The position numbers and the translations under genes are program-made. Positions 1-64,000 of a stretch of 64,000 nt of DNA are shown here, piece after piece. Under the pieces are notes generated by a model. It made no database searches and was not told the DNA's origin. It saw nothing but the letters and a program-made list of their open reading frames with translations. How positions within the stretch are numbered: position 1 is the first letter of the stretch; each line of letters starts with the position of its first letter. Source of the stretch: Bacteroidota bacterium (GTDB lineage: Bacteria; Bacteroidota; Ignavibacteria; UBA10030; BY39); assembly GCA_030682385.1 (NCBI GenBank), contig JAUXOG010000043.1, positions 36,064 to 100,063 on the forward strand, written 5' to 3'.

Positions 1-1
1 T

Positions 2-1357
2 GGTGTTGCTATAGATTCTCGCACTACCAAATTCGGCAATCTGTTTTTTGCATTACACGGCACTAATGTTGACGGGCATAATTTTTTAGCCGATGCAATA
101 TCAAACGGTGCAGCAGCGGTTGTTGTTGACAAGAAGTTTTTCTCGGATGTAAAAAAAATAAAATCGAATAGTAAATTCAAAAAACTGTTTGCTGTTACTA
201 TCATCGTCGTTGAAGATACAACTGTAGCTTTGGGCGAATTGGCTACCGTGTTTCGAAAGAAATTTCAAATTCCATTTCTCGCAGTCGCAGGAAGCAACGG
301 TAAAACAACTACGAAAGATATGATAGGTAAAGTTCTCTCGGAGAAGTACGATACATTGGTTACTGAAGGCAATTTGAACAATCATATCGGAGTTCCTTTA
401 ACACTGTTCGGTTTGAAACGCAAACATCAGACAGCAGTAATTGAAATAGGGACTAACCACTTCGGTGAGATCGAATATCTCTGTAAAATTCTGCAACCGA
501 CACACGGGCTGATCACAAATATCGGTAACGAGCATTTAGAATTTTTTAAAGATATAAATGGTGTTGCAAAGGAAGAGGGTGAACTTTTCAAGCATTTAGC
601 TTCACGCAATAATAAATCGGTTGCGTTCGTGAATGCCGATGACAAACGGGTCTTGAAATTAAGCAGGACTTTGGCTAATTCTATTTCTTTCGGTTCAAAT
701 AAAAATAACCTGGATATTACCTGCACAGGTCAAACAATAAATGAAAGCGGTAAATATTCGATAGAAGTTTTTGTTAAGAAATCTAAAAAGCGATTCAGAG
801 TAAATTTGCCAATTCCGGGCAACCACAATATACAAAATGCACTTGCGGCTTTTGCAGTAGGAATTCAATTCAAAGTACCACCTGCAAAAATTGTGAAAGC
901 TCTCGAATCGTTCAAAACATCCGGCAAACGGATGGAAACTGTTTCAGTTAACAAAGTAAAAATTATCAACGATACTTATAATGCAAATTTAGATTCAATG
1001 TTATCGGCAATCGAAGTTTTGAAGCAAATGAAATCGCAAGGTAAAAAAATTATTGTTCTTGGTGATATGCTCGAACTTGGCAAATCATCGAAACAACATC
1101 ATACATTAATTGGTGAAGCGATAAATAAATATTTTAAGAAGGTAACTGAAACTACACATCTTTTTACTTTTGGAAAAATATCGCAACACATAAATCGAAC
1201 AGCAAAATTAAAAAATAAAAAACATTACACTGATAAAAAATCAATGACCGTAGATTTGTTAAAAATAATTTCATCCGGTGATGTAGTGCTCGTAAAAGGT
1301 TCTCGCGGAATGCGTATGGAAGAAATTGTAAATTCATTAATCGAAAGGTTGAGGTAA
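2..1357 (+). CDS. murF: MurF, UDP-MurNAc-tripeptide:D-alanyl-D-alanine ligase (5' end cut by window)
   Basis: Cytoplasmic ATP-dependent ligase that adds D-Ala-D-Ala to UDP-MurNAc-tripeptide, finishing the soluble peptidoglycan precursor. The ORF track starts at an internal TTG (230), but the same frame is open back to base 2. It reads GVAIDSRT...LFFALHG...NGAAAVVV, the N-terminal substrate-binding domain of MurF, so the real start lies before the window. The P-loop GSNGKTTTK sits near visible residue 97, followed by the Mur ligase centre (NLNNHIGVPLTL, EIGTNHFGEI) and the C-terminal domain (DTYNANLDSM, GDMLELG). About 451 residues are visible against roughly 450-470 for the family, so little is missing. 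mraY begins 2 nt after the stop. Confidence 0.96.
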   Translation, partial: GVAIDSRTTKFGNLFFALHGTNVDGHNFLADAISNGAAAVVVDKKFFSDVKKIKSNSKFKKLFAVTIIVVEDTTVALGELATVFRKKFQIPFLAVAGSNGKTTTKDMIGKVLSEKYDTLVTEGNLNNHIGVPLTLFGLKRKHQTAVIEIGTNHFGEIEYLCKILQPTHGLITNIGNEHLEFFKDINGVAKEEGELFKHLASRNNKSVAFVNADDKRVLKLSRTLANSISFGSNKNNLDITCTGQTINESGKYSIEVFVKKSKKRFRVNLPIPGNHNIQNALAAFAVGIQFKVPPAKIVKALESFKTSGKRMETVSVNKVKIINDTYNANLDSMLSAIEVLKQMKSQGKKIIVLGDMLELGKSSKQHHTLIGEAINKYFKKVTETTHLFTFGKISQHINRTAKLKNKKHYTDKKSMTVDLLKIISSGDVVLVKGSRGMRMEEIVNSLIERLR

Positions 1358-1359
1358 TA

Positions 1360-2484
1360 TTGCTTTATTATCTTTTTGAAATATTACATCGTGAGTTTGC
1401 AATTCCTGGTTTAGGGGTTTTCAAATACATTACATTCCGTGCGGGTGCGGCTGCAGTTACTGCGCTGATTGTGGCTTTTTGGCTCGGTCCGAAAATCATA
1501 AGAATTCTAAAGGCAAAACAAATCGGTGAAGCGGCAAAATTAGATGCACCCAAAACACACTTGAAAAAAGCCGGCACACCCACGATGGGCGGTTTGATAG
1601 TTCTTGGCTCAATTCTAATTCCGATACTTTTGTGGGGCGATCTAACAAACGGCTACATCATCTTGATTGTCTTCGTAACAGCAGGTTTAGGTGCGGTCGG
1701 ATTTTTAGATGACTATCTCAAAGTTGTAAAAAAGAAACCCAAAGGACTGATTGAAGAGTATAAATTGATTGGTCAGGTTTTAATAGGTTTAATTGTTGGA
1801 AGTGTTATCTACTTTTTTCCCCAATGGATTGATGCGACGTTGGTAAAATATAATACGAGTACCACGGTTCCGTTCTTCAAACATTTAGAATTCGATTTGG
1901 GATTCTTTTACATCCCGATGGTCGTGTTTATTATTACCGCCACAAGTAATGCGGTAAATTTAACAGACGGTTTGGACGGGCTGGCAATCGGAACAGTCGG
2001 CATAGTTGCGTTGGCTTTAGCAGTCATCAGCTATATCAGCGGCAACGCAATATGGAGTGAGTATTTAACAATTCCATTTTTAAAAGGTAATGGTGAACTG
2101 AGTATCTTTTGCGCGGCGATGGTGGGAGCCGCTCTCGGATTTCTCTGGTTCAACTCGCACCCGGCGCAGGTGTTCCTCGGTGATACAGGGTCGCTTGCGC
2201 TTGGCGGTGCAATCGGTGCGCTAACGGTTCTGATTAAAAAAGAATTTTTGCTTCCAACGCTCGGCGGAATATTCTTGATTGAAACTATGTCGGTTATTAT
2301 TCAACGGCTCTATTTCAAATATACCCGGAAACGATACGGTGAAGGCAGACGCGTTTTTAAAATGGCGCCGCTGCATCACCACTTCGAAATGCTCGGATGG
2401 GAAGAACCTAAAATAGTAACACGATTTTATATCATAACAATACTGTTTGTAATTTTAAGCTTGGCTACTTTTAAAGTGAGATGA
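1360..2484 (+). CDS. mraY: MraY, phospho-MurNAc-pentapeptide transferase
   Basis: Integral membrane enzyme that transfers phospho-MurNAc-pentapeptide to undecaprenyl phosphate, making lipid I. The 374 residues form about ten hydrophobic segments. Family motifs are visible in order: the cytoplasmic loop DDYLKVVKKKPKGL (about 120), NLTDGLDGLAIG (about 200) and FLGDTGSLALGG (about 273), the last two with the acidic Mg-binding residues, then MAPLHHHFEMLGW (about 335). The start is TTG, 2 nt after murF, and is the only start that keeps the N-terminal helix. The end overlaps murD by 4 nt (ATGA), indicating translational coupling within the dcw operon. Confidence 0.97.
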   Translation: MLYYLFEILHREFAIPGLGVFKYITFRAGAAAVTALIVAFWLGPKIIRILKAKQIGEAAKLDAPKTHLKKAGTPTMGGLIVLGSILIPILLWGDLTNGYIILIVFVTAGLGAVGFLDDYLKVVKKKPKGLIEEYKLIGQVLIGLIVGSVIYFFPQWIDATLVKYNTSTTVPFFKHLEFDLGFFYIPMVVFIITATSNAVNLTDGLDGLAIGTVGIVALALAVISYISGNAIWSEYLTIPFLKGNGELSIFCAAMVGAALGFLWFNSHPAQVFLGDTGSLALGGAIGALTVLIKKEFLLPTLGGIFLIETMSVIIQRLYFKYTRKRYGEGRRVFKMAPLHHHFEMLGWEEPKIVTRFYIITILFVILSLATFKVR

Positions 2485-3845
2485 AAGATTTTGACAACAT
2501 AAAGGTTACTGTAATCGGTGCTGCTCGCAGCGGTATTGCTGCTGCTCAGTTATTCAAATCGCACGGCGCCTCTGTTTTTGTGAGCGAACAAAACAGTAGC
2601 GCTCAAGTTAAAAACGCACTTGAATCATTACAGCCGTCCGGTATCGGCATCGAGTATGGCGGGCACACAGACCGTGTGTTCGACTGTGCGTTTATGATTA
2701 TTAGTCCGGGTGTTCCGTCGAATTCGCCAGTTGTCATCGAAGCACAACGGCGACGAATCAAAGTAGTAAGCGAAATCGAAGCAGCTTCTTGGTTCTGCCC
2801 GGCTCCGATTGTTGCTGTTACCGGCTCGAACGGCAAAACTACTACAACCACGTTGATTGGTGAAATATTCAGAGAAGCTAAACTCGATAATGTTGTTGCC
2901 GGAAATATCGGAACAGCGTTTTCAGGTGTTGTAAATACTTTAACATTAAATTCAACAGCTATTTTAGAAGTCAGCAGTTTTCAACTCGACCATATCGAAA
3001 TGTTTCATCCGAAAGTATCGGTACTGCTGAACATTACTCCCGATCATTTGGATCGTTATGAAAATTCGATGGAAAAATATTCAGCATCGAAAGCAAGAAT
3101 ATTTATGAACCAATCAAACGATGATGTTATGATTTACAATATCGATGATGAAATCGTAAGGAAAATAGTTAAGTCGGCAAAATGTAAATTGTTGCCTTTC
3201 AGCATCAATCAAAAGTTGAATGAAGGCGGCTACATTGTAACAACTGAAAGCGGCAAACAAAAGTTAGTTATTAAAATTAATGATGAAGAAATACCTTTAG
3301 TCGAAATCGGAGAAATGTGTATAAAAGGTTTGCATAATATTTATAACTCGTTAGCGGCTGCGTTAGCTTCGATAGTTATGGGTATCCGGGCAGATAAAAT
3401 TTCACATTCTATAAAACAATTTAAGGGTGTTGAGCACCGATTAGAATTTGTGCGCGAGTTAAATGGTGTAAAGTATATCAACGACTCGAAGGCTACCAAT
3501 GTGGATTCTGTATGGTATGCGCTCGATGCTATAAACGAGCCGATTATTCTGTTGCTTGGTGGGCGCGATAAAGGAAACGATTACAGTAAACTCACTGAAC
3601 TGTTAAAGAAAAAAGTAAAAGCAATTGTTGCAATTGGTGAATCGGCTGAGAAAGTGTATAACGAATTATCAGGTTTCAAAACAGTACAAATTGTAACTTC
3701 GATGGATGAAGCAGTGAACGCAGCGGCGAAGTTTGCCGTCGCCGGCGAGGTTGTTCTCCTTTCACCGGCTTGTGCCTCTTTCGATTGGTTCGATAATTAT
3801 GAACATCGCGGTAAAGTGTTTAAAGAGTTAGTAAATAAACTATGA
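2481..3845 (+). CDS. murD: MurD, UDP-MurNAc-L-alanine:D-glutamate ligase
   Basis: Cytoplasmic Mur ligase that adds D-glutamate to UDP-MurNAc-L-Ala. It has 454 residues, the usual family length. The N-terminal Rossmann-like domain reads VIGAARSGIAAAQLF. The ATP-binding P-loop GSNGKTTTTT is at about residue 115, then EVSSFQLDHI and the motif NITPDHLDRY; the C-terminal domain contains YINDSKATN and LLLGGRDKG. The start ATG lies inside the mraY end and the stop overlaps ftsW by 4 nt, so it is coupled on both sides. Confidence 0.97.
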   Translation: MKDFDNIKVTVIGAARSGIAAAQLFKSHGASVFVSEQNSSAQVKNALESLQPSGIGIEYGGHTDRVFDCAFMIISPGVPSNSPVVIEAQRRRIKVVSEIEAASWFCPAPIVAVTGSNGKTTTTTLIGEIFREAKLDNVVAGNIGTAFSGVVNTLTLNSTAILEVSSFQLDHIEMFHPKVSVLLNITPDHLDRYENSMEKYSASKARIFMNQSNDDVMIYNIDDEIVRKIVKSAKCKLLPFSINQKLNEGGYIVTTESGKQKLVIKINDEEIPLVEIGEMCIKGLHNIYNSLAAALASIVMGIRADKISHSIKQFKGVEHRLEFVRELNGVKYINDSKATNVDSVWYALDAINEPIILLLGGRDKGNDYSKLTELLKKKVKAIVAIGESAEKVYNELSGFKTVQIVTSMDEAVNAAAKFAVAGEVVLLSPACASFDWFDNYEHRGKVFKELVNKL

Positions 3846-5059
3846 AGAGTTCGAAAAAATATAACTATGCCGACCTTCCAACGCTACTGTGTGTGTTGGT
3901 ATTATTAGCTTTCGGAGTTCTTGTGGTTTACACCGCTTCGTCAACGTGGGCTGCCAAAAAATTTGAGGATAGCGAACATCTGCTGAACGAACATGTTTGG
4001 AAAGTTCTCATAGCGGTAGGATGTATTTTTTTGGGAATGAATGTAGATTATAAAAAATATCAAAAATATACAAAGCCGGCAATGTTTGTTGCGATAGGGC
4101 TGTTGTTAGCGTTGTTGATTTTAAAAAATGAAGTGAAGGGAACATACCGTTTTCTCGATTTTGGTTTTCTAACTTTCCAGCCTTCTGAGATTGCAAAATT
4201 TGCACTTGTTCTGCATTTATCGGCTTTGATTGCAGCAAAGGAGGAGGCAATTCTAAAATTCAAAAACGGATTTGCGACTCTCTTGTTTTGGATAGTTTTA
4301 ATCGCATTGCTCGTAATGTTGCAGCCAAATTTTAGTATGGGTGCGATGATATTGCTGACCGGTTTCATAATCATGTATTTAAGCGGAGTAAGATTAAAGC
4401 ATTTGGTATTAACTATAGTTCCGATGATACCGCTTGTTATCTCGTATTTATTTTTAGCCAAATATCGTTCAAATCGAATTGGATTGTATATAGATAACCT
4501 TGAAGCTTTAATAAAAGTTGATATCGCTACTATTAAAGCAGTCATTAATGAAGCTGTTATTAAATCTACCGGTAACGCATTAGGACAATTATGGCAGGGA
4601 ATTCTTGCCTTCGGAAATGGCGGACTTATCGGTGTTGGATTAGGAAACAGCCGGCAGCGCGACTTTTTTGTTCCCGAAGCGCACGGCGATTTTATTTTTT
4701 CTATCGTCGGCGAAGAATACGGCTTAATCGGAACAGTTCTTTTTATGATTTTATTTATGGTGATTTTTTTACGAGGATACAAAATTGCAAAATATACACA
4801 GGATGCTTTTGGAAAATATCTTGCCCTAAGCATTACTGTGCTGATAACATCGTACGCATTTGTTAATGCCGGTGTTACTTTGGGCATATTACCTGTAACC
4901 GGTTTGCCGATGCCATTTGTAAGTTATGGCGGAACCTCGATTATCATTTCTGCTTATGCAATCGGAGTTTTACTGAATATCTCCAAACAAACAGATATGC
5001 ATCCTAAACAAACGCGTATCCCGGTCGTCGGAACTGTGAACGCTGAAGGACGGGTGTAA
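3842..5059 (+). CDS. ftsW: FtsW, SEDS-family septal peptidoglycan polymerase
   Basis: Multi-pass membrane glycosyltransferase of the SEDS family that polymerises lipid II at the septum together with a class b PBP. The 405 residues show about ten membrane segments. SEDS signatures are present: FLTFQPSEIAKFALV (about 117), GNALGQLWQG, the long external loop GLGNSRQRDFFVPEAHGDFIFSIVGEE (about 270) and GLPMPFVSYGGTSI near the end. The position between murD and murG identifies it as FtsW rather than RodA. It overlaps murD by 4 nt. The C-terminal tail is short and hydrophilic. Confidence 0.95.
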   Translation: MKSSKKYNYADLPTLLCVLVLLAFGVLVVYTASSTWAAKKFEDSEHLLNEHVWKVLIAVGCIFLGMNVDYKKYQKYTKPAMFVAIGLLLALLILKNEVKGTYRFLDFGFLTFQPSEIAKFALVLHLSALIAAKEEAILKFKNGFATLLFWIVLIALLVMLQPNFSMGAMILLTGFIIMYLSGVRLKHLVLTIVPMIPLVISYLFLAKYRSNRIGLYIDNLEALIKVDIATIKAVINEAVIKSTGNALGQLWQGILAFGNGGLIGVGLGNSRQRDFFVPEAHGDFIFSIVGEEYGLIGTVLFMILFMVIFLRGYKIAKYTQDAFGKYLALSITVLITSYAFVNAGVTLGILPVTGLPMPFVSYGGTSIIISAYAIGVLLNISKQTDMHPKQTRIPVVGTVNAEGRV

Positions 5060-5060
5060 G

Positions 5061-6179
5061 TTGAAAGTTCAAAATCAAATACGAAAATATTTATTTGCTG
5101 GCGGCGGAACAGGCGGGCACCTTTTCCCGGCTCTGGCAATTGCAGATGAACTTAAGAAACTTGATGCCGATGCAGAATTCCTTTTTGTCGGAACAAAAAA
5201 TAAAATTGAAGCTCGCGTCGTTCCGCAGCGTGGTTATCTTTTTGAAACGATTTGGATCAGCGGCTTTCAACGAAGTTTACAATTACAAAATTTATTATTT
5301 CCATTTAAAGTAATTATTTCATTGTTGCAATCTTTTAACATAATCAATCAATATAAACCATCAATCGTAATCGGCACCGGCGGTTATGTATGCGGACCGA
5401 TATTATTAGCCGCTTCGTTCGCTGGATTCAAAACAGTTCTTCATGAATCGAACAGCTTCCCCGGCGCCGTTACACGCTTTTTATCGAAGAGGATGACGAA
5501 AGTTTTTATAACATTCGATGCTACAAAAAAATGGCTGAAGCTTTCAAACAACATCGAACTTACTGGAAATCCAACTCGTAACGAATTAGAGGCGGTCTCG
5601 AAATCCGACGGGTTGAAATATTTCGGTTTTACCGATTCTAGAAAAACTCTCCTCGTATTTGGTGGAAGTTTGGGTGCGGCATCCATCAACAATGCACTAC
5701 TGAGTATGATAAGAACTTTTCTAAATTCTAATATTCAGATAATCTGGCAGACAGGTGAGAGCGATTTCGAAAGAGTTACCTCCAGATTAAACGAACTGTC
5801 AATCAACAGCACTGATGGAATTTGGATTGGAAAGTTTATTGATAAAATGGAGTATGCTTACGCATCGGCTGATGTTATCTTGAGTCGGGCAGGTGCCACA
5901 ACTTTAGCAGAAATTACGCGGCTTGGTAAAGCGGCTATATTAGTTCCGTATCCGCATGCTGCGGCTGATCATCAAACCATAAATGCAAAAACTCTTGAAG
6001 AAGCTGGCGCTGCTTTGGTGATACGGGATTCTGCTCTGATGAGCGAAGCTGAAAAATCAATTCTCGCACTGATGAATAACGATCAGTTACGAAGTGAGAT
6101 GAGTAAAAAAAGTTTAGCATTAGGAAAACCTGATGCCGGAAAAATTATCGCATCTAAAATTCATAAAATGGTGAACTGA
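5061..6179 (+). CDS. murG: MurG, lipid II-forming GlcNAc transferase
   Basis: Peripheral membrane GT28 enzyme that adds GlcNAc to lipid I to form lipid II on the inner face of the membrane. The 372 residues carry the N-terminal glycine-rich loop GGGTGGHLFPALAIADEL (about 15), HESNSFPGAVTR, a second glycine-rich loop FGGSLGAASINNAL (about 205) and the UDP-GlcNAc site SRAGATTLAEI (about 278) with PYPHAAADHQ. The start is TTG, 1 nt after ftsW. A small non-Mur gene follows at 1 nt spacing before murC. Confidence 0.96.
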   Translation: MKVQNQIRKYLFAGGGTGGHLFPALAIADELKKLDADAEFLFVGTKNKIEARVVPQRGYLFETIWISGFQRSLQLQNLLFPFKVIISLLQSFNIINQYKPSIVIGTGGYVCGPILLAASFAGFKTVLHESNSFPGAVTRFLSKRMTKVFITFDATKKWLKLSNNIELTGNPTRNELEAVSKSDGLKYFGFTDSRKTLLVFGGSLGAASINNALLSMIRTFLNSNIQIIWQTGESDFERVTSRLNELSINSTDGIWIGKFIDKMEYAYASADVILSRAGATTLAEITRLGKAAILVPYPHAAADHQTINAKTLEEAGAALVIRDSALMSEAEKSILALMNNDQLRSEMSKKSLALGKPDAGKIIASKIHKMVN

Positions 6180-6180
6180 T

Positions 6181-6675
6181 ATGGAAAAAGCATTTAAATA
6201 CAAACTCGATTTCTACTACCAGCAAGCATTAATTTATTTAATAACTTTGATTTTATATGTCGGCTTGAAGGGTAGTTTTATAGAAGATTCTTTTTCACTC
6301 GTTTTCAAAGATCCTATTATATACATAATATTATTTTTTGTATTAGGATCGTTCATAATATTACTATTGAATGTTATCCGTAAACGCAGATTGATAATTG
6401 CTGAGGATAAAATAATTTTTTCTCACAAATTTCACCAGCATGAAGTGAACTTGTCCGATATTGAATGGATATACATCGGACGGGAAAGGTCGGTAAAAAC
6501 TGCCGGCAGATCGCAGATGATCGTGTTTAAGCTAAAAGGTCGGTTGCGCTTGTATCGCATTCGACTTGGAAGATACGAACATCAAAAAGAACTGCTTCAA
6601 TTATTAAATGAACGAGTAAAACAAATCCCGCATAAAAAACATTGGCGGGATACTATAAAACCTTATTACAGATAA
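6181..6675 (+). CDS. Two-TM protein with PH-like C-terminal domain, inside the dcw operon
   Basis: I do not recognise a named family. The 164 residues start with a short basic segment, then two hydrophobic helices (about 16-32 and 46-64), a basic stop RKRRLIIAEDK, and a soluble part that resembles bacterial PH / YdbT-type membrane-anchored domains (KIIFSHKFHQHEVNLSDIEWIYIGRE). It lies 1 nt after murG and 4 nt before murC on the same strand, so it is almost certainly co-transcribed with them. A membrane-associated role near precursor synthesis or division is inference from context only. Confidence 0.8.
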   Translation: MEKAFKYKLDFYYQQALIYLITLILYVGLKGSFIEDSFSLVFKDPIIYIILFFVLGSFIILLLNVIRKRRLIIAEDKIIFSHKFHQHEVNLSDIEWIYIGRERSVKTAGRSQMIVFKLKGRLRLYRIRLGRYEHQKELLQLLNERVKQIPHKKHWRDTIKPYYR

Positions 6676-6679
6676 GAAT

Positions 6680-8065
6680 ATGTTTTCATCAATTAAAAAA
6701 ATTCATTTTGTGGGAATTGGCGGCATAGGAATGAGCGGTATTGCCGAAATTCTGCTCGACCAAAATTTCAAAGTCAGCGGCTCCGATAAGGCGTTGAGTG
6801 AAATTACCGAAAGGTTGGTTGAACTTGGTGCGGAAATTTTCGAAAATCACTCCGCCTCAAACATCAAAGATGATGTAGATGCACTCGTTTATTCTTCTGC
6901 GGTGCCGCCCGAGAATCCTGAAGTCGTTGAAGCAAAACGGAGAAAAATTCCAATCATCCGTCGTTCTGAAATGCTCGCGGAAGTAATGCGTCTGAAATAC
7001 GGAATCGGTATTGCGGGCACACACGGTAAAACTACTACAACCTCAATGGTAAGTTTAGTTTTATTGGAAGGCGGATTAGACCCGACTGTAATTGTGGGTG
7101 GTCGTCTTGACGGATTCGGCGGATCGAATGCGCGGCTCGGCAAAGGTGAATTCATCGTAGTAGAAGCGGACGAATTCGACCGGTCGTTTCTCTCGATTAC
7201 TCCAACAATTGCTGTCCTCACCACACTTGAGACCGACCATCTCGATTGTTACCGCGACCTTGAGGATATAAAAAGTGCCTTCGTTCAGTTTGTAAATAAA
7301 GTTCCTTTTTATGGTTTCGTTGTTTTGTGTTTGGACGAACCGGCATTACAAGAAATTATGTCGCAATTATCCCAAAAGAAAATTATTACTTACGGTTTAA
7401 ACCCGCAAGCTGATATACAAGCGGTTGATATAAAATTCGAAAAAGATAAATCTGAATTTACATTGCTGAAAGATCGGAACGAACTCGGACGAGTAGTTTT
7501 GAAAAGTCCCGGTGTTCACAATGTTCAAAATGCATTGGCAGCAATTAGTGTAGGAATTGAACTTGGAATTACTTTCGAAAAAATAAAAGCAGGCATCGAA
7601 AAATTTACAGGTGTTTACCGCCGGTGGGAAAAGAAAGGTGAAATAAACGGCATCAGTGTTTACGATGATTATGCACATCATCCCACAGAAAGCAGGGCAA
7701 CACTTGCGGGCGCCAAACAAGGCTGGCGGCGACGTATTGTTTGCGTGTTTCAACCGCATCTTTACTCGCGCACGCGCGATTTCTATGAAGAATTCGGTAA
7801 ATCGTTTTTGTTATCCGATGTTTTGGTTGTTACCGATGTTTATCCTGCTCGCGAAGAACCAATTCAAGGTGTTTCGGGCGAACTTATTACTAATGCAGCG
7901 AAGCAATTCGGGCATAAAGATGTTCATTATGTTCCAAATAAAACCGATGTGCCCAACTATCTGATGAAAATTGTAAAACCGGGCGATATAGTTATTACTA
8001 TGGGCGCCGGCGACATCTACAAATACGGCAACGAATTTTTGAACAAATTAAAATCGGTGAATTAA
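6680..8065 (+). CDS. murC: MurC, UDP-MurNAc:L-alanine ligase
   Basis: Cytoplasmic Mur ligase that starts the stem peptide by adding L-Ala to UDP-MurNAc. The 461 residues show the N-terminal nucleotide-binding motif HFVGIGGIGMSGIAEIL, the P-loop GTHGKTTTTSM (about 112), EADEFDRSFL, LETDHLDCY, the ligase histidine motif DDYAHHPTE (about 330) and the C-terminal FQPHLYSRTRDF. Typical family length. ATG start; murB follows after 4 nt. Confidence 0.97.
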   Translation: MFSSIKKIHFVGIGGIGMSGIAEILLDQNFKVSGSDKALSEITERLVELGAEIFENHSASNIKDDVDALVYSSAVPPENPEVVEAKRRKIPIIRRSEMLAEVMRLKYGIGIAGTHGKTTTTSMVSLVLLEGGLDPTVIVGGRLDGFGGSNARLGKGEFIVVEADEFDRSFLSITPTIAVLTTLETDHLDCYRDLEDIKSAFVQFVNKVPFYGFVVLCLDEPALQEIMSQLSQKKIITYGLNPQADIQAVDIKFEKDKSEFTLLKDRNELGRVVLKSPGVHNVQNALAAISVGIELGITFEKIKAGIEKFTGVYRRWEKKGEINGISVYDDYAHHPTESRATLAGAKQGWRRRIVCVFQPHLYSRTRDFYEEFGKSFLLSDVLVVTDVYPAREEPIQGVSGELITNAAKQFGHKDVHYVPNKTDVPNYLMKIVKPGDIVITMGAGDIYKYGNEFLNKLKSVN

Positions 8066-8069
8066 TTTT

Positions 8070-8984
8070 GTGATTTCAATTGATGAAATAAAAAACTTCT
8101 TTCAAGGCAGCATTCTTGTAAACGAGCCGATGAGTAAATACACATCTATGCGCGTTGGCGGTCCGGCTGATTTACTGATTACGCCTGCCAATAAAGAAGA
8201 TGCTGTGAATTTAATTACTTATTTGCAAAAAAATATCATCGATTATATCGTAATGGGCAACGGCACGAATTTGTTAGTCAGCGATACCGGTGTGCGTAGT
8301 GTTGTAGTAAATTTTTCATCCGGACTGAATCAAATTAAAATCGAAAATAATTTAGTTAAAGCAGAAGCCGGAATTATTCTGGCGCGGTTCGTCGATTTTT
8401 GTATCCGCCATAGCCGCAGCGGTGTCGAAAAATTAGCCGGCATACCCGGAACAATCGGCGGTGCTATACTAATGAACGCAGGTGCTTACGGCTCGCAAAT
8501 ATCCGATTTTATATACGAAATCGAAATTGTTAAAGACGGGCAGTTGCAAAAAATAAAAAAAGAAGATGCGAATTTCGGTTATCGCACTTCTGGTTTTGCA
8601 AACTCAGCAATAATCGGTGCATCGTTTGATTTGCCCGAAGGAAAAATAGATGAATTGATGCGGACGAAGACTGATTACCTGCAACGCCGTAACCAGTCGC
8701 AGCCGCTGAATTTTCCGAATTCAGGCAGCATTTTTAAAAATCCTGAAGGTAATTATGCCGCTAAATTGATTGAAGAAGCGGGTTTGAAAGGTACGCGTCT
8801 CGGTGCCGCTCAGATTTCTGAAAAGCACGGAAATTTTATTGTTAATCTTTGCGACTGTTCGGCTAACGATATTATTCAATTGATTAACATCGTACGAAAA
8901 ACTGTTTACTCAAAAAATAAAATAAAATTAATTCCTGAAATCAAACTTGTCGGTTTTAATAACGAAGTGCTCGATGAATTCTAA
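8070..8984 (+). CDS. murB: MurB, UDP-N-acetylenolpyruvoylglucosamine reductase
   Basis: FAD-dependent cytoplasmic reductase that makes UDP-MurNAc from enolpyruvyl-UDP-GlcNAc. At 304 residues it is the shorter type II form, which lacks the extra Tyr loop of the E. coli enzyme. Motifs: TSMRVGGPADLLI (start of the FAD domain), MGNGTNLLVSD, GIPGTIGGAILMNAGAYG (about 128), GYRTSGF, and the C-terminal SGSIFKNPEGNYAAKLIEEAGLKG with the catalytic serine. The GTG start at 8070 is 4 nt after murC, and ftsQ begins directly after the stop. Confidence 0.96.
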   Translation: MISIDEIKNFFQGSILVNEPMSKYTSMRVGGPADLLITPANKEDAVNLITYLQKNIIDYIVMGNGTNLLVSDTGVRSVVVNFSSGLNQIKIENNLVKAEAGIILARFVDFCIRHSRSGVEKLAGIPGTIGGAILMNAGAYGSQISDFIYEIEIVKDGQLQKIKKEDANFGYRTSGFANSAIIGASFDLPEGKIDELMRTKTDYLQRRNQSQPLNFPNSGSIFKNPEGNYAAKLIEEAGLKGTRLGAAQISEKHGNFIVNLCDCSANDIIQLINIVRKTVYSKNKIKLIPEIKLVGFNNEVLDEF

Positions 8985-9752
8985 ATGACACTGAAAACTA
9001 CATACTTAATCTTTTTTGTGTTGATAACAATTATGTTTCTGCTCTTGTGCGGATTTGCTAACCAATGGAAGCAAATTATTGTAGTAGAAAAAGTAGAAGT
9101 GCAGGGTATATATATTCTTCCTGAAAGAGATGTTGTAAAATTAGCTGCTGTCAGATTCGGTAATCCGATTTTTGAAATTAATCTCGACAGCATACGAACA
9201 GGGCTTTTGCGTAATGAATACGTTGAAGAAGCAAATATCAGCAGGAGCTTTTCGGGAACACTGCATATTGCAATTCGTGAACGGAAACCGATCGGTTCGT
9301 TGATGTTCAATAAAATGTGGTACGTTGATGATAATGGTACTTTGTTGAGTAAAATTCCCGCGAGTGTGGTTCTCGACCTTCCAATAATTTCAGGAGTGAA
9401 GCTAGAACCGGAAAAAATTAAAGGGGGAACAGTAATTTCTAATACCGATGTTCAAACGGCGATTTCAATATTATCGGAAGTAATGAAAATTGATGACGAT
9501 TTGTATTTCTTAATTTCTGAAATAGATCTCAATTACGGAAAAGACATCATAATTCATTCGGCAGATTATGGTGTGCCGATAAATTTAGGACGCGGTAACT
9601 ACAGTCATAAGTTGAAATTGCTTTCAGCTTTTTGGCAGAAGTATGTTGTTACACGCGGTTCACAAAATTTAGAGTCGGTAGATGTGCGTTTTAAAAATCA
9701 ACTTGTCGTCAAATGGAAAGAAGAACACAAAGCAAAAGATAGAACGATATAA
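8985..9752 (+). CDS. ftsQ: FtsQ/DivIB cell division protein
   Basis: Bitopic division protein linking early and late divisome parts. Of 255 residues, a single N-terminal membrane helix (about 6-24) has almost no cytoplasmic tail. A POTRA domain follows (EKVEVQGIYILPERDVVKLA), then the FtsQ beta domain (RERKPIGSLMFNKMWYVDDNGTLLSK). Sequence conservation in this family is low; the call rests on the POTRA start, topology, length and the place between murB and ftsA. The ATG abuts the murB stop. Confidence 0.9.
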   Translation: MTLKTTYLIFFVLITIMFLLLCGFANQWKQIIVVEKVEVQGIYILPERDVVKLAAVRFGNPIFEINLDSIRTGLLRNEYVEEANISRSFSGTLHIAIRERKPIGSLMFNKMWYVDDNGTLLSKIPASVVLDLPIISGVKLEPEKIKGGTVISNTDVQTAISILSEVMKIDDDLYFLISEIDLNYGKDIIIHSADYGVPINLGRGNYSHKLKLLSAFWQKYVVTRGSQNLESVDVRFKNQLVVKWKEEHKAKDRTI

Positions 9753-9763
9753 AAAGGAATAAA

Positions 9764-10999
9764 ATGGAGAATGAAATTTTAGTAGGACTTGATATTGGCA
9801 CAACAAAAGTTTGTGCGGTTGTAGCAAAAATTGATGAGCAATCGAATATAAATATTTTAGGTGTCGGCTTAAGTCCGTCCGACGGATTGACGCGTGGGGT
9901 TGTAACTAATATTGAAAAAACAGTCCGTTCGATTAACAGTGCAGTAGCTGAAGCTGAGACGAGATCGGGTATTCAAATTCAATCAGTGATTGCAGGAATA
10001 GCCGGCGAGCATATACAAAGTTTTCAAAGCCGTGGTGTAATTGCAATAAGCAATCCCGAAAACGATATAACTAAAGCTGATGTCGATCGCTTGATCGAAG
10101 ATACAAAGCGTGTTGCCCTTCCTTCCGATCGAAAAATTATACACGTTATCCCACAAGAGTTTATTATCGATGGACAAGATGGTGTGAAGGATCCGGTCGG
10201 GATGTCGGGTGTTCGGTTAGAAGCAAATGTACATATTATTACCGGTTTGATTTCGGCAGCTCAAAATATACACAAATGTGTTGAACGAGCCGGACTTCAA
10301 ATTTATGATATGGTACTTGAACCGCTTGCTTCAAGTTATGCCGTTTTAGATGATGAAGAAAAAGAAGTCGGTGTTGCTTTGTTAGATATAGGTGGCGGAA
10401 CAACCGACCTTGCAGTATTCGAGGATAAAACGATTCGCCACACTGCTGTAATTCCCATTGCGGGTAATCAGGTTACAAACGACCTGCGTAAAGTGCTTGG
10501 AATTTTAACCGAGCAAGCAGAGAAGTTGAAATGCCAGAATGGTTTTGCTTACCTACCAAGTGTGGTTGATGATGGTCCAATAATTCTTCCCGGCATCGGC
10601 GGCAGACCACCGTTAGAAGTGGATAAGCGACTTGTTGCACAAATAATTCAGCCACGAATGGAAGAGATATTAGAGATTGCTTTATTGGAAATTAAACGAT
10701 CAGGATCATCGAAACATTTAGGTGCAGGTATTGTACTGACCGGTGGCGGTTCGCTGATAAAAGGTACCGCAGAATTAGCAAAAGAAGTTTTAGGAATGCC
10801 TGTAAAAATTGGAATCCCATCAGGATTTAAAGCCGGTTTAGTTCGTGAGGTTGAAAATCCGATATATGCTACAAGTGTGGGTTTAGTTTTGTACGGCTTG
10901 CGAAATCGTGCACTCCGCTTATCCGGACGGAATGGAAAGAAAAAAGGTTCAGTAAAAAAAGTTTACGAATTTATGAAAGACTGGTATAAGAATATTTAA
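9764..10999 (+). CDS. ftsA: FtsA, actin-like divisome protein
   Basis: Actin-fold ATPase that tethers FtsZ to the membrane. The 411 residues show phosphate-1 motif GLDIGTTKVCAVVA at the N-terminus, the SHS2 1C region with VIAGIAGEHIQSF, phosphate-2 LLDIGGGTTDLAVF (about 208), the adenosine motif IVLTGGGSLIKG (about 325), and a basic amphipathic C-terminal end (KKVYEFMKDWYKNI) fitting a membrane-targeting helix. A clear purine-rich ribosome site (AAAAGGAATAAA) precedes the ATG. Confidence 0.97.
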   Translation: MENEILVGLDIGTTKVCAVVAKIDEQSNINILGVGLSPSDGLTRGVVTNIEKTVRSINSAVAEAETRSGIQIQSVIAGIAGEHIQSFQSRGVIAISNPENDITKADVDRLIEDTKRVALPSDRKIIHVIPQEFIIDGQDGVKDPVGMSGVRLEANVHIITGLISAAQNIHKCVERAGLQIYDMVLEPLASSYAVLDDEEKEVGVALLDIGGGTTDLAVFEDKTIRHTAVIPIAGNQVTNDLRKVLGILTEQAEKLKCQNGFAYLPSVVDDGPIILPGIGGRPPLEVDKRLVAQIIQPRMEEILEIALLEIKRSGSSKHLGAGIVLTGGGSLIKGTAELAKEVLGMPVKIGIPSGFKAGLVREVENPIYATSVGLVLYGLRNRALRLSGRNGKKKGSVKKVYEFMKDWYKNI

Positions 11000-11038
11000 T
11001 TAATTAATTTTTTCAAAACAAAATAAGGAGATACTGAG

Positions 11039-12214
11039 ATGATAGAACTCGATTATAATTTTGACCGTGGTGCAAAAATCCGCGTCGTCGGTGTAGGCGG
11101 CGGCGGTGGAAATGCGATCAACAGTATGATTGATATGGGCTTGAATGGTGTAGATTTTTTTGTAATCAACACCGATTTACAAGCACTTGAAAGAAGCAAG
11201 GCACCCAACAAAATCCAAGTCGGAAAAAACCTGACTCGCGGTTTAGGCGCCGGAGCTGATCCCCAAACCGGTATGCGTGCAGTAGAAGAAGACAGAGACG
11301 AGTTAGCACGGGCATTAGCCGGAAGCGATATGGTATTTGTTACAGCCGGAATGGGCGGCGGCACAGGTACAGGTGGTGCGCCAATCGTTGCCAACATTGC
11401 CAAAAGTATAAATGCGTTAGTAGTCGGAATCGTTACTAAACCGTTCAATGTCGAAGGTAAGCATCGTATGGCAAATGCTGATGCCGGTCTCGAAGAACTG
11501 AAAAAGCATGTTGATACACTCATCATAATTCCAAATCAAAAATTAATTTCAATAGTTGACAGAGATACGCCGCTTACCGCAGCTTTCAATAAAGCCAACG
11601 AGGTGTTATATAATGCAACCCGCGGTATCTCCGATATCATAACTGTTCCCGGTTATGTTAACCGTGATTTTGCCGACATCAGAACAATTATGAAGGAAGC
11701 AGGCGATGCTTTAATGGGTACGGGCAGAGCTAGCGGCGAAAATCGTGCAGTCGAGGCAGCTCACGCAGCAATTTCAAGTCCTTTACTCGATGGTGTGTCT
11801 ATCGCAGGTGCACAAGGTGTGCTTGTTAATGTTTGCGGCGGTCCAAATATGTCGCTGGTCGAAGCCGATGAAGCAGTTCAAGTAATTCACGATGCTGCCG
11901 GTGAAGATGCTAACATCATTATGGGATATGTTGTAGATGAATCTTTTGGCGACGATATAATGGTTACAGTTATCGCTACCGGTTTTAACCGACGCGGCAT
12001 AGGTTCTGTCCGTCCTGTCAAAAGAGATATTAAGATTGTCGAAAGAATTCCGGCAGGGATACAAGACATCAGAACTTTAGATGAACCGACAATAATCAGA
12101 AAAGGTATTGATATACATTCCCAGATTCATAAATCGTACATCATCGAGGATCAGGAACGGATATTCAAAACCGATTCAAGCAAACCGGCATTTTTAAGAA
12201 AAATTATGGATTAG
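11039..12214 (+). CDS. ftsZ: FtsZ, tubulin-like cell division GTPase
   Basis: Forms the cytokinetic Z ring. The 391 residues begin with a short N-terminal segment and RVVGVGGGGGNAINSM, followed by the tubulin signature GGGTGTGGAPIVA (about 107), NADAGLEELK, and the T7 region NKANEVLYNATRGISDII with the catalytic acidic residues. The C-terminus ends in AFLRKIMD, the conserved peptide that binds FtsA and other partners. The ribosome site AATAAGGAGAT sits just upstream. Last gene of the dcw run; no strong terminator is seen after it. Confidence 0.98.
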   Translation: MIELDYNFDRGAKIRVVGVGGGGGNAINSMIDMGLNGVDFFVINTDLQALERSKAPNKIQVGKNLTRGLGAGADPQTGMRAVEEDRDELARALAGSDMVFVTAGMGGGTGTGGAPIVANIAKSINALVVGIVTKPFNVEGKHRMANADAGLEELKKHVDTLIIIPNQKLISIVDRDTPLTAAFNKANEVLYNATRGISDIITVPGYVNRDFADIRTIMKEAGDALMGTGRASGENRAVEAAHAAISSPLLDGVSIAGAQGVLVNVCGGPNMSLVEADEAVQVIHDAAGEDANIIMGYVVDESFGDDIMVTVIATGFNRRGIGSVRPVKRDIKIVERIPAGIQDIRTLDEPTIIRKGIDIHSQIHKSYIIEDQERIFKTDSSKPAFLRKIMD

Positions 12215-12274
12215 AAGGAAAATAAAATAAGCTACACCTAAATAAAATATCATTAACTAATTACAAAGGTTCTT

Positions 12275-14542
12275 ATGAAGCAATGTTTTGTATTAGCTGT
12301 AATTTTAGGATTTCTTTTTACATTCGCAGTATTTGCCCAGCAATTAGAAATCCATCATATCAACGTAGGACAGGCAGATGCAACGTTGATCAAATCACCA
12401 ACAGGTATTACGGTCTTAATTGATGGTGGTAATACTGGAAATGGAACAAATATAATTCGACCATATTTAACTTCACTCGGTATTACGTATCTCAATTATG
12501 TAATATGTTCACATTATCATGCAGACCACATAGGTGGTTTGGATGAAGTGATAAATGGAATGGGCGCTTCTAACATCGGTGCAGTATATGACAGAGGACG
12601 AGATGCACCACTGCCTACTACAGTCGCATTTACTGATTATGAAATTGCTGCTAATTCAACCGGTCGCCGATATAAAGTTGCACTCGGTCAAGTACTCGAT
12701 CTTGGCGGGGGGTTAACAATGAAATGCGTAGCTACCGATGGTGAAGTATTAAATTTCGGAGTTGTACCCGGTGCTACAGGGAGTGAAAACGATTTAAGTA
12801 TTGGCTGGCTGCTTAACTTTAATACGTTCCAATACTTTACCGGAGGAGATTTAGGCGGTGAATCCACTTCCTATGCCGACAACGAAACTCCTCTCGCACC
12901 TCAAGTAGGTGATGTTGACGCATTTAAAATCAATCATCACGGAAGTCAGTACAGCACAAACCAGACATTTGTTAACACGCTGCAACCGGAAGTTGGAATA
13001 ATACCGGTAGGCACTAACACATACGGCCATCCAACACAAATAGTTCTTGACCGTCTTGACGTTGCAAATTGTTATATCTATCAAACTGCTACTGGTTCAG
13101 GCGGAACAATCCCATCGGGTGCAGGAGTTGTAGCTAATAATCATGTTATTTTAAAAACTTCAGGTACAAGCTATACCGTAACGTATGGTACAACTACTCA
13201 TTCATATACGGGTGATGGTGGTTCAGGGGATGTAACGCCTCCGGTAATTTCGGGCGTCAATGCCTCATCAATTACTTCAACAGGCGCGACGATTAACTGG
13301 ATAACAGACGAAGCATCCAATTCTGTTGTGGAGTATGGCTTAACAACTTCTTATGGTTCATCGTCGTCAAATGCGACTATGGTTACAAGTCACAGTATTA
13401 CTTTAACAGGTCTAAGCGCAAGTACAATATATCATTATCGGGTAAAATCAACGGATGCTGCTAACAACACTGCTACATCAGTCGATTATACATTCACAAC
13501 GCTGAGTAACGATGTAACACCACCTATAATCTCGAGTGTTCAAGTAATTAACCTTACTACAACAGGTGCCACAATTAACTGGACAACTGATGAAGCATCC
13601 AATTCTGTTGTTGAGTATGGATTAACAACATCTTATGGCTCATCAACAACAGATGCAAGCATGGTAACGAGCCACAGTGTTACACTTAGCGGACTTTCTG
13701 CCGGGGCGGTTTATCACTACCGTGTAAAATCTACTGATGCTGCCGGCAATACTACAACCGATGTTGATCACTCATTCCAAACCGGCGCTCCTTATACTTA
13801 TGTCGCATCCGCAACAACGATTACGAGCGGAAGTCTCAGTTCCGGAACTTACTCAAACCTCGCAACTAATAATGCAAGTTATTATGTATTAAATTCTACA
13901 ACAACTGGAACAAGAATAACCGATTGGTATGGAAGTGTAACTATTGCTCAGGTACCATCTTCTATTTCTAAACTCACCGTAACCTATGACGGAAAGTATT
14001 CGCGAACCACAACCCAAACACTTCATTTGTACAATTGGGCAACTTCAGCGTGGGCGCAGATTGATTCCCGTTCAGTCGGAACATCCGATGTAACGGTTAC
14101 AAATGTTCAAGTATCTCCTGCAAACTATATTTCTACATCGGGTGTAATTCGTTTACGAGTGTACGGTACGGGTGGAACGAAGAATTATACATGTTCGGGC
14201 GACTTTATGCAGTTCGTAGTGGATGCTGCCGGTTCAGTTATTTCGAAACCCGGAATTTCAGGCATAGAAAATACTCCCACCACGTTTGCGCTATACCAGA
14301 ACTATCCTAATCCGTTCAATCCGGCAACAACTATCAAATATCAGATTCCGGATGCTATGAATGTAACTTTAAATGTGTATGATATGTTAGGAAGAGAAGT
14401 TGCTACTTTAGTTAATGGATTTGTAGATGCCGGTTCTCACGAAGTTGTATGGGATGCTGCAAATTATCCGAGTGGAGTTTATGTGTATAAACTCACCATG
14501 GGTAACCATTATGAAATGAAAAAGATGTTGTTAGTCAAATAA
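12275..14542 (+). CDS. Secreted ComEC-like metallo-beta-lactamase-fold protein with two FN3 domains and T9SS sorting tail
   Basis: The 755 residues read in order: signal peptide (QCFVLAVILGFLFTFAVFA|QQ), a metallo-hydrolase domain (about 22-300), two near-identical fibronectin type III domains (about 320-410 and 415-505), a stalk, and a C-terminal type A T9SS sorting domain (LYQNYPNPFNPATT...SGVYVYKLT). The hydrolase part is like the soluble domain of ComEC: HHINVGQADATLI, metal motif HYHADHIGGLDEV, then INHHGSQYSTNQTF. It should be exported and anchored or released outside the outer membrane. Its substrate is unknown; nuclease or phosphodiester hydrolase is possible by family analogy. A hairpin terminator follows. 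Confidence 0.88.
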   Translation: MKQCFVLAVILGFLFTFAVFAQQLEIHHINVGQADATLIKSPTGITVLIDGGNTGNGTNIIRPYLTSLGITYLNYVICSHYHADHIGGLDEVINGMGASNIGAVYDRGRDAPLPTTVAFTDYEIAANSTGRRYKVALGQVLDLGGGLTMKCVATDGEVLNFGVVPGATGSENDLSIGWLLNFNTFQYFTGGDLGGESTSYADNETPLAPQVGDVDAFKINHHGSQYSTNQTFVNTLQPEVGIIPVGTNTYGHPTQIVLDRLDVANCYIYQTATGSGGTIPSGAGVVANNHVILKTSGTSYTVTYGTTTHSYTGDGGSGDVTPPVISGVNASSITSTGATINWITDEASNSVVEYGLTTSYGSSSSNATMVTSHSITLTGLSASTIYHYRVKSTDAANNTATSVDYTFTTLSNDVTPPIISSVQVINLTTTGATINWTTDEASNSVVEYGLTTSYGSSTTDASMVTSHSVTLSGLSAGAVYHYRVKSTDAAGNTTTDVDHSFQTGAPYTYVASATTITSGSLSSGTYSNLATNNASYYVLNSTTTGTRITDWYGSVTIAQVPSSISKLTVTYDGKYSRTTTQTLHLYNWATSAWAQIDSRSVGTSDVTVTNVQVSPANYISTSGVIRLRVYGTGGTKNYTCSGDFMQFVVDAAGSVISKPGISGIENTPTTFALYQNYPNPFNPATTIKYQIPDAMNVTLNVYDMLGREVATLVNGFVDAGSHEVVWDAANYPSGVYVYKLTMGNHYEMKKMLLVK

Positions 14543-14571
14543 TTTTCAATCTCCAAATATTGTTTAATTCG

Positions 14572-14610
14572 ACCTCCGGAATCTCAAAATTTCGGAGGTG
14601 TTTATTTTTC
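14572..14610 (+). terminator. Rho-independent terminator after the secreted hydrolase
   Basis: ACCTCCG (14572-14578) pairs with CGGAGGT (14593-14599), extended by AAT/ATT pairing, and is followed by a T-rich run (GTTTATTTTTC). It separates the hydrolase from the CBS gene. Confidence 0.75.
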
Positions 14611-14639
14611 TTGACTTAATCGTAACATAAATTTATATT
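14611..14639 (+). promoter_or_regulatory. Promoter-like site for the CBS-domain gene
   Basis: TTGACT (14611-14616), 17-nt spacer, TATATT (14634-14639), placed about 40 nt before the ATG and directly after a terminator. The same -10 with the same spacer recurs before vapBC, the 801-aa secreted protein, the YaaC-like gene and the cassette array. Confidence 0.6.
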
Positions 14640-14679
14640 CATACTATCGAATGTGTGAAATTAAAAAAAGGAACCTGTT

Positions 14680-15126
14680 ATGAATGCCAAAAAAATATTG
14701 GAATTAAAGGACCATAAAATCTATCAAATCAGGGAGGAGGCAGTTGTTTTTGAAGCGATAGAAGAATTGACTAAAAATAAAGTCGGGTTGCTGATTGTTA
14801 AGAATTCGAGCGGCGATATTTCGGGTGTCCTCTCAGAGCGCGACATCATACGAAAATGTGTTTCTCAAAAAAAGGATCCGCAGCAACTTAGAGTTAGTGA
14901 AATAATGACTCCGCGCGAAAAAATAGTTGTCGCAGGAGAAGAAGATGATATTCAAAGTTTGATGAATACAATGAATGAAAAAAGGATCAGGCACCTCCCG
15001 GTATTCAGAGGCAAAGAAATGACGGGAGTTGTATCAATCGGTGACATCATAAAAAATATGCTCGAGATAAAGGATTACGAAATTAAAACATTGATAGAGT
15101 ATATTTCAGGAAAATATCCGAGATAA
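14680..15126 (+). CDS. Two-CBS-domain protein
   Basis: Small cytoplasmic protein of 148 residues made of a tandem pair of CBS domains (about 12-65 and 80-135), the adenine-nucleotide-sensing Bateman module. Visible signatures are GVLSERDIIRKCV in the first and GVVSIGDIIKNML in the second. No catalytic domain is attached. Stand-alone CBS pairs of this type occur in many bacteria with mostly unknown targets. A good ribosome site (AAAAAAGGAACC) precedes the ATG. A DUF429 gene follows after 6 nt and may be co-transcribed. Confidence 0.88.
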   Translation: MNAKKILELKDHKIYQIREEAVVFEAIEELTKNKVGLLIVKNSSGDISGVLSERDIIRKCVSQKKDPQQLRVSEIMTPREKIVVAGEEDDIQSLMNTMNEKRIRHLPVFRGKEMTGVVSIGDIIKNMLEIKDYEIKTLIEYISGKYPR

Positions 15127-15132
15127 AAATTA

Positions 15133-15750
15133 TTGGGTAAGAGTAAAAGAGTTTTCTCTTCAATCGTAGGCATCGACTTAGCCGGAAGTCCTAAGCGGAA
15201 CACGGGTATTTGTTTACTGAAAGGGAAAACCGTAGATAAGTATGCTACTGTGTATTCAGATTCAGAAATAATTTCTTTTGTGGAAGAAGCTAAGCCAATG
15301 CTTGTAGCAATAGATGCACCCTTAAATCTACCACCAGGACGAAAAAATATTGACGACAGGAACGGCGAGCATTTCCGTCCGTGCGATAGGGAGTTGTTGA
15401 AACGCGGTATCAGGTTCTTTCCGATTACACTTGGTCCAATGCGTTCTCTGACTGTCCGTGGGATTAAACTGAAAAAAATTTTGAAACGTAAAGGTTATGA
15501 GGTAATAGAAATTTACCCCGGTGCCGCTCAGGATGTTTGGGGTATTCCAAGAAAACAAAAAGGACTTTCAAAACTCAGAAAAGGTTTAGAAAAGCTTGGC
15601 TTGAAAGGGTTAAACAACAAGATGAACGGCGATGAACTTGACGCTATTACAGGGGCATTGACCGGCAAATTGTTTCTGCAGGGAAAAGCTGAAGTTTTAG
15701 GAAATTGCAAAGGAGGGGCAATAATAGACCCCAAAAACATAAAGTTATAA
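15133..15750 (+). CDS. DUF429 family predicted nuclease-like protein
   Basis: The 205 residues match the DUF429 / COG2410 family, predicted to have an RNase H-like fold. Motifs seen are GIDLAGSPKRNTGICLL with a putative metal-binding Asp, VAIDAPLNLPPG, RPCDRELLKRGIRFFP, EIYPGAAQDVWG and NGDELDAITGAL. No function is established for the family. The start shown is TTG, 6 nt after the CBS gene; no better start exists before IVGIDLAG, so the exact N-terminus is uncertain. Confidence 0.8.
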   Translation: MGKSKRVFSSIVGIDLAGSPKRNTGICLLKGKTVDKYATVYSDSEIISFVEEAKPMLVAIDAPLNLPPGRKNIDDRNGEHFRPCDRELLKRGIRFFPITLGPMRSLTVRGIKLKKILKRKGYEVIEIYPGAAQDVWGIPRKQKGLSKLRKGLEKLGLKGLNNKMNGDELDAITGALTGKLFLQGKAEVLGNCKGGAIIDPKNIKL

Positions 15751-15754
15751 GTAG

Positions 15755-15811
15755 CCCGAATTGTTGATTTCTTCAAAACAACTTTTTATATTCACACTGT
15801 ATCAATTCGGG
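15755..15811 (+). promoter_or_regulatory. Promoter-like site enclosed by a 9-bp inverted repeat
   Basis: TTGATT (15764-15769), 17-nt spacer, TATATT (15787-15792). The pair is enclosed by CCCGAATTG (15755-15763) and its exact complement CAATTCGGG (15803-15811). It lies about 85 nt before the YaaC-like gene. The repeat could be an operator or, if transcribed from upstream, a long-loop hairpin after the DUF429 gene. Confidence 0.5.
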
Positions 15812-15894
15812 AATAAATGGTAGTATTTATATATAGATAGAAGTTCAGTATAAATAATAGTTAGCTAGCATTATTCAATATTAATATCGTTTCT

Positions 15895-16905
15895 ATGGGA
15901 ATTGGATTAAAATATCAAGGTTCTTTTCAAACTATAGGAATTAAATATCCAAGCGAAAATCCCTTGTCTGAGCTTTGGTCTCGAATTGATCAACTCGGTT
16001 CTTCAGCTTTTTTGCATAATTCTATACGTAAGTTAACATCAGATGAAGAATTTGAGAAACTCATTGAATATTCGTCTTTAAGGATCCGTCAAGGAGTCCA
16101 GTTTCGTGAAGCTTCAAGTGGATCAAGGCAATTAACTTCACCTCTCACCTTGTATTATTCATACTTAAATTTGACTCGCGCTATTCTTGCCTTAAAGACT
16201 AGTTGCATTCCTTCCAAAGGACATGGGCTGAAATTAGTGGAATCAAATAGTCTCCTACAATGTGCTGCAAAAACGGGAGAAGGTACTTTTCAAGAATATC
16301 TCAAGACTTTGGGTGTTGATCTCCAAAATAATACAACCTTCAGTTTGCAATATGTGCTTTCCCACATTGTTGAATTCACAAATGACAAGGCAATAGACCG
16401 AATGCTTGTGATACCTCCTTGTGCAATTTCTATTTATGTGGATGCTGAAATAGATGGTCCGGTTCTTTTGCGCTTTCCACCAGCCCTGAAAGAATTTAGA
16501 AATGATTGGTCGATAGAATTTCCACATCTAAAAGGAATATGCTCTTTAGCTTCCGAAGGAAATGTTTTATTGGTTAATCAAGAGTTTACGAATGATAATT
16601 CATATTATGAAATATCGAAATTCTGCTCTGATCATTTATTGCCAAGTCTTACAATTCAAGAAATACCAACTTGGTATTTATTAAGAAATATAGATGATAA
16701 AAAAGTATTGCCACGCACTGCTTATTATTTTATCGCAAGTTTTATTCTTGGTAGTCTCGTGCGATATCAGCCAGAATCACTTCAGGATGCAATGGATGTT
16801 AATTCTGAAATTAATTGGCTTATTAGACGTTTTATTTCTTATAGCGAAAGATTCTATCCTCAACTGATGTTATGCTGGCTCTATGGTAAACAAATATATT
16901 TTTAA
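15895..16905 (+). CDS. YaaC-like protein
   Basis: The 336 residues resemble the YaaC family: a central SPLTLYYSYLNLTRAILA segment, GHGLKL, and a helical C-terminus ending in a segment with a conserved histidine/serine-poor helix bundle. The family is widespread but uncharacterised. I see no catalytic motif. The coding region is more AT-rich than the dcw genes. The ATG is the first in frame; the ribosome site is weak. The gene is isolated, with its own promoter-like site, and is followed by a palindromic repeat. Confidence 0.6.
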   Translation: MGIGLKYQGSFQTIGIKYPSENPLSELWSRIDQLGSSAFLHNSIRKLTSDEEFEKLIEYSSLRIRQGVQFREASSGSRQLTSPLTLYYSYLNLTRAILALKTSCIPSKGHGLKLVESNSLLQCAAKTGEGTFQEYLKTLGVDLQNNTTFSLQYVLSHIVEFTNDKAIDRMLVIPPCAISIYVDAEIDGPVLLRFPPALKEFRNDWSIEFPHLKGICSLASEGNVLLVNQEFTNDNSYYEISKFCSDHLLPSLTIQEIPTWYLLRNIDDKKVLPRTAYYFIASFILGSLVRYQPESLQDAMDVNSEINWLIRRFISYSERFYPQLMLCWLYGKQIYF

Positions 16906-16975
16906 GTGCTGGCTAACCAGACGCTAGCTGACAGCAGCGAAACAGGTTTGTAAAAAGTCTGTTTGTAAATTAAAA

Positions 16976-17029
16976 AGGACAATAACGACTAAAGCGACTT
17001 TTAACTGTCCTTACTGTCGTTTAAGTCCT
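16976..17029. repeat. Palindromic repeat upstream of the four-helix-bundle gene
   Basis: AGGAC-n4-ACGAC (16976-16989) mirrors GTCGT-n4-GTCCT (17016-17029), giving a symmetric hairpin. Related words (AAAGGACATTAAGGACAGCAACGAC) recur at 24141-24165, and the gene's 3' flank starts with AAAAAAGGACAGAAATGA, so this looks like a dispersed element. Confidence 0.6.
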
Positions 17030-17053
17030 ACAGAATATCATAGGTACGGCAAT

Positions 17054-17632
17054 ATGGGTGAGAAGCAATACAATAAAGATGGATTTATTCCGCAGCATGG
17101 CGGCTACCAAAAATTGCTTTCATACAAGAAAGCCGAAATAATCTATGACGGCACTGTATATTTTTGCAAAAGGTTTTTTGAAAAAAGAGACCGCACTATA
17201 GGCCAAATGGTGCAGGCGGCTCGTAGTGGTAAACAAAATATCGCAGAAGCAAGTATGGGATCAGGCACTTCCAAAGAAGCCGAAATTAAACTAACAAATG
17301 TAGCACGAGCAAGTCTTGAAGAATTGTTAATCGACTATAGAGATTTTCTTCGAACGAGAGGTTTAAAAGAATGGGAAAAAGCCCACCCTTATGTTGCCCG
17401 ATTACGCGAACTTAATAAAGACCCAAACGGAAACTACGAAACATTCCGTAAGGGCATCGAAAACAAAGACCCCGAAATTTGCGCTAATGTAATTATGGGT
17501 TTGATAAAAGTAGCTTCTTTTTTGTTAGCCCGACAAATAAAGCACTTAGAGGAAGAATTTCTCAAAGAAGGAGATTTACGAGAGAGAATGACTCGCGCGA
17601 GACTTAAAGAAATTAAAAAAGGACAGAAATGA
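17054..17632 (+). CDS. Four-helix-bundle protein (S23 / 23S rRNA intervening-sequence type)
   Basis: The 192 residues match the four-helix-bundle S23/IVP-like family with the extended 'suffix' form: SYKKAEIIYDGTVYFCKRFF, the signature QMVQAARSGKQNIAEAS, SKEAEIKLTNVARASLEELLIDYRDFL, then a charged C-terminal helix. In other bacteria these are encoded in rRNA intervening sequences or stand alone, and the related Avd proteins work with diversity-generating reverse transcriptases. No reverse transcriptase or rRNA is nearby, so the role here is unknown. It is flanked on both sides by GGAC-rich inverted-repeat sequence. Confidence 0.8.
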   Translation: MGEKQYNKDGFIPQHGGYQKLLSYKKAEIIYDGTVYFCKRFFEKRDRTIGQMVQAARSGKQNIAEASMGSGTSKEAEIKLTNVARASLEELLIDYRDFLRTRGLKEWEKAHPYVARLRELNKDPNGNYETFRKGIENKDPEICANVIMGLIKVASFLLARQIKHLEEEFLKEGDLRERMTRARLKEIKKGQK

Positions 17633-17767
17633 TTTAAACGATTTTTTAAAAGTCATTGCCCTCCTTATAGTCATTTAAAACCAGATAATTATCACAAGGG
17701 CAAGAATGCAGGAAATAGAAAAAGTGAATATCATCGAAGGCAAAAAGTAATGCGGCTAAAGCATTTA

Positions 17768-19129
17768 TTATTCTTTCCTCTCCATCCCGTACTTTTTCAT
17801 TTTAGTATAAAGATTACTTCTCTCGATATCCATCGCTTCGGCGGTTTTGCTTATATTCCAATTGTGAATTTCGAGCATTCGCTTTATAAAAGCAGCTTCC
17901 GATCTGTCCTTAAATTCTTGATATGTTTTGCTCGTTGCAATTATGTCGTCTGTGGCAGTTCCTTTTGTTAATCCCGTCGGCTCAAGCATTTCAACTTCGA
18001 CCGTGTTGCCTGGAGTAAGAATGATAAGTCGCTCAACAATATTTCTTAGTTCGCGAATGTTACCACTGTATTCAAGCCCTTTCAAGTAATTCAATGCCCG
18101 CTCGGAAAATTTTTTTGGCGTGATTCCGTACCGGGTACATATATCATCTACAAATGATTTTGTTAAAACCGGAATATCATCTCTTCGCTCGCGTAAAGGA
18201 GGAACATGTATCGGAATAACATTCAGACGGTGGTATAAGTCTTCTCTGAAATTGCCTTTCTTAATTTCCTCAATCAAATTTTTATTTGTTGCTACAATTA
18301 CTCGAACGTCAACAGAAATTAATCTATTGCCGCCGACTCTCTCAATCTTTCCTTCTTCGAGTACGCGTAAAACTTTTGCTTGGGCAGCTAAACTCATGTC
18401 GCCGATTTCATCGAGGAAAATTGTGCCGCCGTCGGCTTGCTCGAATTTACCAATCCGCTGAGCAGTTGCACCGGTGAAAGAACCCTTTTCGTGTCCGAAC
18501 AATTCCGATTCAATCAAATCGTGAGGAATAGCCGCACAGTTTACTTCGACCATTGTTTTTGCGGAACGCTTGCTAAAACGATGGATTGCTTTGGCTACTA
18601 ATTCTTTGCCGGTTCCGTTTTCGCCGGTTATCAGGACTCGTGTGTCGGTCGGAGCTATTCGCTCAATCAGCGATAATATCTCTTTAAGCTTCTGGCTCTC
18701 TCCCAGAATATTATCTTTACCTTCAAGTTTCTGACGGATAGTTTCTATTTCGGCGGTTAATATTTTATGATCAAGAGCGTTACGAAGTGTAACAAGCAAT
18801 TTATCTCTATCGAGTGGTTTGGTTAAAAAATCGAAGGCGCCTAACTTTGTTGCTTCGACCGCAGTTTCGATTGTGCCGTGACCGGATATCATTATTATGG
18901 GCAAATCGGTATGCCGGCTTTTTATAGTTTGTAATACTTCGATGCCATCCATCCCCGGCATTTTTACATCGAGAAGAACTGCATCAATGCGATTTTCAGG
19001 ATTATCTAATATTGCAAATCCTTTCGGCCCATCTTCAGCGAGTTCTACTTCATACTTTTCGTAATTTAGTATCATTTTAACTGCGTCGCGGATACTCTTC
19101 TCATCGTCAATTATTAAGATTGTTTTCAT
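17768..19129 (-). CDS. Sigma-54-dependent response regulator, NtrC family
   Basis: The 453 residues hold three domains. The receiver (1-120) has phospho-acceptor LLDVKMPGMDG. The sigma-54-interacting AAA+ domain (about 140-370) has Walker A GENGTGKELVAKAIH, the sigma-54 contact loop GSFTGA and Walker B GGTIFLDEIGDM. The Fis-type HTH at the C-terminus reads NWNISKTAEAMDIERSNLYTKMKKYG. It should activate sigma-54 promoters when phosphorylated. No histidine kinase is adjacent; the only kinase in the window is 40 kb away. ATG start; monocistronic. Confidence 0.95.
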   Translation of the reverse strand: MKTILIIDDEKSIRDAVKMILNYEKYEVELAEDGPKGFAILDNPENRIDAVLLDVKMPGMDGIEVLQTIKSRHTDLPIIMISGHGTIETAVEATKLGAFDFLTKPLDRDKLLVTLRNALDHKILTAEIETIRQKLEGKDNILGESQKLKEILSLIERIAPTDTRVLITGENGTGKELVAKAIHRFSKRSAKTMVEVNCAAIPHDLIESELFGHEKGSFTGATAQRIGKFEQADGGTIFLDEIGDMSLAAQAKVLRVLEEGKIERVGGNRLISVDVRVIVATNKNLIEEIKKGNFREDLYHRLNVIPIHVPPLRERRDDIPVLTKSFVDDICTRYGITPKKFSERALNYLKGLEYSGNIRELRNIVERLIILTPGNTVEVEMLEPTGLTKGTATDDIIATSKTYQEFKDRSEAAFIKRMLEIHNWNISKTAEAMDIERSNLYTKMKKYGMERKE

Positions 19130-19196
19130 AATTAATTAGTCGTTCGTTAATCTTTTTTTGTAAATTATCATTTGAACTTATGCTATTTACTACCTA

Positions 19197-19895
19197 CTAC
19201 TTACCGTTTAAAACATCCGATGGTTTTGCATTCTTGTTTTTCATCAGCAACAAGCCAAACTTTTGTCCATCTTTATTTGCTTTCATATCGCGTTCATCGT
19301 AATTACCATCCTTAATATATCTATCTTCAATCTTTTCTACAAACAAGGAATACCTTTCAGCTAATCCCTCCGATTCAAAAGCATAAATTAAAAACGCCGA
19401 ACCGAATATGTGCTGTAATTTATCTTTGTCGCCATACGGGTACGAGGGAGAGTTGTTGTAAAAATGTGTAGGAAGATTAGACGTTCGCTTTCGAAAATCT
19501 TCTTTTGTTTCATTTGTTAAAGGAATATAAAGATTGATCAGCGGGATTTTTATACCGAGTGTATAATGGTCGAGTGTAGCGATTGTACAAATTAGAAGAG
19601 ATATTCCGGTATTGCCGCGTGTAAGTTCTTTAGCTTTTTGATAAACCGAATCAACGGCCGCCAAATCACCATTCTGTTTCTTGAAGTTTAAGAATTCATC
19701 ATTCCGAATAAATGATTTTAATTCACTGATATTCTGTAAAAGAAAAGGAGGGAAAAGTGTTACCATCGCCTCGAACGCGGAATAATCAGAACTACTTGAA
19801 TCCTGCATTTGAGTTGAAGCAAAATTTATTTGTGGATAACTCAACGCGACTAAAAAAAAGAGAATATAACTCCTGTTAAGCAAATACCGTCTCAT
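19197..19895 (-). CDS. Exported protein of unknown function
   Basis: Not recognised. The 232 residues begin with a signal peptide (RSYILFFLVALSYPQINFAS). After a helical middle part come two motifs that look conserved: DKLQHIFGSAFLIYAF (about 160) and NYDERDMKANKDGQKFG near the end. The acidic and histidine residues in these motifs could bind a metal, which is guesswork. It lies between the NtrC regulator and the carboxylase on the same strand, separated from both by repeat-bearing spacers. Confidence 0.7.
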   Translation of the reverse strand: MRRYLLNRSYILFFLVALSYPQINFASTQMQDSSSSDYSAFEAMVTLFPPFLLQNISELKSFIRNDEFLNFKKQNGDLAAVDSVYQKAKELTRGNTGISLLICTIATLDHYTLGIKIPLINLYIPLTNETKEDFRKRTSNLPTHFYNNSPSYPYGDKDKLQHIFGSAFLIYAFESEGLAERYSLFVEKIEDRYIKDGNYDERDMKANKDGQKFGLLLMKNKNAKPSDVLNGK

Positions 19896-20096
19896 AAAAA
19901 CTCAATTCCTAAATCTCGACGAGTCGGGTCGTCGACCGAATACCTGCCCGCCGCTTCGCTTTGGCAGGCGGGTCGAAACTCGAAACAATTCATAAACACG
20001 AATTTCAAAAAATACATTCTCCAATTCTCCATTATGCCATTAATCCATTTGTTCATTGAGTCAATGAATAAATCTTCCAATGATCCAATCTTCCGT
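19896..20096. repeat. Intergenic spacer with REP-like hairpin and ATCC-type word repeats
   Basis: Contains CCTGCCCGCC-GCTTCGCTTT-GGCAGGCGGG (about 19940-19970), a REP-like imperfect hairpin, followed by a run of short degenerate words (ATTAATCC, TCTTCCAATGATCC). Similar word runs occur at 28971-29036 and 32211-32306. A 62-aa ORF here is only a translation of the repeat. Confidence 0.55.
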
Positions 20097-21743
20097 TTAT
20101 GTCTGAATTACTCCCGGATTGAAGCGTGGAATATTCGGATTATTAGCTGCAATCCCAAGCGTGTAAGAAATAATTTTACGAGTATCGATAGGATCGATGA
20201 TATCATCGACCCATAATCGGGCTGCGGCATAGAGCGGGTCGAGTTGGCGATTATAGCGTTCCTGGATTTCGGAAAGCATCTTCTGCTTTTCCTCCTCGGA
20301 AATTTTATCTTTGTTACCACCTAAACGGATTGTCAGGAGTGTCTCGCTTGATTGTTTTCCTCCCATTACAGCGATTTGAGCAGTGGGCCAAGCAAAAATA
20401 AAACGAGGGTCGTAAGCTTTACCGCACATCGCATAATTTCCGGCGCCGTAGCTATTCCCGGTTATAAAAGTAATTTTCGGCACTACACTGTTAGCAACTG
20501 CATTTACCATTTTAGCACCATCTTTAATAATGCCGCCTTGTTCTGAACGGGTCCCGACCATAAATCCCGTAACATCCTGAAAGAAAATAAGCGGAATATT
20601 TTTTTGATTGCAATTCATTATGAACCGTGTGCCTTTATCGGCGCTGTCGCTGTAAATTACACCACCAAATTGCATCTCGCCTTTTTTGGTTTTTACAAGT
20701 GCACGTTGATTTGCCACGATTCCGACCGCCCAACCATCTACGCGAGCGTAACCTGTGATTATCGTTTTGCCGATGCCGGCTTTGTATTCATCGAACGAAT
20801 CATCATCCACGATACGCGATAAAATCTGGTAAGTGTCGTATGGTTTTGTCCGGTCTTCAGGAAAAATACCATAAATTTCTGACGGGTCGAGATTCGGCAG
20901 CTTCGATGCGATCCTATCAAATCCGGCTTTGGGTGTCTGTCCAAGTTTACTAATGATATTGCGGATTGTTTCCAAGCAAACTTCATCGTTCGGCATTTTA
21001 TAATCAGTAACGCCGCTTATTTCGCAGTGCATAGATGCGCCGCCTAATTCTTCGATGTCGGCATCTTCGCCGATGGCTGCTTTGACGAGAGCTGGTCCTG
21101 CTAAGAATACGCTTCCGGTTTTTTCTACAATCATGGCTTCGTCGCTCATTATCGGAAGATAAGCACCGCCTGCAACGCAAGGTCCCATGATTGCTGAGAT
21201 TTGGACAATTCCCATCGACGACATAACGGCATTATTGCGGAATATTCTTCCGAAGTGTTCTTTATCCGGAAAAATTTCATCCTGCAGAGGGAGAAAAACA
21301 CCAGCCGAGTCAACGAGGTAAACTATAGGTAAGCGGTTTTCTATTGATATTTCCTGCGCGCGAAGATTCTTTTTGCATGTAATCGGAAACCAGGCGCCGG
21401 CTTTCACTGTCGCATCGTTAGCAACGATTACAACATCTCTGCCGTGAATTTTTCCGATACCGAAAATTGTTCCTGATGCGGGTGCGCCGCCATATTCGTT
21501 ATACATATCGTAAGCGGCAAATAATCCTATTTCTAAAAAGTAACTGCCGGGGTCGATTAGTTTTTCGATTCTTTCGCGGGCTGTAAGTTTATTCCGTTTG
21601 TGGTGTTTTTCAATATTTTCTTTCCCACCGCCGAGTTTGATGATATCGGCTTTCGCTTTTATCTTCCTGACTAAATTTTTGTTAAAGTCATCGTTGCGGT
21701 TGAAGCCGTTGTCGTGTGTTATTTCAGTGCCTAATTTTGCCAT
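20097..21743 (-). CDS. Acyl-CoA carboxylase beta (carboxyltransferase) subunit, methylcrotonyl/propionyl type
   Basis: Biotin-dependent carboxyltransferase subunit that moves CO2 from carboxybiotin to an acyl-CoA. The 548 residues contain the N-terminal KLTARERIEKLIDPGSYFLE, the acyl-CoA pocket GGAYLPIMSDEAMIV...FLAGPALVKAAIGE and HCEISGVTDY, and the C-terminal half with FFQDVTGFMVG and GNSYGAGNYAMCG. Length and motifs favour the methylcrotonyl-CoA carboxylase beta group over PccB, but the substrate is uncertain. No biotin carboxylase subunit is in the window. Its first 24 codons are duplicated at 22380-22451. Acyl-CoA dehydrogenase and meaB, likely pathway partners, lie beyond a 7-kb accessory insert. 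Confidence 0.92.
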   Translation of the reverse strand: MAKLGTEITHDNGFNRNDDFNKNLVRKIKAKADIIKLGGGKENIEKHHKRNKLTARERIEKLIDPGSYFLEIGLFAAYDMYNEYGGAPASGTIFGIGKIHGRDVVIVANDATVKAGAWFPITCKKNLRAQEISIENRLPIVYLVDSAGVFLPLQDEIFPDKEHFGRIFRNNAVMSSMGIVQISAIMGPCVAGGAYLPIMSDEAMIVEKTGSVFLAGPALVKAAIGEDADIEELGGASMHCEISGVTDYKMPNDEVCLETIRNIISKLGQTPKAGFDRIASKLPNLDPSEIYGIFPEDRTKPYDTYQILSRIVDDDSFDEYKAGIGKTIITGYARVDGWAVGIVANQRALVKTKKGEMQFGGVIYSDSADKGTRFIMNCNQKNIPLIFFQDVTGFMVGTRSEQGGIIKDGAKMVNAVANSVVPKITFITGNSYGAGNYAMCGKAYDPRFIFAWPTAQIAVMGGKQSSETLLTIRLGGNKDKISEEEKQKMLSEIQERYNRQLDPLYAAARLWVDDIIDPIDTRKIISYTLGIAANNPNIPRFNPGVIQT

Positions 21744-21753
21744 AAGATATTTG
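21671..21753 (-). repeat. Direct repeat copy A (intact 5' end of the carboxylase gene)
   Basis: About 80 bp containing the carboxylase start codon and first codons. It recurs in the same orientation at 22380-22461 with scattered mismatches and one missing T. The two copies bracket the KilA-N gene. Confidence 0.85.
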
Positions 21754-21761
21754 CTTTTTTT

Positions 21762-22367
21762 TTATTTTAAAAGTTTCATTGATTTTGATTTTAACAAAGA
21801 AGTCATTTGGATAATTGCGATGCCATTCAATTTAGATAATCTTTCTGATTGAGTTAAAGCTTGGCGAATAAAAATCGAATTAAGACTTTCAATAGCAAGT
21901 GTACGTTGTAGATTCCAACTTAATGATTGAGTTTTAGCTTCTTCGAGCTTTAGCCGTTGGAATTCTTTTAATAGATAAAGCTTAAACTCTGCACTTACCC
22001 AAGCTGCAAATTCAAAAGCGATATCTTGATGAGCGAAAGTACCACCGGTATTGCCGGCTCTGGAAATAATACCGATGGCATTTGTTGCCTCAATCCATTT
22101 TGAAGGCGAAAGTACAAACGAATTACTACCGGCTTCGTACATAAAGGAGTCGAATTCGACCCCTTTGAAATTTGGATTATGAAGCTTTTCCCATAATCCT
22201 AAAAACTCAATAGTCGTTCTTGACCTCATCCAGTTTTTTACCACATCTTTCGGTTCATTTTTATTTTTATAACGAGCAATATCTGTTAGCGAAATGTAGT
22301 CTTCGCTTTTCTGACTAGTGAGCGATATTTCAGTTCCTTTTACATTTAATTTAGTATTCTTTTTCAT
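21762..22367 (-). CDS. KilA-N domain protein
   Basis: The 201 residues carry a KilA-N DNA-binding domain (YISLTDIARYKN, VVKNWMRSRTTIEFLGLWEKLHNPNF, FVLSPSKWIEATNAIGI, TFAHQDIAFEFAAWVSAEFKLYLLKEFQRLK). It then runs SLSWNLQRTLAIES before diverging into a short unrelated-looking C-terminus, shorter than relatives I recall (about 260-280). It sits exactly between two copies of the carboxylase 5' end. KilA-N genes are common phage or mobile hitchhikers; a regulatory role here is not supported by context. Confidence 0.85.
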   Translation of the reverse strand: MKKNTKLNVKGTEISLTSQKSEDYISLTDIARYKNKNEPKDVVKNWMRSRTTIEFLGLWEKLHNPNFKGVEFDSFMYEAGSNSFVLSPSKWIEATNAIGIISRAGNTGGTFAHQDIAFEFAAWVSAEFKLYLLKEFQRLKLEEAKTQSLSWNLQRTLAIESLNSIFIRQALTQSERLSKLNGIAIIQMTSLLKSKSMKLLK

Positions 22368-22379
22368 AATGATATCTAA

Positions 22380-22451
22380 CTAAATTATTGTTAAGTCCTC
22401 GGTGCGGTTGAAGCCGTTGTCGTGTGTTATTTCAGATCCAAGTTTTGCCAT
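22380..22451 (-). pseudogene. Duplicated 5' fragment of the carboxylase gene
   Basis: Reads MAKLGSEITHDNGFNRTED then a frameshift to LTII and stop. The intact gene reads MAKLGTEITHDNGFNRNDDFNKNLV. A single T missing relative to the intact copy causes the shift. The fragment marks the outer edge of a 709-bp segment carrying the KilA-N gene. Confidence 0.85.
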
Positions 22452-22487
22452 AGGAATATTTTAGATTGATGATTTGGGATTTATGAA

Positions 22488-22757
22488 TTATGAATTAATT
22501 AATAATTCTTTACCTTTAAGTGTGGTTATATATTTTTGATTTCTACTCCTGGGTTTTTCAGGATTTAATAGAGCAAGTAATTTTATTTTTAACAATGGGT
22601 TAATATATTTGTTTCTGAATTTAGTTCGATTTTTCCACTTAAGTTGAACCATTAGCTCGAGTAATGATTTTGGTTTATTACAAAAAGCTAATATTATCGT
22701 TGCCTCTTTCACATTAAATTGTGGTTTAAATGTTTGTCGGTCCCAACTTAGTCCCAT
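22488..22757 (-). pseudogene. Winged-helix C-terminal remnant of an AlbA_2/Fic-type protein
   Basis: The 89 residues match the C-terminal winged-helix end of the large AlbA_2 ATP-binding or Fic-family proteins: KSLLELMVQLKWKNRTKFRNKYINPLL and EKPRSRNQKYITTLKGKELL. The N-terminal domains are absent. The preceding bases hold tandem ~13-bp units (TAGTCCCAACT / TAGTCCCATCT / TGGTCCCATTT), like the short linker repeats such proteins carry before this domain. It is probably a decayed remnant; an independently expressed small DNA-binding protein is the alternative. Confidence 0.65.
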
Positions 22758-22860
22758 CTTAGTCCCAACTTGGTCCCATTTCTGTGAAATATGCAGAATG
22801 AATTATAGAAAATCAAACAATTCGATATTCAATCTTGAACGAACAATGAATAATGAATGC

Positions 22861-23186
22861 TTAAATTATTTCAATAGCTCTTTCGCTCTTTAATACAGAT
22901 GAAAGCATAGCAACACCTTGCTCTGTAAACGCATAAGGAGGGTACCGTAATCCCTTTTGATCCGATTTGGACATCACAGTTTGTGATCTCCAAATTTTAA
23001 ATTCTTTTTTTGAAAGCTGAAACATAAAATCTTCAGGGAATCTTCTGATATTCCTTCTTACGGCTTGTTTTAGTGCACGCGTTTCTACGTTGTAAAGAAC
23101 AGCCAAATCTCTATCGAGAATTACTTTCTTATTACCAGAATTTTATTTAATACGCTTTCTGAAGGTACTAATGCTTTGTGTGTCAT
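22861..23186 (-). pseudogene. ORF6N-domain gene with 7-bp deletion (frameshifted)
   Basis: Starts [21 protein letters not shown] then stops; the rest continues in another frame as [19 protein letters not shown]...[15 protein letters not shown]. Compared with the intact copy at 23781-24110 ([12 protein letters not shown]), it lacks 7 bp between two AGAAA words, a typical slippage deletion. The 3' flank of about 100 bp is also shared with the second copy, so the pair arose by duplication of a larger unit. Confidence 0.85.
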
Positions 23187-23215
23187 AGATAAAGTTTTGT
23201 TTCTAGAATAACGAT

Positions 23216-23608
23216 TTAAGTTTTATCTATCTGTTGTAATTTTTTTATTTCACTTTCAATTTTTTCAAATGCGCTATTCGGATTACCAAGCAATTCTTCA
23301 TTTGTAATTCTTATAAACTTAATCCCAAATTCTTCAATATATTCTTGACGATCTTTGTCGTAATCTTTTTGTCCCGGTAAATCGTGAACTTCACCATCAA
23401 TCTCAACAGCTAGTTTAATTTCGGGGGCATAGAAGTCAATTACAAATTTATCTACGGAATACTGCCTTCTGAATTTAACGCCGAGTAATTGTCTATTGCG
23501 CAGATGAATCCAAATAATATTTTCACAAAAAGTTTGGTTTTTACGGAGTTGGCGACGTTTTCCTTTTTCTTCTTGATTGTTAAAATGTTTTGTCATGGTC
23601 CCATTCAT
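23216..23608 (-). CDS. DUF559 endonuclease-like protein
   Basis: The 130 residues belong to the DUF559 family (Vsr/PD-(D/E)XK-like nuclease fold). Visible are RRNQTF-type start (RKNQTFCENIIWIHLRNRQLLGVKFRRQYSVDKFVIDFYAPEIKLAVEIDG) with the Asp/Glu-x-Asp core, then IKFIRITNEELL. MTKHF at residue 5 may be the true start. Such genes are scattered singly in many genomes with no proven role, often beside a CTCTCC...GGAGAG palindrome, which is present here just upstream. It sits between two ORF6N copies. Confidence 0.85.
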   Translation of the reverse strand: MNGTMTKHFNNQEEKGKRRQLRKNQTFCENIIWIHLRNRQLLGVKFRRQYSVDKFVIDFYAPEIKLAVEIDGEVHDLPGQKDYDKDRQEYIEEFGIKFIRITNEELLGNPNSAFEKIESEIKKLQQIDKT

Positions 23609-23610
23609 TC

Positions 23611-23661
23611 GACCTCACTCCTACCCCTCTCCTTTGAAAGGAGAGGGACTTAGGGTGAGGT
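23611..23661. repeat. Palindromic repeat next to the DUF559 gene
   Basis: Perfect 23-bp palindrome CCCTCTCCTTT-G-AAAGGAGAGGG (23625-23647) with outer imperfect arms CCTCACTCCTA / TAGGGTGAGG. It lies immediately upstream of the DUF559 start. Confidence 0.8.
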
Positions 23662-23780
23662 TGCCTCATTGTCGGTGATTTATGAATTATGATTTTGTGA
23701 AATATGTAAAATGAATTATAGAAAACCAAACACTTCGAAATTCAATATTCAATCTTGGAAAAACAATGAATAATGAATGT

Positions 23781-24110
23781 TTAAATTACTTCAATAGCTC
23801 GTTCACTCTTTGGAACGGAAGAGAGAATTGCAACGCCTTGTTCTGTAAATGCTATTGGGTTCGCACCACCAAAAAAACTTTTTGATAGTATCACATTTTG
23901 TGATACCATTTTATTAATCTCCTTCCCAGATAAAATGAACATGAAGTCGGTAGGAAATCTTCTATTATTTCTACGAACAGCTTGCTTTAAGGCGCGGGTT
24001 TCTACGTTGTAAAGAACAGCCAAATCTCTATCGAGAATTACTTTCTGATTTCTTATTATAAGAATTTTATTTATTACGCTTTCTGAAGGTATAATCGATT
24101 TTTCTGCCAT
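23781..24110 (-). CDS. ORF6N-domain protein, short form
   Basis: The 109 residues hold the ORF6N DNA-binding domain: [45 protein letters not shown], then [12 protein letters not shown]. It ends at SERAIEVI, whereas longer relatives continue with a coiled C-terminal region, so this may be truncated. The paralogue at 22861-23186 ends at the same residue and shares the downstream spacer. ORF6N proteins are common in phages and mobile regions; function is unknown. Confidence 0.8.
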
Positions 24111-24339
24111 TAGTTTTGCTTTTTGCTAATATGTTTCTTAAAAGGACATTAAGGACAGCAACGACTTTGTATTGGCAGAAGGCAATAGAAATAATTAGCC
24201 AGCCACCATTGCTAAACTGTACTAAAGTAAATTGAAAACTAAATTTTAACTATCTGCTACAATATATAATTTTTGTTGGAAATATGAAAGACGGTAAGAA
24301 CCCTTCCTAATTACTTTACTGGCGATCTACTAACTCATG

Positions 24340-24748
24340 TTACGCAAAATAGTGTTCGGGGTTAAAAATTCGAAGACCTAAATCTGAATCTCGAAACAAA
24401 TTCGAATTCCTAAAATCTATTTTCTTAATATTTGCCAATGCAAGATATGCCCCATCACAAATGGCAGCAGCTTCTTCGTACGAAATATTTGCCGGCTTTA
24501 TTGCGATTGAACCTGTTTCGGGAATACAAATGTATTCCGCGTGCGCTCCAAAACGCGAAGTTGTTAATCCAAAAACCCGGTCGCCGTTTTTAAATGTTTT
24601 AACATTTTTTCCAACTGATACAATCTCACCAGCCAACTCACTCCCTAAAATCTTTCTTTTGGGTTTAAAGAGACCATTGATTAATCTGATGATAAGAGGA
24701 TGTTCGATTTACTGTTGTTGCGTGTATTGTATAAACAATTGCCTTCAT
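24340..24748 (-). pseudogene. Decayed zinc-type alcohol dehydrogenase / quinone reductase
   Basis: Starts MKAIVYT and jumps directly to IHATTVNRT, losing the segment normally between them. It then shifts frame (LIIRLINGLFKPKRKILGSELAGE) into the ORF listed at 24340-24636 (IVSVGKNVKTFKNGDRVFG...YEEAAAICDGAYLALANIKKID), and stops before the nucleotide-binding domain. Internal deletion, frameshift and C-terminal truncation together make it non-functional. The start overlaps the upstream ACT gene stop by ATGA. Confidence 0.8.
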
Positions 24749-24927
24749 AAGTATTCCTTCAAGATTGCTTTGATTCGAGCGTCTTCAAATAAAAAATGCG
24801 CTATTCCTTTACCATCAAAGACAAACGCCCCGCCGTCCTCTACGCTTACACCTGCACTGCCCAAAGCCTCACCCATTTCGGCTAAAGCCCCTGGACGATT
24901 TTCCAAACGTACGGCTAAATCTCTCAT
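24745..24927 (-). CDS. Short ACT-domain-like protein, probably truncated
   Basis: The 60 residues MRDLAVRLENRPGALAEMGEALG...GVSVEDGGAF form a single ACT-like amino-acid-sensing fold. Relatives I recall are about twice as long with a second ACT repeat, so this is probably a truncated gene. The stop overlaps the start of the dehydrogenase remnant. It lies 19 nt after the OsmC gene and may be co-transcribed. Confidence 0.55.
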   Translation of the reverse strand: MRDLAVRLENRPGALAEMGEALGSAGVSVEDGGAFVFDGKGIAHFLFEDARIKAILKEYL

Positions 24928-24946
24928 TCTATTTTCTCCTAAGTTT

Positions 24947-25408
24947 TTAAATTTGCTGAATGGTTATTTTTGTTTTTACAGAGCTTGCAATAAAACATTT
25001 CTCGTGTGCCAAATGATGTAATTCATCCACCTGTTCTCGTGATAGGGTAGTCTTACTGTTAAAAATCACCTTCGGTTTCAAGGTAACTTTCGTCATTGCT
25101 AACTTCCCATCTTCATTTTTCCCTAAAATTCCTTCGGCACTATCTTCATAACTCTCGACAATGTAGTTTTTCTCGGCTGCAATGGACAAAAACCATAACA
25201 TATGACAACTTGAGAGCGAAGCAATAAATGCCTCCTCTGGGTCTACGGCAGATGCATTGGACATTGGAAGTGGTACAACGTGTGGCGAGGAAGATGCGGC
25301 TAACTCAATTCCGCCATCAAATATCCAAGTGTGAAATCTGCTGTATTTATTATCAACAAAAACTTCGTCTAAATTCTTTTCCCAAAAAACCGTAACGTTA
25401 TACGACAT
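24947..25408 (-). CDS. OsmC/Ohr-family peroxiredoxin
   Basis: The 153 residues match OsmC-type thiol peroxidases, which reduce organic hydroperoxides with a pair of cysteines. The first cysteine is in AFIASLSSCHMLWFLSIA (about 69) and the second in HEKCFIASS (about 137). The N-terminal GGIELAASSSPHVVPLPM region is typical. A GAGGA ribosome site precedes the ATG. On the minus strand the gene follows directly after the last attC-like site, so it could be the next cassette, but I find no attC after it. Confidence 0.88.
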   Translation of the reverse strand: MSYNVTVFWEKNLDEVFVDNKYSRFHTWIFDGGIELAASSSPHVVPLPMSNASAVDPEEAFIASLSSCHMLWFLSIAAEKNYIVESYEDSAEGILGKNEDGKLAMTKVTLKPKVIFNSKTTLSREQVDELHHLAHEKCFIASSVKTKITIQQI

Positions 25409-25453
25409 CTTTATTCCTCAAGTTTGAATAATATAATTGTTGTGCCATAAAGC

Positions 25454-25529
25454 GGCTAACGGCGTTGCCGATAAACAGCTTTTCCCGATTTCTTTTATTG
25501 TGGGCGTCCGCTTGATTGGCGGGTTAGGC
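25454..25529 (-). repeat. attC-like site 1 (after the CBASS cassette)
   Basis: On the minus strand: R'' GCCTAAC (25529-25523), containing the stop codon of the effector gene, then CAATCAAGCGGACGCCC, a good L'' match, and R'-like GTTAGCC (25460-25454), one base off GTTRRRY. The length of 76 bp fits attC. The L' half is weak. Confidence 0.7.
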
Positions 25530-26114
25530 AACCTTTATTTTATTTAATTTAATTTCTCCAATGGTTTTTCGTGAAGTCCAATATTCACCTTCCATACTAG
25601 TTACGTTGAAACCAGAAAACTGTAATAGAGTTGTACCATAATGAATTTGACTTCTCTCTCTAATACTAGTTTTAGGTATGTTTATATATGAATAATATAG
25701 TTGTTGCAATCCACGCTCTTTATCAATATCAAAAGATGCCGCAACACTAAAACTATTGCTTTCATTTGATTGTATTTTAATTTGTGTATTAAAAAATGTC
25801 TGTGTGATCTGAATTGAAATGGAGATTGGATTTTGTATTTTATCTTGCCAAGTTGAGATTATTATCCCCTCCCAATTACCAGACAAATCTGGGAAAGGAA
25901 CAAGCCAAGGATAAAAAATCTTTATTTTCCAAAACCATTTAACAAATAAGGTCCATATTATTAGGTTAATTGAAATAGTTGTCGAAATGTCTTTAAAAGC
26001 AGTATCAAATTTAATAGATGATAAATTCTGATTTAGAAGAAATAATATGATGTAAGTTCCAAAAGCTAATCCTAATATAGTAGAACCAAACGCTCTAAGA
26101 TTATACTTTACCAT
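25524..26114 (-). CDS. cap15: CBASS effector, Cap15-like (2TM plus beta-barrel)
   Basis: The 196 residues have two N-terminal membrane helices (about 9-28 and 47-62) and a beta-rich soluble domain from residue 75: PDLSGNWEGIIIS, PISISIQITQTFF, LYYSYINIP, IHYGTTLLQF, MEGEYWTSRKTIGEI. This is the layout of SMODS-associated 2TM-beta effectors (Cap15), which bind a cyclic nucleotide and disrupt the inner membrane during phage infection. It starts 1 nt after the CD-NTase stop, with the ribosome site GGAG inside that gene's end, so the two are translationally coupled. The stop codon TAA lies within the R'' box of the cassette's attC. Confidence 0.82.
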   Translation of the reverse strand: MVKYNLRAFGSTILGLAFGTYIILFLLNQNLSSIKFDTAFKDISTTISINLIIWTLFVKWFWKIKIFYPWLVPFPDLSGNWEGIIISTWQDKIQNPISISIQITQTFFNTQIKIQSNESNSFSVAASFDIDKERGLQQLYYSYINIPKTSIRERSQIHYGTTLLQFSGFNVTSMEGEYWTSRKTIGEIKLNKIKVA

Positions 26115-26115
26115 A

Positions 26116-27006
26116 CTAAAACTCCAAATAATTATAAGAAAGTATTACAAAATTATTAACATCTTCTTTAGTCCATTTTCTACCAGAATGAAATAAATAT
26201 AAGAGTTCAGAAACTTCGCCCCATTTTTTGCATTTATCTTGTTCTTCTGTTGATCCATATAAATAGACAAGTGAAGATTTTACTCTTTCTGTCCAACTAT
26301 CATTATCATTAAAAATAGTATCAGGAATATTCCACATCAGACTTTCAATTAAAAATGAAGTGATATGGTCGTTTGTGAAAGAACCATCTTCAACCATTTT
26401 ATTTTTTAATTTCTTGAAAACTCTAACTAATCTTTTAAACCTTTTGCTAGTATTCGAATTTTTAGTTTTACTATTTTCGAGGTGTTGATTTGGAAAATTA
26501 ACAACCATCTTATAATCATCGCTAAAGAATTTTGTGCCCTCGACATATGAACCATCAATAGAATATCGATGATAATTAAAGGTGGGTACAACATCAGCTT
26601 GAATCCTATTAGTATTACCTTTAACTGTGATACATTTATTTTTCCGTTCAATAGAATCACGGCCAAATTTATTGACTAAAGCATTTTCAACAGAATCCTT
26701 AAACGTCGAAAACTTATAATCACTTGGCGAGTTAAGCTGGAAATCACCTCGATTTTTTCCTTCAGGTAAATCGAAGAAAAAAATATCCATTAATCGTACA
26801 TTAATATCAACGTCACTATCTAACCTAATATTAGTATCGTTCGCATAAGATCCTTGACCAAATATTTGTATTTCTTTTTCTTTTAATACAGAATCGGCCT
26901 TTATAGCTTCACTTATCATTTTTTGTGCATTGGCTAATTTTGTCTCTTCAGTATCACTTGGAGGTTTACGCCAATTATTAAATGTTTCTTCAGATATTTT
27001 ACCCAT
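26116..27006 (-). CDS. CD-NTase (cGAS/DncV-like cyclic oligonucleotide synthase) of a CBASS system
   Basis: The 296 residues show the CD-NTase active site: GQGSYANDTNIRLDSDVDINV with GS at 52-53 and Asp65/Asp67, and the third acid in IQADVVPTF (Asp138). The helical C-terminal half (FKRLVRVFKKLKNKM, ITSFLIESLMWN) fits the second lobe. These enzymes make a cyclic di- or trinucleotide on phage infection. Paired only with the downstream 2TM effector, this is a minimal two-gene CBASS with no Cap2/Cap3 modification genes. The ATG lies 11 nt after the cassette boundary GTTAGGC; ribosome site weak. Clade and product cannot be assigned by eye. Confidence 0.88.
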   Translation of the reverse strand: MGKISEETFNNWRKPPSDTEETKLANAQKMISEAIKADSVLKEKEIQIFGQGSYANDTNIRLDSDVDINVRLMDIFFFDLPEGKNRGDFQLNSPSDYKFSTFKDSVENALVNKFGRDSIERKNKCITVKGNTNRIQADVVPTFNYHRYSIDGSYVEGTKFFSDDYKMVVNFPNQHLENSKTKNSNTSKRFKRLVRVFKKLKNKMVEDGSFTNDHITSFLIESLMWNIPDTIFNDNDSWTERVKSSLVYLYGSTEEQDKCKKWGEVSELLYLFHSGRKWTKEDVNNFVILSYNYLEF

Positions 27007-27016
27007 AATATTAGTT

Positions 27017-27179
27017 GCCTAACGGACTGGAGCTAAGCTGCGTTGCAACGTTCCAGCGGGTTGATTAAAGTTTTAAATTTAAAATGCTGTTTCATAACGT
27101 AAGTTGTATTTAGAAATCTCAACACTCAAAACTTTTGCGCGTCGGCGGTTGCAACGTCTGCTTGAGCGACTGGTTAGGT
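27017..27179 (-). repeat. attC-like site 2
   Basis: On the minus strand: R'' ACCTAAC (27179-27173), CGCTCAAGCAGACGTTGCAAC (L'' region), variable middle, GTTGCAACGCAGCTTAGCTCCAG (L' region), R' GTTAGGC (27023-27017). The arms pair as an imperfect hairpin with unpaired bases, as in integron attC sites. Length 163 bp. This is the clearest attC in the window. Confidence 0.85.
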
Positions 27180-27820
27180 TGTTTTAGTAATTGAGAGGAC
27201 CATACTGTGGATCATATATACCATAACCGAATACTTTGTTTTCTCTTAAATAAAATTCGACTTGATATTTTTTAAAAGAATAAACTCGAACTGTTCCATC
27301 TTTGGATTTTGTAATATCCGAAGGCTCACCAAAATAATCTTTTATACTTTTAAGATCATAACTGTGAAATTGACGATTAAGCAACTTTGGAGAGTCATAA
27401 TCCCAAACCGAACAAGTATATATTATGGCGGATACTTTATCATTTTTGAAATACACTTCATAAAATATTTTTCGCCACGTATATTCTGTCTTATCATAAA
27501 ACCAACTTGAGTTTATTTCATCATAAAAATGGTTGTCACCTTTGATAAACTTTACGTCCTCTTTTGAAGAGCCTAAGTTTATATCCCAAAATGTTGAAGC
27601 GAGCGTTGGGTATTGGAAATTTAAACTGGGAAGTATAAATTTATATATACCAAATCCTGATAAACCTAAAACGATAACAATAATTATCCATTTTGCTATT
27701 TTCTTCCAATTCCATCGGTCTTTTGTAGAATTAAAAAGTAACACCAAACCGATAATTAAAGCTGACAAAAATATTGATAGACCAAGATTCATAAATTCCT
27801 CTTGTTCAAAACAACCTAAC
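27173..27820 (-). mobile_element. attC-bounded gene cassette with the 202-aa membrane protein
   Basis: The minus-strand 5' edge G^TTAGGTTGTTTT (27820-27808) is the exact reverse complement of its own 3' R'' context AAAACAACCTAAC (27185-27173), 13 of 13 bases. This is the best boundary match in the array. Confidence 0.8.
27184..27792 (-). CDS. Cassette-borne membrane-anchored protein of unknown function
   Basis: Not recognised. The 202 residues have two hydrophobic helices at the N-terminus (about 4-20 and 33-52) and a soluble C-terminal domain with DINLGSSKEDVKFIKG and IKDYFGEPSDITKS. That pattern is reminiscent of BamE/SmpA-like folds where a short helix pair precedes a beta sheet; this is weak inference. 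A good ribosome site (AGAGGAATTT) precedes the ATG. The gene fills a cassette with attC sites on both sides and is AT-rich like the other cassette genes. Confidence 0.7.
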   Translation of the reverse strand: MNLGLSIFLSALIIGLVLLFNSTKDRWNWKKIAKWIIIVIVLGLSGFGIYKFILPSLNFQYPTLASTFWDINLGSSKEDVKFIKGDNHFYDEINSSWFYDKTEYTWRKIFYEVYFKNDKVSAIIYTCSVWDYDSPKLLNRQFHSYDLKSIKDYFGEPSDITKSKDGTVRVYSFKKYQVEFYLRENKVFGYGIYDPQYGPLNY

Positions 27821-28038
27821 GGCGTTGCGCCTAACCCGCCGCCCCAAGCAAGGAAGCCAAGCTAAAACGGAATGCCAAAGATTAAACAAACTGCACTTAA
27901 CTTGCATCAGCAAGTGCAGTTTGTAAGTTAATTAATTAGAATGAACACTTAGAACAAAATGCCGAACAAAAACCAAACGCCAAAAATTATAAATTCGCCA
28001 AACCAAAATGGCGGTCGGCGTTGAGGCGCTGGTTATAT
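27814..28038 (-). repeat. attC-like site 3 (long form with internal hairpin)
   Basis: Minus strand: R''-like ATATAAC (28038-28032), CCAGCGCCTCAACGCCGACC (L''), a long variable part, GGCGGGTTAGGCGCAACGCC (L'), R' GTTAGGT (27820-27814). The variable part holds a 13-bp perfect inverted repeat ACAAACTGCACTT (27886-27898) / AAGTGCAGTTTGT (27912-27924). At 225 bp it is longer than most attC sites. Confidence 0.7.
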
Positions 28039-28757
28039 GCGTTTTTATAATAGCCTTACGAACTCATTTGGTAAAGCAACTAATACCCATTCCGTAGAAA
28101 TTTTATTATCATTCAATACTTCAAATGTCCTAACACCGTTATCTAAGGAAACCAATTTTAAAATTATCTGATTCCATCCTTGCTTAAATATAACTTTGTT
28201 ATACTGCGTAATAATTGTTCTTTCGTATTGAGGATACATTTGGTCTTTTAACAATACGGTCCATTTACCAGTTACTTCAGTCGATCGGTCGAAATAGTAA
28301 TAATGAATTTGATAGTCACCAACAATCGAATTTATATCAAAACCATTTGTACTACCACATTGGATTGGGAAAGAAATTCTTTCATAATGTTCTAATGTAA
28401 GTGAAATAAATTTTGCAGTAGTATCACTAAATTGAATACTATCTTTCATCTCAAAATAAATGCTATCCTCTCTTTCAACCTTTAAGTAATTATGAAGCAC
28501 TTCACTTGGTGGATTTGGCAAATTTATTTTGAAACTTCCATTACTTAAAATCTTAGTATGTGCTAATAAATGTTCAACAGAGTCAATTGAGACTCTCCAG
28601 AGAATGCTATCTCCATTTGCAGGATTCCAATTAATAAATTGACCGTTAATTTCATTTGGAGAATTGCTAATAGGATCTACCGACTTTTCCGTACATCCTA
28701 TTAAAACGACAAGAAGAATAAAAACTATTATTTTTTTCATAACATTAAGCATATAAC
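28032..28757 (-). mobile_element. attC-bounded gene cassette with the lipoprotein
   Basis: The minus-strand 5' edge GTTATATGC (28757-28749) is the exact complement of the R'' context GCATATAAC (28040-28032). The R boxes are of the GTTATAT type and deviate from strict GTTRRRY. Confidence 0.65.
28045..28740 (-). CDS. Cassette-borne lipoprotein of unknown function
   Basis: The ORF track starts at 28866, but the natural start is the inner ATG at 28740: KKIIVFILLVVLIGCTEKSVDP is a lipoprotein signal with lipobox VLIGC. The mature part is beta-rich (INWNPANGDSILWRVSIDSVEH...) with no domain I recognise. The longer ORF would read through the cassette edge and attC-like DNA. The gene ends 7 nt before the R'' box at 28038. 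Confidence 0.65.
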   Translation of the reverse strand: MKKIIVFILLVVLIGCTEKSVDPISNSPNEINGQFINWNPANGDSILWRVSIDSVEHLLAHTKILSNGSFKINLPNPPSEVLHNYLKVEREDSIYFEMKDSIQFSDTTAKFISLTLEHYERISFPIQCGSTNGFDINSIVGDYQIHYYYFDRSTEVTGKWTVLLKDQMYPQYERTIITQYNKVIFKQGWNQIILKLVSLDNGVRTFEVLNDNKISTEWVLVALPNEFVRLL

Positions 28758-28890
28758 TATTAATTATACTGCCATATAGCGTGCTATCAAACAGGCAGCG
28801 TGTGTGATAGATTCCATATGTTTTATTGTTTTTATTTTGTTTTCCATAATTTGAGCGGGCTATCACTCATATCATTATAGGATGTTATCC
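28751..28890 (-). repeat. Possible degenerate attC-like (or attI-like) site at the upstream edge of the array
   Basis: Minus-strand GGATAAC (28890-28884) and GTTATAT (28757-28751) bracket two partly complementary AT-rich arms (TATAATGATATGAG / TATGGCAGTATAATTAATA). The pairing is imperfect and no gene lies upstream of it within the array, so it may be a decayed attC or an attachment site of another type. Confidence 0.35.
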
Positions 28891-28933
28891 AGCGGGCTTT
28901 TTACACCCATCACTATCTTTAAAATTTGAATAT

Positions 28934-28962
28934 AATATAGAATTAAAATAATTCAAACTCAA
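28934..28962 (-). promoter_or_regulatory. Promoter-like site pointing into the cassette array
   Basis: Minus strand TTGAGT (28962-28957), 17-nt spacer, TATATT (28939-28934), same form as four other promoter-like sites in the window. It lies about 45 nt upstream of the array edge, in the position a Pc promoter would take. The only gene upstream on this strand (acyl-CoA dehydrogenase) ends at 29067. Confidence 0.5.
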
Positions 28963-28970
28963 ATTAATAA

Positions 28971-29036
28971 TCCATTACTCCATCCGCCTTAGGCGGATTC
29001 AATCTTTCAGTCTTTCAATCTTTCCATCACTCCAGA
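28971..29036. repeat. ATCC-type word repeats with small hairpin
   Basis: Runs of CCATTACTCC, CAATCTTTC, CAGTCTTTC, CATCACTCC with hairpin ATCCGCC-TTA-GGCGGAT (28982-28998). The same low-complexity style is seen at 20031-20096 and 32211-32306. Confidence 0.6.
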
Positions 29037-29066
29037 AGCAAAATGTTCTCTCAACTACTCATCTAC

Positions 29067-30230
29067 TTATTTTAGCAACTCTCTCGATATCACCAACTTC
29101 TGTATTTCAGAAGTCCCTTCGCCGATTGTTACAAGTTTAACATCGCGGTAAAATTTTTCGACAGGGTAGTCTTTTATAAATCCGTAACCACCGTGAATCT
29201 GGATCGCTTCGTTCGTTACCATAACTGCAACCTCAGACGCATAATACTTTGCCATTGAGGATTCTTTTATAACTTCTTCGCCTTTGTTTTTCAAATAAGC
29301 AGCTTTATAAGTTAATAGTCGAGCTGCCTCAATTTGTGTTACCATCTCGGAAAGTTTCCATTGAATCGCTTGAAACTCTGAAATCGGTTTTCCGAATTGC
29401 TGTCGTTCTTTCGAGTATTTCAAACTTGCCTCGAATGCGCCTTGTGCAATTCCAAGTGCGTTTGCGGCGATGCTGATTCGTCCGCCATCTAAGATAGTTA
29501 AAGCTTGATGGAATCCTTTGCCTTCTTCGCCGATTAAGTTCTCTATCGGAATTGCACAATTGTCGAATGCAATCGCAGCCGTATCGCTCGAGCGCATACC
29601 TAATTTATTCTCTTTTTTGCTTACGATAAATCCGGGCGTATCGTTTTCCACGATGAATGCAGAGATGCCCTTCTTACCTTTCGACTTGTCGGTTATCGCA
29701 AGCACCACGGTTACTTTTCCAACTGAACCATGAGTGATAAAATTTTTACTGCCGTTGAGTATGTAAGAATTTCCGTTGCGCATTGCTGTCGTTTTCATAC
29801 TTCCGGCGTCGCTGCCTGATGAAGGTTCGGTAAGTGCCCAGGCGCCTATCTTTTTACCGGTTGTTAAATCGGGTAAATATTTTTTCTTTTGTTGTTCGTT
29901 GCCGAATGTGTAAATATGGTTTGTGCATAAGCTGTTGTGTGCGGCAATTACTAATCCCATTGATGGATCGGCTTTGGAAATTTCCTCAATAATGGTAACA
30001 TATTCAAGATAGCTGAAACCCGCACCACCATATTCTTCAGGAAATATAACACCCAAGAATCCTAATTCGCTCATCTTCCGGACGATATCGAAAGGAAACT
30101 CCTGCGATTCGTCGTACTTCATAATAACGGGTTTAATTTCTTTTTCTCCAAAATCACGTGCAAGCTGTTGAACCATTCTCTGGTTTTCAGTCATCTCGAA
30201 TGTCGGTATTGTTTGTTCGGTTGAATTCAT
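29067..30230 (-). CDS. Acyl-CoA dehydrogenase
   Basis: FAD-dependent alpha,beta-dehydrogenation of an acyl-CoA, passing electrons to ETF. The 387 residues fit the short-chain/branched-chain group: [16 protein letters not shown], the FAD/substrate motif [21 protein letters not shown] (about 135), [46 protein letters not shown], and the C-terminal [34 protein letters not shown], which includes the region with the catalytic Glu. Placed with meaB and, across the accessory insert, the carboxylase, so branched-chain or short-chain acyl-CoA catabolism is likely. Confidence 0.95.
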
Positions 30231-30268
30231 ACGCGTTATTCCTTTTAGTATAGTTTGAATTTATATGA

Positions 30269-31216
30269 TTATTTCGTAAAATCCTGTAATAACTTTTCTG
30301 CTAAGTCGTAAGGTGTTGAATCTTTACGAATTACATTTTCTATATTCAATAACAAATATTTTTCGCGAGCTTCATTCCAGAATTCTATGTGAAGTTTTTC
30401 TTTCACGAGTTCGTGAATGCGGTTTACCATTCGTTTTTGTCTTTTCCCTTTTAGTCCAGATGAATCCTCCAAATATTTTCTATGATGAGAAATGGTTTCT
30501 TCAATCTTATCAATCCCTTTTCCTTCGCTCGCAACGGTTTGAATAACATCCGGCTGCCAGCCATCTTTTTTAGTTTTGAAATTTAATATCATCTTTATAG
30601 ACATCACTGCCTGATCGGCTCCCGCACGGTCGGACTTGTTCAGCACAAAGAAGTCGGCAATTTCCATCAGACCGGCTTTCATTGCCTGGATTGAATCGCC
30701 GGATTCGGGGACAAGCACAACGATAGTTGTATCGGTAGCTCCTGCAATATCAAGCTCCGATTGCCCGACGCCAACAGTTTCCATCAAAATTATATCAAAA
30801 CCCGCAGCGTCTAAAATATCAGCAGCTTCGATTGCTTTTTTGCTTAATCCACCAAGACTTCCGCGCGAAGCCATACTGCGAATGAAAACACCTTCGTCCA
30901 AATCAATATCAGTCATACGAACCCGATCGCCAAGCAGCGCACCACCTGTAAACGGACTGGTCGGGTCAACTGCGATGACTCCTACTTTTAATCCTTGCTT
31001 GCGATATGCGGCGGCTAACTTATTTGTGATTGTGCTTTTGCCGGCGCCCGGAGGACCGGTTATTCCTATACGGTATGCAACACCGGTTTTATGATAGATT
31101 TCTTCCAACAGCAACCGTGAGTTTTGATGTTCGTTCTCGACCATCGAGATTCCGCGCGCAATTGCAACACGATTGCCCGAGAGGATTTGGTTACTTATGT
31201 TTGATAGATGATTCAT
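30269..31216 (-). CDS. meaB: MeaB/ArgK-type GTPase, methylmalonyl-CoA mutase chaperone
   Basis: G3E-family P-loop GTPase that guards and loads adenosylcobalamin into methylmalonyl-CoA mutase. The 315 residues show AIARGISMVENE at the start, Walker A GPPGAGKSTITNKLA (about 54), VGVIAVDPTSPFTGGALLGDRVRM, IRSMASRGSLGGLS, the Mg motif ETVGVGQSELDIA and base motif VLNKSDRAG. The mutase subunits are not in the window. The start overlaps the end of the epimerase gene by 26 nt; the first ATG is used because no other start precedes the conserved N-terminus. Confidence 0.95.
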   Translation of the reverse strand: MNHLSNISNQILSGNRVAIARGISMVENEHQNSRLLLEEIYHKTGVAYRIGITGPPGAGKSTITNKLAAAYRKQGLKVGVIAVDPTSPFTGGALLGDRVRMTDIDLDEGVFIRSMASRGSLGGLSKKAIEAADILDAAGFDIILMETVGVGQSELDIAGATDTTIVVLVPESGDSIQAMKAGLMEIADFFVLNKSDRAGADQAVMSIKMILNFKTKKDGWQPDVIQTVASEGKGIDKIEETISHHRKYLEDSSGLKGKRQKRMVNRIHELVKEKLHIEFWNEAREKYLLLNIENVIRKDSTPYDLAEKLLQDFTK

Positions 31217-32141
31217 TATAAATTAACTTGTCTTTAAAAAATTCTACAGTTAAATTCAAACCTTCTTCAATCTTATACTTAGGTTCCCATGTTAATTCTT
31301 CTTCAATTTTTCTTGTATCTAAAACGCTTCTGAGCTGCTCACCTTTCTTTGCTGGTGCGTGTAACTCGTCGCAGTTTGAATTTGTAAGTTTTTTGATTTC
31401 GTTAAACAATAAATTAACATCTGTCTCAATGCCGGTTCCGATATTGAAAATATCCGATTTGCCATATTCTAACGCGAGTAAGTTTGCACGTACTACGTCG
31501 CTGACAAAAACATAATCGCGTGTTTGCTTGCCGTCGCCGTTAATTTGCGGCTGACCGCCTTCTAACATTTTTTTAGCAAATATTGCAATAACGCCTGCTT
31601 CACCGTGCGGGTTTTGGCGCGGTCCATACACATTCGCATAACGCAGGACGACATAGGGCAATCCGAAAACTTGTTCATAATAGAACAGGTATTTTTCAGT
31701 TGCTAATTTTGTTATTCCATAAGGCGAAAGGGGACGAACAGGGTGGTTCTCGTCAGCGGGGAAGTAGTCCTGTTCACCGTAAATCGCGCCGCCTGTTGAA
31801 GCAAATATGAATTTCTTTACATCAAACTTTTTGCAGTTTTCTAATAAATTCAATACACCGACCACATTAACAGATGCATCGAACATCGGGTCATCTACAG
31901 ATTTACGCACATCCATTTGTGCAGCGTGATGATTAACGATATCAAACTTCTCCTGCTCAAAAATATCTTTTACTTTATCATCACGAATATCGAGTTGGTA
32001 AAATTTTGCTTTCGGGTTGATATTTTCTTTCACTCCCATCGATAAATTGTCGATTATAACAACCGAATGATCGGCATTTATGTAAGCATCTGTTACGTGG
32101 GATGCGATGAAACCCGCACCACCTGTTACTAAGATTTTCAA
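31191..32141 (-). CDS. NAD-dependent sugar epimerase (UDP-glucose 4-epimerase type)
   Basis: Extended short-chain dehydrogenase of 316 residues. The NAD-binding loop TGGAGFIASHVTDAYI is at the N-terminus; the catalytic residues are in ASTGGAIYGE (Ser/Thr) and SPYGITKLATEKYL (Tyr-x3-Lys). YGPRQNPHGEAGVIAIF and GDGKQTRDYVFVSDVVRA are typical of GalE-like enzymes. The exact sugar cannot be told. With the glycosyltransferase two genes away it may feed cell-surface polysaccharide. Confidence 0.9.
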   Translation of the reverse strand: MKILVTGGAGFIASHVTDAYINADHSVVIIDNLSMGVKENINPKAKFYQLDIRDDKVKDIFEQEKFDIVNHHAAQMDVRKSVDDPMFDASVNVVGVLNLLENCKKFDVKKFIFASTGGAIYGEQDYFPADENHPVRPLSPYGITKLATEKYLFYYEQVFGLPYVVLRYANVYGPRQNPHGEAGVIAIFAKKMLEGGQPQINGDGKQTRDYVFVSDVVRANLLALEYGKSDIFNIGTGIETDVNLLFNEIKKLTNSNCDELHAPAKKGEQLRSVLDTRKIEEELTWEPKYKIEEGLNLTVEFFKDKLIYNESSIKHK

Positions 32142-32315
32142 AATTATTATCCTTTCTTATAAATCTATTTATTTGTGCCAAAGGCACATCAGCCTTCGGT
32201 TGACATTTATCCAACGATTCAATGACTCCAACGACTCTAATGACTCTATGACTCAATCATCCAATACTCCAATACTCCATCATTCCATTATTCCAATTGT
32301 CAAATATTCACTTCC
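32142..32315. repeat. Spacer with ATCC/ACTC word repeats and small hairpin
   Basis: Hairpin TGTGCC-AAA-GGCACA near 32174-32188, then a run of GACTCCAACGACTCTAATGACTC and CCAATACTCCAATACTCC words to about 32306. No gene seen. Confidence 0.6.
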
Positions 32316-33593
32316 TCATCTGCTTAACGCCTTCTTCCCAATATCACTCCGGTAATATGCGCCGTCGAAAGTAATTTTTTCAACAACACGATAGGCGCTG
32401 TGAATTGTTTCTTCAAAATCATACGAATTACCGAGAGCAGTAATCCCGAGAACTCTTCCGCCGGCTGTAACAATAGCATCATTTTCAAATATAGTTCCTG
32501 AATGAAAAATCAAAACGTTATCACTGATCTTATCAAAACCGGTTATCGGTTTACCCACTTCGTAAGAATCAGGATAGCCGCGGGATGACATTACAACACA
32601 CACAGTTGAAATCGGTTTTATTCTCAATTCTATCGTACCGATTTTATTGTTAATTGAAGCAAGCATCAATTCGACGAGGTCGGTTTCGATTAGCGGAAGC
32701 ACAACCTGAGTTTCAGGATCACCGAAGCGGCAGTTGTATTCAACCACGCGAGGTCCGGTTTCTGTAAGCATCAAACCAAAATATAAACACCCTTTGAATG
32801 GTCTCCCTTCTTTTTTCATTCCATAAATTGTTGGCTCAATGATAGTGCGTTTAATTTCATCAAGTATGCTTTCGTCGGCAAACGGAGTTGGTGCATAGGC
32901 GCCCATACCACCTGTGTTTTTACCGAGGTCGCCGTCTAAAATTTTTTTATAATCCTGTGCGGGTGGAAGTATTACGAAATCCGTTCCATCAGTAATTGTT
33001 AGTATCGAAAGTTCTTCGCCGGTCATAAAATCTTCGATAACTATTTTTTCACCAGCAGTTCCCAAGATCTTTTTTGTAAATAAAGCGTCCAGAATATCCA
33101 ACGCCGCATCTTTAGTTTCGCAAATCGTAACACCTTTACCCGCTGCTAATCCATCGGCTTTAACGACGATAGGCACAGGTGTTTCGTTAATATAGCGTTC
33201 GGCTTCAAAACGATTTTCGATGCTGAACGATTTGAAGTTTGCGGTTGGAATATTGTTCCCCACCATAAATTCTTTTGCGAACGTTTTGCTGCCTTCAATT
33301 TCGGCGGCTGATTTTGATGGTCCGAAGATTTTCAAACCAACTGCTTCAAACTCATCGACAACACCGTCAATAAGTGGTTGCTCAGGACCCACAACAGTGA
33401 AATCTATTTTGTTATCTTTTACAAACTTGATAAGTGAATCGAAGTCGTTCGGTTTGATAGGAACTAACTCAGCTATCTCGCCGATGCCCGCATTGCCGGG
33501 GGCACAATATATTTTGGTAACCAGCGGACTTTGCCTGATTTTCCAAACCAATGCGTGCTCGCGTCCGCCCGAACCTATGACTAATACTTTCAT
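32316..33593 (-). CDS. purD: PurD, phosphoribosylamine-glycine ligase
   Basis: Second step of purine synthesis, joining glycine to phosphoribosylamine with ATP. The 425 residues are full length: N-terminal VLVIGSGGREHALVWKI and CAPGNAGI, the ATP-grasp core PIVVKADGLAAGKGVTIC (about 140), EDFMTGEELSILTITDG, GDLGKNTGGMGAYAPTP, and EYNCRFGDPETQVVLPLI with the metal-binding acids. The start is 1 nt from the stop of the upstream glycosyltransferase gene, so the two are coupled. guaB and purM elsewhere in the window belong to the same pathway but are not contiguous. Confidence 0.96.
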   Translation of the reverse strand: MKVLVIGSGGREHALVWKIRQSPLVTKIYCAPGNAGIGEIAELVPIKPNDFDSLIKFVKDNKIDFTVVGPEQPLIDGVVDEFEAVGLKIFGPSKSAAEIEGSKTFAKEFMVGNNIPTANFKSFSIENRFEAERYINETPVPIVVKADGLAAGKGVTICETKDAALDILDALFTKKILGTAGEKIVIEDFMTGEELSILTITDGTDFVILPPAQDYKKILDGDLGKNTGGMGAYAPTPFADESILDEIKRTIIEPTIYGMKKEGRPFKGCLYFGLMLTETGPRVVEYNCRFGDPETQVVLPLIETDLVELMLASINNKIGTIELRIKPISTVCVVMSSRGYPDSYEVGKPITGFDKISDNVLIFHSGTIFENDAIVTAGGRVLGITALGNSYDFEETIHSAYRVVEKITFDGAYYRSDIGKKALSR

Positions 33594-34883
33594 CTACACT
33601 TCCGTTAAAAAGCCAAAAATATTGGCAAGTTGATTTGTTAAATTAATACGGTTGTAAAAATTTACTTTCTCTTCATCTGGAGAAAACTTCTCACCCTTTT
33701 CAAATTTGATATAAAATTTTTTTAACGCTTCAGCAGTGGCATTCACATCTTGCGGGGGAAGTACAACATTTCCATCGAGTTCTAAAATGGTTTGTTGGAT
33801 GAATCCATCGGGAACATTAGCGAGAATCGGTTTACGTGCACCTATGTATTCGTAAACTTTTCCAGGTGATTGTGTGTCGTTATCCAGCATCAGCCAGAAT
33901 AAATCGCTCGACATCAGGTATTGCACACACTTGTTATGTTCGAGGTAACCGAGAGTCGTAACTACATTTCCCAAATTATATTTGTCTATCAGTTTTTTAT
34001 CTTCATCGCGGAAGTTGCCGATGAAAAACACTTCGAAACGATTTTGAAGCTGCGGATTTTCTTTAATCAGTTTTTGAAGTGCGAGAAAAAAATAATTTGG
34101 AGTCCGCTCGCCGTAGAAAACACCAGCGTGAGTGATTCGCATTTTATTGGAAGGTGAACGGGGGGCGGGTTTGTTCTTCTCAAAATCTTCTGGGTCGAAT
34201 CCTTGCGGAATTATATCAACGTCTTTGTAGTGCAAAAATTTATATCGCGCTAAAAGAAGTTCTTTAACTCTGCGATTTGTTGTAATTACTATTTTAGCGT
34301 TATGTAATACTTCTTGTTCTAATTTATAATTCTTGTACTTGTGTAATGGTGTAGGATAAATTTTTAACGGATACTCGTGCCATACATCCCTGTAATCGAG
34401 TACGAGAGGGATTTTATATTTTTTTGATAATTCATGTCCGATAAGCAAGTCGGTATAAGGGGGAGAGGTTGCAAAAATAATATCGAATTTAGTTTTCTTG
34501 AATAATTCATCGGCAGCTTTCAGAACATTCCGCTTCCATCCGATTTTGTTGTCGGGAATAAAAAAAACATCGCTGATAAAAGAAAATATTTTCCGAACAC
34601 GTTCGGACGGCATTTTTACAATGCCTTTCTTTTTAAAAAACCTGTTTGGATCGAGAGAACCGACTCTCACAATTTCCGTGTTAGAATTTTTTAATTCTTC
34701 TAATAAAGAGTAATCCTGCGCAAAGTAGCCTGTTGGAGTAACGGTAATAACGGTTGGCTTCCAGCCGAACCTGTGCAAATATTTTACAAATTTTTGAGTT
34801 CGCTGAACACCACTCAAACCCATAGGAGGGAAGTAGTAAGCGATTACGAGGACATTTCGTGAGTTTTGGGTTGTACTTAACAT
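33594..34883 (-). CDS. Glycosyltransferase, GT4-like fold
   Basis: The 429 residues have the GT-B layout: N-terminal acceptor domain with YYFPPMGLSGVQRTQKFVKYL and ATSPPYTDLLIGHELSKKYKIPLVLDYRDVW, then a donor-binding domain with ITHAGVFYGERTPNYFFLAL, TLGYLEHNKCVQYLMSSDLFW and SPGKVYEYIGARKPILA, the usual EX7E-like nucleotide-sugar region. It is cytoplasmic or membrane-peripheral and probably acts in polysaccharide or glycolipid assembly; donor and acceptor unknown. Start ATG overlaps the peptidase stop by one base. Confidence 0.88.
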   Translation of the reverse strand: MLSTTQNSRNVLVIAYYFPPMGLSGVQRTQKFVKYLHRFGWKPTVITVTPTGYFAQDYSLLEELKNSNTEIVRVGSLDPNRFFKKKGIVKMPSERVRKIFSFISDVFFIPDNKIGWKRNVLKAADELFKKTKFDIIFATSPPYTDLLIGHELSKKYKIPLVLDYRDVWHEYPLKIYPTPLHKYKNYKLEQEVLHNAKIVITTNRRVKELLLARYKFLHYKDVDIIPQGFDPEDFEKNKPAPRSPSNKMRITHAGVFYGERTPNYFFLALQKLIKENPQLQNRFEVFFIGNFRDEDKKLIDKYNLGNVVTTLGYLEHNKCVQYLMSSDLFWLMLDNDTQSPGKVYEYIGARKPILANVPDGFIQQTILELDGNVVLPPQDVNATAEALKKFYIKFEKGEKFSPDEEKVNFYNRINLTNQLANIFGFLTEV

Positions 34884-36010
34884 TACAAAATAATCATTTC
34901 TTTAGTTGACTGAGTAAGTATATTTGGATGCTGCTTATTCCGTTGCCGGCTAATTACGATAATATCTTCGATTCTGACGCCGCCAAAATTTGGGATGTAA
35001 ATTCCCGGTTCGATTGTTACAACGGTGTCTGCTTTCAGGTTGCCGGGAGTTTTAACCGACAACCGTGGTGGCTCATGAATTTGTAGCCCAACTCCGTGGC
35101 CGAGCGAGTGTGTGAAATATTCGCTGTAGTCGGCATTAGTTATTGTGTTGCGTGCAACCGCGTCAAGTTCTTTGTAAGTTAATCCTTCGATTGCAGCTTC
35201 AATAGCATTTAATTGCGCCGATAAAACCGTTCGGTAGATTTTTACAGTATCCGATTTTGGCTCGCCCGATGGTCGAGCGGGCTTGCCAAGAAAGATTGTT
35301 CTTGTCATATCGCTGTTGTAGCCATTCACTACGCAACCGATGTCGATAGTTATAATATCGCCTTTGCGTAATTTTTTTGAAGACGAGCGTGCGTGCGGAA
35401 AAGCCGAGTTTATTCCGCTGGCAACAATCGGTTCGAACGCATCGCGTTCTGCACCAAATTTTTTATGAAGATAAGTAATTTCGGCTGAAATATCTAATTC
35501 ACGGATGCCAGGTTTTATTATGTTTAGAATTTTTGAAAAGACTTTATCGGATATTTCAACGGCTTTAGTTATCTGTTCTATTTCGTAAGCATCTTTGACG
35601 ATTGCAACATCTTCGATGAAGCCGGCTTTTGGAAGCACACGATTATTTGGGAATAATTTTTTTAAGTTTTGATATTGAGCAAATGTCAAGTTATTACCGT
35701 CGATGCCGATGCGATAATTATTTGGAATTAAATTATTTTCAGCTATCGTTTCGAAAATATCGTTTTGAGAGGGAATGATTTTCCAACCGGATATTTCTTT
35801 TGCAGCTTGTTCGGTATATCGTTTATCGGTGATGAAGTATTTGGAATTATTGAAAATCAAACACAATCCAGCCGAACCAGAAAACCCGCTGATATAGCGG
35901 ACGTGAGGAAGCGAGGTGATTAGAAAACAATCGAGTTTAAATTCGGAAAGACGGTTACGAATATTTTTTTGAATCGCTCTAAAGTGATCTGTTCTCGTTT
36001 TTGGTTGCAT
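34883..36010 (-). CDS. M24-family Xaa-Pro aminopeptidase
   Basis: Metallopeptidase that removes N-terminal residues next to proline. The 375 residues comprise a creatinase-like N-terminal domain (RISEF-type start, FLITSLPHVRYISGFSGSAG) and the pita-bread catalytic domain. The metal ligands are visible in TIDIGCVVNGYNSDMTRT (two Asp), HSLGHGVGLQIHE (His), TIEPGIYIP (Glu) and GVRIEDIIVI (Glu). All five ligands are present. Tightly packed between guaB (1-nt gap) and the glycosyltransferase. Confidence 0.93.
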   Translation of the reverse strand: MQPKTRTDHFRAIQKNIRNRLSEFKLDCFLITSLPHVRYISGFSGSAGLCLIFNNSKYFITDKRYTEQAAKEISGWKIIPSQNDIFETIAENNLIPNNYRIGIDGNNLTFAQYQNLKKLFPNNRVLPKAGFIEDVAIVKDAYEIEQITKAVEISDKVFSKILNIIKPGIRELDISAEITYLHKKFGAERDAFEPIVASGINSAFPHARSSSKKLRKGDIITIDIGCVVNGYNSDMTRTIFLGKPARPSGEPKSDTVKIYRTVLSAQLNAIEAAIEGLTYKELDAVARNTITNADYSEYFTHSLGHGVGLQIHEPPRLSVKTPGNLKADTVVTIEPGIYIPNFGGVRIEDIIVISRQRNKQHPNILTQSTKEMIIL

Positions 36011-36011
36011 T

Positions 36012-37821
<1,810 letters not shown>

Positions 37822-40203
37822 ATGAAGCTGCCAAAATTTTTTTGTGCTCTGCTCGTATCAATCATATTATTGAGTAATACAGCCATTGCCCAATGGCCCT
37901 GCACTCCGAATGAATGTGTTTCAATTTCTGGTGAATCGAATAACCAATGGAATTCACAACTCATCGAAGATTATTCTGGGAGAATTATATCTGTTTGGCA
38001 AGACCGGCGTTCAGGAGTATTTGAAAATATTTATTTGCAGCGTTTATCTACTACTGGATTAAAAGAATGGCAAACAAGCGGAGTGAAAGTTTCCAATGCT
38101 TCAGGGAATCAATCGAGTCCGGGAGTTATTAGCGACAGTCTTGGAATTATTGTTGTCTGGCACGATAACCGTACGCCTAATGATAATAATATCTACGCAC
38201 AAAAATTTAATTATTCCGGTCAACCTCTCTGGACTGTGGATGGAATAACTATTTGTTCGGCAACGGGCAATCAATCAAATCCTAAAATTGTAAGCGATAA
38301 TTTAGGCGGAGCTATAATCGTTTGGCAGGACCGTCGTAACGGGACAGATAATAATATTTATGCACAAAGAATAAATGCAAACGGACAAGCTCAATGGGCT
38401 GCCAACGGTATTGTTGTAACTTCAGCTTCTTTCGATCAATTTAATCCTCAACTTGTAACAGATGGTGCTAATGGTGCAATAGTCGCCTGGCACGATTACC
38501 GCGTTGGCACTGGTTACATAGATATATATGCTCAACGAGTTCTATCGAATGGCTCAATGTCTTGGCAGTCGGGTGGTGTAGCCGTAACAACAGCTAACCA
38601 CAATCAGACTAATTTGCAAATGATTGCCGATGGTTATAACGCGGCTATAATTGTTTGGCAGGATCGTCGAACCGGTATTGCCGACGATATTTACGGGCAA
38701 CGCATCAGTCCTTCAGGTACTATTTTATGGTCAGTAAATGGTTCTCCAATTGCAGTGAGTGCAGGTTACAAATCTTTTCCACAACTCGCTTCTAATTATT
38801 CAGGAGGTGCGGTCGTAACCTGGCAGGATAACCGAACAGGTACCGATTACAATATATTTGCTCAGAATTTATCGTTGTATGGTGAAGAGTTATGGACTAA
38901 AAACGGCATCTCAATATGTAACGCAACCGGTCATCAATATTATCCTCGAATAGTAACTGATAAAAGTGGTAATAGCATTATTACGTGGCAGGATAGAAGA
39001 AGCAGTTCTGATTACGATATCTACGCTCAACGTGTCAATGCGAACAGGACAATAAATTGGACACTCAATGGATTGATCATAAATTTAGCGGCGTACGATC
39101 AAATTGAACCGCGGATTCTTTTGGATAATGATGGTGGTGCAATTATTTCGTGGACTGACTATAAGGCGACAGGTTATTCCGACATTTCCGCTCATCGTAT
39201 TGGAACGAACGGTAAGTACGCAGGTGGATGTTTCAGGTCGTTTACTCAGAATGATTTTATTCAAAAGGCAGTAAGACTCAAAACCTCGGTTGGAGTACCG
39301 AAACCAATGCCTACGGGTGGTAATGTTCGTGATACATTGTTTAAACGGGGAATTTTCCCGGCAGGAATCGTATTAGGTGTAGCAAAACCTGACAGCTCCA
39401 CACTTTTTGGTTGGATACGAATTCAAAGGCAGTGGAATGTAAAAAGATTTTTAGTCCAATCGGGCGCTGCACGCCCATTTGATATGCGCGGGATAAAATA
39501 TTTCATACGTGAATTGAGAAATCCGACTCCCCGTAGTTACGATAACCATCTGGCTGGCGAACTTCTAACTTTGAAACTGAATTTAGCAGCGAGCGATAAC
39601 AAGATTACCCCTACCGGGTTAGGCGAAATTATTTACTATGATTCCCTAAAAGGAAACGGCTTTAACGGTAAAACTATACGCAACCTTGCTTTTCTTGCCG
39701 ATAGCGCTCTTACAAATTGGCGATACTATAAACTTATGGACTATACGCTTCTCGATTCTGTTCTGACGCGTATTAATAGAGCTTTTGCTGGTGCTTTAGA
39801 TACCATATCAACATCTCCTTTGGTATTTAAAAGCTCCCGCGGAATTTATGCTTCACCATTCCTTAGACTTGCAAAAACGAGTTCGCCTTTAGGGATGACG
39901 GCTGCTCTGTACGACGAATCTGAAACTCCCGAGCAATTTCATTTATATCAAAATTATCCCAATCCTTTTAACCCTACCACAAATATTGAATTCAATTTAG
40001 TCGATGCTTCACTCGTTACATTAATTATTTATAATACACTCGGCCAAGAAATCGGACGTTTGCTGAATAATGAAGAAATTGAAGCCGGTAGAAATGTTAT
40101 CACGTTCGAGGCTGAAGGATTGTCGAGCGGAGTTTACTTCTATCGCCTCTCGATTAACAATGGAATGTATCAACAAATCAAAAAAATGATTCTTCTTCGC
40201 TGA
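37822..40203 (+). CDS. Secreted repeat protein with T9SS sorting domain
   Basis: The track starts at 37798, but the signal peptide MKLPKFFCALLVSIILLSNTAIAQ begins at the ATG at 37822. The mature part opens with eight related units of about 50 residues, each with a core like AIIVWQDRRNGTDNNIYAQRI. This suggests a beta-propeller or similar all-beta fold. A spacer domain follows, then a C-terminal type A sorting domain (LYQNYPNPFNPTTNIEF...GVYFYRLSI). It should cross the outer membrane by T9SS and be attached or released. No catalytic motif is seen; an adhesive or binding role is inference. Confidence 0.85.
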   Translation: MKLPKFFCALLVSIILLSNTAIAQWPCTPNECVSISGESNNQWNSQLIEDYSGRIISVWQDRRSGVFENIYLQRLSTTGLKEWQTSGVKVSNASGNQSSPGVISDSLGIIVVWHDNRTPNDNNIYAQKFNYSGQPLWTVDGITICSATGNQSNPKIVSDNLGGAIIVWQDRRNGTDNNIYAQRINANGQAQWAANGIVVTSASFDQFNPQLVTDGANGAIVAWHDYRVGTGYIDIYAQRVLSNGSMSWQSGGVAVTTANHNQTNLQMIADGYNAAIIVWQDRRTGIADDIYGQRISPSGTILWSVNGSPIAVSAGYKSFPQLASNYSGGAVVTWQDNRTGTDYNIFAQNLSLYGEELWTKNGISICNATGHQYYPRIVTDKSGNSIITWQDRRSSSDYDIYAQRVNANRTINWTLNGLIINLAAYDQIEPRILLDNDGGAIISWTDYKATGYSDISAHRIGTNGKYAGGCFRSFTQNDFIQKAVRLKTSVGVPKPMPTGGNVRDTLFKRGIFPAGIVLGVAKPDSSTLFGWIRIQRQWNVKRFLVQSGAARPFDMRGIKYFIRELRNPTPRSYDNHLAGELLTLKLNLAASDNKITPTGLGEIIYYDSLKGNGFNGKTIRNLAFLADSALTNWRYYKLMDYTLLDSVLTRINRAFAGALDTISTSPLVFKSSRGIYASPFLRLAKTSSPLGMTAALYDESETPEQFHLYQNYPNPFNPTTNIEFNLVDASLVTLIIYNTLGQEIGRLLNNEEIEAGRNVITFEAEGLSSGVYFYRLSINNGMYQQIKKMILLR

Positions 40204-40270
40204 GCTACAATCAGGCCAAGTATTGATGAAGTATTTAACTGCTCTCTTTAAAAAAAATCAGGTTTAATTT

Positions 40271-43200
40271 ATGCGTAAGTTGGTATATACTTTTTTCCTC
40301 TCCTTAATTATTTTCTTATCTACATCGGCAATCGAAAATTACAAATTAATTAAAATATTGATCCCGGATGATAATGCTTTTAAAAAATTGATTTCCATCG
40401 GTGTCGATTTAGAAGGTGCTTCCGGAAAAGTAGGAGATTGGTATCAACTTACTGTCTCTGATTCTGAAATGAAGTTGTTGTTAAATGAAGGGTTCCAAAT
40501 TAATGTTGAAATAGAAGATTTAACTCAATTCTATTCGTCTCGACTTTCAAAGCAAGCTTATGATGCTCTCGGTTTCGGTTATGGCAGTATGGGGGGGTAC
40601 TACACTTTCGACGAAGCTAGCCGACAACTTGATACAATGCGTTTATTATATCCGAATCTGATAACAGCAAAATTTAGTATCGGTAATTCGTTGCAAGGGA
40701 GACCGATCTGGGCAGTAAAAATATCTAAAAACGCTGACTTGCCCTCCACACGACCGGAAGTTTTTTACAACGCACTCACACACGCACGCGAACCTGCCGG
40801 TATGATGTCGCTAATTTATTTTATGTGGCACTTGCTTCAAAATTATGGCACCGACTCAGAAGCAACATACCTTGTTGATAATCGCCAGATGTATATTGTT
40901 CCGGTTGTAAATCCCGATGGTTACGAAGCTAATCGTAGGTTTGCCCCTAACGGCGGTGGAATGCGGCGGAAAAATATGAGAAACGCAATAACCGATAACG
41001 ATGTTCAAGGTGTCGATTTAAATCGAAACTTCGGATATATGTGGGGTTACGATAATAGTGGTTCAAGTCCAACTCCGACGGCAGCAACATATCGAGGTAC
41101 TTCTGCTTTTAGTGAACCTGAAACTCAGGTGTTGCGAGATTTCTGTATCAGTCGTTCCGCATACGGCGGAATTAAATTAGTCCTCAATTACCATACGTAC
41201 AGTAATCTATTGATTTATCCTTGGGGATATATTCCAAGTGCTGAGACTCCCGACTCACTTTTATACCGTGAATATGCAAAGGACATGACTCAATTTAACG
41301 AATATGTCTACGGAACACCCAGCCAGCTATTATATCCAGTAAATGGTGGTTCTGATGATTGGATGTATGGTGAGCAAACAATGAAGAACAAAATACTTTC
41401 GATGACACCTGAAGTTGGTACATCTACAGATGGTTTTTGGCCCCCCACAAGCAGAATTTTACCTTTAGCTCAGGAAAATTTATTTCCTAATTTATACTTA
41501 GCTCATGTTGCGGGTAGTTATCCGAGAGTACAGCAGATTGCAATATTCGATAGCAGCGGCGACGGCTATACAGAACGCGGTGAAAAATTTTACATAAAAT
41601 TTACAATGCGCAATAAAGGGCTCGAAGCAGCACAAAATGTAAGCTTGCAGCTCTCATCCTCTAACCCTTATATTCAAGTCCCTTCTAGTCCGATTATTTT
41701 TGGAGTTATGAATTCATTATCTAATAAAATAGATTCAATTCAATGTTCTATCGCAGCTTTGGCTCAGAACGGAACTTCAGCCCAAATATTCGCTGCTATT
41801 ACCGAGCAGAGTGGAAGAATTCTATACGATACGATTCCTGTTCTAATCGGAAAAAAGATTGTTAAGTTGGTTTTTTCAGACAGCGCCAGTAACGGAACCG
41901 GCAATTGGAATTTAGGTACAAGCTGGGGCTTATCTTCAGATAATCACACGCCGCCTTATTCATTCACCGATAGTCCTGCCGGGTTGTATGACAATAGTGC
42001 GGATAATAGTATGACATTGAACACCTCATTGATATTATCAGGTGGAACGGAAGTAAAATTAAAATTCTGGACGAAATGGGCAGTAGAAACCAAGTGGGAT
42101 TTTGCAACGGTCGAAGCATCCAGCAATGGAGGTTCTACATGGAGTACCTTAAAAGGTAAATATACGAAACCTGGAAGCGGCTCAGGTGTTCAGACTAGCG
42201 GTAGCTATGGTTTCGATGGCACACAATCCACATGGGTCGAGGAAGAGATGGATGTAACTCGGTTCATATCTAATCAATTTAAATTCCGGTTTAGATTGAG
42301 AAGCGATAGCTACATTACCGCGGATGGTTTTTATGTAGATGATATCCGTCTGATAGTATATACACCTGACACCACAAAATATAGAGATATGAATATCTCG
42401 CTCGGGGCAATTGATTTTGGAAAATTGGGTATAGGGAAATCGAAAGACACGACGATAATTATTGGTAACCTGCCCAGCTCGAATGATAATCTAAGTGGCT
42501 TGTCCACGCTAGTTTTATCAACTGGCTACAATTTAGAAAATGGCGGAAGCTTTGAAATTCCCGTTGGTGGAAGTCAAGAATTTCATGTTTCATTCAATCC
42601 ACTCTCTGAAGGGGCGCTTAATGATACATTATTAATTACACATAACGGTACTTCCTTGCAAAGCCCTGTAAAAATTGTTCTGTATGGGATCGCTTATCAT
42701 CCACCGCAATTTCTTACAAAACTCATTATCAAAAATACCATTCATACCGATTCACTATTCTTTGGCGAAGCATATGGTGCAACAGATGGGGTTGATACAT
42801 TATACGGTGAAGAAGAGCTCGAACCTTTACCGCCACTTGATTACTTCGATGTTAGATGGAATATTTCAGGCACTAACGGAACACTACTCGACATGCGCGA
42901 CACTTTGGGCGCTTCAAATCCTATAAATATATTTGAATGTATTTTCCAAGTTGGAACTGGTGGATATCCTATAACTATTTCTTGGAATTCTGACAGCTTA
43001 CCGAAAGGCGCTTTTATACTTAAAGACGCGCTTACAGCAGGTAATCTCGTTCATATCAATATGAAAAATACTGACTCGGTAATAGTTTCTGATACTTCGA
43101 TTAATGCGCTTCTAATAGAACACCAGAATTTGCCTTCGATAAAGTTGAGTGTGAACGCTTTGTGGAATCTTGTTTCGCTGCCTTCAGAGGTCGAAAATCC

Positions 43201-43570
43201 ACGTAAAAATGTTTTGTTCCCGACTGTTTCTTCACAAGCTTTTACTTATAGCGGTAACTATTTTTCGCGGGATACGTTAAAAAGGGGAGAAGGATATTGG
43301 TTGAAGTTTAATTCACCCGAAGAGATCGAAATAACTGGTTATGAGGTAATGACTGATACAATCGATGTTTTTGAAGGATGGAATTTAATCGGTTCCATCA
43401 GTCAGCCGGTTGGAGTGAACGGCATAATAACCGAACCGGAAAATATTATTAGTTCTGTATTTTATGGTTACGATTCAGGATACAAAGCCGTTCAATTAAT
43501 AATGCCAGGACAAGCATACTGGGTGAAAGTTAAGCAGAACGGTAAGTTGATATTGAGTATGAATAATTAA
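40271..43570 (+). CDS. Secreted M14 zinc carboxypeptidase, multidomain
   Basis: The 1099 residues start with a signal peptide, then a propeptide-like region, then an M14 carboxypeptidase domain (about 95-415). Zinc ligands are NALTHAREPAGMM (His-x-x-Glu) and LVLNYHTYSN (His). DLNRNFGYMWG is the substrate-binding Asn-Arg, and SMTPEVGTS carries the likely catalytic Glu. After it come an Ig-like/CARDB-type stretch, a galactose-binding or MAM-like domain (SSNGGSTWSTLKGKY), a VPLTI-type domain and a C-terminal GWNLIGSI module. No T9SS sorting motif is seen at the end, unlike neighbours, so export may stop in the periplasm or use a different tail. Confidence 0.88.
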   Translation: MRKLVYTFFLSLIIFLSTSAIENYKLIKILIPDDNAFKKLISIGVDLEGASGKVGDWYQLTVSDSEMKLLLNEGFQINVEIEDLTQFYSSRLSKQAYDALGFGYGSMGGYYTFDEASRQLDTMRLLYPNLITAKFSIGNSLQGRPIWAVKISKNADLPSTRPEVFYNALTHAREPAGMMSLIYFMWHLLQNYGTDSEATYLVDNRQMYIVPVVNPDGYEANRRFAPNGGGMRRKNMRNAITDNDVQGVDLNRNFGYMWGYDNSGSSPTPTAATYRGTSAFSEPETQVLRDFCISRSAYGGIKLVLNYHTYSNLLIYPWGYIPSAETPDSLLYREYAKDMTQFNEYVYGTPSQLLYPVNGGSDDWMYGEQTMKNKILSMTPEVGTSTDGFWPPTSRILPLAQENLFPNLYLAHVAGSYPRVQQIAIFDSSGDGYTERGEKFYIKFTMRNKGLEAAQNVSLQLSSSNPYIQVPSSPIIFGVMNSLSNKIDSIQCSIAALAQNGTSAQIFAAITEQSGRILYDTIPVLIGKKIVKLVFSDSASNGTGNWNLGTSWGLSSDNHTPPYSFTDSPAGLYDNSADNSMTLNTSLILSGGTEVKLKFWTKWAVETKWDFATVEASSNGGSTWSTLKGKYTKPGSGSGVQTSGSYGFDGTQSTWVEEEMDVTRFISNQFKFRFRLRSDSYITADGFYVDDIRLIVYTPDTTKYRDMNISLGAIDFGKLGIGKSKDTTIIIGNLPSSNDNLSGLSTLVLSTGYNLENGGSFEIPVGGSQEFHVSFNPLSEGALNDTLLITHNGTSLQSPVKIVLYGIAYHPPQFLTKLIIKNTIHTDSLFFGEAYGATDGVDTLYGEEELEPLPPLDYFDVRWNISGTNGTLLDMRDTLGASNPINIFECIFQVGTGGYPITISWNSDSLPKGAFILKDALTAGNLVHINMKNTDSVIVSDTSINALLIEHQNLPSIKLSVNALWNLVSLPSEVENPRKNVLFPTVSSQAFTYSGNYFSRDTLKRGEGYWLKFNSPEEIEITGYEVMTDTIDVFEGWNLIGSISQPVGVNGIITEPENIISSVFYGYDSGYKAVQLIMPGQAYWVKVKQNGKLILSMNN

Positions 43571-43594
43571 AGGGTGGTTCTAAAAATCCAAATC

Positions 43595-43647
43595 AATGTC
43601 GAATCCACCTACTCCCGCAAAGGCGGGATTCGGCGGATTCGACATTA
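43595..43647. repeat. Long nested hairpin 1
   Basis: Outer arms AATGTCGAATCC (43595-43606) and GGATTCGACATT (43636-43647), inner arms CCCGC-AAA-GGCGGG. Twelve outer base pairs are perfect. It follows the carboxypeptidase stop and may also act in transcription ending. Confidence 0.75.
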
Positions 43648-43678
43648 AAATTTTATTCTATTTTAGAAAACTTATCTA

Positions 43679-43715
43679 ACTCCGGGTACTATGCTCGGAG
43701 TTTATTTATTTTCAC
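43679..43715 (+). terminator. Rho-independent terminator
   Basis: AACTCCG (43679-43685) pairs with CGGAGTT (43697-43703), followed by TATTTATTTTC. It is downstream of the carboxypeptidase gene. Confidence 0.7.
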
Positions 43716-43830
43716 ATTTGGGAGTCGCTCCAAAAATTCTTATATTTTCACGCGTTATTTATTCTTGGCTGCTTATTGCCAACTTATCCGCCGAAGTTCG
43801 CTGGAAGCGGCCGAAGGCGGTTTGGCTATT

Positions 43831-43873
43831 GACAATTAACCATAAGTCAATGACTATTAAACCGCCCCCGTAG
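43831..43873 (+). repeat. Duplicate of the tRNA-Arg upstream flank and first 11 tRNA bases
   Basis: 43 bp matching 44068-44110 with three mismatches; it ends ACCGCCCCCGTAG, the flank plus acceptor 5' strand of tRNA-Arg. The rest of the tRNA is missing and replaced by hairpins. Confidence 0.85.
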
Positions 43874-43876
43874 TTC

Positions 43877-43928
43877 GAATTTGACATAACTTACCAAACG
43901 TAGTGCAGGTAAGTTATCTGTCAAATTC
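43877..43928. repeat. Long nested hairpin 2
   Basis: GAATTTGACA+TAACTTACC (43877-43895) pairs with GGTAAGTTA (43908-43916) and TGTCAAATTC (43919-43928), with a 2-nt bulge (TC) between the two arms. Nineteen base pairs in all. Confidence 0.8.
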
Positions 43929-43933
43929 AGAAT

Positions 43934-43966
43934 CCCGCAGAATCCGCCTGAGGCGGATTCTGCGGG
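43934..43966. repeat. Perfect 16-bp hairpin 3
   Basis: CCCGCAGAATCCGCCT (43934-43949), 1-nt loop, AGGCGGATTCTGCGGG (43951-43966). It has the REP-like GC-rich style and abuts hairpins 2 and 4. Confidence 0.8.
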
Positions 43967-43970
43967 ACTC

Positions 43971-44020
43971 AAAATTACAAATGAGTTAGCTTCGCTACGC
44001 TCGCTAACTCATGTAATTTT
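43971..44020. repeat. Hairpin 4, family 'GTTAGC-TTCGCTACGCTC-GCTAAC'
   Basis: AAAATTAC, bulge AA, ATGAGTTAGC, loop TTCGCTACGCTC, GCTAACTCAT, GTAATTTT. The same architecture, bulge position and loop recur at 44233-44284 with compensating base changes. Confidence 0.85.
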
Positions 44021-44024
44021 TGAA

Positions 44025-44040
44025 CTAAACCGTTTGTCGG
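44025..44040 (+). repeat. Degenerate tRNA-Arg fragment
   Basis: CTAAACCGTTTGTCGG matches the anticodon arm/variable region of tRNA-Arg (CTAAACCGTTGGCCGG) at 14 of 16 positions, directly after hairpin 4, as the exact 3' copy follows hairpin 5. Confidence 0.6.
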
Positions 44041-44100
44041 GTCAAGAAATAAATTGAAAAGTTAAATGACAATTGACCATTAGTCATTGACTATTAAACC

Positions 44101-44173
44101 GCCCCCGTAGCTCAGTGGATAGAGCAGCGGTTTCCTAAACCGTTGGCCGGCAGTTCAACTCTGCCCGGGGGTA
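44101..44173 (+). tRNA. tRNA-Arg (anticodon CCT)
   Basis: 73 nt that fold as a full cloverleaf: acceptor GCCCCCG/CGGGGGT with one G-T pair at the end, D arm GCTC/GAGC, anticodon stem GCGGT/ACCGT with loop TTCCTAA (anticodon CCT), short variable loop TGGCC, T arm GGCAG/CTGCC with loop TTCAACT, discriminator A. CCA is not encoded. The 5' flank and the 3' half are both duplicated nearby. Confidence 0.95.
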
Positions 44174-44196
44174 CAGATGTACCTGATTATGGTTTC

Positions 44197-44228
44197 TCCC
44201 GTCTATTCGCCGTTGGCGAATGACGGGA
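44197..44228. repeat. Hairpin between tRNA-Arg and its 3' duplicate
   Basis: TCCCGTC (44197-44203), TTCGCC-GTT-GGCGAA, GACGGGA (44222-44228). Thirteen base pairs with a small internal loop, about 25 nt after the tRNA. Confidence 0.7.
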
Positions 44229-44232
44229 TCCG

Positions 44233-44284
44233 CAAATTAACACATAAGTTAGCTTCGCTATGCTCGCTAACTTATGTTAATTTG
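44233..44284. repeat. Hairpin 5, second member of the 'GTTAGC-TTCGCTAYGCTC-GCTAAC' family
   Basis: CAAATTAAC, 2-nt bulge, ATAAGTTAGC, loop TTCGCTATGCTC, GCTAACTTAT, GTTAATTTG. Compared with hairpin 4, ATGAG/CTCAT has become ATAAG/CTTAT and the outer arms have changed together. Confidence 0.85.
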
Positions 44285-44287
44285 GGA

Positions 44288-44327
44288 CTAAACCGTTGGC
44301 CGGCAGTTCAACTCTGCCCGGGGGTAC
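44288..44327 (+). repeat. Exact 40-bp duplicate of the tRNA-Arg 3' half
   Basis: CTAAACCGTTGGCCGGCAGTTC... to GGGGGTAC is identical to 44135-44174: 3' side of the anticodon arm, variable loop, T arm and acceptor 3' strand. It resembles the 3' attachment-site duplication made by tRNA-directed integration, but only about 110 bp lie between. Confidence 0.9.
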
Positions 44328-44331
44328 TAGA

Positions 44332-44396
44332 AAAAATTCAAAATTCAAAATTCAAAGTTCAAAAATCAAAAATCAAAAATCAAAAATCAAAAATCT
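44332..44396 (+). repeat. Simple repeat of AAATTCAA / CAAAAAT units before proS
   Basis: AAAATTCAAAATTC three times, then CAAAAAT five times, ending 4 nt before the proS ATG. It occupies the place where a ribosome-binding site would be. Confidence 0.85.
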
Positions 44397-44399
44397 CTA

Positions 44400-46097
44400 A
44401 TGCGATTATCTAAAAGTTTTATACCAACTCAGAAAGAAGTTCCTTCTGATGCAACTATTCCAAGTCATCAACTAATGCTTCGCGCAGGATTGATGCGGCA
44501 ACTCGGCGCCGGAATATTTTCATTTCTACCTCTCGGCTACAAGGTGATGAAAAAAGTTATGAATTTAGTCCGCGAAGAAATTGATGCAATAGGCGGACAG
44601 GAATTTCATCTACCCGCGCTAAGCCCAATCGAAATTTGGGAAAAAACAGGCAGGGTGGAGGCATTCGGCGATATACTCTTCCACATAAAAAATCGTCCCT
44701 TGGTGTTGGCGCCCACTCACGAAGAAATTATCGGTTGGGTAGCGGCTAACCACATCGAATCGTACAAAGATTTACCACAGATTTGGTATCAGATTCAAAC
44801 TAAATTTCGAAACGAACCACGTCCGCGCTCCGGTGTTTTGCGAGGGCGACAGTTTGTGATGAAAGATTCATACAGTTTGGATGCCACTTGGGAAGGACTC
44901 GATAAGAGTTACGATTTGCACGCTGAAGCTTACAAGAAAATATTCACACGTGCAGGTTTGAAATTCTTTATTGTTGGTGCATCGAGCGGTGCGATGGGGG
45001 GAACCGGTTCGCAGGAGTTTATGGTCGAATCGCCTTCCGGTGAGGATACCTGTGCGGTTTGTGAAAGATGTGGTTATGCTGCAAACATCGAAGTTGCAGC
45101 CTCGAATGTCGAGAAAGCTGTTCGCGTTCCTGCAAATCTCCAACTAAAAGAAATTCATACACCAAATGTAAAAACCATTGATGAGCTACGGGACTATTTA
45201 AAAGTTGATGAAAGCATTTTAGCTAAATCTCTGGTTTACATACAGAATGGAATTCCACATCTGATAATGATGATGGGAAACGATCAGCTTAACGAAACAA
45301 AACTTCAAACGGTGATTGGGGCAAATGCACGGTCGGCGCACCCCGAAGAACTTGCTGAACTCACAGGTGCTGATGCCGGCTCAATTGGTCCACTTGGTTT
45401 AAAAGGGTTTAAGATTTTAATTGATAAGCGACTCGAAAATGCAAATGGACTTGTCAGCGGTATGAACAAAAACGATTACCACATAGGCAATATCGATTTA
45501 AAGCGTGATGTTCAGGTCGATGGTTATTACGATTTCCGCACAGTTGCTGCCGGCGAACCTTGCCCACAATGTAACGAACAACTTCGTGTGGTGAATGCAA
45601 TCGAACTCGGTCACATATTTAAACTTGGGACAAAATATGCCGACGCACTTGATGCAAAATTTTTAGACGAACACGGCGAGATGAAACCGATTATTATGGG
45701 TAGTTACGGAATTGGAATAGAACGGATTATCGCCTGCGGAATCGAACAAAGCCACGATGCCAACGGAATCATCTGGAATAAATCGGTGGCTCCTTACGAT
45801 GTTCATCTTATTTTGGTTAATTCGAATGTCGAGAATGTAGTTAGAACCGCAGAAAGTGTGTATGAAACTCTCATACAAAATAAATTCGAAGTTCTATACG
45901 ACGACCGTTCGAATGTAAGTCCCGGTTTCAAATTCAAAGATGCCGACTTGCTTGGCATGCCGCTTCACGTTATTATCGGTGAAAAGAATGTGGTGAAAAA
46001 TAAAATCGAAATTAAAGAACGCAAAAGCGGACAGCGGCATATCATCGAGATTGAACAGCTAATAAGTTTCATCAAAAACTTCTACGAAAATAATTAA
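44400..46097 (+). CDS. proS: ProS, prolyl-tRNA synthetase (bacterial type with editing domain)
   Basis: Class II synthetase charging tRNA-Pro. The 565 residues show N-terminal motif 1 region (LRAGLMRQLGAGIFSFLPLGYKV), motif 2 (FRNEPRPRSGVLRGRQFVMKDSYS), a CxxC pair (CAVCERCGY), the inserted YbaK-like editing domain (about 225-385), a second CxxC (CPQCNEQ), motif 3 (GSYGIGIERIIACGIEQ) and the anticodon-binding C-terminus. The start ATG has no Shine-Dalgarno sequence: an A-rich simple repeat ends 4 nt before it. A downstream start would remove conserved sequence, so the ATG is kept. The aldehyde dehydrogenase follows after 1 nt. Confidence 0.96.
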   Translation: MRLSKSFIPTQKEVPSDATIPSHQLMLRAGLMRQLGAGIFSFLPLGYKVMKKVMNLVREEIDAIGGQEFHLPALSPIEIWEKTGRVEAFGDILFHIKNRPLVLAPTHEEIIGWVAANHIESYKDLPQIWYQIQTKFRNEPRPRSGVLRGRQFVMKDSYSLDATWEGLDKSYDLHAEAYKKIFTRAGLKFFIVGASSGAMGGTGSQEFMVESPSGEDTCAVCERCGYAANIEVAASNVEKAVRVPANLQLKEIHTPNVKTIDELRDYLKVDESILAKSLVYIQNGIPHLIMMMGNDQLNETKLQTVIGANARSAHPEELAELTGADAGSIGPLGLKGFKILIDKRLENANGLVSGMNKNDYHIGNIDLKRDVQVDGYYDFRTVAAGEPCPQCNEQLRVVNAIELGHIFKLGTKYADALDAKFLDEHGEMKPIIMGSYGIGIERIIACGIEQSHDANGIIWNKSVAPYDVHLILVNSNVENVVRTAESVYETLIQNKFEVLYDDRSNVSPGFKFKDADLLGMPLHVIIGEKNVVKNKIEIKERKSGQRHIIEIEQLISFIKNFYENN

Positions 46098-46098
46098 G

Positions 46099-47523
46099 AT
46101 GGTAGTAGAATATCCATTCATAATTGGTTCAGATAGAAGAACTTCAAAAATTGTAAAGGATATTATCAATCCTTATACAAACGAACTCGTTGCTAAAGTT
46201 CATTATGCCGAAGAAGCGGACGTTGAGGAAGCTATTCAGGTTGCTCAACAAGCTTTTCGAGTTACAAAAGTATTGCCTGCATATCGTCGTGCTGAAATTT
46301 TAGAAAACGTTTCCCGGATTTTAAGTAACCGCAAAACTGACTTAGCCAATTTGATGACGGCTGAAAGCGGCAAACCTATTACATATTCGCTGGCTGAACT
46401 TGACCGTGCAATTTATACATTCAAGTATGCATCCGAAGAAGCAAAAAGAATTTCCGGTGAAACAATTCCGCTCGACCTTGCAGCTCATTCTGAAAAACGA
46501 TTTGGAATTGTACGGCGGTTTCCGATCGGACCGATACTCGCTATTACACCATTCAACTTTCCATTAAATTTAGTTGCACACAAAGTTGCTCCTGCAATTG
46601 CTGCCGGAAACCCGATAGTTTTGAAGCCGGCACCCCAAGCTCCGATACTCGCTTTAATTCTCGCTGAAATTGTGCTTGAAGCCGGCGCACCTGCCGGAAT
46701 GCTGAACGTCCTTCCCTGTTCAAATGATTTAGCTGAGAAAATGGTTCGTGACGAACGTTTTAAAATGCTGACTTTTACAGGCAGTGCCAAAGTCGGTTGG
46801 TTTTTAAAATCTATTGCAGGTAATAAAAAAGTTGTTCTTGAACTCGGCGGCAATGCTGGTGTTATTGTTGATAAATCGGCTGATGTGCAATCGATCGTTA
46901 AACGGATTGCTTTAGGTGCATTCGGGCAAGCAGGACAAAGTTGTATTAAAGTTCAGCGGATTTATGTGGATGAAAAAATTGCAGACGAGTTTATAGAAAA
47001 ATTTCTATCAGCTACAAAAGAAACACAGTTTGGAGATCCTACAAAACTTGAAACTGTTGTTGGACCTTTGATTGATAAATCGGCGGCGGATAGAGTTACA
47101 GATTGGATTACCGAAGCCGTCGCATCTGGGGCAAAAATATTAACAGGTGGAAAACGAAACGGATTGGTTATCGAACCGACAGTTATAAGCGATGCAAAAC
47201 CGGATATGAAAATTGTATGTGAAGAAATATTCGGACCGGTTGTAACGCTTCATACATTCAAATTATTTGAAGATGCCGTTTCAGAAATCAACAACTCAAA
47301 ATACGGTTTACAAGCCGGTGTTTTCTCAAACGATTTTAAAAATATTATGTTCGCTTTTGAAAATTTAGAAGTTGGAGGGATTGTGGTTAACGACTTCCCG
47401 ACATATCGCATAGACCACATGCCTTACGGCGGCGTTAAAGATTCAGGTATCGGCAGGGAAGGGCTGAAATATGCCATCGAAGAGATGACTGAACCGAAGC
47501 TATTAGTTCTGAATCTCCCTTAA
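46099..47523 (+). CDS. NAD(P)-dependent aldehyde dehydrogenase
   Basis: Oxidises an aldehyde to the acid. The 474 residues are full length for the ALDH superfamily: TPFNFPLNLVAHKVAPAIAAGN, KPAPQAPILALILAE, FTGSAKVGW, the catalytic Glu in VLELGGNAGVIV (about 253), the catalytic Cys in GQAGQSCIKVQRI (about 287), EEIFGPVVTLHTF, and GGVKDSGIGREG. It resembles succinate-semialdehyde or lactaldehyde-type enzymes, but the substrate is not decidable. It starts 1 nt after proS, an unusual partner. Confidence 0.93.
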   Translation: MVVEYPFIIGSDRRTSKIVKDIINPYTNELVAKVHYAEEADVEEAIQVAQQAFRVTKVLPAYRRAEILENVSRILSNRKTDLANLMTAESGKPITYSLAELDRAIYTFKYASEEAKRISGETIPLDLAAHSEKRFGIVRRFPIGPILAITPFNFPLNLVAHKVAPAIAAGNPIVLKPAPQAPILALILAEIVLEAGAPAGMLNVLPCSNDLAEKMVRDERFKMLTFTGSAKVGWFLKSIAGNKKVVLELGGNAGVIVDKSADVQSIVKRIALGAFGQAGQSCIKVQRIYVDEKIADEFIEKFLSATKETQFGDPTKLETVVGPLIDKSAADRVTDWITEAVASGAKILTGGKRNGLVIEPTVISDAKPDMKIVCEEIFGPVVTLHTFKLFEDAVSEINNSKYGLQAGVFSNDFKNIMFAFENLEVGGIVVNDFPTYRIDHMPYGGVKDSGIGREGLKYAIEEMTEPKLLVLNLP

Positions 47524-47626
47524 AAACAAAATCCAAATAATTGTAATTACTTATTGCTTTTAATTTGCAATTTGATAATTTTGAACCATCAATTTCTATT
47601 CTTTTTAAATCTTATATCGAAAATAA

Positions 47627-50600
47627 ATGAGTCATTTCATACATCTTCATAATCATTCACATTATAGCTTGCTGGACGGCGCAGCAACAATCGATTCGCT
47701 TATCAAGGCGACAGTCGAAAATAAAATGCCGGCGGTTGCGTTAACCGATCACGGCGTGATGTTCGGGATTGCCGAGTTTTTTCTTAAAGCACGAAAGGCT
47801 GGAATCAAGCCGATACTCGGTTGCGAGTTTTATATCGTTCCGAAGGGGACTCGCTTCGAAAAGGAAATTGATAAAAAAAAGAAAGACCAGGGTAAGGGGC
47901 GCGGTATATATCAGCATCTTGTTCTTCTTGCAAAAAATATTGCTGGTTACCGCAACCTGATGAAACTTACCTCCTATGGACACCTGGAAGGATTCTATTA
48001 CAAACCACGCATCGACCTTGAACTTTTAAGAAAATATTCGCACGGGTTAGTTGCTCTTTCGGCTTGTCCGGCTGGCGTTGTGGCTGATGATATTCTTGAG
48101 GGAAAATATGATGAGGCAAAAAAATCAGCCTTAATCTACAAAGAAATTTTTCGGGATGATTTTTATCTGGAAATTCAGGATCATGGATTAGAAAAAGAAA
48201 AACCGATTCTTCAAAAAATGCCTCAATTGGCAAAAGAGCTGAATATAAAATTAGTCGCAACGAACGATATCCACTACATCAAACCTGAACACGCGATTGC
48301 ACACAATGTTCTTCTGCTGATACCCGAAGCATCATCGACAAGCAGCAGCGATTACACAAAATTAAAATACAATACCGACCAGCTTTATTTTAAGTCGGCG
48401 AAAGAAATGTGCGAGCTTTTCCAAGATTATCCTGAAGCAATCAATTCTACTTTGGAAATAAACGAAAAGATAGAAAACTTCGATATTCGTGCCGCCGAAC
48501 CTTATTTACCAAAATTTCCGATTCCTAAAGAAGCCGGTCTAAATAATTATGATGAATATCTTGAAAAGATAGTTCAGCAAAAAATTAACGAGCGATATCC
48601 TGTTGTAACTCCCGAAATTGAAGCACGCATAAAGCACGAGTTGTCTGTTATCAAAAAGATGAAGTATTCGAATTACTTTTTGGTTGTACAGGATTTTATT
48701 AATGCAGCAAAGGAGATGGGCATATCGGTCGGTCCGGGAAGGGGCAGCGCTGCGGGAAGTGTAGTGTCGTATGTTTTAGGCATTATCGATGTCGATCCGT
48801 TCAAATACGATTTGCTCTTCGAGCGGTTTTTAAATCCCGACCGCGTTAGCCTGCCCGATATCGATATCGATTTTAATGATGATAAACGCGATTTGGTTAT
48901 TCAATACGTTCGTGATAAATACGGCGAAAACTCGGTAGCTCAAATTATCACCTTCGGAACTCTCTCATCGCGCGCTGTTCTCAAAGATGTCGGCAGAGTA
49001 TTAGGAGTTGAATTAAGTGTTATTGATTCTATTACTAAATTAATTCCTTCCGAACAGGGAAAAGTTTATGAGTTAGACAAGGCGTTGAACACTATTCCTG
49101 AACTGAAGTCGGTGAGGGATAGTAAAGACCCAAAAATAAAAGAGCTAATCGAAATATCACGCGTTTTAGAAGGAATGAACCGCAACGCTTCGATGCACGC
49201 ATCGGGAGTTGTGATTGCACCCGGCGATATTACCGACTACGTTCCGCTTTATGCTACACCGCAAACCAAACCGATGACTCAATTTTATATGAACGATTTG
49301 GAAACTGTCGGTTTGTTAAAGATGGATTTCTTAGGTCTGCGAACACTGAAGGTTATTGAGAACGCATTAAAGTTGATCAAACAGAATCACGGTGTTGATA
49401 TCAACATCAACAAAATTCCTGAAGACGATCAAAAAATTTTTGAGATATTTCAGAAGGGGCACACAACGGGTATATTTCAATTTGAGTCTTCGGGGATGCG
49501 AGAATCGCTCATTAAACTGAAACCCACATCGATAAACGAGCTTGTTGCGATGAATGCTCTCTACCGTCCGGGTCCGATGGAGATGATTGACGAATTCATC
49601 AGTTGTAAAAAAGGAACTAAAAAAATTCAATACCTGCATCCTAAATTAGAACCTGTGTTAAAAGAGACTTACGGGGTTATAGTTTATCAGGAGCAAGTAA
49701 TGCGAATTACGAGCGAGATTGCCGGATTTTCCCTTGCCAAAGCGGATATTATGCGTCGCGCAATGGGGAAAAAAGATGAAGCCCTAATGGCGAAACAGAA
49801 AGATGAGTTTGTAAGTGGAGCCGTATCGCTGGGAATTCAAAAAAAATTAGCTGATGAAATTTTCGAAATGATACAGAAGTTTGCAAAGTACGGCTTCAAC
49901 AAATCGCACAGCGTTGTTTACGCTGTGTTGGCTCATCAGACGGCGTATCTCAAAGTTTACTATCCCGCTGAATTTATGACTTCGGCAATGTCGGCTGAAA
50001 TCGGCAATACAGATTATGTCGTTGAACTGATTGAAGAAGCCAATCGGCTCGGTCAGAAAGTTTTGCCCCCCGATGTGAACGAGAGTGAGGTAGATTTTTC
50101 AATTACGAAAAAAGGAATCAGGTTCGGTTTAAGTGCCATAAAGAATGTCGGAGTTGCAGCGGTAGAAAATATTATTAAAGCCCGGAAGGATAAGAAATTT
50201 TTTAACTTGTTCGAGTTGTGCTCGCGTGTTGATTTGAAATCGCTCAACAAGAAAACTCTCGAAGGATTGACTCTGGGAGGTGCGTTAGATTCGCTTGGCA
50301 GTCATCGAGCCGAAATATTTTCAAGCATCGAACGTGCTATTCAGTTCGGACAGAAAAAAAACGCTGAGGATTCGCTCGGTCAATCGAATTTGTTTGGTGG
50401 GGGAAAAGTTAAAGAAGAAACTTCAGAATATCCACCATTGGTAGCGACTGAACCTTGGAGTCAGCACGACTTGCTGGCGAACGAGAAAAAGGTTTTAGGA
50501 TTTTATATATCGGGACATCCGCTGCGAAAATATGAGTTGGATATCAAAGCGTTTTCAACCGTGAAGTTCAATTCGCAAGAGGGAATTAAAAACGGATCAA

Positions 50601-51097
50601 CTGTAAAGGCTTGCGGTATCGTTTCGGAAATTAAAAAGAAAATCGACCGAAATGGAAAAACGATGGCTTTTGTCGCTATAGAAGATTTTTCCGGAAAAGG
50701 TGAAGTTGTAGTGTTTGCAAGAACTTATGAGAAATATTCCAACATTCTTACTCAAGATGCAATGCTCATGATTATCGGGAAATCGGATACCGCGGGGGAT
50801 AAATTAAAAATCATTGTCGACGAGTTTATTCCGATTGAACAAGTTCGCGATCGTTTTGCAAAAAAGGTAGTTATCAAAGTTGACGGCAGTGCAGCGGATG
50901 TTGATACAATCGGTAAATTAAAAAAAATATTAGAAAATAATAAAGGCAGATGCCTGCCGGTTGTTGAGGTAATTGGCATTGAAGAAAATAAGACACAACT
51001 ATTTCAGTTAGATGGAAAATATCGGGTGAATCCATCCGACCAATTAATTGAGAAACTTAAAAAATTACTTGGTAACGAAAGTGTAAGTTTACAATAG
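47627..51097 (+). CDS. dnaE: DnaE, DNA polymerase III alpha subunit
   Basis: Main replicative polymerase (family C). The 1156 residues run: N-terminal PHP domain (HLHNHSHYSLLDGAATID, LTDHGVMFG, NDIHYI), palm with GPGRGSAAGSVVSYVLGI and the catalytic Asp pair in LPDIDIDFNDDKRDLVI (about 415), fingers, helix-hairpin-helix region (VLPPDVNESEVDFSI, RFGLSAIKNVG), then an OB domain (VKACGIVSEIKKKIDRNGK) and the C-terminal region. All PHP histidines look present. The ATG is preceded by an AT-rich spacer with no clear SD. trxA follows closely. Confidence 0.97.
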   Translation: MSHFIHLHNHSHYSLLDGAATIDSLIKATVENKMPAVALTDHGVMFGIAEFFLKARKAGIKPILGCEFYIVPKGTRFEKEIDKKKKDQGKGRGIYQHLVLLAKNIAGYRNLMKLTSYGHLEGFYYKPRIDLELLRKYSHGLVALSACPAGVVADDILEGKYDEAKKSALIYKEIFRDDFYLEIQDHGLEKEKPILQKMPQLAKELNIKLVATNDIHYIKPEHAIAHNVLLLIPEASSTSSSDYTKLKYNTDQLYFKSAKEMCELFQDYPEAINSTLEINEKIENFDIRAAEPYLPKFPIPKEAGLNNYDEYLEKIVQQKINERYPVVTPEIEARIKHELSVIKKMKYSNYFLVVQDFINAAKEMGISVGPGRGSAAGSVVSYVLGIIDVDPFKYDLLFERFLNPDRVSLPDIDIDFNDDKRDLVIQYVRDKYGENSVAQIITFGTLSSRAVLKDVGRVLGVELSVIDSITKLIPSEQGKVYELDKALNTIPELKSVRDSKDPKIKELIEISRVLEGMNRNASMHASGVVIAPGDITDYVPLYATPQTKPMTQFYMNDLETVGLLKMDFLGLRTLKVIENALKLIKQNHGVDININKIPEDDQKIFEIFQKGHTTGIFQFESSGMRESLIKLKPTSINELVAMNALYRPGPMEMIDEFISCKKGTKKIQYLHPKLEPVLKETYGVIVYQEQVMRITSEIAGFSLAKADIMRRAMGKKDEALMAKQKDEFVSGAVSLGIQKKLADEIFEMIQKFAKYGFNKSHSVVYAVLAHQTAYLKVYYPAEFMTSAMSAEIGNTDYVVELIEEANRLGQKVLPPDVNESEVDFSITKKGIRFGLSAIKNVGVAAVENIIKARKDKKFFNLFELCSRVDLKSLNKKTLEGLTLGGALDSLGSHRAEIFSSIERAIQFGQKKNAEDSLGQSNLFGGGKVKEETSEYPPLVATEPWSQHDLLANEKKVLGFYISGHPLRKYELDIKAFSTVKFNSQEGIKNGSTVKACGIVSEIKKKIDRNGKTMAFVAIEDFSGKGEVVVFARTYEKYSNILTQDAMLMIIGKSDTAGDKLKIIVDEFIPIEQVRDRFAKKVVIKVDGSAADVDTIGKLKKILENNKGRCLPVVEVIGIEENKTQLFQLDGKYRVNPSDQLIEKLKKLLGNESVSLQ

Positions 51098-51126
51098 ATT
51101 AACAAAAAAATAACAAAGGAAAATAT

Positions 51127-51450
51127 ATGAAACCAATTGAAGTAACAGATTCAAATTTTCAAACCGAAGTTTTAAATTCAGATAAACCTGTATTGATAGA
51201 TTTTTGGGCAGCTTGGTGCGGTCCGTGCAAAATGATTGCACCGACCATTGAAGAGATTGCAAAAGAATACGACGGCAAACTGAAAGTTTGCAAGCTCGAT
51301 GTTGATTCAAACCCAAAAACAGCAATGCAATACGGAATACGTAGTATTCCCACGTTATTGATTATAAAAGGAGGACAGGTTGCCGAGCAAATGGTGGGCG
51401 CAGTTCAGAAAGGAAAATTAGTCGAAAAGATTACGCAGCATTTAGGATAA
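51127..51450 (+). CDS. trxA: TrxA, thioredoxin
   Basis: Cytoplasmic disulfide reductase of 107 residues with active site WAAWCGPCKMIAP (Cys pair at about 33/36), the cis-proline loop GIRSIPTLLIIKGG and C-terminal VGAVQKGKLVEKI. Typical length. A good ribosome site (AACAAAGGAAA) precedes the ATG. It follows dnaE and ends at a strong terminator. Confidence 0.97.
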   Translation: MKPIEVTDSNFQTEVLNSDKPVLIDFWAAWCGPCKMIAPTIEEIAKEYDGKLKVCKLDVDSNPKTAMQYGIRSIPTLLIIKGGQVAEQMVGAVQKGKLVEKITQHLG

Positions 51451-51460
51451 ATCAGAGTAG

Positions 51461-51490
51461 AGACGACTCGTTGAGTCGTCTTATTTTATT
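51461..51490 (+). terminator. Rho-independent terminator after trxA
   Basis: AGACGACTC (51461-51469), loop GTT, GAGTCGTCT (51473-51481), then TATTTTATTT. Nine perfect pairs. Confidence 0.9.
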
Positions 51491-51523
51491 TACAGACATG
51501 TATGATTATGGAGTTTGATTGAG

Positions 51524-51652
51524 ATGAAAGATTTAACCGTAAAAATGACAAAAGGCGGAAGAATTACAATACCCGCACAATTGAGGAAGAAGTTCGGAAT
51601 TAAAAGTGGGAATCGGATAAGCATATGTTTGGGGGAAATAATATTTAAGTAA
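51524..51652 (+). pseudogene. Truncated SpoVT/AbrB-type antitoxin remnant
   Basis: Too short for the ORF track: 42 codons reading MKDLTVKMTKGGRITIPAQLRKKFGIKSGNRI then an unrelated ending ISICLGEIIFK. This is the AbrB beta-hairpin start cut before its second half. It lies just upstream of an intact vapB of the same fold, so it is probably the remains of an older antitoxin gene. Confidence 0.65.
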
Positions 51653-51664
51653 GATAAACAATAT

Positions 51665-51693
51665 TTGACTTACATTGATAAATGTGTTATATT
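51665..51693 (+). promoter_or_regulatory. Promoter-like site of vapBC with small inverted repeat
   Basis: TTGACT (51665-51670), 17-nt spacer, TATATT (51688-51693). The spacer holds ACATT-GATA-AATGT, which could be the operator for VapB autoregulation. Confidence 0.6.
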
Positions 51694-51722
51694 TCCACCA
51701 GAAATAAGATAAGGATAATAAT

Positions 51723-51995
51723 ATGGAAACAACAGCAACAACAAAAGGACAAATAGTGATACCCTCCAAGCTACGCGCCAAGTTAGGTATAAATGAGGGT
51801 ACGCGAATAAAGATAGAGTATGACGAAGAAAATAAACAAATTGTATTGAAACCAATAACTAAAGAATCTATAAAAAAATTTCGTGGTATTCTAAAACTAA
51901 AACCAGGGCAAAAACCCGCGACCGAGCAATTGTATGCTGATAGGGAAGCTGATAAAAAGAGAGAGGAGCAAAAACTTGGTAAATACGGTTCTTGA
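51723..51995 (+). CDS. vapB: VapB-type antitoxin (SpoVT/AbrB fold)
   Basis: The 90 residues start with an AbrB swapped-hairpin DNA-binding domain (ATTKGQIVIPSKLRAKLGINEGTRIKIEYDE) and end with a charged tail (KKFRGILKLKPGQKPATEQLYADREADKKREEQ) that should wrap the toxin. Such antitoxins neutralise PIN toxins and repress their own operon. The toxin's TTG start lies 20 nt inside its 3' end, so translation is coupled. An AAGGATAAT ribosome site precedes the ATG. Confidence 0.85.
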   Translation: METTATTKGQIVIPSKLRAKLGINEGTRIKIEYDEENKQIVLKPITKESIKKFRGILKLKPGQKPATEQLYADREADKKREEQKLGKYGS

Positions 51996-52386
51996 TAGTT
52001 CTGCAGTTTTGGCACTTTTATTCGACGAACCTACTGCTGGGATTGTTGAAGATATTATTGCTAAAGCGGCAGACGAAAAAAAAGATGTCTTGATTAACGT
52101 TGTTAATTGGGCAGAGGTGTTGTATAAAGTAAACCAGATTCAAGGAAAGGCAGGAATTGCAGCGGCAAAACAATTGGAAAGTGAAAGCTCATTAAAAGTA
52201 GTTGATGTTAATTGTGATTTAGCCGAAGATGCGGCTTTACTGAAAGTTGAATATGGTATTCCGTTAGCCGATAGTTTTTGTGCTGCTCTTGCACTAAAAC
52301 ATAAAGCTGTTCTCGTAACTGGAGACATGGATTTTAAACCATTAGAACGAGTACTTAAGAAAATTATTTGGTTAAAAAAAGGATAG
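51976..52386 (+). CDS. vapC: VapC-type PIN-domain toxin
   Basis: PIN-domain ribonuclease of 136 residues. The track start (51934) would put 14 extra residues before the conserved N-terminus. The TTG at 51976 begins directly before VNTVLDSSAVLALLFDEP and has the site GAGGAG about 7 nt upstream, so it is preferred. The acidic active site is complete: Asp in LDSSAV, Glu in NWAEVLYKV, Asp in PLADSFCAALAL and Asp in VTGDMDFKPL. By family, VapC cleaves tRNA or rRNA when VapB is lost. Confidence 0.88.
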   Translation: MVNTVLDSSAVLALLFDEPTAGIVEDIIAKAADEKKDVLINVVNWAEVLYKVNQIQGKAGIAAAKQLESESSLKVVDVNCDLAEDAALLKVEYGIPLADSFCAALALKHKAVLVTGDMDFKPLERVLKKIIWLKKG

Positions 52387-52397
52387 AACTATTATTT

Positions 52398-55127
52398 TTA
52401 TTTTATACTCTCCAAATTCTTCTCTAACTTCTGCAGCGTAGTCTTAAAACTTTCTAATTTATGCCGCTCGTGCTCAACGACTTCTTTTGGAGCTTTGGAG
52501 ACAAAACTTTCGTTGGATAGCTTTTTCTCAGTGCTAACATAAAGTCCACGGACACGGTCAATCTCTCTCTGTATCCGCTCACACTCGGCTTCTAAGTTAA
52601 TTAATCCTTCTAAAGGTATAAAAATCTCAACATTATCAACGACGGCGCTGGCAGAGTGTTTTGGTCTCTGTGAATTTTTTAAAAGGGCAACCTCTTTTGT
52701 TCTGGTTAATCGCTTCAGGTAACTTTCGAATTTCTGTAAATGCTTTTCTATCTCTGCATCGTGGAAATTCAGAATTAGATTAATTTCCTTAGACGGCGGC
52801 ACATCAAGTTCGCCGCGGATTGTACGGATTGCGTTTACCAGGTTCTGCATAAACAATCCATCCGCTTCCGTATCCTTGTCGATCCATTTTTCATCAGCAG
52901 TCGGGAAGTTAGCTACCATTATACTTTCACCAGCTTTACGATCTGCGAGGTTTTGCCAAATCTCTTCAGTAACAAAAGGTATAAAAGGATGTAAAAGCTT
53001 CAGCGCTTCTTCATAAATGTATATCGCACGGTTCAGCACAACTTTTTTTATATCGTCGGGTTCGCTGCCATACAAACGGGTTTTAATCATCTCAACGTAC
53101 CAATCGCAGTAGTCGTGCCATATAAAGTCGTAAAGAATTTTTGTCGCATCGTTTATGTAAAAATTATCTAATGCTTTATTTAAATCAGCAATAGTCGAAT
53201 TCAATCGGGATAAAATCCATCTGTCTGCAAGGTCAAGGTTCTTTTCGAGTTCGATATTCGATGTTCGATGTTCGATATTCGATATTTGTTCTGCGTTCAT
53301 TTGTAGAAACCTTCCGGCGTTCCATATCTTATTTGCAAAGTTTCTTCCTAACTCACATTTCTCGTTTGAGTACAACACATCTTGTCCGAGAGGAGCGAGG
53401 TAGAGAACTGTAAATCGCAGTGCATCGGCGCCGTATTCGGCAATAACATCGAGCGGGTCGGGCGAATTGCCAAGCGATTTGCTCATCTTGCGACCTTGTG
53501 CATCACGGATAATACTTGTAAAATAAACATCGCGGAAAGGAACAATATCTTTATTTTCTGTCCGAGGCGATCCATCAGGGAATGGTATCTCTTTAGCGAA
53601 TTCAATTCCTGCCATAATCATACGAGCAACCCAGAAGAAAATTATATCGGGACCAGTTACAAGTGTATCGGTTGGGTAGAAGTATCTCAAATCCGGGTTG
53701 TCTTTATGCCAGCCCAAAGTAGAAAAGGGCCACAGCCACGACGATGCCCAAGTATCGAGCACATCTTCATCCTGCACCAAATTTTTTGAGTTGCAATGTG
53801 GGCAGTGGTCGGGCTTCGATTTTGAAACAATTGGCTCTTTACATTCAAGTTTGCATTTATCATCACCGACACAATACCAAACCGGAATGCGATGTCCCCA
53901 CCACAACTGCCGTGAGATGCACCAATCGCGTATGTTCGTCATCCAGTGTTCATAAACTTTTACCCAGCGGTCGGGATGGAATTTTATCGTTCCGTCTAAC
54001 ACAACTTTGAGCGCCGGTTCAGCAAGAGGTTTCATTTTTACAAACCACTGGTCGGAAAGATACGGCTCAATTATAGTTTCGCATCTATAGCATCTGCCAA
54101 CTGCATTAGTGTGCGGCTCAATTTTCGCTACGAGTTCTTGCAATTCCAAATCTTTTACAACTTCACGGCGTGCATCAAATCGATCTTTACCTGTGTATTT
54201 TTTAGGTGCGTTCTCATTTAAGTTAGCCGATATATCAAAAATATTTATCTGCGGTAAATTATGCCGCTGTCCAATCCAGTAATCATTCGGGTCGTGAGCG
54301 GGAGTTACCTTGACCATTCCCGTTCCGAATGATGGATCAACAAAATCATCGGCAATTATCGGAATGACTCTGTCGGTCAATGGAAGAGAAACATTTTTTC
54401 CAATCAAATGTTTGTATCTTTCGTCGTTCGAATTTACGGCAACTGCTGTATCGCCCAGCATTGTTTCGGGTCGTGTTGTTGCAACAATTGCAAAATCAGT
54501 TGAATCAACAATAGGATATTTTATAAACCAAAGATGTCCGTTTTGTTCGATGTGGTTCACCTCGTCGTCGCTGATTGCTGTGTGGTCTTTCGGGCACCAG
54601 TTCACTATGTATTTGCCTCTGTAAATTAAACCTTTGTTGTAAAGCCGGATGAAAACTTCCTGCACAGCTTCCGATAATCCTTCGTCCATAGTGAAACGCT
54701 CGCGTTCCCAATCGCACGATGTTCCAAGTTTTTTAAGTTGCTTGATGATTGTCCCGCCGTATTGTTCTTTCCATTTCCAAACGACTTCGAGGAATTTTTC
54801 TCGTCCTAAATCGTGTCGGGTTTTACCTTCTTTCAACAAAGATTTTTCAACAACATTTTGTGTGGCAATACCTGCGTGGTCGGTGCCTGGCATCCACAAT
54901 GTTTCGCAACCCTGCATTCTTTTCCAACGCACAAACACATCTTGAATTGTGTTATTTAAAACGTGCCCCATAGTTAAAATGCCGGTGATGTTCGGCGGCG
55001 GGATTACAATCGTGTACGGCTTTTTATCAGGATTTACTTTTGCGTGAAATAAATTATGCTTCTCCCAGTAAGGGTACCATTTTTCTTCGGCTTCTTTTGG
55101 AGAATATGTTTTTGATAGTTGTGCCAT
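52398..55127 (-). CDS. valS: ValS, valyl-tRNA synthetase, with repeat-derived insertion
   Basis: Class I synthetase charging and editing tRNA-Val. The 909 residues contain HIGH-type PPPNITGILTMGHVLNN (about 45), the CP1 editing domain (about 190-345), a zinc-ribbon-like stretch (CKLECKEP...CPHCNSKN), KMSKS in GRKMSKSLGNSPDPLDV (about 535), the anticodon-binding domain and the C-terminal coiled-coil arm. Between NAEQ and NLDLADRWIL lies ISNIEHRTSNIELEK, encoded by an intergenic-type repeat (53249-53286). The start overlaps the M23 gene stop by one base. Confidence 0.96.
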   Translation of the reverse strand: MAQLSKTYSPKEAEEKWYPYWEKHNLFHAKVNPDKKPYTIVIPPPNITGILTMGHVLNNTIQDVFVRWKRMQGCETLWMPGTDHAGIATQNVVEKSLLKEGKTRHDLGREKFLEVVWKWKEQYGGTIIKQLKKLGTSCDWERERFTMDEGLSEAVQEVFIRLYNKGLIYRGKYIVNWCPKDHTAISDDEVNHIEQNGHLWFIKYPIVDSTDFAIVATTRPETMLGDTAVAVNSNDERYKHLIGKNVSLPLTDRVIPIIADDFVDPSFGTGMVKVTPAHDPNDYWIGQRHNLPQINIFDISANLNENAPKKYTGKDRFDARREVVKDLELQELVAKIEPHTNAVGRCYRCETIIEPYLSDQWFVKMKPLAEPALKVVLDGTIKFHPDRWVKVYEHWMTNIRDWCISRQLWWGHRIPVWYCVGDDKCKLECKEPIVSKSKPDHCPHCNSKNLVQDEDVLDTWASSWLWPFSTLGWHKDNPDLRYFYPTDTLVTGPDIIFFWVARMIMAGIEFAKEIPFPDGSPRTENKDIVPFRDVYFTSIIRDAQGRKMSKSLGNSPDPLDVIAEYGADALRFTVLYLAPLGQDVLYSNEKCELGRNFANKIWNAGRFLQMNAEQISNIEHRTSNIELEKNLDLADRWILSRLNSTIADLNKALDNFYINDATKILYDFIWHDYCDWYVEMIKTRLYGSEPDDIKKVVLNRAIYIYEEALKLLHPFIPFVTEEIWQNLADRKAGESIMVANFPTADEKWIDKDTEADGLFMQNLVNAIRTIRGELDVPPSKEINLILNFHDAEIEKHLQKFESYLKRLTRTKEVALLKNSQRPKHSASAVVDNVEIFIPLEGLINLEAECERIQREIDRVRGLYVSTEKKLSNESFVSKAPKEVVEHERHKLESFKTTLQKLEKNLESIK
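53249..53286 (-). repeat. Dispersed repeat inserted in frame into valS
   Basis: Minus strand AATATCGAATATCGAACATCGAACATCGAATATCGAA, tandem variants of an AA(T/C)ATCGA word. Related words (TTCAATATTCAATCTTGG, ATTCGATATTCAATCTTG) occur between the ORF6N copies at 22810-22850 and 23725-23760. It keeps the reading frame open and adds about 12 residues. Confidence 0.75.
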
Positions 55128-57415
55128 TATTTAACTCTGAAATTAGTTACAAATTCGTTTTGGTTTCCGGCTTTGTCGGATATGTCGATTCGCAGCGTAT
55201 GATTTCCCTTTGGTAAAGGATTGTCAGCATCATACCATAGTCGGCTGCCTTCGATTTCTGGTATTATTAAATCGTTATTTATATACATTCTGAAATTCTT
55301 ATAATCAATCCCCGACATACCATCGCCGAATCGAAATGCGATTGATGGTCTTCGATTTCTTGTCCGTAGTTTTAAATTGCTGATGAATGGCTTCGTGTCA
55401 TCTTCGAACAAGCCAACATCTGTGAGTGTGCGAGTGAGAGTAGTCGTAAGATAATTACTGTTTGCCGATTTGGTTTGAAAAACCCAATCTCTTTTTCTAA
55501 CAATATACAATGCATCGTTTTGATTGGTCGATTTCATTGAAACTCTGATTCCTTTATTCAATAGTACATCCTGAGAATTGAGCGAGTAAACCATTCTCCC
55601 TTCTGAAATTGATGAATCAACTGTAACGAAAAGTGGTTTGAACACAGCCCCCGAATCGAAAGCGATTTTTAAATTACCGTTAGCAAGTGTAAACTCACCT
55701 GTTTTGTTGGGTGCAATCGGATAAAGAAAAAAGTTGTCGGATGATTCTACAAATTTACCATTAACTTCGGCTTTTATTTTGATGGATTTTTCTCCCCAAT
55801 GTGAAATATCGGGAATGAATGAACCGCTGTATTTATTTAATTCTACGGCTTTTAGTTGGATGGAATTAGATTTTGTATCTTCCAAAATCTGAACTACAGG
55901 AACATCTGTGAAATAGCCGGCAGTTGTAATTGTTAGATTAATAAAATCCTGAAAATGTTCGCGAACGATTTTGATATTATTGTAATTACCTCCGTCGAGT
56001 TTGCGGTTGAAGTGATAAACAGGTGGCGAATCAAAACCGAATTTATTTTCAGCAACAATTTTCATAATTGTATATTTTTTTACATCGAAAGGGAATGTAA
56101 TATTTGCTCCGTTTCTTTGTATAATTCCGATTCGTATCGTGTGCCGCTTCCAATCAGCTTGACCTGACGATTTACCGAAAACTAAAATCTGCTCAATGGA
56201 ATTAAGATTACTTCCTGTTAAAGTGAGTTGACCATCCGAAATATTTTGAATTTGGATTTCAGGTTTCCGGCTGACTAAAATTTTTCCTTCGAGTGATGTT
56301 TCGTTATCCGAAAAATCTTTTACCGAAATTTTAAAAGTATGTAACCCCTCTGGCATTTCTCCGGTTTTGATAATGCCGCTTCCATAAGGCATACGATTGT
56401 AGATAGGGAGCAGGTTCCCTTCCTCGACGTAAAGTTTTTGGAATTGTCCGTTACTTGCATATAACATTTGTAAATCATAGTGAAGCATAATTTGTTTTGC
56501 TTCTGCATCGGGGAAGCGGTCGAATTTTACCTTGTAGATTAAGTTGTCGTTCAGCATTAATTCGATGCTGTAAATCCCCGATCGGTTCGAAGCTTCGTTA
56601 GCCAAATCGATGGCTTCGATTCCCAAGCGGACATCGCCCGATACCGGAATGGTCTGTGCGATAGTTAAATTTCTGCCGCCTCGGTTTCGGTTGTTATAAA
56701 AGTAAGGTGTAATTTTCCCGAAAACTTCCGAATTCATTCCAGCGGGTGCTACGAAAATTTTCTTAATTATCGGCGGACGGTTGTCGCTAATGTATAAATT
56801 CTGAAATAGAAACGGGTTAACGGGATTCATATTCTCGTCTCTTATCTCAAAATGTAAATGCGGGGGACCTGCACCTGTATCGCCTGTATAAGCAATAATA
56901 TCGCCACTTTGAACCGGCAGCATTTCAGCGTCAAGCTTCAGGTCGATGTAAAACGATTGCCTCTTGTATTGCTCTCTTTGCACGATCTCATTAATTTCGT
57001 TGTTAAAAGTTTTAAGGTGAGCATAAGTAGTATAGTAATCGTCGGGATGTTTTACGTAAAGCATTTTTCCGTAACCGTCGGGCATCATACGGATTCGGGC
57101 GATATAACCTTCGCGCGATGCGAATACCCTGAATCCGGTTTTCTTATTCGTGCTTACATCGATACCGCCGTGAAAATGATTATTGCGGAATTCTCCGAAC
57201 GAGGATGTTACCCGGTTGCTTGCATCTGTGGGCCAAATATATTTTGCCGCATCGGAAGTAAAGGAATCGAACTTATAGTAAATTTCATTAATTGCATTTG
57301 GAGAAGATGGAATTGCCGGTTCGTTTTTGTTTTCTGACGGAGAGAAGAAACCAAAAAATAAAAGAGCAGATGCGAATATGAGAACAAATATATAGATAGA
57401 GAAATTTTTGATCAT
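55127..57415 (-). CDS. Exported M23 family metallopeptidase
   Basis: The 762 residues start with a signal/anchor helix (YIFVLIFASALLFFGFF). Next is an M23 (LytM-like) peptidase domain (about 60-195): FHGGIDVSTNKKTG with zinc His and Asp, YYTTYAHLKTF, and GPPHLHFEIRD with the HxH pair. The remaining two thirds are beta-rich repeats of Ig-like type ending in DISDKAGNQNEFVTNF. The zinc site is complete, so it may cut peptidoglycan peptides, or serve as a protein peptidase. It is followed without a gap by valS. Confidence 0.88.
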   Translation of the reverse strand: MIKNFSIYIFVLIFASALLFFGFFSPSENKNEPAIPSSPNAINEIYYKFDSFTSDAAKYIWPTDASNRVTSSFGEFRNNHFHGGIDVSTNKKTGFRVFASREGYIARIRMMPDGYGKMLYVKHPDDYYTTYAHLKTFNNEINEIVQREQYKRQSFYIDLKLDAEMLPVQSGDIIAYTGDTGAGPPHLHFEIRDENMNPVNPFLFQNLYISDNRPPIIKKIFVAPAGMNSEVFGKITPYFYNNRNRGGRNLTIAQTIPVSGDVRLGIEAIDLANEASNRSGIYSIELMLNDNLIYKVKFDRFPDAEAKQIMLHYDLQMLYASNGQFQKLYVEEGNLLPIYNRMPYGSGIIKTGEMPEGLHTFKISVKDFSDNETSLEGKILVSRKPEIQIQNISDGQLTLTGSNLNSIEQILVFGKSSGQADWKRHTIRIGIIQRNGANITFPFDVKKYTIMKIVAENKFGFDSPPVYHFNRKLDGGNYNNIKIVREHFQDFINLTITTAGYFTDVPVVQILEDTKSNSIQLKAVELNKYSGSFIPDISHWGEKSIKIKAEVNGKFVESSDNFFLYPIAPNKTGEFTLANGNLKIAFDSGAVFKPLFVTVDSSISEGRMVYSLNSQDVLLNKGIRVSMKSTNQNDALYIVRKRDWVFQTKSANSNYLTTTLTRTLTDVGLFEDDTKPFISNLKLRTRNRRPSIAFRFGDGMSGIDYKNFRMYINNDLIIPEIEGSRLWYDADNPLPKGNHTLRIDISDKAGNQNEFVTNFRVK

Positions 57416-57420
57416 TAAAA

Positions 57421-58089
57421 CTACTTTGTTTCCGATTTAACATTGTTAGTGATTTTGATGTAACCTACAAGTTCGGCTTCGATTGTATCGCCATTATTAA
57501 CTTGGCTGACACCTTCGGGTGTGCCTGTGTAAATTAAATCGCCCCGTTCGAGTGTGATGATTGAAGAAATATATTCAATTAATTTATGAACACTAAAAAT
57601 CATTTTATCTGTGTTCGATTGCTGGCGCACTGTGCCGTTCACACGGCAAACTAAATTCAGGTTGTGCGGTTCAGGAATTTCGTCTTTTAATAAAACTTCT
57701 GAAATCGGCGCTGATGTATCGAACCCCTTCGCAACAGTCCAGGGCAATCCTTTTTTCTTTGCTTCTGCTTGAACATCACGAAGCGTCATATCGAGTCCAA
57801 CAGCATAACCTAATATGTGTGAATCCGCATCGGAAGCAAGGATGTTTTTGCCGCCTTTACCAATCACAACGACCAACTCGACTTCGTGGTGCATTTCGTT
57901 GGAAATTTTTGGGATGATGATATCTTCGCCGTCATAAATAATTGCAGAGGGCGGCTTCAAAAAAATTACAGGTTTATCGGGTATATCGGCTTGCATCTCT
58001 TTTGCGTGTTCAATATAGTTGCGTCCGATACAAATTATTTTCCCGACGGGGATTTGTTCGTTAGTTCTGCGAATTGTTACAGTTTTCAT
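57421..58089 (-). CDS. Fumarylacetoacetate hydrolase-family protein
   Basis: The 222 residues match the FAH/acylpyruvate hydrolase group: GKIICIGRNYIEHAKEMQAD, KPPSAII, metal ligands in HHEVELVVVIGKGG (Glu-x-Glu) and GLDMTLRDVQAEAKKKGLPWT (Asp), KGFDTSAPIS, and YTGTPEGVSQVNNGDTIEAE. These enzymes cleave C-C bonds of acylpyruvates or decarboxylate oxaloacetate. The substrate cannot be inferred here. First gene of a minus-strand run with the M23 peptidase and valS; divergent from purM. Confidence 0.92.
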   Translation of the reverse strand: MKTVTIRRTNEQIPVGKIICIGRNYIEHAKEMQADIPDKPVIFLKPPSAIIYDGEDIIIPKISNEMHHEVELVVVIGKGGKNILASDADSHILGYAVGLDMTLRDVQAEAKKKGLPWTVAKGFDTSAPISEVLLKDEIPEPHNLNLVCRVNGTVRQQSNTDKMIFSVHKLIEYISSIITLERGDLIYTGTPEGVSQVNNGDTIEAELVGYIKITNNVKSETK

Positions 58090-58207
58090 AGTATTTAATA
58101 ATATTTATTAAAAATATACTCACAAATTGGTTATTGTGCAATTTTGCATTTTTACATAAATAATGTTTAATTGAGTTCAGTAAAATTCATAATTATTCAT
58201 TTTAATA

Positions 58208-59212
58208 TTGGCAAAAACATATAAATCTGCAGGAGTAAGTATCGATTCAGGCGATGAGTTTGTAAATAAACTCAAACTCAAAGTCCGGTCAACCTTTTCA
58301 AAATCAGTCCTTTCCGATATCGGCTTGTTCGGCGCTTTCTATGATGCGAAGTTCGAAGATTATAAACATCCTGTATTAGTTTCAAGTGTCGATGGTGTCG
58401 GGACGAAGCTAAAAATTGCTTTTATGTTGAACAAGCACGACACAATCGGACAAGATTTGGTAAATCATTGTGTGAACGATATTGCAGTCTGCGGCGCCGC
58501 GCCTTTATTCTTCCTTGATTATTACGCTGCTGGAAAATTAAATCAACAGGTTGGCGAACAAATTATGGATGGCTTGGTTAAAGCCTGCCGCGAAAATAAC
58601 TGCGCGCTGATTGGCGGCGAAACTGCCGAGATGCCCGGCATCTATCACGAAGATGAATACGACTTGGCAGGAACAATTGTCGGTATTATAGAAAAAGCAA
58701 AAATTATCAACGGGAAAAAAGTAAAAGAAGATGATGTTCTTATCGGGCTTCCCTCGACAGGTTTACATACCAACGGCTACTCGCTTGCACGTTCGGTCTT
58801 GTTCGAAAAATATGAAGTTGACGATTTCATTGATGAATTAGGAATGCGATTAGGCGAATGCCTTTTAACAACTCATCGCTCGTATCTAAATCCGATAAAT
58901 GCAATAAAAGATATCACCGATGTCCACGCAATCGCACATATAACAGGCGGTGGAATAAAAAATAATACGATGCGTCTGATTCCGAAAGGATTGGAATTGG
59001 AGATTGATTGGTTCGGTTGGGACAGATATCCGATTTTCAATTTGATACAGCGGCTCGGAGAAGTTCCCGAAGAGGAAATGCGTCGTACTTTTAATTTGGG
59101 AATCGGTTTAGTGATTGTAGTATCAAAAAGGGGTTCAGAAAATATTCTCAAAAATTTAATAGATATCAATGAACAACCGATTATTATCGGACAAACCAGA
59201 AGCAGTAATTAG
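58208..59212 (+). CDS. purM: PurM, phosphoribosylformylglycinamidine cyclo-ligase
   Basis: ATP-dependent closure of the imidazole ring (AIR synthesis) in purine synthesis. The 334 residues are typical: YKSAGVSIDSGDEFV, the ATP-binding loop VSSVDGVGTKLKIAF (about 57), NHCVNDIAVCGAAPLFFLDY, ALIGGETAEMPGIY, GLPSTGLHTNGYSL and AHITGGGIKNNTMR. The start is TTG at 58208; it keeps the first conserved residues and no ATG is available. The upstream divergent spacer shows TTGCAT with a weak -10 (TTAATT) at 17-nt spacing. Confidence 0.96.
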   Translation: MAKTYKSAGVSIDSGDEFVNKLKLKVRSTFSKSVLSDIGLFGAFYDAKFEDYKHPVLVSSVDGVGTKLKIAFMLNKHDTIGQDLVNHCVNDIAVCGAAPLFFLDYYAAGKLNQQVGEQIMDGLVKACRENNCALIGGETAEMPGIYHEDEYDLAGTIVGIIEKAKIINGKKVKEDDVLIGLPSTGLHTNGYSLARSVLFEKYEVDDFIDELGMRLGECLLTTHRSYLNPINAIKDITDVHAIAHITGGGIKNNTMRLIPKGLELEIDWFGWDRYPIFNLIQRLGEVPEEEMRRTFNLGIGLVIVVSKRGSENILKNLIDINEQPIIIGQTRSSN

Positions 59213-59213
59213 T

Positions 59214-60995
59214 ATGAAAACAAAAAAAATTATTAAAACTGCATCAGAAGACAATAAACTTATCAAAGGATATGGTTTAACGCAAAGATTAAATACACTG
59301 ATCGAGATAACTCTTCAAATCGATTCTGTCGGCAGCCGTGCCGAGATATATGATATTTTACGGAAGGAGTCTAAATGGTTGATGGAATTCGATGTTCTAT
59401 CACTTGCATATTTAAGCCCCGTCCGTTCGTTTTATAGTATCGTAACATTATCGCCAATTGCTGATGCAACCGGATTAAATGAAACTTACTTTAGCGTAGA
59501 AGAAGGATTGCCCGGTTGGGTAATAAGGAATCAATCGCCGGTAATTTGTAATGCTAAAAAATGCGTAGGACATAGTAATTCGGTTGAGGGAAAGTTTGAA
59601 GAGTTCGGTATAAAAAGTTTTCTTGCGGTTCCTATTAGAAGCGGTCAAGATCAAGTTGGCGCTTTAATATTTGCTTCGGTGAACGAAGATAATTACACTG
59701 AAGACGATTTAGTGATTGCACAATTGTATGGTTTACAAATAGCTGTATCGCTTAAAAATACAAATTTTGTTGAAGATGCAAAAAAACGTATCACTCAAAT
59801 CGAATCGACAAACGAAATATCAAAAATATTGAACTCAACACTCGATATTGATGATTTGTTGGTTTCGACTGCTGAGGCGATACAACAAAATTTTAATTAC
59901 TTCGACGTAACCCTGTTTTTACTTTCCGAGGAGAATTCCGAATTGTTATTGAAAGCTCATTCAGGTAATTATTTAGATCTTCTTCCGGGCGAATACAGGC
60001 AAAATATCGGTGAGGGTATAATCGGATGGGTAGCCGAGCAGGGCGAATATATATTGGCAAACGATGTTTCGCAGGATCCACGATATAAATCAATTGAAAA
60101 TCACAATACGCGTTCCGAACTTGCTTTGCCTATCAAAGTTGGTGCAATGCTGGTCGGGGTGTTGAATATCGAGGACAAAAAGTTATTCGCTTTTGATGAA
60201 ATGGATGTACTTGTTTTACAAACTTTGTGCGATCAGATTGCAAGTGCCATAGCAAATGCCAAACTCTACGAAGAGATAAAATTAGCCAATCAAAAACTTA
60301 CAGAATTAGATTCGTTGAAATCGGAATTTATAAGCATCGTTTCGCACGACTTCAGGTCTCCATTATCGAGCATCATTCTAGCTGGTAAAGCACTTTTGAA
60401 AAACGAGGATATTCAAAATAATCCACGCTTCAAGGAATATATGCAACTCATCGTAACTCAAGCCAACCGTTTGAACCAATTAGCCGAAGATACTTTGTCG
60501 ATAACACGCATCGAATCGGGACAGGTGAGTATTGCTTTCAAAGTTGTGAATGTCGAACGGCTCATTCAGGATGCGTTGGTTTCGGTGCGAACATCAAACA
60601 GGCACACTATTACTTACAATATTGATCCAAATGCGTCGTTTATTAAGGGAGATCATCCGAAACTCAGGCAGGTTGTTCAAAATCTCCTGTCTAATGCAAT
60701 AAAATATTCACCGGCTGGTGGAAAAGTAACCATCAACGTGGTTGAGCAGGATGGAGATGAAATTCTGTTTATTATCTCCGATGAGGGTATCGGAATTAAA
60801 TCTGAGTATCAGGACAAATTATTTCAAAAATTTTCCCGTGTCGATGAACCGGACTCTAAACATATCAAAGGCACAGGATTGGGTTTGTGGATTTGTCGCG
60901 AAATAATTGAAGCGCACAAAGGTAAAATTTGGATCGAAAGCGAATACGGCAAGGGGAGTACTTTTAAATTTACTATCAAAAAATCGGATAGTTAA
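59214..60995 (+). CDS. Sensor histidine kinase with two GAF domains
   Basis: The track start (59169) overlaps purM; the ATG at 59214, 1 nt after the purM stop, gives MKTKKIIKTASED and is preferred. The 593 residues have two GAF sensor domains (about 20-185 and 200-360), a short coiled linker, HisKA with H-box VSHDFRSPLSSIILA, and the ATPase domain with N-box QVVQNLLSNAIKYS, G1 ISDEGIGIKSE and G2 GTGLGLWICREII. No membrane helix is seen, so it is a soluble kinase. No response regulator is adjacent; the NtrC-type regulator at 17768-19129 is far away. Confidence 0.9.
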   Translation: MKTKKIIKTASEDNKLIKGYGLTQRLNTLIEITLQIDSVGSRAEIYDILRKESKWLMEFDVLSLAYLSPVRSFYSIVTLSPIADATGLNETYFSVEEGLPGWVIRNQSPVICNAKKCVGHSNSVEGKFEEFGIKSFLAVPIRSGQDQVGALIFASVNEDNYTEDDLVIAQLYGLQIAVSLKNTNFVEDAKKRITQIESTNEISKILNSTLDIDDLLVSTAEAIQQNFNYFDVTLFLLSEENSELLLKAHSGNYLDLLPGEYRQNIGEGIIGWVAEQGEYILANDVSQDPRYKSIENHNTRSELALPIKVGAMLVGVLNIEDKKLFAFDEMDVLVLQTLCDQIASAIANAKLYEEIKLANQKLTELDSLKSEFISIVSHDFRSPLSSIILAGKALLKNEDIQNNPRFKEYMQLIVTQANRLNQLAEDTLSITRIESGQVSIAFKVVNVERLIQDALVSVRTSNRHTITYNIDPNASFIKGDHPKLRQVVQNLLSNAIKYSPAGGKVTINVVEQDGDEILFIISDEGIGIKSEYQDKLFQKFSRVDEPDSKHIKGTGLGLWICREIIEAHKGKIWIESEYGKGSTFKFTIKKSDS

Positions 60996-61328
60996 TCCGA
61001 TTCAGTTGGCTGGAGTTGTTTTAACTTTTCAATTACTAGCTTGTAGAATTCTTTATATCTCAATATCGAATCCGCCGGGTGACGGATGAATATCTATCCC
61101 TTTGAGATGCTGAATTTATAGGTTGGTTATTGAAAACCATTCGTAAAATATTTCTTATAAGTTATTTTGCTTTGACATAAATCACACCGTTTTTTTTTGA
61201 TAGTAGTTTTTGAGGTTAAAAATTTGATTATTAGAGGTAATATGTTTATATAGCCACAAAGATAACGCGAAGGCAAAATTAAACTGAAAAAATATTTTAA
61301 GTTCCTGTAAAAAAAGTTAGAGGTTCTT
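60996..61328 (+). other. Intergenic region, no gene seen
   Basis: 333 bp of AT-rich sequence. It includes a word run AGCCACAAAGATAACGCGAAGGCAAAATTA (about 61253-61282) in the style of dispersed low-complexity repeats. A TTGACA at 61172-61177 has no well-placed -10. The ribosome site of the next gene (AGAGGTTCTT) lies at the end. Confidence 0.5.
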
Positions 61329-63008
61329 ATGAAAAACAAAATTTATCTCTCAATCACAATTGTTATTACTTATTTTTTTAGCCAAAATTTATTTTCTCAA
61401 GACATTAAAGGCACAATCACAACAACATATAACCAGCCGGTTCAGAACTGTAGAATTGAATTTGTAAATAAAAATATTCCAACTTTACAATATATAACAT
61501 TAACAGATTCGCTTGGCAGATACAAAATATCAATAACAACTGGAGTTGATGAATCCGATGATAATCATCCTGATGGAATAAAGTTGTATCAAAATTATCC
61601 AAATCCGTTTTCAGAGAAGACAGTTATTTCATATAAAATTCCCAAACATAATGATGTTACTATAAAAGTATACAACATTTTGGGGCAGGAAGTTAGAGCA
61701 CTTATTACAAGCGAAATTCAGGAAGGGTTTAATAATGTAATTTGGGACGGAAAGGATAATTTTGGGAAAAAAGTTAGCAGCGGGATATACTTTTATAAAA
61801 TAAAAAGCGACGATAGAGCAAAAATAAAGAAGATGCTTTACTTAGAAGGTATAACTATGCCGGCTTATCCCGTACATTTTAAAAATTTTGAAAATTCAAA
61901 CAGTAAAGCTAATGACACAACAATTTATATTGTGCGATTAAGGAATATTGAAAACACAACATATCCAAGAGTAAATGATTTAACTATTAATAAAGTATAT
62001 ATAAGCGGTGATACGACATTAAATATTATGCTTTCTGAAGCAAAAGAATGGGAATACTTGGGACTAGGCAAACCTGCAAGATTAAAATTGATAGATGATT
62101 ATCTTTTCGCCTGTGCTGGAAAAGATGGTTTATACCGGTTAAATTTAATACTAGAAAATTCGCAGTGGGAATATCTTGGATTCGCTGATACAACTTATGA
62201 TTATCGTGGAGTTATGGACATTTATTATCATAAGCCTAGTAATGAAATATTTGTTGGAATCAGAACAGCGCAGAGAGATGTTGAAGAAACTGGAATTTTC
62301 AGATCTTCTGATTTTGGAATAAATTGGACTCCATCAGATAGTGGAATTATTTTTAATAACCTTAGAATAAGTACAAAAGTAGATAGGTTTTTAGGAATTT
62401 ATGATCCAAATGTCATTATTGTTAATATTTCATGGGGTACATACAGAAGTATAGATAATGGCAGAAGTTGGTTACGAGGTGGTGTTACCTGGGGAGAGAT
62501 TAAAACAATGAAAAATGATGTTAAAAATAACAACATAATTTGGATTGGAGGAGAAACTCCCTTTATGATGCCATACTTATCATATTCTACGAATTTTGGA
62601 GACAATTGGATTTCCATGTTTTTACCCGAACCATATGATTTTAATGGTTTAATGGTTAATGATATCGCAATTGACCCGATAAAAGATAGTACAATGTATA
62701 TAGCAATGATTGGTCACCTTATAAGAACTACTGACCATGGTGCGAACGTGGAAACTATATTTGATCGTAGAGAAGATGGTATGAAGTCAATTTCTTGTAT
62801 TGAAATAAATCCAGAAAACGGAGATGAATTTTTTGCTGCTGGTTCACGGCTTTATCATACGACCGATGCTGGTGAAACATTAAACAAGATTTTACCCCCG
62901 GAAGGAAGTTCAAGTTTATCTTCACTCACTGTTGATTGGGAAAAGCGAATCATATATACACATGCATCAAAAACTGGTTATTCTGGAATTTTCAAAAGAT
63001 ACTTTTAA
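61329..63008 (+). CDS. Secreted protein with N-proximal T9SS-type module and sialidase/Ycf48-like repeats
   Basis: The 559 residues begin with a signal peptide (YLSITIVITYFFSQNLFSQ), then a short carboxypeptidase-regulatory-like piece (IKGTITTTYNQPVQNCRIEF), then at about 83-170 a complete T9SS sorting/FlgD-Ig-like module (LYQNYPNPFSEKTVISYKI...GIYFYKI). The C-terminal two thirds form beta-propeller-like repeats with sialidase-type Asp-boxes (IFRSSDFGINWTPSD, STNFGDNWISM, HTTDAGETLNKI). The sorting-type module is normally at the C-terminus, so here it is probably structural. Followed 9 nt later by the broken subtilase. Confidence 0.78.
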   Translation: MKNKIYLSITIVITYFFSQNLFSQDIKGTITTTYNQPVQNCRIEFVNKNIPTLQYITLTDSLGRYKISITTGVDESDDNHPDGIKLYQNYPNPFSEKTVISYKIPKHNDVTIKVYNILGQEVRALITSEIQEGFNNVIWDGKDNFGKKVSSGIYFYKIKSDDRAKIKKMLYLEGITMPAYPVHFKNFENSNSKANDTTIYIVRLRNIENTTYPRVNDLTINKVYISGDTTLNIMLSEAKEWEYLGLGKPARLKLIDDYLFACAGKDGLYRLNLILENSQWEYLGFADTTYDYRGVMDIYYHKPSNEIFVGIRTAQRDVEETGIFRSSDFGINWTPSDSGIIFNNLRISTKVDRFLGIYDPNVIIVNISWGTYRSIDNGRSWLRGGVTWGEIKTMKNDVKNNNIIWIGGETPFMMPYLSYSTNFGDNWISMFLPEPYDFNGLMVNDIAIDPIKDSTMYIAMIGHLIRTTDHGANVETIFDRREDGMKSISCIEINPENGDEFFAAGSRLYHTTDAGETLNKILPPEGSSSLSSLTVDWEKRIIYTHASKTGYSGIFKRYF

Positions 63009-63017
63009 CAATAATAT

Positions 63018-63845
63018 ATGAAAGGTGTTTTTATCATAAAAAAAATTAATTTATTTATGTTAATTATTTTTGCAATCTTTACATCACGCTTTTTTGAAGA
63101 AAATATTTTTGCTCAAATCGAAATACAAAATATACAAGGTAAAGAATACAAAATTATTGAAGGAAAATGGTATCCCTACTTTGAAGGTAAAAAGGGGGAT
63201 GAAATAGTACCCACTCGTTTAATCGTACGTTTAAAAGACAAAGGATATTTAGAAAATTATAATTTTAAAAACTTAAATTTAAACGGTATTTTAATTGGCA
63301 GTAATAGATTTTTAAATGGATATTATGTATTAACAATTGACTCAACCAGCAATCCATTCGAAACCGCAAAAATTCTTGAAGAAAGTAATTTGTTCGATGT
63401 TGTTGAATTCGATGCCATTGGGAAATTTTTAGTATTAATACCTAAAGACTTTTTTTTCGTAGACCAATGGAATCTTATGAAAATAAACATTACAAATGCT
63501 TGGCATATTACTACTGGAAACTCATCGATAATATTAGGAATAATTGACAGCGGAGTGAAATACAGGCATCCAGACATTGATGATAATATTTGGGTTAATC
63601 CTGAAGAAGATATAAATGGAAAAGTATATCGTATCTGGCACGAACTTAAACGTGTTCCTAACCTAATTCGTAATAGGCTATTTTATTTACCAAATAATAT
63701 TCCTTTGGATGGTGTTACATCCGATACACTTCTTTCTCCAGCTATTGTAGATATAAATACAAATATAATAGGTCCAGTGGATCCAGAGTTACCAAATAAT
63801 GAAATAATCCTGAAAAATTCAATAGAAAGAGTTAAATTGGATTAA
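63018..63845 (+). pseudogene. Subtilisin-like protease, truncated
   Basis: The 275 residues include a signal peptide, a propeptide (VPTRLIVRLKDKGYL...YYVLTIDSTSNPFETAKIL) and the start of an S8 domain: QWNLMKINITNAWHITTGNSSIILGIIDSGVKYRHPDI with the catalytic Asp. The His and Ser motifs never appear. After about residue 255 the sequence no longer looks like subtilase and stops 27 nt before an IS1380-type transposase start, so the gene was probably cut by that insertion. The IS left end may be at CCTGAAAAATTC near 63809. Confidence 0.75.
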
Positions 63846-63872
63846 CTGAAAGAAACGAAAGCAGATACGGAT

Positions 63873-64000
63873 ATGAAAACAGACACTAAAAGCGTTCAAT
63901 TGTTACCATATGAATTTAGCAATAAACAAGTCAGTCCATGGGGAGGGATGCGTATTGTTCAAGAGCTAGTGGAACGCATTGGACTACGTGAACTGCTTGA
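63873..64000 (+). mobile_element. IS1380-like insertion sequence, start of transposase (cut by window end)
   Basis: Open frame from ATG 63873 to the window edge reads MKTDTKSVQLLPYEFSNKQVSPWGGMRIVQELVERIGLRELL. The PWGG(M/L)R...L..R.GL pattern is the N-terminus of IS1380-family DDE transposases. Catalytic residues lie beyond the window. Not in the ORF track because it is incomplete. Confidence 0.75.

Follow-up and report, generated by a model that had tools for sequence, protein, structure and literature searches.

Introduction

The layout of minimal type I CBASS has been described (PMC10419184), and oligomerisation of the Cap15 effector and disruption of the inner membrane are established in the same source. 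The closest relative with a solved structure is the CdnE of Cecembia lonarensis (ClCdnE). According to the accessible text of PMC10442399, ClCdnE and other CdnE enzymes that form cyclic di-pyrimidines are paired with Cap15, and pyrimidine choice is tied to an acceptor Asn, a lid-2 His, a Glu equivalent to E264 of the enzyme described below, and an RxW motif. The same text leaves undecided which cUU isomer activates Cap15. Integrons were described in 2025 as defence stores in V. cholerae, V. parahaemolyticus, and mobile integrons, with systems of two genes at most, as far as the accessible part of PMC12409362 covers them. At least two attC sites without an integrase constitute a CALIN (IntegronFinder 2.0, PMC9024848).

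Here, we analysed a stretch of 64,000 nucleotides from a genome of the Ignavibacteria (the window, numbered from its first base), in which a sequence-only reading had proposed a CBASS operon carried as a single attC-bounded cassette. We consider it highly probable, from sequence comparison and modelling, that a minimal type I CBASS is carried here as one integron cassette, which takes the third place of a CALIN-like array within a chromosomal integron locus. The array, its genes and attC sites, and the two acyl-CoA genes that flank the locus all lie on the minus strand.

The CdnE Synthase and the Cap15 Effector

The CD-NTase gene (26116..27006) encodes 296 aa, which were assigned to clade E (CdnE) by Pfam SMODS, PADLOC, PDB, and conserved residues. 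The SMODS match exceeded the cut-off (27.8 bits vs 26.5), and the PADLOC oligonucleotide cyclase profile (Cyclase, PDLC00801) matched at 1e-116. The best solved structure was ClCdnE (PDB 7x4a, 2.5e-115), with 56% identity between the crystallised protein and the window enzyme. The GS...DxD motif and third Asp noticed in the initial reading correspond to G52-S53, D65-x-D67, and D138, which were invariant in an alignment of seven homologues. The residues for pyrimidine selection were also kept, as lid-1 N170, lid-2 H175, E264, and R276-K-W278. Of these, N170, R276-W278, and E264 aligned with N169, R275-W277, and E263 of ClCdnE, and the enzyme thus carries both the lid-1 Asn and the (R/Q)xW motif. 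We predict that it is a cyclic di-UMP or cyclic di-pyrimidine synthase.

The effector gene (25524..26114) begins 1 nt past the CD-NTase stop codon, in agreement with the coupling reported in the initial reading, and encodes a protein of 196 aa with two transmembrane helices and a beta-barrel of the Cap15 type. Pfam Cap15_CD_rec matched it well above the cut-off (97 bits vs 31; 1e-27), while Cap15_TM matched below its cut-off (1.7e-4). The PADLOC 2TM effector profile matched at 7e-66, and the sequence matched the Cap15 structure 7n34 at 5e-10. An AlphaFold2 model built with 23 homologues (pLDDT 85) showed long helices at residues 6-28 and 36-59 together with eight strands, and its top PDB match was again 7n34 (TM 0.85 by target, E 9e-7). 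The fold is therefore common to the window effector and the Yersinia aleksiciae Cap15 (7n34/7n35) over the beta-barrel receptor domain, while the identity over the aligned barrel is only ~26%.

The profile searches and the structure prediction by which the proposed assignments could be checked thus bore out both proteins independently, SMODS and Cap15_CD_rec each being matched above the cut-off. A CD-NTase with the GS...DxD...D site stands next to a Cap effector with a cyclic-nucleotide receptor domain, and the cassette holds these two genes only, with no Cap2/Cap3 or HORMA/TRIP13 ancillary genes. By sequence and modelled fold, the pair is a minimal type I CBASS, as had been proposed. Upon phage infection, CdnE would make a cyclic dinucleotide that contains uridine, and its residues point most likely to cyclic di-UMP; the Cap15 barrel would bind this product. 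Oligomers of Cap15 would then break the inner membrane and kill the infected cell before phage release.

An inverted logic is conceivable, in which the cyclic nucleotide restrains the 2TM-beta toxin and death follows once this signal disappears. Cap15-related 2TM-beta proteins act in this manner beside mCpol in Panoptes (PMC12657230). The synthase here is instead a CdnE that shares 56% identity with an enzyme of CBASS, and the best solved relative of the effector is a CBASS Cap15. We regard the Panoptes-like logic as very improbable because the synthase is CdnE, and retain the CBASS assignment.

Cassette Boundaries and attC Sites

The cassette limits were taken from the first base after G^TT of the upstream R' to the G of the downstream R', which delimits a complete CBASS cassette of 1563 bp (25460..27022). 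This assignment draws on the end inverted repeat (GTTAGGCAAC/GTTGCCTAAC), the attC sites on both sides, and the geometry. The cassette starts with G^TTAGGCAAC (core G at 27023) and ends with GTTGCCTAAC, so that the complementary pattern G^TTRRRY...RYYYAAC falls within one and the same cassette. The ends match exactly over 10 bp, which supports the earlier statement that the pair is enclosed by exact reverse complements; none of 400 shuffles of the flanks reached this length, which rules out chance pairing. The stop codon of the effector (TAA, 25526-25524) was likewise found inside the R'' box (GCCTAAC, 25529-25523), where the initial reading had placed it. The leader from the cassette start to the ATG of the CD-NTase is 16 nt.

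Simple scans for attC by arm pairing were either too strict or too noisy in comparison with shuffles, and were replaced by a covariance model (R1). R1 was built from 18 aligned attC sites of relatives, whose genomes all have an integron integrase above the cut-off; to avoid circularity, it includes no window sites. Pairing between the R and L boxes of the 18 training sites leaves the classical extrahelical base. The three best R1 matches over the 64-kb window were attC_B (27017..27179; 61.5 bits, E 7.6e-13), attC_A (27814..28038; 52.4 bits, E 1.1e-10), and attC_C (25454..25529; 35.1 bits, E 1.4e-6), all in the orientation of the genes, and their ranking was the same with the filters off. The R' core of attC_B is the start of the CBASS cassette, while attC_C (R'' GCCTAAC, R' GTTAGCC) is the attC of this cassette itself; the attC sites suspected on both sides of the pair were accordingly recovered by a covariance model. 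A scan of the whole genome returned the two stronger window sites and two sites on another contig, C22. At the gathering threshold, Rfam found only a tRNA in the window and nothing at the array, which is no evidence on attC either way.

attC_C is the weakest of the three array sites and its R and L boxes pair imperfectly, and most homologues outside the cassette group are without such flanks. These observations could mean that the flanking hairpins are unrelated repeats, between which the operon landed by another route. Against this, a model blind to the three attC sites recovered them in one orientation at E 1e-6 to 8e-13, the end repeat is cassette-specific, intI together with an array occupies this locus in a sister genome, and homologues in other phyla show the same kind of ends. 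We find unrelated repeats scarcely credible, and read the flanks as attC sites.

The Array and a Promoter-like Site at Its Head

With these three attC sites, the CBASS is the third of three cassettes. Cassette A, with ends GTTATATGC/GCATATAAC, contains an ORF for a predicted lipoprotein (28045..28740), and cassette B, with ends GTTAGGTTGTTTT/AAAACAACCTAAC, an ORF for a membrane protein that matched no family above cut-off in a Pfam scan (27184..27792). Neither ORF matched a PADLOC family. Across the array (25454-28760) and two other loci (L016 and L018), the end complementarity reaches 9-13 bp, beyond the 7-bp R boxes, and it pairs the two ends of one cassette rather than neighbouring cassettes, for example, GTTAGGTTGTTTT/AAAACAACCTAAC. 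The G+C content of the CBASS pair is 29%, compared with 39% in the flank at 1-19000.

An attI-like head (28752..28790) precedes cassette A. Its 21 bp at 28752-28772 are identical to the spacer between intI and the array in a genome of the same genus (G001). The head could be aligned both with this spacer and with the head of the array on contig C22, and ~200 bp are common to G001 and the latter. The shared sequence suggests that the array head is attI. A structure at 28889-28753, considered as a fourth attC, gave no R1 match and is more plausibly this attI-like head. Within the head lies a promoter-like TTGATA-16-TATAAT (28790-28763), which matches at 11 of 12 promoter positions, the best in the region, as a consensus match only.

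The sequence-only reading had held that the operon moves without its own promoter. This fits the 16-nt leader, as the cassette can hardly hold one. Transcription would therefore start from a promoter at the array head or reach the pair by read-through from the neighbouring cassettes A and B. Expression from the third array position may be low.

Contig C22 of the same genome carries a second attI-headed array without a neighbouring intI (L018 4955-7429), and its attC sites closely resemble attC_A and attC_B. One of its cassettes also has two ORFs, for a small membrane protein and an ABC ATPase (L018 6363-7258). To call a two-gene cassette unusual, as the initial reading did, was therefore too strong; the accessible part of PMC12409362 also reports defence systems of up to two genes.

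The Chromosomal Locus and the Missing Integrase

The array lies between an acyl-CoA dehydrogenase gene (29067..30230) and an acyl-CoA carboxylase-type gene (20097..21743). In the same-genus genome G001, a true IntI (430 bits) is encoded directly beside the orthologue of the dehydrogenase, and the end of its contig C2 holds an array with at least eight R1 matches below E 1e-5 (L052), which adjoins the orthologue of the carboxylase. The two genes are adjacent in two family members (G002 and G004), corresponding to the empty site.

No IntI was found above the cut-off among the 140 contigs of the window's assembly; the best TIGR02249 match scored 141 bits vs 265 and left the stretch around profile positions 180-232 unaligned. 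A tblastn search of the window with the G001 IntI gave no intI remnant. The intI gene next to attI and an array that marks a complete integron was thus not found in this assembly, where a missed integrase is possible given its 140 contigs. With three attC sites in one orientation and no integrase found, the array agrees with the CALIN definition (PMC9024848); a point of difference is that a same-genus genome has intI at the same locus. Given that intI, the loss of the integrase here may be recent. Judged from these sequences, the locus is the site of a chromosomal integron, and its integrase has either been lost or is missing from the assembly.

Other features of the locus were also noted. At 21690-22460, a KilA-N gene (21762-22367) stands between two copies of the carboxylase 5' end, each with the bases upstream of it, and looks as if it had inserted with a duplication; ORF6N and DUF559 genes follow. 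Between ORF6N and OsmC (24340-24927), short alcohol dehydrogenase and ACT-like fragments resemble decayed genes.

The CBASS might be silent cargo. Its cassette, though intact in appearance, would then be stuck in an array under decay, with no integrase, inadequate transcription, and no protection of the host. The integrase missing from the genome, the third array position, and the weak last attC (attC_C) are all in line with this, as are the C22 array, likewise attI-headed without a neighbouring intI, and the failure to find the pair in the family relatives listed. On the other side, neither ORF is disrupted and no catalytic residue is lost, which means that decay has not begun, and the array head has a promoter-like site. 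We consider silent cargo rather unlikely, and favour a CBASS cassette that would be expressed as outlined above and would move when an integrase, here acting in trans, recombines the folded bottom strands of the attC sites. Movement of this particular cassette is inferred, given that the assembly yielded no integrase, that its downstream attC is the weakest, and that no near-identical copy turned up elsewhere.

Related Pairs in Other Genomes

CdnE homologues are patchy in the class, where four of 294 genomes, including the window genome, have one. None was detected in the family relatives G001, G002, or G004, and no near-identical copy of the CBASS cassette was found elsewhere, the homologues being at most ~60% identical. 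A scan of genome contigs gave 55 relatives, with readable flanks in 29 operons. Inverted repeats of 8 bp or more were present at the ends of 10 of the 29 (window included), compared with 0.03 expected by shuffling. Three further operons were cassette-like by eye, from Aequorivita (L074), a Bacteroidetes MAG (L079), and a member of the Pleurocapsales (L107), in the last of which only the cassette start was seen. Two others (L086 and L088) look like cassette remnants.

In all, there are ~12 other cassette-like loci, which belong to Bacteroidota (Cecembia, Fulvivirga, Maribacter, Aequorivita, Flavobacterium, and others), Ignavibacteriota, Cyanobacteriota, Gammaproteobacteria, and a 'PVC' MAG. Binning errors may affect some of the MAG hosts, for example, L085 (titled Helicobacter) and L087 (Patescibacteria), and the spread over phyla therefore rests mainly on isolates. 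IntI was above the cut-off in three of 12 cassette-like genomes (L073, L092, and L107).

The initial reading had proposed to look for the cassette with different neighbours, and related pairs were indeed found as cassettes in such settings in other genomes. In Thiorhodococcus (Gammaproteobacteria), the pair lies between two attC sites supported by R1. In Ignavibacteria Bin_45 (G191, 55% identity), it is the first cassette after a tyrosine recombinase, with the start GTTATGCAAC, the end GTTGCATAAC, and the effector stop inside R'', followed by further attC-like hairpins. In Flavobacteriaceae LYZ1037, it stands third in a cassette array. The attC-like repeat of this array has 35 matches in the genome, and the neighbouring cassettes have 10-bp end repeats of their own. 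CdnE homologues on Vibrio plasmids (37%) stand beside other plasmid genes, with no cassette array in the annotation, and no cassette ends were seen in the flanks of the one homologue from a viral contig (47%).

The tyrosine recombinase of G191 (L053 6187-7059) is XerA-like (NF040815, 230 bits), scores 208 vs a cut-off of 265 as IntI, and in its best stretch has an alignment with the IntI profile that stops at position 179. A different CBASS, made up of a patatin phospholipase and a CD-NTase in another genome (G094; L055 9386-7521), also lies between R1 matches, of 35 and 21.7 bits, of which the downstream one is degenerate.

Repeats of ~125 bp that resemble attC were observed in LYZ1037 (L149 and L151; contigs C3 and C2) and in Maribacter and Aequorivita genomes, with 35, 11, and 8 matches. 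Their arrays have cassette-specific end repeats of 9-10 bp. These genomes gave no IntI above the cut-off and no match to the Ignavibacteria attC model. These Bacteroidota arrays are possibly an integron-like system with a divergent recombinase.

In a tree of 36 CdnEs, one clade (SH-aLRT 94) united nine cassette rows, two remnants, and one non-cassette row, while the window, Thiorhodococcus, L092, and L095 fell outside it. The cassette label needs several changes on this tree, of which the starred branches force only three. CdnE-Cap15 pairs have likely entered cassettes repeatedly, the number of entries being uncertain.

Related pairs are packaged alike in several phyla, and the module therefore appears to spread in the way of an antibiotic-resistance cassette; close relatives of the window cassette would have passed between phyla by the integrase route given above. 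We see an even case for a wider proposal, a cassette-adapted lineage of type I CBASS. The ordinary home of its CdnE-Cap15 pair would be a promoterless 1.5-kb cassette with ends GTTAGGCAAC...GTTGCCTAAC, passed among Bacteroidota, Ignavibacteriota, Cyanobacteriota, Gammaproteobacteria, and others by integrons, and in Flavobacteriaceae by attC-like arrays without a recognisable IntI. ClCdnE would be a member.

Comparison with Known Systems

A whole predicted abortive-infection pathway, consisting of a sensor-synthase and a killer effector, fits into one gene cassette and could travel as such. This suggests a route for CdnE-Cap15 systems into unrelated phyla, as well as a possible storage of killing effectors under weak or absent expression until they are shuffled to a promoter.

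ClCdnE-Cap15 of Cecembia lonarensis is likewise a two-gene operon with a 2TM beta-barrel effector and has the same donor and acceptor residues. Its locus (L072) also has the cassette-end repeat of the window (GTTAGGCAAC/GTTGCCTAAC), and no integrase was found above the cut-off in the C. lonarensis genome. The accessible text of the ClCdnE paper (PMC10442399) makes no mention of cassette ends or an integron.

That integron cassettes can carry defence genes, which the sequence-only reading took as established, was published in 2025 and is reviewed in the accessible part of PMC12409362. We found no report of a CdnE-Cap15 or CBASS cassette in the literature as far as its accessible text extends, and the original cassette lists of 2025 may include CBASS. 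As cited in the accessible part of the same review, Darracq et al., Kieffer et al., and Getz et al. (2025) described defence genes of one or two ORFs in attC-bounded cassettes, as here. The window differs from those cassettes in carrying a CdnE-Cap15 CBASS, in Ignavibacteria and with relatives in other phyla, and it lies outside the Vibrio and clinical integrons in which cassette-borne defence was studied. Storage of defence in integrons was thus already known, and the interesting part is the recurrent, cross-phylum CdnE-Cap15 cassette.
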